Shown: positions 1 through 21,451 of the stretch, piece after piece
How the letters are laid out: each line of letters begins with the position of its first letter
How positions within the stretch are numbered: position 1 is the first letter of the stretch
DNA from: a virus
Length of the DNA: 21,451 bases
IMG/VR virus record: IMGVR_UViG_3300044843_000333
Location: 1 to 21,451 of that record
Direction: 5' to 3' (one strand)
Program-made: the position numbers and the translations under genes
Notes under the pieces: generated by a model
The model's input: the letters and a program-made list of their open reading frames with translations, nothing else
The model's database searches: none
Told to the model about the DNA's origin: nothing

Positions 1-2
1 CC

Positions 3-1106
3 CAAAATATCACCGTCACGAACTATGAAAAGCTTCATTTGTTTGATCCGAACGATTACAGCGGATGCGTGTGTGATGAATCAAGTATACTCAAACACTT
101 CACCGGAGCGACACAAAAGGGCGTGACGCGATTTGTTAGCAAGATGCCTTACAGGCTGCTATGCACTGCCACCGCAGCGCCCAACGACTACACCGAACTA
201 GGAACATCAAGCGAAGCGCTGGGGGAGTTGAACTACTCGGAAATGATTACGCGGTTTTTCAAACAGCTTGACGACAAGGGGCAAAAGAAAGAGCTAAAGG
301 ACCAACTGACAAACGAGAAACTAGGCAAGCACTTTGCAAAACTGTCATTCCGAGTGGCTCAAACGATAGGCCAATACCGCCTTAAACGTCACGCCATCAC
401 GGCGTTCTGGCAATGGGTTTGCTCATGGGCAAGGGCCGTTAGAAAGCCGTCTGATATTGGATTTGATGACGATGGGTTTGACCTTCCGGAATTAAATCAG
501 ATAGATCACATCATTACACCTCACACGCCGCCCGACGGATACTTGTTTACGCTTCCGGCGTTCGGACTTGGCGAAGAGCGTGACGAGCGCAAGCGCACGT
601 TGGACCAGCGTGGAGAGTGTGTGGCTGGACTTGTGGACCATGACCGGCCCGCGGTGGTTTGGTGCCACTCAAACGCGGAAGGGGATATGCTGGAGCGGAT
701 CATACCCGGCGCGCGACAAGTTGCGGGAAGAACTCCAGACGATGAAAAAGAGGAAATTTACGCAGACTTCGAAAGCGGGAAACTGCGGGTGCTTGTCATA
801 AAACCAAAAATAGGAGCGTGGGGATTGAACTGGCAACACTGCAATCACGTTGTAACTTTTGCTAGCCATAGTTATGAGCAGTTTTACCAAAGCGTTAGAC
901 GGTGCTGGAGGTTTGGGCAAAAGAACCCAGTGCGGCTTGATGTGGTTTACACTGAAGGGGAAACCGGCGTTCGGTCAAACATGCTGCGGAAATCCAATCA
1001 GGCTGACGTGATGTTTGGGGAGTTGGTCAAGAACATGAATAAATCACAGGGAATAAAGAGAGATAACAAACATACAAAAGAAATGGAACTACCGTCATGG
1101 CTATAA
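3..1106 (+). CDS. SNF2/DEAD-like helicase, C-terminal part (5' end outside window)
   Basis: Partial gene: the frame is open from base 3, and the residues before the first possible TTG start (base 39) continue a typical superfamily 2 helicase, so the true start lies upstream. What is seen: a Walker B box DESS (bases 75-86), a TATAAPND motif III stretch, and in the second RecA-like lobe VVWCHSN (motif IV), GLNWQHCNH (motif V) and QSVRRCWRFGQ (motif VI, the QxxxRxxRxGQ signature of SNF2 proteins). The family uses ATP to translocate on or remodel DNA. Phage members often sit in early or DNA-metabolism regions beside methyltransferases. Here the last 10 bases overlap the methyltransferase gene, so the two are probably translated together. 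The Walker A lobe is not in the window. Family assignment is firm; the biological role is unknown. Confidence 0.88.
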   Translation, partial: QNITVTNYEKLHLFDPNDYSGCVCDESSILKHFTGATQKGVTRFVSKMPYRLLCTATAAPNDYTELGTSSEALGELNYSEMITRFFKQLDDKGQKKELKDQLTNEKLGKHFAKLSFRVAQTIGQYRLKRHAITAFWQWVCSWARAVRKPSDIGFDDDGFDLPELNQIDHIITPHTPPDGYLFTLPAFGLGEERDERKRTLDQRGECVAGLVDHDRPAVVWCHSNAEGDMLERIIPGARQVAGRTPDDEKEEIYADFESGKLRVLVIKPKIGAWGLNWQHCNHVVTFASHSYEQFYQSVRRCWRFGQKNPVRLDVVYTEGETGVRSNMLRKSNQADVMFGELVKNMNKSQGIKRDNKHTKEMELPSWL

Positions 1107-2071
1107 TCGAACAAAAAATAACAAGCAAGTATGCAATATACAACGGCGATTGCGTCGAGGTGATGAAGAACATCAAATCAGACAGCGTTCACCTAACGAT
1201 TTATTCCCCGCCATTCGCGGGGCTGTATCAATACTCCAGCGACGAGCGGGATATGAGCAACTGCGTCAACAAGGAAGAGTTTTTTCTGCATTACGAATAT
1301 TGCATTCGTGAGAAATTCAGAATCACGGTGCCAGGCCGCATGTCAGCCGTGCATTGTATGGATCTGACCACCGGCAACAGCGGGTGCGATCACCTGATGG
1401 ATTTTCCCGGCGATATAATTCGCCTGCACGAAAAATGTGGATTCAACTATGTCGCTCGTTATCACGTATGGAAGGAACCACTTACTGTTAGAAACCGGAC
1501 CATGATGAAGAGTCTCCATCACAAGACGCTATGTCAAGACTCTACGCGGTGCAGCGTGGCAAATGCGGATTACCTGTTGATCTTCCGCAAGAAAGGTGTC
1601 AACCCCGTGCCGGTATCTCATCCGATGGGTTTGGAAAGATACGCCGGCAATAAGACCATGCCCGCCGCTGCTGCTGCAACTGAGGGAAAGATGGAGAACC
1701 AGTTAGAAAACAGCTTCTCTCATTGGATATGGAGGCGATACGCGGATGCTTTTTGGGATGACGTTAGAATTGACCGGGTGTTGCCTTACCGATCAGCCAA
1801 AGGCGAAGATGATGAAAAGCACGTCCACCCGTTGCAGCTTGATGTTATTGAGCGCGCTTGTGTCCTTTGGTCAAACCCTGGCGAGGTAGTTCTAACCCCG
1901 TTTATGGGTGTCGGCAGCGAAACCTACGGCGCTGTAATCAACAACCGGCGCGCAATCGGGATAGAGTTGAAGGAAACTTACTATCGTCAGGCCGTTAGAA
2001 ATATGGCGGATTCCGAAAACCATGTGGAGCAAGATTTAATCCCGATGAAGTTTGACCCGATAGAATTATGA
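1097..2071 (+). CDS. DNA methyltransferase, beta-type motif order (N4-cytosine or N6-adenine)
   Basis: 324 residues. The catalytic motif SPPF is at residues 37-40, preceded by NGDCVEVM, and the SAM-binding FxGxG motif (TPFMGVGSE) is near residues 267-275, followed by RAIGIELKETYY. Catalytic motif first and SAM motif last is the beta order of the N6/N4 methylase family. The region between, about 120-230, would be target recognition. An SPPF/SPPY tetrad is commoner in N4-cytosine enzymes and DPPY in N6-adenine enzymes, but the tetrad alone does not settle the modified base. No restriction nuclease gene is visible beside it, so an orphan phage methyltransferase that protects phage DNA or marks it for regulation is the likeliest role. 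It overlaps the helicase gene by 10 bases and the next gene by ATGA. Confidence 0.88.
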   Translation: MAIIEQKITSKYAIYNGDCVEVMKNIKSDSVHLTIYSPPFAGLYQYSSDERDMSNCVNKEEFFLHYEYCIREKFRITVPGRMSAVHCMDLTTGNSGCDHLMDFPGDIIRLHEKCGFNYVARYHVWKEPLTVRNRTMMKSLHHKTLCQDSTRCSVANADYLLIFRKKGVNPVPVSHPMGLERYAGNKTMPAAAAATEGKMENQLENSFSHWIWRRYADAFWDDVRIDRVLPYRSAKGEDDEKHVHPLQLDVIERACVLWSNPGEVVLTPFMGVGSETYGAVINNRRAIGIELKETYYRQAVRNMADSENHVEQDLIPMKFDPIEL

Positions 2072-2295
2072 CTACCATCACCATAACAGAAGTCCACTAT
2101 GTCGCCGCCTGCGGCTGCGGCCACCGCGTTGACTCTCACGCATGGCCTCGCACAGGCGAGACCGAGCTTGAGGCGTGCCAAGCCGACCTGGAAGAGAACC
2201 ACGGATGGCACGGCGACAAGTGCGGAGGCTGCGCCAATCAAAACCGGGCCGCATTGCGCGGCGATGACGAAAGGAAGATCGGAGAGGAGTCGTGA
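2068..2295 (+). CDS. Small cysteine-rich hypothetical protein
   Basis: 75 residues, starting in an ATGA overlap with the methyltransferase stop. The N-terminal part carries CGCGH and the C-terminal part CGGC, with further His residues between them (HAWPR, NHGWHGDKCGGC). This spacing could form a small zinc-binding fold, but I do not recognise a named family. The tight coupling supports expression with the methyltransferase. The acidic, charged C-terminus (RGDDERKIGEES) looks like a natural end. No function is assigned. Confidence 0.6.
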   Translation: MTTITITEVHYVAACGCGHRVDSHAWPRTGETELEACQADLEENHGWHGDKCGGCANQNRAALRGDDERKIGEES

Positions 2296-2430
2296 AAACC
2301 AAGATCCGATGGGTACCCGACGGTCGGCGAATCCACGCACATGGCCGGCGACGCCACGCGCAAATGTGAGGCTTGTGTGGCGATGGCGGAGAAGTTTGGG
2401 TTTGAGGATGCCGAACGGAAAGAGGATTGA
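2292..2430 (+). pseudogene. Possible small gene split by a +1 frameshift
   Basis: A GTG at 2292 forms a GTGA overlap with the preceding stop and opens VKTKIRWVPDG..., but this frame stops at 2367-2369. One frame over, an open stretch reads ...GESTHMAGDATRKC and then EACVAMAEKFGFEDAERKED to a TGA at 2428-2430. It holds a CxxC pair and looks more protein-like than either neighbour frame. Joining the halves near 2322-2330 needs a single +1 shift. This could be a decayed small gene, a sequencing error, or two unrelated small frames; an independent 29-residue protein from ATG 2341 is also possible. Confidence 0.3.
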
Positions 2431-2454
2431 CATACGCGCGAAAAATTAGAATAT
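2427..2454 (+). promoter_or_regulatory. Putative promoter before the replication module
   Basis: TTGACA at 2427-2432, 16 bases, then GAATAT at 2449-2454. The -35 region reads TTGACATACGC, one base different from the TTGACATTCGC core of the recurring late promoter element in this window. The -10 is weaker, lacking the first T. Another reading, TAGAAT at 2447-2452, gives a 14-base spacer, which is too short. It lies between the small early genes and the replication genes, where a promoter is needed. Confidence 0.4.
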
Positions 2455-2492
2455 GGACGCGTCGCCAGTGGTGACCGTCCGTGGATACCGGA

Positions 2493-2594
2493 ATGAAGAC
2501 TAACTGCCAAATGCGCCCCGTGCGTCAGACTGCCAGCTTTTCCGAGCTGGGTATTCCTTTCTGGTGCGCGGGGCGCTCCATTTTAAGCCGATGA
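2493..2594 (+). CDS. Possible 33-residue leader ORF coupled to the replication gene
   Basis: Reads from ATG 2493 (second ATG at 2511) to a TGA that forms an ATGA overlap with the start of the replication gene at 2591, the same coupling used by most real gene pairs here. It ends FWCAGRSILSR. The whole 64-base folded element described separately lies inside it, so ribosome movement through this ORF would open that fold. It has only a GGA just before ATG 2493 as a possible ribosome site. It may be a regulatory leader or simply an open stretch in a structured leader. Confidence 0.3.
   Translation: MKTNCQMRPVRQTASFSELGIPFWCAGRSILSR
2513..2576 (+). ncRNA. Structured leader RNA upstream of the replication gene
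   Basis: GCGCCCCG (2513-2520) is the exact reverse complement of CGGGGCGC (2569-2576). The pairing extends inward over TGCG/TGCG with two G-U pairs, giving about 12 pairs. Inside is a perfect hairpin, CCAGCT (2533-2538) with AGCTGG (2545-2550), loop TTTCCG. The start codon of the replication gene is 15 bases after the outer stem and has no Shine-Dalgarno sequence. It could be a cis-regulatory leader or an attenuator; the following TCCATTTTA is a poor terminator tract. No known riboswitch class was recognised. Confidence 0.5.
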
Positions 2595-3376
2595 ACTGGC
2601 TCAACCTTCCAATCGCCACCATCCGCCGCCCCGAATACGTCGGGTCGGACCCGGTCCACCGCGCCACATGGCTCAACCTCATGGTCTGGTGTGCGGAGCA
2701 GGAGAACGGCGGAATCATCGCCGGGTGCGCCGATTGGAAATGCCGCCGCTGGCAGCAGACATGCGGCGTGACGCTGGCCGAAGTGCAAGACGCTTGCGAT
2801 TTGTGGCACATCGACGCCCATGGTTTGACGCTTTGGGGCTACCCGTCCGAAAAGGAAAAAGAGGTGGCCTCCAAACGCTCCGGAGGCTCGAAAGGTGGCA
2901 GCGCAAGGGCTGAAAACGCAAGGCTTGAAGCTGAAAGGCAAGCTGAGCTTGAAGCCATGCTTGAAGCTGAGCTTCAACGGAAAGGAAAGGAATGGAAGGG
3001 AATAGGAATGGAAGTAATACCCCCTAACCCCCAAAGGGGGGAAGATGGCGAGGATTCAAACAGATGTTTGCCGAAAGGATGGAAACGGCTCTCAACCACA
3101 GAGCGCAAAAACACCAAGGTCAACCACAACACTCCAAGCATGGATCAGATTGGCGGATGGTTCCGCCGCAAGCCGGGCAACCTGTGGACCGTCCACGAAG
3201 CCGCCGCACTGCTCACGATTAACCCTGAGCCTGCCGCTATCGCCGGAATGGGCCGCTACTACCTCGCAGACATCGAACCGGAAAAGGACATCCGCCGCCG
3301 CGACCTACAGACCCTGCTCAATAATTGGAGCGGAGAACTCGACCGCGCCCGCGCTTGGGCGGCCAAAGGATTATGA
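2591..3376 (+). CDS. Probable phage replication initiator / replisome organiser
   Basis: 261 residues from ATG 2591; a longer read-through from 2564 is rejected because the protein-like part begins MNWLNLPIATI and the ATGA overlap decides the start. The N-terminal part (1-100) is compact, with several Trp and Cys (VWCAEQENGG, DWKCRRWQQ), and ends in a Lys/Ser/Gly hinge. Residues about 112-135 are a charged helix made of four-residue LEAE-type repeats. The C-terminal 90 residues hold a second region (GNLWTVHEAAALL ... DLQTLLNNW). The downstream gene is the replicative helicase, joined by ATGA, the position of lambda O relative to its helicase-recruiting partner. The coding DNA contains an origin-like repeat cluster. 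The role is inferred from context; the N-terminal pattern only resembles uncharacterised phage proteins I have seen. Confidence 0.55.
   Translation: MNWLNLPIATIRRPEYVGSDPVHRATWLNLMVWCAEQENGGIIAGCADWKCRRWQQTCGVTLAEVQDACDLWHIDAHGLTLWGYPSEKEKEVASKRSGGSKGGSARAENARLEAERQAELEAMLEAELQRKGKEWKGIGMEVIPPNPQRGEDGEDSNRCLPKGWKRLSTTERKNTKVNHNTPSMDQIGGWFRRKPGNLWTVHEAAALLTINPEPAAIAGMGRYYLADIEPEKDIRRRDLQTLLNNWSGELDRARAWAAKGL
2923..3041 (+). other. Candidate replication origin inside the initiator gene
   Basis: GCTTGAAGC occurs at 2923-2931, 2947-2955 and 2959-2967 (steps of 24 and 12 bases), and the inverted form GCTTCAA follows at 2971-2977. The last pair makes an odd palindrome, TTGAAGCT-G-AGCTTCAA, at 2961-2977. 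A purine-only run with three T and no C follows at 2979-3013, then CCCCC-AAA-GGGGGG at 3028-3041. Repeats followed by a strand-biased tract within the initiator gene match the layout of the lambda origin in gene O. The repeats also encode a helical LEAE repeat, so protein-level repetition is the competing explanation. Confidence 0.42.
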
Positions 3377-4794
3377 AAAAACAAGTCACCATGACCGACC
3401 ACGCCACATCCTACGAAGTCACCCGCTCGCTGCCTCACGCTCTCGGACCGGAAAAATCCGTGCTCTCCACGATGATGAAAGAGGCTGAATATCTTGCCCG
3501 CGCCACCGAAGACGGGATGAGCGAGGATGATTTCTACCTGCCATCCCATCGCATCGTTTTTAACGCGCTGGTCGAGATGGCGGATGTCGGCGTCGAGTTG
3601 ACCGCGCTGGTACAGATGCTGCTTGACCGCGACCTGCTTGACCGCGCCGGCGGGCCGGCTGCCATAACCGACATTTACACCTACGCGCCAACGCCAAGCC
3701 ACTTTTACTACCATTGCCGCCAGCTTCGCGATAAAGCAATTCTCCGCAGCGTCATAAACATATCGACAGAATCCATCCAGCAGGCCTACGACGCGCCGGA
3801 GGATGCCCGCCAGCTGCTTGACGCCACGGAGGCCGCACTATCCGCCATAAGCGCCGGGAATGACATCCAGCGGCCACGCAGCACGAAAGACGCGGTGCAA
3901 TGGGTTCTGACCGATCTGGAAAACCGGCTCAAGGGCGGCACGGTTGGGCTAAAGACCGGGTTTGACGAGCTTGACGCGAAAACGGGAGGGCTAAAGCCGG
4001 GCGAGCTGTTCGTGATTGCCGCCCGCCCGTCGATGGGCAAGACCTCGCTAATGATGAACATCGTCGAGAGCGTGTGCATGGACGCTGGATCCGCGGTGCT
4101 GGTTTTCTCTTGCGAGATGACCACGGAGCAACTCATTCAGCGCCTGGTATATTCGCGCGCCAAATTCAACCTCGCCAGCCTGTCACGCGGGCATGTTGTC
4201 AATTCCGGCGACATGCAGCGGATCCAGCGAGAGGCGGTTGCGGTCGCTAAGGCGAGTCTCACGGTTGACGATACGCCGGCCATCACCGCCAATCAAATCC
4301 GCGCCAAAGCCAGGCGCATGAAGCGGGAAAAGAACATCGCATTCATTGCCGTCGATTACCTCCAATTGCTGCGAAGCAACTCCAAGCAGGCTGCCAATTC
4401 CCGCGAAAGGGAGATTGCGGAAATATCAGCAGCGCTGAAATCACTGGCGAAAGAGTTGGGAATCCCGATCATGGTTTTGGCGCAGCTCAACCGCGATGCC
4501 GAAAAGCGCACCGGCAAAAGCCAGGGCGTGCCACGCATGTCCGACTTGCGTGAGTCGGGCTCGATTGAGCAGGACGCGGACTTGGTTGGACTATTGACGC
4601 GGCCCGAGTACTACGCTGAAAACGACGCCGACAAGGAAAAGCTGGCAGGGCTGGCGACGCTGAACCTTGCCAAGAACCGGAATGGGGAGACAGGATTTGT
4701 GAGCTTGACGTGGGTTGCGGAATTGATGAGATTTCAGAGCGGCAGGCCGGCGAATGCGAGCGAGCCGGGACGCCGAGAATACGAGGATTTCTAA
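3373..4794 (+). CDS. dnaB: Replicative DNA helicase, DnaB family
   Basis: 473 residues from ATG 3373, which overlaps the previous stop as ATGA; a longer frame from 3325 is not needed. An N-terminal DnaB domain (about 20-120: ALGPEKSVLSTM, FYLPSHRIVFNAL) precedes the RecA-like motor. Walker A is ARPSMGKTS at 217-225, Walker B is FIAVDYLQLL at 324-333, and the helicase signature DLRESGSIEQDAD is at 391-403, followed by KNRNGETG at 434-441. Length and motif order are those of complete DnaB proteins. It would form the hexameric 5'-3' fork helicase, loaded by the product of the preceding gene since no separate loader is visible in the window. Having its own helicase makes the phage less dependent on the host enzyme. 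AAAGGA lies only two bases before the start, so translation probably relies on coupling. Confidence 0.95.
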   Translation: MKKQVTMTDHATSYEVTRSLPHALGPEKSVLSTMMKEAEYLARATEDGMSEDDFYLPSHRIVFNALVEMADVGVELTALVQMLLDRDLLDRAGGPAAITDIYTYAPTPSHFYYHCRQLRDKAILRSVINISTESIQQAYDAPEDARQLLDATEAALSAISAGNDIQRPRSTKDAVQWVLTDLENRLKGGTVGLKTGFDELDAKTGGLKPGELFVIAARPSMGKTSLMMNIVESVCMDAGSAVLVFSCEMTTEQLIQRLVYSRAKFNLASLSRGHVVNSGDMQRIQREAVAVAKASLTVDDTPAITANQIRAKARRMKREKNIAFIAVDYLQLLRSNSKQAANSREREIAEISAALKSLAKELGIPIMVLAQLNRDAEKRTGKSQGVPRMSDLRESGSIEQDADLVGLLTRPEYYAENDADKEKLAGLATLNLAKNRNGETGFVSLTWVAELMRFQSGRPANASEPGRREYEDF

Positions 4795-4805
4795 CCGAAG
4801 CCACT

Positions 4806-5048
4806 ATGACAATACTAACTAGAGACGACACCGACCATAATACATATTACGTCGCGCTAGTTCGCCGACACAACCGATGGCGGAGGGGGGATGAATCTAT
4901 TAAAATGGAGAATCCTAAAGCAATCAGCGAGGCTCTGGATGCCATCTGCGACATTGTGGAGAGGCTTGACTGTGAGCGCGATTCGCTGAAAGAGGTTATC
5001 AGTTCGATGCAAAATGAAATCCTCACACTGCGCAAAGCGTCGGCATAA
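4806..5048 (+). CDS. Small coiled-coil hypothetical protein
   Basis: 80 residues from ATG 4806, 11 bases after the helicase stop; the frame is open further upstream but that part overlaps the helicase gene and looks like shadow. The first 35 residues are polar and basic (RRHNRWRRGDES). Residues about 40-78 form a charged amphipathic helix (SEALDAICDIVERLDCERD, then SLKEVISSMQNEILTLRKAS) with heptad-like hydrophobic spacing, suggesting a dimerising coiled coil. No recognised family. It may be an accessory replication or regulatory protein; position is the only evidence. Confidence 0.55.
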   Translation: MTILTRDDTDHNTYYVALVRRHNRWRRGDESIKMENPKAISEALDAICDIVERLDCERDSLKEVISSMQNEILTLRKASA

Positions 5049-5071
5049 TCGACATGTTCAAACCTTAATTT

Positions 5072-5272
5072 ATGACTAACCAAGCAGGCAAAGGCGACAC
5101 GCCGCGACCCTACAACCCGACAGCGTTTGACGCGGGATGGGAGCGCGTGTTCGGCTGCAAAAGTCCTCGTAACGGAAACCCAGGATCGGAAACCGAATCA
5201 GCGAGTGCTGATACGGAGCATGTAGCGTCCGATCCTGGGGGATTTTTTGACAACGATTCCGATAGTGCTTGA
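5072..5272 (+). CDS. Small phage protein with GKGDTPRP motif
   Basis: 66 residues. The N-terminal part, GKGDTPRPYNPTAFDAGWERVFG, matches a short motif (GKGDxPRP...W/Y...IFG) seen in many small uncharacterised phage and prophage proteins; its function is unknown to me. The C-terminal half, from about residue 30, is Ser/Asp/Glu-rich and looks disordered. It coincides with a strong inverted repeat and T-run in the DNA, so this tail may exist mainly because the terminator is written into the gene. No Shine-Dalgarno sequence is seen. Confidence 0.6.
   Translation: MTNQAGKGDTPRPYNPTAFDAGWERVFGCKSPRNGNPGSETESASADTEHVASDPGGFFDNDSDSA
5179..5248 (+). terminator. Terminator-like branched hairpin within a coding 3' end
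   Basis: CCCAGGATCGGA (5179-5190) pairs perfectly with TCCGATCCTGGG (5228-5239), 12 pairs. Between them lies CCGaATCAGC-GAGT-GCTGATaCGG (5193-5216), a nine-pair hairpin with one A-A mismatch and a tetraloop. Six T follow at 5243-5248. The long outer stem plus T-run fits intrinsic termination, although four bases (GGGA region) separate stem and T-run. It lies inside the end of the 66-residue gene and just before a promoter-like sequence. The inner hairpin makes it unlike a simple terminator. Confidence 0.55.
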
Positions 5273-5287
5273 CACGTTTGCTACAAT
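5269..5287 (+). promoter_or_regulatory. Promoter-like site with an abnormally short spacer, or extended -10
   Basis: A perfect TTGACA (5269-5274) and a good TACAAT (5282-5287) are only seven bases apart, too close to act as a normal pair. The -10 is preceded by TGC, giving TGCTACAAT, an extended -10 that can work without a -35. A start near 5294 would give a leader of about 55 bases before the gene at 5349, and this leader contains a ten-codon ORF at 5301-5333. It lies just after the terminator-like hairpin. Confidence 0.42.
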
Positions 5288-5348
5288 CGGATTCAGAAAG
5301 ATGCGATTTCCGCTAGACATCCGGCAGGATTAGGCGCAATTTCGCCGC

Positions 5349-5810
5349 ATGACAAAAGGCGCTTACACACGCCGCGGCAGCGGAGAGATGACGAGGGACG
5401 CCAAGAGGGGCAGGCTCGATCCGGGGGAGGCCAGGATATTGAGGGGGATGGGTGAGAAGCTGGATAAGTTTTTGAAATCCCGCGGGTTGTCGCCAGACAC
5501 AAAGCCGGGCGATGGATCATGGGGTGCCAACATCAGCCATGAGCCAATGACGATCAAGCCGGCGACGGGTGACGGCGTGGTGACAGGGCGCGCTCTGCTG
5601 TTGGACTTTCGAGGCAAGCGGTTTGCTAGGCGCGGCAAGATTGAACGTCCAATGTCTTTGTTCGTAATGCTTTTCAGGGCTGCGATAGACGACGGGAAGC
5701 GGCGAGGGGTGGTTAATCCGAAGGTTGATGACGAGGAATGGATGGCGCAGTTGGAGGGCGCGAATAAACAGATAGATACCCCGGTACAGCGGGGTCCCGC
5801 GAATTTCTAG
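5349..5810 (+). CDS. Hypothetical phage protein upstream of the terminase genes
   Basis: 153 residues, Lys/Arg-rich, with no motif I recognise. The first 30 residues are basic (TKGAYTRRGSGEMTRDAKRG); ATG 5388 is an alternative start that would remove 13 of them. The centre (ATGDGVVTGRALLLDFRGKRF) looks like beta strands, and residues 95-125 are probably helical (MSLFVMLFRAAIDDGKRRG). Its position before the small terminase gene is one where phages often place a regulator, an HNH nuclease or a cos-related protein, but no such domain is visible. It probably has its own promoter and is followed by a good promoter for the packaging genes. Confidence 0.6.
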   Translation: MTKGAYTRRGSGEMTRDAKRGRLDPGEARILRGMGEKLDKFLKSRGLSPDTKPGDGSWGANISHEPMTIKPATGDGVVTGRALLLDFRGKRFARRGKIERPMSLFVMLFRAAIDDGKRRGVVNPKVDDEEWMAQLEGANKQIDTPVQRGPANF

Positions 5811-5814
5811 CGGC

Positions 5815-5844
5815 TTGACGCGCTGCTTCGCGCGGGATTACAAT
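5815..5844 (+). promoter_or_regulatory. Sigma-70-like promoter for the packaging genes
   Basis: TTGACG (5815-5820), 18 bases, then TACAAT (5839-5844). It starts four bases after the stop of the preceding gene and leads into the small terminase gene, with a predicted leader of about 33 bases containing AGGA at 5865-5868. The spacer contains CGCG-CTGCTT-CGCG, an imperfect dyad that could be an operator. This is the best conventional promoter in the window and, unlike the later ones, has a normal leader. Confidence 0.6.
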
Positions 5845-5883
5845 GTGCGTTAATTTATAAAAATAGGACACCGCCAACCAGCC

Positions 5884-6387
5884 ATGCCAAAAAAAACCTT
5901 AGCCGACGTTGCCAAACTCCACGGCATCACCCGCGACCAACTCAACGCAGCCCGGTCCAAAGGCGTCAACCCGTGGAATGAAAAGGAGATGGCCGCGCAT
6001 TTGAAGACCGTCCGCCACAGGATCAAGCCGAACGCGAAGCTGGCCGGCGGAACGCTTGCGGCGAAGGCTCGAACACTTGAAGAAATGGAGGCCGCGCTTG
6101 CCGCAACTCAAGACGCATCCATGACCAAGATCCTCGTGGCCAAGATAGGAGGCATGGAAAAGGCGGCGAAGGCGCAGGCTTTCCGGCGCGACTTAATCCC
6201 CATCGGAGAGGTCAAGGACAACATCGTCAAGATGGTTTCTGCTGCCAGGGCGGAACTCCTCAAGCTGGCCTCCGACCTTCCGCCGCAGTTGGCCGGATCC
6301 ACTGCGCCGGAAATCCAAAAGAAGCTCAGGGCTGAAATCGTCGCAATTCTAACCCGCCTGTCAGATGATTGCGAAGCAGTGTACTAA
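5884..6387 (+). CDS. Terminase small subunit, Nu1-like
   Basis: 167 residues. The N-terminal part (MPKKTLADVAKLHGITRDQL ... KGVNPWNEKEMAAHL) looks like a DNA-binding helix-turn-helix, as in lambda Nu1. The middle contains RRDLIPIGEVKDNI, a stretch typical of the small-terminase family, followed by LASDLPPQLAGSTAPEI, in which a conserved PPQLAG-like patch precedes the last helices. The product would recognise the packaging site and recruit the large subunit. It overlaps the large-subunit gene by 23 bases and has its own promoter upstream. The packaging site itself could not be located by eye. Confidence 0.75.
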   Translation: MPKKTLADVAKLHGITRDQLNAARSKGVNPWNEKEMAAHLKTVRHRIKPNAKLAGGTLAAKARTLEEMEAALAATQDASMTKILVAKIGGMEKAAKAQAFRRDLIPIGEVKDNIVKMVSAARAELLKLASDLPPQLAGSTAPEIQKKLRAEIVAILTRLSDDCEAVY

Positions 6388-8146
6388 CCCGGTCATGGCC
6401 GGTGCGAAGCTGGCATGGAGGCCACCGACATCACTCACGCCATGGAAGTGGGCAGAGAAAAACGTGACGCTGCAAAACTCGTCACGCTCTAGCAAGTTCC
6501 GCGTATCAGAAACACCTTGGCTGATGGGGCCGATGGAATGCGCGTCCGACCCTGAGATATTCGTGGTTTGCCTCCTCGCCCCAACCGGCTCCGGCAAATC
6601 AACGATGGCGGAAGCTTTAATTTCCTACATCGTCTGTGAAGATCCCGGTCCGCTCATGTACGCCTCGCAAAACGACAAAGACGCATCGTTTTGGGCAGAG
6701 ACGAGGCTTGTTCCAACGCTGAAAAAATGTCCGGCGATGGATGGTCTTTGGAGCGATGACCGCAATAAAACGCGCAAGACTGAGATCATTTTGCCACACA
6801 TGCCAATCGTTGTTGAAGGGGCGAACATTTCCAACTTTCAGGAAAAGTCATGCCGATGGCTGTACGGTGACGAGGTATGGAAATGGGCCGCCGGCCTGAT
6901 TCGAGAATTCAAGGCGCGCGACCATAACCGATGGAACCGAAAAATGTATCTGGTTGCGCAGGGCGGATTCGTAGATAGCGAGTGGGATGGAGAATGGAAA
7001 AAGACCGACATGGCGGACTTCTCATGGCTGTGCCAATCCTGCAAAACCCCGCAAATCTATTCATGGGACTCACTCCGCTACGACACGATAAAGCGCGAAG
7101 ACGGAACCATAGACGAGCAATCGACCAGCGAGACGGCTCGGATTGAATGCATCTATTGCCGTGAGCAGTACGCCGACACCAGCATCCAGCGCCGCAAGCT
7201 CGCAATGTCCAACATTGGCAACGGGAATAAAGGATACATCCCGCGCGACAATCCAGAGGCTTTGACCGGCTATCGTGGCTTCCACGTTGATTCCCTCGCA
7301 TTGTTTGATGTTCCATGGTCACAAGAAGTCCTTGGTTTTCTGGAAGCGCAGCGTCTCTTGAAGCAAGGTCTAACCGACAAGCTTAGGCAGTGGAAGCAGA
7401 AGCGTCGCGCGCAATTCTGGTCGGATGACATGGCGGATACAAAGGTTTCGCTTTCCCGCTCATCCGATTACTCAAAGCTGGATTGCGAAAACGGCGCGCC
7501 GATAGAAAACGAGTCCGCAAGATTTATGACGGCGGATGTCGGCGGCGACCATTTCTGGATCGTGGTGCAAGCATGGAAGCAAGGCGGGGCCAGCAAGATA
7601 CTTTACGAAGGGTTTGTTCCGTCCGACGGCAAAGATGAGGACGAGCTTTGCCGGATGCGTGAAAAATACAACGTCCCACCGCGGCAAGTCCTGATAGACA
7701 TTGGCTACGAGCAAGACCGGATATTCGACCTTTGCGCCAAGCATGACTGGACCGGTGTTAAGGGCGAAGGTCAAAAGAGATCGTTCCCGCACAGGCGCAA
7801 GGATGGCAAGATTATTGAAAAGCTTTACTCCAAGAATCAATACGCGCGGTCGAAGTCGGGCCCGATAGTCCGCTATGTGTTCCTCGCCACAAATCCTATC
7901 AAGGACATCGCGCACCGCATCCTGATTGGCGAAGCCGCTGAAATAGAGTTGCCATCTGACCTATCGAAAACATTCGAGAATCACACGCAGGCGGAACGGC
8001 GGGAGATGGCGAAGTCACAAAAGACGGGGCAGGAATACAGCGTTTGGGTCACGAAGAACCGTAAAAACCACCTTTGGGATTGCCTTGTCTATCAGGTTGG
8101 AGCCGCGTTGATATTCGGAATATTCAAGGATTCAGACGACGCCTAG
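6365..8146 (+). CDS. Terminase large subunit, lambda gpA family
   Basis: 593 residues, a normal length for the gpA family. ATPase: Walker A LAPTGSGKST at 71-80 and Walker B CRWLYGDEVW at 163-172. A zinc-ribbon-like insert has CxxC at 223-226 and at 262-265. Nuclease domain: MTADVGGD (acid at 391), VLIDIGYEQD (acid at 445) and a late NHLWDCLVYQ (Asp 572), the usual acidic triad region. It cuts concatemers and drives DNA into proheads docked on the portal. GpA-type enzymes generally cut at cos sites, so cohesive ends are expected (inference). The next gene starts after a 42-base gap holding a conserved promoter element. Confidence 0.95.
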   Translation: MIAKQCTNPVMAGAKLAWRPPTSLTPWKWAEKNVTLQNSSRSSKFRVSETPWLMGPMECASDPEIFVVCLLAPTGSGKSTMAEALISYIVCEDPGPLMYASQNDKDASFWAETRLVPTLKKCPAMDGLWSDDRNKTRKTEIILPHMPIVVEGANISNFQEKSCRWLYGDEVWKWAAGLIREFKARDHNRWNRKMYLVAQGGFVDSEWDGEWKKTDMADFSWLCQSCKTPQIYSWDSLRYDTIKREDGTIDEQSTSETARIECIYCREQYADTSIQRRKLAMSNIGNGNKGYIPRDNPEALTGYRGFHVDSLALFDVPWSQEVLGFLEAQRLLKQGLTDKLRQWKQKRRAQFWSDDMADTKVSLSRSSDYSKLDCENGAPIENESARFMTADVGGDHFWIVVQAWKQGGASKILYEGFVPSDGKDEDELCRMREKYNVPPRQVLIDIGYEQDRIFDLCAKHDWTGVKGEGQKRSFPHRRKDGKIIEKLYSKNQYARSKSGPIVRYVFLATNPIKDIAHRILIGEAAEIELPSDLSKTFENHTQAERREMAKSQKTGQEYSVWVTKNRKNHLWDCLVYQVGAALIFGIFKDSDDA

Positions 8147-8151
8147 CCGTC

Positions 8152-8182
8152 TTTTTGACATTCGCCCGCCATAAAATAACCT
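8152..8182 (+). promoter_or_regulatory. Conserved late promoter element, leaderless type (copy 1)
   Basis: TTTTTGACATTCGC begins the element; TTGACA is at 8155-8160 and, 16 bases later, TAACCT at 8177-8182. Six bases then separate the -10-like hexamer from the GTG start at 8189, placing the expected transcription start on the start codon. It aligns without gaps with the element before the gene at 21381. A weak AGACG/CGTCT stem (8134-8138 with 8148-8152) leads into the same T-run and might also terminate the terminase transcript. Confidence 0.6.
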
Positions 8183-8188
8183 TGGTGC

Positions 8189-8467
8189 GTGGCTTTGTTC
8201 GACACCGCGCGCTCCATCTATCTGGCAATCTGCGACGATCCGCAGGCGATTTCCGCCGTTAGGACCGAGCGCGCATCGCTTGCGCTTGCCATTGCCACCG
8301 ATCCGAACGGCGCTGTCCATGTGACAAGCGCGACTATGAACGGCCAGACCTTCATGGCCACGAACAGCCTCAAGCCTACCGAACGTCTCCGCGTCCTTGC
8401 GCTCGTCTGCTCAATGGCAGATGCCGGCGCCGTGCCTAGCAAAACTGTCGAACTGTATTTCCCGTAA
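8189..8467 (+). CDS. gpW-position head protein (hypothetical)
   Basis: 92 residues from a GTG start. The start is decided by the protein-like MALFDTARSIYLAICDDPQ and by the spacing to the promoter element, which matches five other genes. The layout large terminase, small protein, portal is that of lambda A-W-B, so a gpW-like head-completion role is possible, but the length (gpW is 68) and residues do not prove it. The middle is beta-rich with many Ala and Thr (TDPNGAVHVTSATMNGQTF) and the end is helical (ERLRVLALVCSMADAG). It overlaps the portal gene by one base (TAATG). Confidence 0.6.
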   Translation: MALFDTARSIYLAICDDPQAISAVRTERASLALAIATDPNGAVHVTSATMNGQTFMATNSLKPTERLRVLALVCSMADAGAVPSKTVELYFP

Positions 8468-9990
8468 TGGCTACAAGCACCATACTCGACCGATACGGCT
8501 ACCCCTACAAGTACGCGCAAGGGGCGATTCAGGACAGCCGCAAGGGTCCTGTCTATCCTGTTAGGTCAGACGATATTGACTCGCTCATTCCGGTCAACGA
8601 CCTGCGGACGCTGCGCCATCTATCTGCAATGCTCTATCAAAACATGGGCGTTCCGAAAGGCTGCCTTGATCAGATCGCAAGCTACTCGGTTGGCGAGGCG
8701 TTCCTTCCTACCTACACTGGCATCTCAGACTTTGCCGACGGCAAGCTCATTGCCAACCGGATGCGGGCGCTGTGGTTTCCGAATTGCACAACGCTGGGCG
8801 GGCCGTTCGACTGGTGGAAATTGTTAGAACTTACCAGCGTCGCAATCGACCGTGACGGCGACAACTTCTGGCTGTTTGTCAAAGGCAAGGATAATTTCCC
8901 AAGGGTTCAGATCGTGCCCGCCAACCGATGCGGCAGCGCGGATGATTCCGGCTCGGGAAAGGTTTCGAAAGGCGCGTACAAGGACTTAAAGATTTTTGAC
9001 GGGGTAATCAAGTGGCCTGGTGGCAGGCCGGCTGCGTACCGTATTCTAACCAGCGACGACTTCAAGCAATATCAGGATGTTCCGGCAGAGTCCTGCGTCC
9101 ACAATTTCGACCCCGACTACTGCGACCAATCGCGAGGCATTCCGAAATTCACACACGCCATTCAAGATTTGATTTCCTGCATTTCGAGCAACTCCGACGA
9201 ACGCGTTAGAATGCAGCTAATCAGCCGCATGTATCTAACGATCTTCAATGAGTCTGGCGGGCCCGATGTGGACGATCCCGGCTACACGATGCGGGACGCT
9301 AACCCGCGTGAAGGAACGCCGGGAATGACCGTCAAGGACATCCCTGGAGGCGTGACCTACATGACCGCCGGAACCGGTGAAAAGATGGAGCAGGTCAAAC
9401 ACGACAATCCGGGCGACATCTGGAACACCTATCAAGACAGGCTTATCCGCATGGCGATTGTCGGCGCGAAGTGGTCATACTCCATGTGGAAGCCGAGCGG
9501 CCAAGGCACCGCCGAACGTGGCGAGGTTGTCAAGATGCGTGACACGGTGCGCTCACGGCATCGCCTGTTGCGCCGTTCAGCCGGCCGTGCAATGTCGTGG
9601 GCGTATTCAATTTTCAACATCAACGGCATCATGCCGGAACTCGACCATCCCTTCTCATGGTCATTCTCGAAGCCTCCGCGCCTATCCGTTGACGACGGGC
9701 GCGAAAGCAAGATGGAGCTTGAGGAGTGGCGGGCAGGCGTCCGCAACACTGACGAAATCCTTGAAGCGCGCGGAATGACAACCGATGAATTTGACGAGCG
9801 CCGCGCGCGAATCATCGCCAACCGCAAGGTGACGGCCCGCCGCATTTCCGAGGAGGTGAGCAAGTCAAGCGGATATGAGATCCAAGTCGAGGACCGTGAA
9901 ATGGCAATGCTTACGCCTAACGAAGTCGCGCAAGTCGAGCCACTGGAAGAAACCAAACCACCTAACGAAGATGAAGATTCTACGGATTGA
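8467..9990 (+). CDS. Portal protein, lambda gpB family
   Basis: 507 residues, normal for the family. Recognised by the order terminase-small protein-portal-protease and by features of lambda-type portals: an N-terminal region with DDIDSLIPVNDLRTLRHLSA, a central AIDRDGDNFWLFV strand region followed by VQIVPANRC, the VHNFDPDYCDQSRGIPKFT stretch (portals of this family have a similar R-GxP segment), and the C-terminal EEWRAGVRNTDEILEARGM helix pair. It forms the dodecameric ring at one vertex through which DNA enters and leaves. The acidic tail (PPNEDEDSTD) overlaps the protease gene by 20 bases. Confidence 0.9.
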   Translation: MATSTILDRYGYPYKYAQGAIQDSRKGPVYPVRSDDIDSLIPVNDLRTLRHLSAMLYQNMGVPKGCLDQIASYSVGEAFLPTYTGISDFADGKLIANRMRALWFPNCTTLGGPFDWWKLLELTSVAIDRDGDNFWLFVKGKDNFPRVQIVPANRCGSADDSGSGKVSKGAYKDLKIFDGVIKWPGGRPAAYRILTSDDFKQYQDVPAESCVHNFDPDYCDQSRGIPKFTHAIQDLISCISSNSDERVRMQLISRMYLTIFNESGGPDVDDPGYTMRDANPREGTPGMTVKDIPGGVTYMTAGTGEKMEQVKHDNPGDIWNTYQDRLIRMAIVGAKWSYSMWKPSGQGTAERGEVVKMRDTVRSRHRLLRRSAGRAMSWAYSIFNINGIMPELDHPFSWSFSKPPRLSVDDGRESKMELEEWRAGVRNTDEILEARGMTTDEFDERRARIIANRKVTARRISEEVSKSSGYEIQVEDREMAMLTPNEVAQVEPLEETKPPNEDEDSTD

Positions 9991-11080
9991 AAACAAGGCC
10001 GCCAAGGTCAAGCTCGACGATACTGTCGATGAATACAGCCGCAAGCTGTTGCAGCAAGAGATTGCCAAGACCTACGGCAGCGCGAACGCTGGCAACGTCG
10101 CTGCGTTTGGCGAGATCACCAACTGCGTCGAGAACGCAATCGACACGCTCGATATTGAAATCAACTCCCCTGGCGGCGACGTCTTTGACGGCTTTGTGAT
10201 TTACAACGAGTTGCTGGCACTCCGCGCCCGCGGCGTGCATGTCACCGCCACAATCAATGCGCTGGCAGCCAGCATGGGCAGCGTAATCGCTATGGCCGCC
10301 GACGTTGTGCGCATCGTTCCTAACGGGCGCATGATGATCCACGAAGCAAGCGGCGGCATGCGTGGCAATGCCAACGACATGTCCCGCATGGCAAAGGTGC
10401 TTGACGATATTTCCAACGAGATTGCCGGGATCTACGCTGGCAAGAACGGCAAGACGGTCGAGGAAATGCGCGCGCTGATGATGCAAGAGACATGGCTAAC
10501 GGCGCAAGCCGCGATTGACCTTGGCTTGGTCGATCACTTTTTTGACATTCGCCAGACTGGAAATAAGATAGAAGCACAAACCGAAAACAGCATGATCGAT
10601 TACATTAACCGCTTGTCTAACCCGTCCGCGAAAGAATCGCTTGAGCGCATCACCGCGCTTGAGGCGTCCATCGCCTCCATGGAAACGGAACACGCCGCCG
10701 CTTTGGTTGATCGTGACGCCGCTATCGCATCGCGCGACACGCTGATTGCGGAACATGTTGCAACCATCGCCACCGCCAACGCTGCGCTTGCGGAGATTCC
10801 TGCCATCCGCGCTGAACTCGTCACCGCTGTCGCGACCATCGCGGAGCGTGACACGGCCATCGCCGCGCATGCTGCGCAACTTGAAGCGGCTGAATCCAGT
10901 GCAATGGCGAAGGCGATCGCAATCGCCGCCGCTGCCGGCATTGAGCTTCCCATCGATGTTTCCGACAAGGTGGAAAAGCCCAACATCCTCGCCAAGCTCA
11001 ACGCGCTGACCGGCGCCGAACGCACCAAGTTCTACGGCGAAAATGAACAGGAAATCAAATCGGCTCTCCTCACCAAATAA
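9971..11080 (+). CDS. ClpP-like prohead protease fused to a scaffold domain
   Basis: 369 residues from ATG 9971. Residues 1-190 are a ClpP/S14-type protease: INSPGGDVFDGF at 64-75, nucleophile Ser101 in NALAASMGS, and His124 in MMIHEA. The third catalytic position aligns with Glu173 (MQETWLTA) rather than Asp, as I recall for many phage members. Residues about 205-335 are a long Ala/Glu-rich coiled coil (ITALEASIASMETEHAAAL and following), and the last 40 are a compact tail that may bind the coat protein. This is the lambda C/Nu3 arrangement: protease plus in-frame scaffold. A conserved promoter element and an in-frame ATG sit at the domain boundary, so the scaffold is probably also made alone. 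Confidence 0.9.
   Translation: MKILRIENKAAKVKLDDTVDEYSRKLLQQEIAKTYGSANAGNVAAFGEITNCVENAIDTLDIEINSPGGDVFDGFVIYNELLALRARGVHVTATINALAASMGSVIAMAADVVRIVPNGRMMIHEASGGMRGNANDMSRMAKVLDDISNEIAGIYAGKNGKTVEEMRALMMQETWLTAQAAIDLGLVDHFFDIRQTGNKIEAQTENSMIDYINRLSNPSAKESLERITALEASIASMETEHAAALVDRDAAIASRDTLIAEHVATIATANAALAEIPAIRAELVTAVATIAERDTAIAAHAAQLEAAESSAMAKAIAIAAAAGIELPIDVSDKVEKPNILAKLNALTGAERTKFYGENEQEIKSALLTK
10539..10569 (+). promoter_or_regulatory. Conserved late promoter element inside the protease gene (copy 2)
   Basis: The 14-base TTTTTGACATTCGC is present, with TTGACA at 10542-10547, 16 bases, then TAAGAT at 10564-10569, a good -10. It encodes FFDIR in the protease frame, at the end of the protease domain. 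A start near 10576 would be 16 bases before the in-frame ATG at 10592 that opens the scaffold domain. The next strong terminator is after the coat gene, so this promoter would define a scaffold-coat unit. Confidence 0.6.
10592..11080 (+). CDS. Nested in-frame scaffold protein (Nu3-like)
   Basis: A 162-residue product in the frame of the protease gene, starting MIDYINRLSNPSAKESLERI just after the protease domain and consisting of the whole coiled coil and coat-binding tail. Support: the start lies at the domain boundary, a copy of the conserved promoter element lies 22 bases upstream (end of -10 to ATG), and in lambda the Nu3 scaffold is likewise an internal in-frame product of gene C. No Shine-Dalgarno sequence precedes the ATG. 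Internal scaffold guides coat assembly and is then removed by the protease. The separate product is inferred. Confidence 0.55.
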   Translation: MIDYINRLSNPSAKESLERITALEASIASMETEHAAALVDRDAAIASRDTLIAEHVATIATANAALAEIPAIRAELVTAVATIAERDTAIAAHAAQLEAAESSAMAKAIAIAAAAGIELPIDVSDKVEKPNILAKLNALTGAERTKFYGENEQEIKSALLTK

Positions 11081-11105
11081 TCTCCAACCAAACTAACTGA
11101 CCACC

Positions 11106-12002
11106 ATGTCTACTATCGCATTCAATGACACAATCTTCGCCCAGGAAGCGCTCAAGGCTTTCACCGCAACCCTCACCCCGCTGCGCGCATTCAGCCGCTC
11201 GCTTGACGACGTTGCAAAGAACGTCGGAGACGCAATCATCGTCCCGTTCATTTCCGCCGCGACGGCAACCACCTTCAACGTCACCTCTGCCAACTACCAG
11301 ACCGGAGGCGGCGAAGTGACGCACAACACGGTCAATCTAACGTCGCACAAGATTTGCACGTTCGATATTTCCGACTTGCAGGCCGCTAATTCCAGCGGTG
11401 CGCGCTTCGACCAGCTTGCCCAACAGGCGGGCCGCGCGCTTGGCTCGCTGGTGCTCACCGACATCTGGAAGCTCATCACTGTCGCCAACTTTGGCGCGGC
11501 GACGTTGACCACCTCCGAGGCATCCTACACGCTAGCTCAAATCATCGCGCTTCGCACCGCGCTCGCCGGCCGCAATGTCGATGTCTCGCCCGGCATGTGC
11601 GCGATGCTCTATAACACGGTTATCGGCGGCACACTGCTTGGCAGCACCAACGTCCTGCAAGCCTACGCCATCGGCGACAACACTCCGGTGCGCCAAGGCA
11701 CGCTGGGCCGCCTGGTTGGTTTCGACACCTACGAAACCAACATCATGCCGACCGCCGCCGCGACTTCGCTGGTTGCCTTCGCCTGCCACCCCGACGCCAT
11801 CAGCATCGCGATGCGCTACCTTGAGCCGCTGGATGCCAGCATGTATCTCGGGGTTGAGCGCGTGGCCGATGATTCCGGCATCGTGATGGGCTATCGCCGC
11901 AGCTATGACGCCGCCACTGGCAAAATGTACGGCGCGTTTGAATGTCTCTACGGCACCGCGACCGGCTTGACCCTTGGCCTTGTCCACTGCACCAAGCCGT
12001 AA
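11106..12002 (+). CDS. Major capsid (coat) protein
   Basis: 298 residues. Position directly after the protease/scaffold and the sequence character support this: LRAFSRSLDDVAKNVGDAII with VPFISAATATTFN near the N-terminus, a central ALAGRNVDVSPGMCAML stretch, LGRLVGFDTYETNIMP, and a C-terminal SLVAFACHPDAISIAMRYLEP region followed by GIVMGYRRSYDAATGKMYGAF. These match the coat-protein families with an HK97-like fold in which a receptor-like 'GfdvyeTN-P' and 'HPdAi' segment recur. It would form the icosahedral shell. No Shine-Dalgarno sequence (ctgaccacc before ATG). It is followed after 22 bases by the strongest terminator in the window, consistent with high expression. Confidence 0.85.
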   Translation: MSTIAFNDTIFAQEALKAFTATLTPLRAFSRSLDDVAKNVGDAIIVPFISAATATTFNVTSANYQTGGGEVTHNTVNLTSHKICTFDISDLQAANSSGARFDQLAQQAGRALGSLVLTDIWKLITVANFGAATLTTSEASYTLAQIIALRTALAGRNVDVSPGMCAMLYNTVIGGTLLGSTNVLQAYAIGDNTPVRQGTLGRLVGFDTYETNIMPTAAATSLVAFACHPDAISIAMRYLEPLDASMYLGVERVADDSGIVMGYRRSYDAATGKMYGAFECLYGTATGLTLGLVHCTKP

Positions 12003-12024
12003 CCTTTCGGGGGTTGTTCATGTT

Positions 12025-12058
12025 CCGCCGCGTCCTTCACAGGGCGCGGCGGTTTTTT
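12025..12058 (+). terminator. Strong intrinsic terminator after the coat gene
   Basis: An 11-pair stem, CCGCCGCGTCC (12025-12035) with GGGCGCGGCGG (12042-12052), one G-U pair, six-base loop TTCACA, followed at once by six T (12053-12058). It is a textbook Rho-independent terminator and closes the head transcription unit. Confidence 0.92.
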
Positions 12059-12068
12059 GTTTTCGCGC

Positions 12069-12096
12069 TTGCCAAACCCAAGCCGTCTGACAAACT
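12069..12096 (+). promoter_or_regulatory. Promoter candidate, leaderless spacing, for the glycosyltransferase insert
   Basis: TTGCCA (12069-12074), 16 bases, CAAACT (12091-12096), then six bases to ATG 12103. The hexamers are weaker than in the best copies and the TTCGC extension is missing, but the distances are identical. It comes directly after the coat-gene terminator, where a new promoter is needed for the following genes. Confidence 0.45.
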
Positions 12097-12102
12097 CCGC
12101 GC

Positions 12103-13791
12103 ATGACAAAGAAATTATCGCTGTGCGTGATTGCTGGAAACGTCGAGAAATACATCCATCGCTTTCTCGAACAGTTCGGGCCGCTGGCGGATGAGATCAT
12201 AGTTGTTGGCGCGATCGGCCACCTGACGCCAGACGGGACGATTGCCGCCTGCCGTGCCGCAGGATGCCGAATAGGATACTACGCCAACGCCAGCCAGACA
12301 GAGGAAGACATGCCGCAAGAGTGGTGCTGGCCTCACGTTGACGACTACGCCGCCGCTCGTAACGTAGCTTGCGACATGGCGACCGGCGACTGGCTCATGT
12401 GGGCGGACACGGATGACACGATCACGCCGCAATCCATAAAGGCAATCCGCGACCTGATAGAGAAGATTGACACGACGGAGATTGACGCGGTGGAGATGCG
12501 CTACATCGTGCCAGAGGATAACGTCGTCAATTGGCGCGAAAGGATTTGGCGCAAGGGAAGCGGGAGATGGGTTTATCCGGTCCATGAAAACATCCAATTC
12601 AAGCCAGGCGTCAAGATGCTGCGATTCGATGGCGCGGCGATCGTCCACGCCGCCGGCAAACGTGACCCGAAATCGGACGAGCGGAACCTTCGCATCCTCA
12701 TGAGCATATCGGAGGAAAAGCTCACGGTGTCGCAGCGATTCCACGTTTTCCAATCCTTGATTGCGCTCAAGCGCGACGGCGAAGCCATCCAAAAAGCAAT
12801 CGAGTTTTGCCAGCTTTCAAACACCGGAAAACCCGAGCGATACGAGGCATTTTTCCAGCTTGCCAGACTTGCCGCGGACGCAAGCACCAAGCACGCGATG
12901 CTATTGCAAGCTCTCGCCACGGACCCAACACGGCGGGAGGCATACGGCGAACTTGGCCTTTCCAGTCTGCCAGCGGATCCAACCGCCGCCGACGGATGGA
13001 CGCTGGCAATGATGGGGCTACCAATGCCGGAAGAACCGCCGTGGAACCTCCGCAGGTTTTACTACGGGCAACTCGGCGTGTCACTCCGCGCGATGGCACT
13101 ACGGGCAAACTGGCGCGTAAATGAAGCGGATAGAATCGAGGTGGGTCACTTCTTCAGGCATGGCGCGAAAATCAGCCTGCTTCACGCCACCCGCGGACGC
13201 CCGGCGCAGGCGTGGTCGCAGCGCAAGGAGTGGCTGCGCATGGCTGACAACGCGGACGCGATAGAGCATATTTTCGGAATTGACGAAGACGACCATGAAT
13301 CCGGCCCGCTGACCATCGCGAGGCACGTCATCGTGCCGGCCGGCAAAGGATCAGTGGCGGCATGGAACGCATGCGCGAAGGCATCAAACGGAAATGTCAT
13401 GGTGCAAATGTCGGATGACTTCGAGCCTTTCCACGGGTGGGACACCGCGATTCTGAACGCGCTTGGCAACCTGAAAAATCCGACCGTCCTTGCCGTTAGC
13501 GACGGGACTCGCAAGGACGATCTGCTATGCATGGCGATTCTCACCCGCCGGCGCTACGTGCGGCAGGGGTATCTTTTCCATCCAGACTTTTTCAGCGTCT
13601 ATTCTGATAACTGGTTTTCGCATTGCGCTTTCCGCGATGGATGCGTTATAGACGCGAGGGACAAGATCACGTTCGAGCACAAGCACCCCGTGTTTGGCAA
13701 AGCGTCGATAGACGCGACCTATGCGCGCGGGAATTCCGACAAGGCTTACGAGCAAGGAAAAGCAACAATGGAAAGGCTGATGAAATCATGA
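12103..13791 (+). CDS. Two-domain glycosyltransferase (GT-A type)
   Basis: 562 residues. Domain 1 (1-200) is a family 2-like glycosyltransferase: N-terminal KLSLCVIAGNVEKYI, DEIIVVGAIGHLTPDGT, and the metal/nucleotide-sugar motif DTDD at 102-105 in WLMWADTDD. Residues 205-300 look like helical TPR-type repeats. Domain 2 (355-540) is a second GT-A-like domain: KISLLHATRGRPAQAW, a Ser-Asp-Asp (SDD) motif at 437-439 in VQMSDDFEP, and a late FEHKHPVFGKASIDATY. It would transfer sugars from nucleotide-sugar donors; the acceptor is unknown. Its place between coat and tail genes suggests virion proteins as acceptors, by analogy with reported capsid and tail glycosylation in some actinobacterial phages; DNA bases or host surface sugars are alternatives. 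Confidence 0.8.
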   Translation: MTKKLSLCVIAGNVEKYIHRFLEQFGPLADEIIVVGAIGHLTPDGTIAACRAAGCRIGYYANASQTEEDMPQEWCWPHVDDYAAARNVACDMATGDWLMWADTDDTITPQSIKAIRDLIEKIDTTEIDAVEMRYIVPEDNVVNWRERIWRKGSGRWVYPVHENIQFKPGVKMLRFDGAAIVHAAGKRDPKSDERNLRILMSISEEKLTVSQRFHVFQSLIALKRDGEAIQKAIEFCQLSNTGKPERYEAFFQLARLAADASTKHAMLLQALATDPTRREAYGELGLSSLPADPTAADGWTLAMMGLPMPEEPPWNLRRFYYGQLGVSLRAMALRANWRVNEADRIEVGHFFRHGAKISLLHATRGRPAQAWSQRKEWLRMADNADAIEHIFGIDEDDHESGPLTIARHVIVPAGKGSVAAWNACAKASNGNVMVQMSDDFEPFHGWDTAILNALGNLKNPTVLAVSDGTRKDDLLCMAILTRRRYVRQGYLFHPDFFSVYSDNWFSHCAFRDGCVIDARDKITFEHKHPVFGKASIDATYARGNSDKAYEQGKATMERLMKS

Positions 13792-13979
13792 AAACGATAG
13801 ACGAAATAGCAATCGAGGCAATGAAGCTGTTCTTGGATGATTACATAAATCCACGCAGATATATTATTTGCGATTCAGTGCGCGCAAATCAAGCGAGGCC
13901 GTTTTCCGACATCGCAAATGAAATTGCGGAAATGTCCTACACCATGGCGAGAGCAATGTTCAACGAGTCAACGAAATGA
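13788..13979 (+). CDS. 63-residue hypothetical protein between the glycosyltransferases
   Basis: Starts at ATG 13788 in an ATGA overlap with the first glycosyltransferase and ends in an ATGA overlap with the second, so the three are translated as one unit. Acidic and basic residues alternate, probably in two helices (IDEIAIEAMKLFLDDYI and ANEIAEMSYTMARAMF). No membrane segment, signal or recognised motif. It may be a partner of the glycosyltransferases; position is the only evidence. Confidence 0.55.
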   Translation: MKTIDEIAIEAMKLFLDDYINPRRYIICDSVRANQARPFSDIANEIAEMSYTMARAMFNESTK

Positions 13980-14767
13980 AACTAACCTGCATCTGCACCG
14001 TCTATAACGAGGAAAGCCGAATCGTCAACTTCCTATCACACGCAACCAAATGGGCTGACGAGGTAATCATCCGCGACAAGCAATCGACCGACCGCACCGT
14101 TGAAATCTGCAACTCCTACGGGGTGGAAGTCATCCCCGTTCCGTTCACCGATTCCGCGCACTTTGACCCGTCATTCATCGACCCCGCGTCTAACGAATGG
14201 GTGTTTCTCATGACGGCATCCGAAACCCCGACGCGAAACCTCATCCATCAAATCAACAAGTTGCTTGACGAGCGCAGCCACGAACTCGACCTTGTGGCCG
14301 TGCCTAAGCGGCTATGGTCATTCGGCATCCATTCCAAGCAATCGCCATGGGGCGTGTCATATCAACCGTTCCTGATGCGCAAGGGCGGCGTCATCATGTC
14401 CGCGGAAATCCATCGCAATTTCTCACACGCGGAGGGTCGAGGCGCAACGATCCCGTTTGATGATCTGACGTTTGTGGATCACGCCACACATGCCACCGCT
14501 GAGAAGTTCCTGAAGCAGCACATGGAATATGCGCTTGCCGAGGTAAATTCTGACGAGTCAACCGACAGCATCAACCAGCGATGCGCTAACGCTTTGCTAG
14601 GCGCATTCGAGGGTGTGAATCCAGGTCATGAGCTTTGGTCACAACGCTGCGGGTGGAACGTCTATTTCTGGTCGATCCTGTTGCTAGCCTCCGAACGCTG
14701 CAAGGATCATCGCCCGCTGTACGAGTCTATCAGCAGGTCGATCATCGCCACGGATTGGTCTGATTGA
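13976..14767 (+). CDS. Family 2 glycosyltransferase with a degenerate DxD motif
   Basis: 263 residues. The N-terminus is typical: KLTCICTVYNEESRI at 2-16, then ADEVIIRDKQSTDRTVEI at 27-44, as in family 2 enzymes related to LPS beta-glucosyltransferases. Where these carry the metal-binding DxD/DADE motif, this protein has FLMTASETPT (77-86), with both acids before Glu83 replaced. Later features such as WGVSYQPFLMRKGGV and EIHRNFSH match the family acceptor region. Either the enzyme uses another acid, it is a catalytically weak or pseudo-enzyme partner of the larger two-domain protein, or the alignment at this motif is wrong. It is coupled by ATGA to the 63-residue gene. The promoter of the next gene overlaps its 3' end. 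Confidence 0.75.
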   Translation: MKLTCICTVYNEESRIVNFLSHATKWADEVIIRDKQSTDRTVEICNSYGVEVIPVPFTDSAHFDPSFIDPASNEWVFLMTASETPTRNLIHQINKLLDERSHELDLVAVPKRLWSFGIHSKQSPWGVSYQPFLMRKGGVIMSAEIHRNFSHAEGRGATIPFDDLTFVDHATHATAEKFLKQHMEYALAEVNSDESTDSINQRCANALLGAFEGVNPGHELWSQRCGWNVYFWSILLLASERCKDHRPLYESISRSIIATDWSD

Positions 14768-14791
14768 ATTTCGCCGGATGGCTGGTATCAT
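14764..14791 (+). promoter_or_regulatory. Late promoter element, leaderless spacing (degenerate -35)
   Basis: TTGAATTTCGCC starts at 14764, sharing TTGA and the TTCGC extension with the conserved copies. TATCAT at 14786-14791 is 16 bases after the -35 hexamer, and six bases separate it from ATG 14798. It overlaps the stop of the preceding glycosyltransferase gene. Confidence 0.58.
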
Positions 14792-14797
14792 TCCGCC

Positions 14798-15130
14798 ATG
14801 TCACTGCTTACCGCATTCTGTGCCGCCGCGTCCGCGTCAGCGGGCGCAATCATCGGTTTTGAGAGCTTGACCATCGGCACGGGCGCGGCTGTGAATGCCG
14901 TCATTTCCGAGCTCGTCACCGGCGCGACAATGATCGACATTGGAGACGACAAAGCGCAGACGCTGGAAGCGGTTGTCAGAAAGTCCGACTGGATCACCTC
15001 CTACGCGGCCACTGGGACATCCTACATCGGCAAGACGGCGACGGCGCGCGGGTTGCGGCTGAGGGTCGCCAGCGTCTCAATCGGCGCGGGATTTGTGCGG
15101 TTGACACTGGAAGATGAGCGACGCGCATAA
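14798..15130 (+). CDS. Probable head-tail completion (stopper-like) protein
   Basis: 110 residues. After a small-residue N-terminus (LLTAFCAAASASAGAIIG) the protein reads as a run of beta strands: ESLTIGTGAAVNAVISE, TLEAVVRKSD, a turn, then GLRLRVASVSIGAGFVRLTLED. A VVRKSD-type strand before a final RLTLED strand resembles small head-completion or FII-like joining proteins of siphoviruses, and the position between coat and tail genes fits. The hydrophobic N-terminus is alanine-rich and not a convincing membrane segment. Assignment rests on fold impression and context. Confidence 0.5.
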   Translation: MSLLTAFCAAASASAGAIIGFESLTIGTGAAVNAVISELVTGATMIDIGDDKAQTLEAVVRKSDWITSYAATGTSYIGKTATARGLRLRVASVSIGAGFVRLTLEDERRA

Positions 15131-15146
15131 CTGATAGCGATAACCC

Positions 15147-15174
15147 TTGCGCAAGGCTTGGGTTTTGGTATCTT
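15147..15174 (+). promoter_or_regulatory. Promoter candidate, leaderless spacing, for the ligase gene
   Basis: TTGCGC (15147-15152), 16 bases, TATCTT (15169-15174), then six bases to ATG 15181. The -35 lies in a perfect 12-base palindrome, CCTTGCGCAAGG (15145-15156), a possible operator. The TTCGC extension is missing, so this promoter may be controlled differently from the others. Confidence 0.5.
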
Positions 15175-15180
15175 TCGCGC

Positions 15181-15711
15181 ATGGCAGCGCAGCTTCTCAC
15201 CTCCGACATTCCCGCCGATCCGACAGGATGGTGGATTTCCGAAAAATATGATGGAGTCCGCGCGATATGGACCGGCTCGAAACTGCTCACCCGCAACGGG
15301 AAGAATCTTAATCCGCCCGCATGGTTCACCACCGGCTTGCCACACTGCCGACTTGATGGCGAACTATGGATGGGGCGGCAATCCTTTGACCAGCTTGTTA
15401 GCACCATCCAGCGCAAGGATTCGGATTGGAGCGGCGTGCTTTACATGGTCTTTGACTTGGCCGACGCTGGCACGTTCGAGGACCGCCAAGACTCGCTCCA
15501 CGCGTTGCGGCTGCATCACCCTGCCTATAAGGTCATACATCGCCCGTGCTTTGGCGCTGCCGAGCTTGACGCCGCCGAGCGCGACATCGTTGACGCCGGC
15601 GGTGAAGGCCTCGTCATACGCCGCCCAGGCTGCCTTTATCGCCCGGGCCGCATTGGCGATGTGGTCAAGGTCAAGCGGCTTGTTGCCGACGTTGACCGCT
15701 GGCAGGGTTAG
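15181..15711 (+). CDS. ATP-dependent DNA ligase, adenylation domain only
   Basis: 176 residues. Nucleotidyltransferase motifs in order: motif I EKYDGVRA with the AMP-accepting Lys22, motif Ia-like TRNGK at 37-41, motif III LDGELW at 58-63, motif IIIa VFDLA near 90, motif IV GEGLVIR at 141-147, motif V VVKVKR at 161-166. The protein ends ten residues after motif V, so the C-terminal OB domain with motif VI is absent; even minimal Lig E-type ligases of about 230-280 residues have it. The remaining space before the next gene is 31 bases, so no lost domain is hidden there. It may be an OB-less ligase, an adenylated-intermediate enzyme needing a partner, or a truncated remnant under its own promoter. 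Confidence 0.85.
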   Translation: MAAQLLTSDIPADPTGWWISEKYDGVRAIWTGSKLLTRNGKNLNPPAWFTTGLPHCRLDGELWMGRQSFDQLVSTIQRKDSDWSGVLYMVFDLADAGTFEDRQDSLHALRLHHPAYKVIHRPCFGAAELDAAERDIVDAGGEGLVIRRPGCLYRPGRIGDVVKVKRLVADVDRWQG

Positions 15712-15736
15712 ACTTTCGCCAGCGGCGTCCTAAGAT
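15708..15736 (+). promoter_or_regulatory. Late promoter element, leaderless spacing, GTG start
   Basis: TTAGAC (15708-15713), 17 bases, TAAGAT (15731-15736), then six bases to GTG 15743. The stretch GACTTTCGCC resembles GACATTCGCC of the conserved copies, and TTCGC is 11 bases before the -10 as in those copies. The ligase stop codon lies within the -35. Confidence 0.52.
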
Positions 15737-15742
15737 GGGCGC

Positions 15743-16510
15743 GTGCTTACAGCGAAGATCGACCGGCCGAAACTTGAGGCCTCCCTGAAACGGGCGGCGA
15801 AAGCGTTTGGCGAAACGTCCGCGCAATCCGTTGTTAGATGGGGTGTCTCAGTCTGCCGTGACCTGGCGGTACAGACGCAGGCTTTCGGCTCCAACAGATT
15901 CGGCGGCAAGGGTAAAAAATCCCGCCCGTCTCAATCCGGCAGCGGGAACAACCATGTCGATACGAGTTTCGCGAAGGGCTTGCAAGAGGGCGCAATCGTC
16001 TCCGACGCTTTCAATGTCATCATGATCGTGCCAGCCGTCGGCCCGAAAAACAAGAAGGGCTTGCGCACGCCTGGCGAGGTCAACGACTGGATAGAGATGA
16101 ACCGCACGCGGCGACGGGCGCGAACAGCCAAGCTCGCGATTGAGGACCGCAAGGTATGCACGGAGGCTGTCTTCAAAGCAGCCATGAAGATCCGATTCAA
16201 GAACGCCGGCATGGCGAAAGGCGGATGGCTCGGGGCGGGCATGGTCATTGCGAGAATGCAATCCGGCACGGAGCGAATCAACATCGGCAAGAACTTCCTC
16301 AGCTACGCCCAAAAGCATTCCAACTACGGCACCGCCAAGCCACCGATGAACGGCTACTCTCCAACCGCGGAAATGTTCAACCGCGTAAGGCATTCCGGCG
16401 CGCGCACCGTCCTATCCGACAAGGCGAAAAACGCGGCCATAGAATGGGGGCTGCGCAAGACTCTAACGTGGTACAAGAAAGCAACCAAGCAAGCACTGGA
16501 TAAAGTATGA
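15743..16510 (+). CDS. Probable tail-completion / head-tail connector protein
   Basis: 255 residues from a GTG start, chosen because it matches the promoter spacing and the protein begins at once as a basic helix (MLTAKIDRPKLEASLKRAAK). Rich in Lys and Arg throughout; the end is helical (KAKNAAIEWGLRKTLTWYKKATKQ). The order of a basic 200-250-residue protein followed by a tail-terminator-like protein and tail tube is that of tail-completion (lambda gpZ-like, HK97 gp10-like) proteins. It overlaps the next gene by ATGA. No diagnostic motif. Confidence 0.5.
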   Translation: MLTAKIDRPKLEASLKRAAKAFGETSAQSVVRWGVSVCRDLAVQTQAFGSNRFGGKGKKSRPSQSGSGNNHVDTSFAKGLQEGAIVSDAFNVIMIVPAVGPKNKKGLRTPGEVNDWIEMNRTRRRARTAKLAIEDRKVCTEAVFKAAMKIRFKNAGMAKGGWLGAGMVIARMQSGTERINIGKNFLSYAQKHSNYGTAKPPMNGYSPTAEMFNRVRHSGARTVLSDKAKNAAIEWGLRKTLTWYKKATKQALDKV

Positions 16511-16950
16511 CAGCCGAAAGAGTAAAGCAATCGTTGAAGTCGTGGATAGAATCACAGTATCAAAATCACCCGGCATTGATCGGAATTCCCATTGTTCTCA
16601 ATGGCGAATCCGATGACGTAGAAATGCCGGTCATTGGAATCATTGACACCGCATCAAGCAACATCGAACAGGATGGAGTTGTCATGCGCGGAGTCGATCA
16701 ATTGTCGATAAACGTCGAAATGCACACCGTGCCAAGGGATAATGAGGACTTTGGCACGACCATAATCGACCACTCTCAAATTGCCGAGGATCTATACAAC
16801 ATCCTTGACGACGGCCACTGCAAGGACTTCTGTGACGGCTTCAACGGGGCCACCATTTTTGACATTCGCGTTGCCTCCCCTATCATCGAAATGCGCGACG
16901 GGAGAAGGGTTTCCGTTTTTCAAATGACCGTCATTGCATGCCCACTATAA
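16507..16950 (+). CDS. Probable tail terminator protein
   Basis: 147 residues. Typical layout of tail terminators (lambda gpU-like): an N-terminal amphipathic helix (RVKQSLKSWIESQYQ), strands carrying VDQLSINVEMHTVP, a helix AEDLYNILDDG with DFCDGFNG, and final strands ending DGRRVSVFQMTVIACPL. These proteins cap the tail tube at its correct length and join it to the head. Starts in an ATGA overlap. The gene carries a copy of the conserved promoter element at 16856-16886, encoding TIFDIR, which would serve the tail-tube gene. Confidence 0.55.
   Translation: MTAERVKQSLKSWIESQYQNHPALIGIPIVLNGESDDVEMPVIGIIDTASSNIEQDGVVMRGVDQLSINVEMHTVPRDNEDFGTTIIDHSQIAEDLYNILDDGHCKDFCDGFNGATIFDIRVASPIIEMRDGRRVSVFQMTVIACPL
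16856..16886 (+). promoter_or_regulatory. Conserved late promoter element inside the tail-terminator gene (copy 3)
   Basis: TTTTTGACATTCGC again, with TTGACA at 16859-16864, 16 bases and TATCAT at 16881-16886. A start near 16893 would give a leader of about 70 bases for the tail-tube candidate at 16962. An in-frame ATG at 16891 could give a 19-residue C-terminal peptide but is probably incidental. The element is in coding sequence yet keeps exact spacing. Confidence 0.58.
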
Positions 16951-16961
16951 CCTAAATCACC

Positions 16962-17390
16962 ATGTCAAATGCAACTGTTTTCGGAGCCGGTCAATACGGG
17001 CTCGCATCTGAAGTTACCGCCACCGGCCTGCTTGCCGGCACCATCTCTTGGGATGCTTCAAGCTCCCAGGCCACCGCGCCAAATCACATCGGCTGCGATG
17101 TGCTTTTCGCCGTCTACAATCAGAAAAAGGATGTCACCATTGACGGCGTTGTGGCAACGAAAACAACCGGACTCATTGGCAACATGGGTGCCGTGCTTAC
17201 TTTGGCGAACACCGCGCACAACGGGCGCACCAGGCTCACGGAAGGCATGAGCGATACGCCTGTTGCAAACACCGCCCTAATCGTCACATCAAGCAGCCTC
17301 AATGGCGCTGGCACGGCTTTTGAGACTGGCAAGCTGACCTGCATCTATCTGCCGTCTGTCGCTACCAATTCGCCTACACCGCTGACCTAA
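16962..17390 (+). CDS. Probable major tail (tube) protein
   Basis: 142 residues, rich in Thr, Ala, Gly and Val with few charges, reading as beta strands (AGTISWDASSSQATAP, TTGLIGNMGAVLTLAN, LIVTSSSLNGAG). Between the tail terminator and the chaperone pair, the only abundant virion protein expected is the tail tube. It is short for a tube protein but not impossible. A promoter copy in the gene upstream supports strong separate expression. No Shine-Dalgarno sequence (taaatcacc before ATG). Decoration protein is an alternative. Confidence 0.5.
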   Translation: MSNATVFGAGQYGLASEVTATGLLAGTISWDASSSQATAPNHIGCDVLFAVYNQKKDVTIDGVVATKTTGLIGNMGAVLTLANTAHNGRTRLTEGMSDTPVANTALIVTSSSLNGAGTAFETGKLTCIYLPSVATNSPTPLT

Positions 17391-17407
17391 CGCAAGCTCA
17401 ATGAAAT

Positions 17408-17983
17408 ATGAAAACCGATTACACCGGAAGGAATACACGGCAGGTAGGTGACATCAATCTGGCGTCCGCGCTGATGGCTGTCGGCATTCCGCTCGACCAT
17501 GAATGCCCCGTCAAGATCATTGACGGCGAGAATCTGGCGAGGCCTTACGCGTCATTCCGCGTCTGCGATTACTCGCCAGACGGCAGGCATCAAACCGATG
17601 CTTGCATGGGTCACTGGTCAGGCGTGCAACCGCTTCCATGCGATCATCCTTTCGCTGTTGTCGCGGAGTTCATCGCCGGTCGTCCCTCTGGAAAACTCAC
17701 GGCGGATGACTGGCTAGACTATGCCATTGACTACCTGCAATCGCACGGCGTAAGCCTGCCAGGGCTGCGGAGCATTGCTAACATTTCCGAGTTTGTCGCG
17801 ACTCTTCCAACCGCGCCAGAGTCCTATGTCTTGGCCTTTGTCGCAAACAGGCAAACATGCCTTGCGCTCTATCGCAACGCGACCAGATCGGTTTACATGA
17901 CCCGCGATGACCGGCACGCCGTCATTGATTCAACCCTGCCGAAATGGCAGCGCAACGAACTACTCTCAAGACTCCAAGGATAA
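17408..17983 (+). CDS. Hypothetical protein between tail tube and chaperone genes
   Basis: 191 residues, not recognised. The N-terminal half is compact with NLASALMAVGIPLDHECPV, then SFRVCDYSPDGRHQTDACMG, followed by a helical part (PFAVVAEFIAGRPSGKLTAD, then DWLDYAIDYLQSHG). The C-terminal 70 residues look helical (LPKWQRNELLSRLQG). Four Cys are spread without a metal-site pattern. The helical end leads directly into the chaperone gene two bases later. A tail-assembly role fits position; nothing else supports it. Confidence 0.65.
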   Translation: MKTDYTGRNTRQVGDINLASALMAVGIPLDHECPVKIIDGENLARPYASFRVCDYSPDGRHQTDACMGHWSGVQPLPCDHPFAVVAEFIAGRPSGKLTADDWLDYAIDYLQSHGVSLPGLRSIANISEFVATLPTAPESYVLAFVANRQTCLALYRNATRSVYMTRDDRHAVIDSTLPKWQRNELLSRLQG

Positions 17984-17985
17984 TT

Positions 17986-18369
17986 ATGAAACGAGACAAC
18001 CTGCTAACACTATCATGGACCGGCGCTCCGCTAGTCCACAACGGGCGCGAACTAGTCCTTTCCTACGGGCGCTTTGAGCTTCTCAAGTCGTGGGGCAACG
18101 AGCTTCTTTCAGACGCTGACACCGATCAAAGCCGCTCTCACGCTATGGGCGAGATTGCGCTTGTGTGCTGCTCTACCAAGGATGAAATCAAGGAGTTGAA
18201 TCGCATGACCGCGGACGATCGCAAAGCCGCCGTCACGGAATGGATGATCGACAACGAGGAGGCCACCGGCGATTTGTTCGAAGGCATCGAAATCCGCATC
18301 GCCGCAATCAAGGCCGCGACGGTGGAAAGCGAGACGCCGGGAAAGGAGGATGCTCGCCATGCTCCCTAG
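17986..18369 (+). CDS. Tail assembly chaperone, short form (gpG-like)
   Basis: 127 residues from ATG 17986, chosen because AAGGA lies five bases upstream, one of the few clear Shine-Dalgarno sites in the window; an earlier in-frame ATG at 17944 lies in the previous gene. Largely helical and acidic (DRKAAVTEWMIDNEEATGDL, then FEGIEIRIAAI). Location just before the tape measure gene is that of lambda G. In this class the short form is the major product and a minority of ribosomes shift into a second frame to add the T-like domain. It contains a GGGAAAG heptamer eight codons before its own stop. Confidence 0.7.
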   Translation: MKRDNLLTLSWTGAPLVHNGRELVLSYGRFELLKSWGNELLSDADTDQSRSHAMGEIALVCCSTKDEIKELNRMTADDRKAAVTEWMIDNEEATGDLFEGIEIRIAAIKAATVESETPGKEDARHAP

Positions 18370-18578
18370 CTCATCTGGAATTATTCGCGATGCGCAACCG
18401 CGTCAATGCGGATTATCTGATATGGGATTGGGACATGGCGAAGGTAATGCAGCTTTTGCACGCGGAAGGCATACGCAACAACGCGACCTATCAATGGGCG
18501 AATTTCTTCGAGCCGGAACAGGACTTGCTAGACGAGTTCGAGCGGCTGGCAAACCCTAACGAATTGGAGGACTTATGA
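17986..18578 (+). CDS. Tail assembly chaperone, frameshifted long form (gpGT-like)
   Basis: Predicted product of a -1 frameshift at GGGAAAG (18339-18345): 120 residues of the short form joined to 77 residues encoded in the -1 frame from 18345, total 197. The added part (GGCSPCSLAHLELFAMRNRV, then NADYLIWDWDMAKVMQLLHA) is protein-like and runs without stops to a TGA that forms an ATGA overlap with the tape measure gene. It has no plausible independent start: the first in-frame ATG, at 18390, has no ribosome site. The long form binds the tape measure and recruits tail-tube subunits in lambda. The frameshift is predicted, not observed. Confidence 0.75.
18339..18345 (+). promoter_or_regulatory. 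Programmed -1 ribosomal frameshift site
   Basis: GGGAAAG read as G GGA AAG in the short-form frame is exactly the X XXY YYZ pattern, and it is the heptamer of lambda genes G/T. A following AAGGAGG stretch and a possible GGAG/CTCC hairpin (18345-18348 with 18362-18365) start without the usual spacer. Confidence 0.72.
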
Positions 18579-19747
18579 TCGGATCAAAAGTTGTAATCGG
18601 TTATGACGGAAAGGCGGTGAAGCAAGGCTTTGCTGACATTAATAAGCACTCGAAGCATTTGGGCAAGGGATTGTTTAGCGCGTTCACCGGATCGTCGTTT
18701 GGAAAAGCCGTAGCCGGAATAACAGCCTTGGGCGTAGCGATAAAGGGCATAACAATGTTCAAGGAGATGGTTGATTTTTCTGGAACGCTCAACGATGTAT
18801 CATTCCAGACTGGTCTTGCTGTTGACGATGTTGTAGTTCTTGGACAGGCATTCAAAGCCGCCGGAATAGACGCAAGCATGGCGTATATGGCGATTTCCAA
18901 ACTACAAAAGAATTTGCAGGATGCCAAGGAGACCGAAATAGTTCCTCTGTCTCTAACTGATTTGAAAAAGGGCGAGACCGATATCTACAAATACAAGGAG
19001 ACGGCAAATGAGCAATACAAGGCATTGACCAAACTCGGCTTGAGCATTCGCGACCTTGACACGATGAAGCTGGATGATGCATTCTGGAAGATTGGCAAGC
19101 TCATATCCATGAAACCGAGAGGTGAGCAAGAGCAGTTAGTAAGCTCTCTTTTCGGCGCAAAACAAGGTGCTAAATTCTTAGGCGTGTTCAATGATATTGA
19201 GGCGGCCAAGAAGCGCGCCGAAAGATTCAGGGGCATCGGATTGAATTTCAAGAAGGATCAAGCCGAGCTTGACGACTTTGGCGACGCGCTTGGAGACATC
19301 CCGCTGCTGATGAACGAAATGTATAGGTCATTATACGGCGGTATGCGCCGCGTGTTTGGCAAGGACTTTGCGCTTAACTTTCTCGATAAGTGGTTTTCGG
19401 AAAAATCAATAACCGGATTTGTCAACAGGGTTTCTAACGCTTTCGATTCAATATCCAAGATGGTTAATGAGAAGGGTTTCTTTGGAGCAATTGTGGATTA
19501 CCTCAAGGACGCGTTTATTGATCTTGGAAGATACATCGGACAAGGCATCGCTGAATCAATCAAAGGTGTTATGCCGTGGTCTTTCGGAGGTGGAAAGAAA
19601 ACCGCGGGACTATCTAGCAATATGTTCAACCCCATCGCGTCTACCAGCAATGGAGATGGATACGGCGTGGAAATTCTCAAGGTTCTTGAAACATCCAAGG
19701 ACTATCTGAAAAAGATTACAAACCAAGGAACACCGCTTTTCTCATGA
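18575..19747 (+). CDS. Tail tape measure protein
   Basis: 390 residues, starting in an ATGA overlap with the chaperone long form and preceded by a clear GGAGG (18566-18570) four bases from the ATG. Early residues (KAVKQGFADINKHSKHLGKG) are a basic helix, followed by a hydrophobic segment (FGKAVAGITALGVAIKGITM) at about 42-61 and a DDVVVLGQAFKAAGID pattern typical of tape measures. A second helical hydrophobic region is FGAIVDYLKDAFIDLG. Tape measures set tail length at roughly 0.15 nm per residue, so a tail of about 58 nm is expected (inference). It is short for the class and holds no lytic transglycosylase motif. Coupled to the next gene by ATGA. Confidence 0.8.
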   Translation: MIGSKVVIGYDGKAVKQGFADINKHSKHLGKGLFSAFTGSSFGKAVAGITALGVAIKGITMFKEMVDFSGTLNDVSFQTGLAVDDVVVLGQAFKAAGIDASMAYMAISKLQKNLQDAKETEIVPLSLTDLKKGETDIYKYKETANEQYKALTKLGLSIRDLDTMKLDDAFWKIGKLISMKPRGEQEQLVSSLFGAKQGAKFLGVFNDIEAAKKRAERFRGIGLNFKKDQAELDDFGDALGDIPLLMNEMYRSLYGGMRRVFGKDFALNFLDKWFSEKSITGFVNRVSNAFDSISKMVNEKGFFGAIVDYLKDAFIDLGRYIGQGIAESIKGVMPWSFGGGKKTAGLSSNMFNPIASTSNGDGYGVEILKVLETSKDYLKKITNQGTPLFS

Positions 19748-20595
19748 GCCAATCACTGCTTTACGGAATTGCTCCTAACACTTGGAAAACCGGACCGGAC
19801 TTCTACGCCGCGCGCGATGAAACCGGCAAGTGGACTGGCGGCATAACCATCTATTGCCGCAAATTCGATTTCAAGTCCGCGCAGATTCAGGCGATTCTAA
19901 AGCGCGGCGTTCCATGCACCACGATCTATCCAGAGCTTACATCTTCATGGAGTTGGTTCTATGTCGATTCCGTCGATCACGAACACAAGCCAGGCGGGAT
20001 TACTGAAATCCGCGTCAAGTTCACCGGCACGGAAGCGGGCGCGGATGGCGAGCAGGAAGAGAAGGATCTAACGTATACGCTAAACGGGAGTCTTGTGGAA
20101 AGGTCGATACTTGAACATCCCGACGTAAAGAAGTGTTATGCGCAAGAACAATGGGGCGCGTTTTCTTTATTGCTTGACGGCACCGTGATTGTTGATCCCT
20201 TATTCCATCCAACATCCAGCTTAATTAAATTAGTATACGCAACTACCAGATCCATGTTCCACGACTTCACGGACACTGAAAGCATCAAGTGGTTCGAAAA
20301 GATTTTCCTGCAAGGTGAACGGACTTGGGAATGCGCTCAATTAGAATGGACAATGAGCGGCACCAACCTTGGCGGAATCAAGGCAGACACGCTTAAAAAA
20401 CTTGGATTTATTGACGATGACATCAAGGGCGAACCACCAACGCCGCAAGGCTGTAATTGGCGCATGATGACAGCCACCGAGTCAAGGACCGACGGAACCG
20501 AAAAATGCACATCTTCATTTTCTATCGGCTGGCTATGTTCTCCGCAAGGTACGACATGGGACGCCGACAAATACACATACAAAGTCCCGACATGA
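19744..20595 (+). CDS. Probable distal tail protein (hypothetical)
   Basis: 283 residues, unrecognised. The first 80 residues read as beta strands with aromatics (GGITIYCRKFDFKSAQI, TSSWSWFYVDSVDHEHKPGG), the middle has EIRVKFTGTEAG, and the end has several Cys (GCNWRMM, KCTSSFSIGWLCSPQG). Its place after the tape measure is that of distal-tail or baseplate hub proteins. Overlaps both neighbours by ATGA. Base composition is slightly more AT-rich than the head genes. Confidence 0.55.
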   Translation: MSQSLLYGIAPNTWKTGPDFYAARDETGKWTGGITIYCRKFDFKSAQIQAILKRGVPCTTIYPELTSSWSWFYVDSVDHEHKPGGITEIRVKFTGTEAGADGEQEEKDLTYTLNGSLVERSILEHPDVKKCYAQEQWGAFSLLLDGTVIVDPLFHPTSSLIKLVYATTRSMFHDFTDTESIKWFEKIFLQGERTWECAQLEWTMSGTNLGGIKADTLKKLGFIDDDIKGEPPTPQGCNWRMMTATESRTDGTEKCTSSFSIGWLCSPQGTTWDADKYTYKVPT

Positions 20596-21350
20596 TCCAA
20601 AAGAAAGGAAACCAGATAGGCGTTCCGCTGCCGAGTGTGGCAATCAAGGACAAGACGCCCATCACCGCGCAATGGGCAAACACCGTCAGGATTGCATTGC
20701 AGCGTCTATCAAACCGGCGCAACGATGGGATTGACGACAATGGCGTCTATTACATCACACCTCCATTCTGGCCGACGTTCTACGGCAAGCCGGATGTTGC
20801 CGGATTCTTCGTCAAGCTGTCTCACGGCGTGGTTATTGACCACGACCCAACCGAAACAGCGGCAGATGCGTTGCTCTATTACCCATGTTCTAACGAGTTG
20901 ACCGGCGCGTATCTCACGGAGTTTCAGATTGCCGACGGAGAAGGCGTGTTTGTGAAATGCACGATGCTAGAAGACTGGTCGATAGATCCCGCCACCGAAC
21001 CGGAGATTGTCATTGAAGACAAGGATATTGCGTCAACCAATCCAACATCCAGCGGAGGCGGAATCCACTATTACAAGATTGCGACGCTCGAAGAAATCGC
21101 CGGGGAGATTGTAATCACGCCGTACGCCGCCGGCAACAACATCGAACACTACCGGCAGAAAGCGGAGCAATCCGAGCAGGATGCTGCCGGCGCAGATGGT
21201 GAACTCTGGTTTTATAGGTACGGCGGCGAGGGACCGTTCAAGATCTTGGAGTGGACCAACGGAAAAATAACAACCACCGGCAACAATCTCGTCACATTCC
21301 ATTACGACGGCTGGCTGGAGATTGCTCCATACACCCCCACCGATTTTTGA
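20592..21350 (+). CDS. Probable tail tip or fibre-associated protein (hypothetical)
   Basis: 252 residues from ATG 20592 (ATGA overlap); the upstream open part in this frame is shadow of the previous gene. Begins with a conserved-looking GNQIGVPLPSVAIKDKTPIT and AQWANTVRIALQRLSNR, followed by a WPTFYGKPDVAG domain with many beta strands, a Ser/Gly linker (TSSGGGIHYYK) near residue 156 and a final strand-rich stretch. Distal tail or fibre role is inferred from position. It ends 30 bases before the last gene, in the gap that carries a promoter element. Confidence 0.55.
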   Translation: MIQKKGNQIGVPLPSVAIKDKTPITAQWANTVRIALQRLSNRRNDGIDDNGVYYITPPFWPTFYGKPDVAGFFVKLSHGVVIDHDPTETAADALLYYPCSNELTGAYLTEFQIADGEGVFVKCTMLEDWSIDPATEPEIVIEDKDIASTNPTSSGGGIHYYKIATLEEIAGEIVITPYAAGNNIEHYRQKAEQSEQDAAGADGELWFYRYGGEGPFKILEWTNGKITTTGNNLVTFHYDGWLEIAPYTPTDF

Positions 21351-21374
21351 CATTCGCACCACAAAAACTACCCT
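21344..21374 (+). promoter_or_regulatory. Conserved late promoter element, leaderless type (copy 4)
   Basis: TTTTTGACATTCGC, with TTGACA at 21347-21352, 16 bases, TACCCT at 21369-21374, and six bases to ATG 21381. It lies across the stop codon of the preceding gene and aligns base for base with the element at 8152, including the ATGGC/GTGGC start that follows. Confidence 0.6.
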
Positions 21375-21380
21375 GTCCAC

Positions 21381-21451
21381 ATGGCAATTTCATCCGCACA
21401 ATCAATTTCCGGCATGTTTGCCGTAGGCGAACACACGGGGCCGCTGTACGT
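21381..21451 (+). CDS. Start of a gene cut by the window end
   Basis: Opens MAISSAQSISGMFAVGEHTG and continues past the end. Nothing can be said of its function from 23 residues; its position suggests a tail fibre or a minor tail protein. The start is supported by exact spacing from the promoter element, as at five other genes. Confidence 0.55.
   Translation, partial: MAISSAQSISGMFAVGEHTGPLY

Follow-up and report, generated by a model that had tools for sequence, protein, structure and literature searches.

A 14-base sequence, TTTTTGACATTCGC, recurs in a 21,451-nucleotide stretch of viral DNA (the whole of which is here called the window), raising the questions of whether it belongs to a set of late promoters and of what the TTCGC that extends its TTGACA is for. 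The comparisons below make it quite likely that these are repeated sigma-70-type late promoters that serve individual virion genes of a tailed phage and give rise to leaderless or short-leader mRNAs, "late" being a label taken from the genes served.

Copies of the element and their geometry

Exact copies begin at 8152, 10539, 16856 and 21344, all on the + strand; their TTGACA starts at 8155, 10542, 16859 and 21347 and is followed after a 16-base spacer by TAACCT, TAAGAT, TATCAT and TACCCT, respectively, as an earlier note on this DNA had reported. Its assertion that such a recurrence cannot be chance was borne out, in that the 14-mer occurs four times in the window versus a maximum of two in 300 Markov-simulated windows (orders 1, 2 and 5). 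A reversed-pattern control gave 0 matches in the window. Two of the partial forms that the note had listed proved to be true members: TTGAATTTCGC lies at 14764 as placed, but TAGACTTTCGC starts at 15709 rather than 15708. They lead to TATCAT and TAAGAT, respectively, over the identical 16-base spacer, and each has a start codon exactly 34 nt from its first base; the window thus holds four exact and two diverged copies of identical geometry. A third proposed partial form, TTGACATACGC at 2427, is probably unrelated, lacking both a TAnnnT after a 16-base spacer and a start codon at +34. A minus-strand near-match at 7764 was rejected as a member.

PHROGs matches place terminase, portal, head maturation protease and major head protein around the promoter sites, while the names scaffold, adaptor and tail tube are assigned from position and composition. 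Gene starts are ORF-based. The sites and the genes they would serve are listed here, with equivalents in the relatives (L numbers) that are described below.

8154..8189, + strand: promoter 1; T plus TTGACATTCGC at 8154-8165, -10 TAACCT at 8177-8182, predicted RNA start at GTG 8189; conserved in L008, L009, L010 and L146-L153
8189..8467, + strand: 92-aa gene in the terminase-portal interval, predicted leaderless; homologous start in all relatives
10541..10576, + strand: promoter 2, within the head-protease ORF; TTGACATTCGC at 10542-10552, -10 TAAGAT at 10564-10569, predicted start A10576; equivalents at L008 5103, L009 9559 and L150 4725
10592..11080, + strand: putative internal start in the end of the head-protease ORF, 162-aa coiled scaffold-like protein
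14764..14798, + strand: promoter 3 (diverged); TTGAATTTCGC at 14764-14774, -10 TATCAT at 14786-14791, predicted start at ATG 14798
14798..15130, + strand: 110-aa gene, adaptor-like by position; counterparts at L009 13982 and in clade B (110-aa gene with TTGACA at 35)
15709..15743, + strand: promoter 4 (diverged); TAGACTTTCGC at 15709-15719, -10 TAAGAT at 15731-15736, predicted start at GTG 15743; exact forms at L008 7219 and L009 14894
15743..16510, + strand: 255-aa gene of the head-tail region, predicted leaderless
16858..16893, + strand: promoter 5, within the ORF at 16507-16950; TTGACATTCGC at 16859-16869, -10 TATCAT at 16881-16886, predicted start G16893; equivalents at L008 8297, L009 16008, L150 12459 and in clade B
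16962..17390, + strand: 142-aa gene, putative tail tube by position; predicted leader ~69 nt
21346..21381, + strand: promoter 6; TTGACATTCGC at 21347-21357, -10 TACCCT at 21369-21374, predicted start at ATG 21381; equivalents at L008 13784, L200 10166 and L206 2989
21381..21451, + strand: start of a fibre-region gene (MAISSAQ...) that continues past the window end; homologous start at L207 16407
5314..5349, + strand: weak, tentative site; TAGACATCCGG 35 nt before ATG 5349, with CAATTT at 5337-5342
12069..12103, + strand: weak, tentative site without TTCGC; TTGCCA-N16-CAAACT-N6-ATG 12103
15147..15181, + strand: weak, tentative site without TTCGC; TTGCGC-N16-TATCTT-N6-ATG 15181

Alignment of 24 non-redundant sites from six diverged lineages gave the pattern TTTGAC[AT]T[TC][CG]GC-N11-(T/A/C)AnnnT-N5-C-purine, with near-random bases between the enlarged -35 and the -10. 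A at -11 occurs in 24/24 sites, T at -7 in 20/24, C at -1 in 21/24 and a purine at +1 in 22/24, and none of these positions served as a criterion when most of the sites were picked. Four of the 24 are weaker evidence because their acceptance leaned partly on a start codon at +34, and the sites in relatives are non-independent. The conserved letters of a -10 are those that a sigma factor must flip out, and a pyrimidine followed by a purine is the usual context of a transcription start. TTGAC is near-invariant, and the 16-base spacer lies within the 16-18 bases allowed for sigma-70-type promoters. The TTCGC extension, to which the earlier note had drawn attention, is real: at the family sites it is conserved as well as the -35 itself, and it is shared by the six window sites, as an extra box would be in late promoters with a dedicated factor. 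The TAnnnT hexamer that the note had taken to be fixed is so in the window but not in the relatives, where the only letters retained are A at position 2 and, in most cases, T at position 6; some relatives have -10 sequences (AAnnnT, CAAAAC) that are poor against the E. coli standard.

Distance to the start codon

The first T of TTGACA lies exactly 34 nt from a start codon at four of the six window sites (8155/GTG 8189, 14764/ATG 14798, 15709/GTG 15743 and 21347/ATG 21381), a regularity absent from the earlier note. This is where the first RNA base is expected for a sigma-70 promoter with a 16-base spacer. The predicted start purine is thus the first base of the start codon, and the mRNAs from these four sites would therefore be leaderless. 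At the same four sites the -10 stands ~12 nt before the start codon with no Shine-Dalgarno sequence, and the near absence of Shine-Dalgarno sequences overall (24 starts checked, GGAGG solely at 18575) fits leaderless translation. At the scaffold site, the internal ATG at 10592 is 50 nt downstream of the TTGACA at 10542.

The same distance recurs in the relatives. Twenty sites deviate at no more than one position when TCCGC is scored as a match; the start codon is at 34 in 11 of them and at 35 in 2, and the seven left over all lie at scaffold or tail-tube junctions. Family-wide, 14 of 89 distinct coding-strand TTGACA sites lie 34-36 nt before a start; permuted hexamers put to the same test gave a mean of 2.2%, the best permutation reaching 3. 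An IMG/VR scan for the exact architecture returned 14 stretches, nine of them from this phage family, versus five matches, two being the family's own tail-tube sites, when the start codon was moved by two bases; the element is therefore nearly confined to this family. A scan of the collection with TTGACATTCGC-N11-TAnnnT alone gave mostly chance matches, with a start codon at +34 in 3 of 119 and no excess. Literature records that match the literal TTGACATTCGC carry titles on unrelated topics, mostly heart-cell, where it is presumably a primer sequence.

The constant start-codon distance, together with the scarcity of Shine-Dalgarno sequences, would also suit an element that works at the RNA level, signalling translation from 23-34 nt upstream of the start codon. 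We consider this very improbable: the scaffold and tail-tube sites, which have no start codon at +34, nevertheless retain the A, the T and mostly the pyrimidine-purine; TTGACA plus 16-17 bases plus TAnnnT persists while the rest changes; and an Rfam search returned no match.

Conservation and exchange of the box

A portal search recovered near-identical fragments (L005-L007), relatives at 56-58% identity (L008 and L009-L011), a large clade at ~54% (clade B: L132-L145, L154 and L155) and a further set at ~50-54% (L146-L153). Corresponding junctions carry the element in phages of the window's type, in L008 and L009, in L150 and its near copies, and in L151 and L153, lineages whose G+C ranges from 43 to 62%. 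The earlier note had staked its reading on conservation at the same places in related phages, and this is what homologous junctions show; with the same gene junctions keeping the element at 50-58% portal identity, its interpretation as a sigma-70-type promoter is well supported by comparison. In L008 the scaffold-like protein, which in the window would start inside the protease ORF, has a gene to itself (5150-5599), likewise preceded by a promoter of its own.

At the matching junctions of clade B, TTGACA stands 35-36 nt ahead of the ATG, or 109 nt in the case of the tail tube; the spacers are 16-17 bases long and the -10 is TAACAT, TAGAGT, TAGACT or TATCAT. In place of TTCGC this clade carries another repeated sequence, the inverted repeat TCTAAC...GTTAGA, and in the portal tree it forms one supported group amid several TTCGC lineages. 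In Verrucomicrobia phage P8625 (NC_029047), five ATGs have TTGACA, TTGCCA or TTGCAA at a distance of exactly 36 nt upstream; they belong to a small gene before the portal, an adaptor-like gene and tail genes. The spacer there is 17 bases, a GTATC...GATAC dyad lies over the -10 and TTCGC is absent; close relatives of P8625 keep this arrangement. Under the scheme proposed below, P8625 RNAs would start at the ATGs of gp08, gp13 (9656), gp15, gp22 and gp23. The paper on P8625 makes no mention of promoters. Because clade B and P8625 carry other boxes at comparable genes, TTCGC is a lineage-specific box; and since the arrangement of TTGACA and start codon is common to all three, the core promoter and its position are old and the attached control sequence is lineage-variable. 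The earlier note had suggested that TTCGC contacts a phage activator or host factor. The other boxes in the same promoters of sister lineages make such a contact plausible, and TTCGC most likely serves as the docking point of a regulator or of a specialised sigma.

Clade B also bears on the two exact copies (10539 and 16856) that fall in upstream ORFs, where they read FDIR in frame and might be put down to coding coincidence or chance. The remaining copies are non-coding in that frame, and the multiplicity of the 14-mer was never attained in simulations. At the clade B tail-tube junction TTGACA is kept while the encoded peptide differs, so the FDIR peptide fails to explain the DNA and coincidence is refuted as an explanation.

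Could these instead be ordinary host sigma-70 promoters, with TTCGC a preference of the host RNA polymerase and no phage factor involved? Such promoters would have TTGACA and a -10 in which A and T occupy the key positions, as these do, and no Sigma70_r4 domain above the cut-off was found in the window, seven related contigs or P8625, most of these records being incomplete. However, TTCGC is conserved over lineages of 43-62% G+C, which presumably have different hosts, the corresponding promoters bear a different box in a sister clade that branches within the same tree, and the exact architecture is nearly restricted to the family in IMG/VR and missing from P8625. We therefore regard host promoters of this ordinary kind as unlikely; if they were the answer, TTTGACATTCGC should be enriched upstream of host genes.

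A repressor operator, through which virion genes would be silenced early or in lysogeny, is a quite unlikely identity for the box. The boxes of clade B and P8625 are indeed inverted repeats over the spacer and -10, the usual location for a repressor. The TTCGC box, by contrast, is not a dyad, and its fusion to the -35 in a fixed register is more typical of positive recognition. The portion of the genome seen yielded no recognisable repressor or integrase gene. A dyad sought within the window's own sites was not found consistently. GGCAAA, tried as a dyad partner on the strength of L150, L151 and the L009 scaffold site, fails at other sites.

Proposed mechanism

In the sigma-70-type arrangement that we favor, the element would constitute the -35 half of the promoter, an enlarged -35 box TTTGAC(A/T)T(T/C)CGC. 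A degenerate -10, which is TAnnnT in the window and (T/A/C)AnnnT in relatives, would come sixteen bases past TTGACA, and a further six bases on the RNA would start on a purine preceded by C. Predicted leaders are none at four of the six window sites, ~16 nt for the scaffold gene and ~69 nt for the tail tube; through the in-ORF copies these last two genes would get transcripts of their own. The simplest account is that host RNA polymerase with a sigma-70-type factor starts at or near the start codon, helped at the enlarged -35 by a factor particular to the lineage. In the wider family TTCGC seems dispensable for promoter identity, other boxes replacing it, and it most likely confers selectivity for a lineage-specific factor, either a phage activator beside sigma region 4 or a dedicated sigma. 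We propose that the virion genes would, through this selectivity, fire together late.

Helix-turn-helix leads were seen in relatives, namely P8625 gp40, with two HTH-like repeats, and a short Cro-like ORF in L206.

The host group is probably Verrucomicrobia, a placement drawn only from portal and capsid matches to P8625, the one reference phage to match both. A prophage and host scan with terminase and portal found none in ~85,000 genomes.

Relation to known promoters

TANNNT promoters adjoining ORFs give leaderless mRNAs in Deinococcus-Thermus and Actinobacteria (PMC3160421, PMC12340547). The sites described here resemble them in a -10 ~12 nt before the start codon with conserved A and T, no Shine-Dalgarno sequence and an RNA start predicted at the start codon. 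They differ in being few, in lying upstream of phage virion genes, and in the weight of their two boxes: the -35, strong, enlarged and near-invariant, dominates, and the -10 is degenerate. AR9 late promoters (AACA-N6-TA/G), attributed to a phage multisubunit RNA polymerase, likewise offer a short consensus before many late genes, some of them ORF-internal, but have leaders of 26-491 nt (PMC5312081). P8625 shares a TTGACA-like -35 at a fixed start distance at comparable genes; it has a 17-base spacer and the GTATC...GATAC dyad, whereas the window has TTCGC and a 16-base spacer.

Phage activators or co-opted sigma factors act at sigma-70 promoters in the cases of lambda CII, Mu C/Mor and T4 MotA/AsiA. 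In these systems, too, a set of genes is served by -35/-10 promoters in which a further conserved box adjoins the -35. Here, unlike there, the start would be at the start codon, the box varies by lineage at the same genes, and the partner protein is putative.

Leaderless TANNNT promoters and repeated phage late promoters are thus already known. In the literature searched, their combination with an enlarged -35 used at virion genes and within ORFs for scaffold and tail tube, and with exchange of the box between lineages, was not found.

Implications

Tentatively, the system may be a portable late switch of phages of (probably) Verrucomicrobia: dispersed leaderless virion-gene promoters in which the core stays fixed at the same genes while the box (TTCGC, TCTAAC/GTTAGA or GTATC/GATAC) is swapped wholesale, each with its own phage-encoded factor. 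The sites would then offer a natural promoter series in which only the regulator box varies, so that the partner protein should be findable by comparison. They also predict that phage structural genes are translated from leaderless mRNAs and that the scaffold protein is started internally. Gene starts would be corrected as well, for instance that of P8625 gp13, where the TTG annotated as start codon belongs to the -35 of a promoter of this kind. If true, this would be the first predicted late-gene control scheme for a family of mostly uncultivated phages.

Gene starts and repeats near the predicted promoters

Shine-Dalgarno sequences are almost missing across the window (1-21451), with a GGAGG at just one gene, that at 18575. 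In Verrucomicrobia phage P8625 (NC_029047.1), the annotated TTG start of gp13 coincides with TTGCCA, the -35 element of a predicted leaderless promoter (9620-9656); gp13 likely starts at the ATG at 9656, in frame with the annotated TTG.

The diverged promoter 4 (15709) has around it a perfect 8-nt inverted repeat, CCGCTGGC/GCCAGCGG (window 15696-15703 and 15718-15725). At promoter 5, TTTGACAT (window 16858-16865) is complementary to ATGTCAAA at the start codon of the putative tail-tube gene (16962-16969), a match that is possibly due to chance.

A possible internal gene and additional genes

A separate scaffold-like protein (window 10592-11080) would be produced from an ATG internal to the head-protease ORF; in the related contig L008, the scaffold has its own gene (5150-5599), apart from the protease. 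Two large ORFs (12103-13791 and 13976-14767), which by eye look like glycosyltransferases, sit between the capsid and adaptor genes, and a short ATP-dependent DNA-ligase-like protein (15181-15708, 176 aa) is encoded amid the head-tail genes, as such a protein also is in L009. L206, of the TTCGC-carrying L150 lineage, encodes a Mom-like DNA modification protein (10810-11418; Pfam Mom, E 6.7e-16).

P8625 gp40 (26427-26849) contains two HTH-like repeats in tandem, and is a candidate regulator of that phage's GTATC/GATAC dyad promoters.
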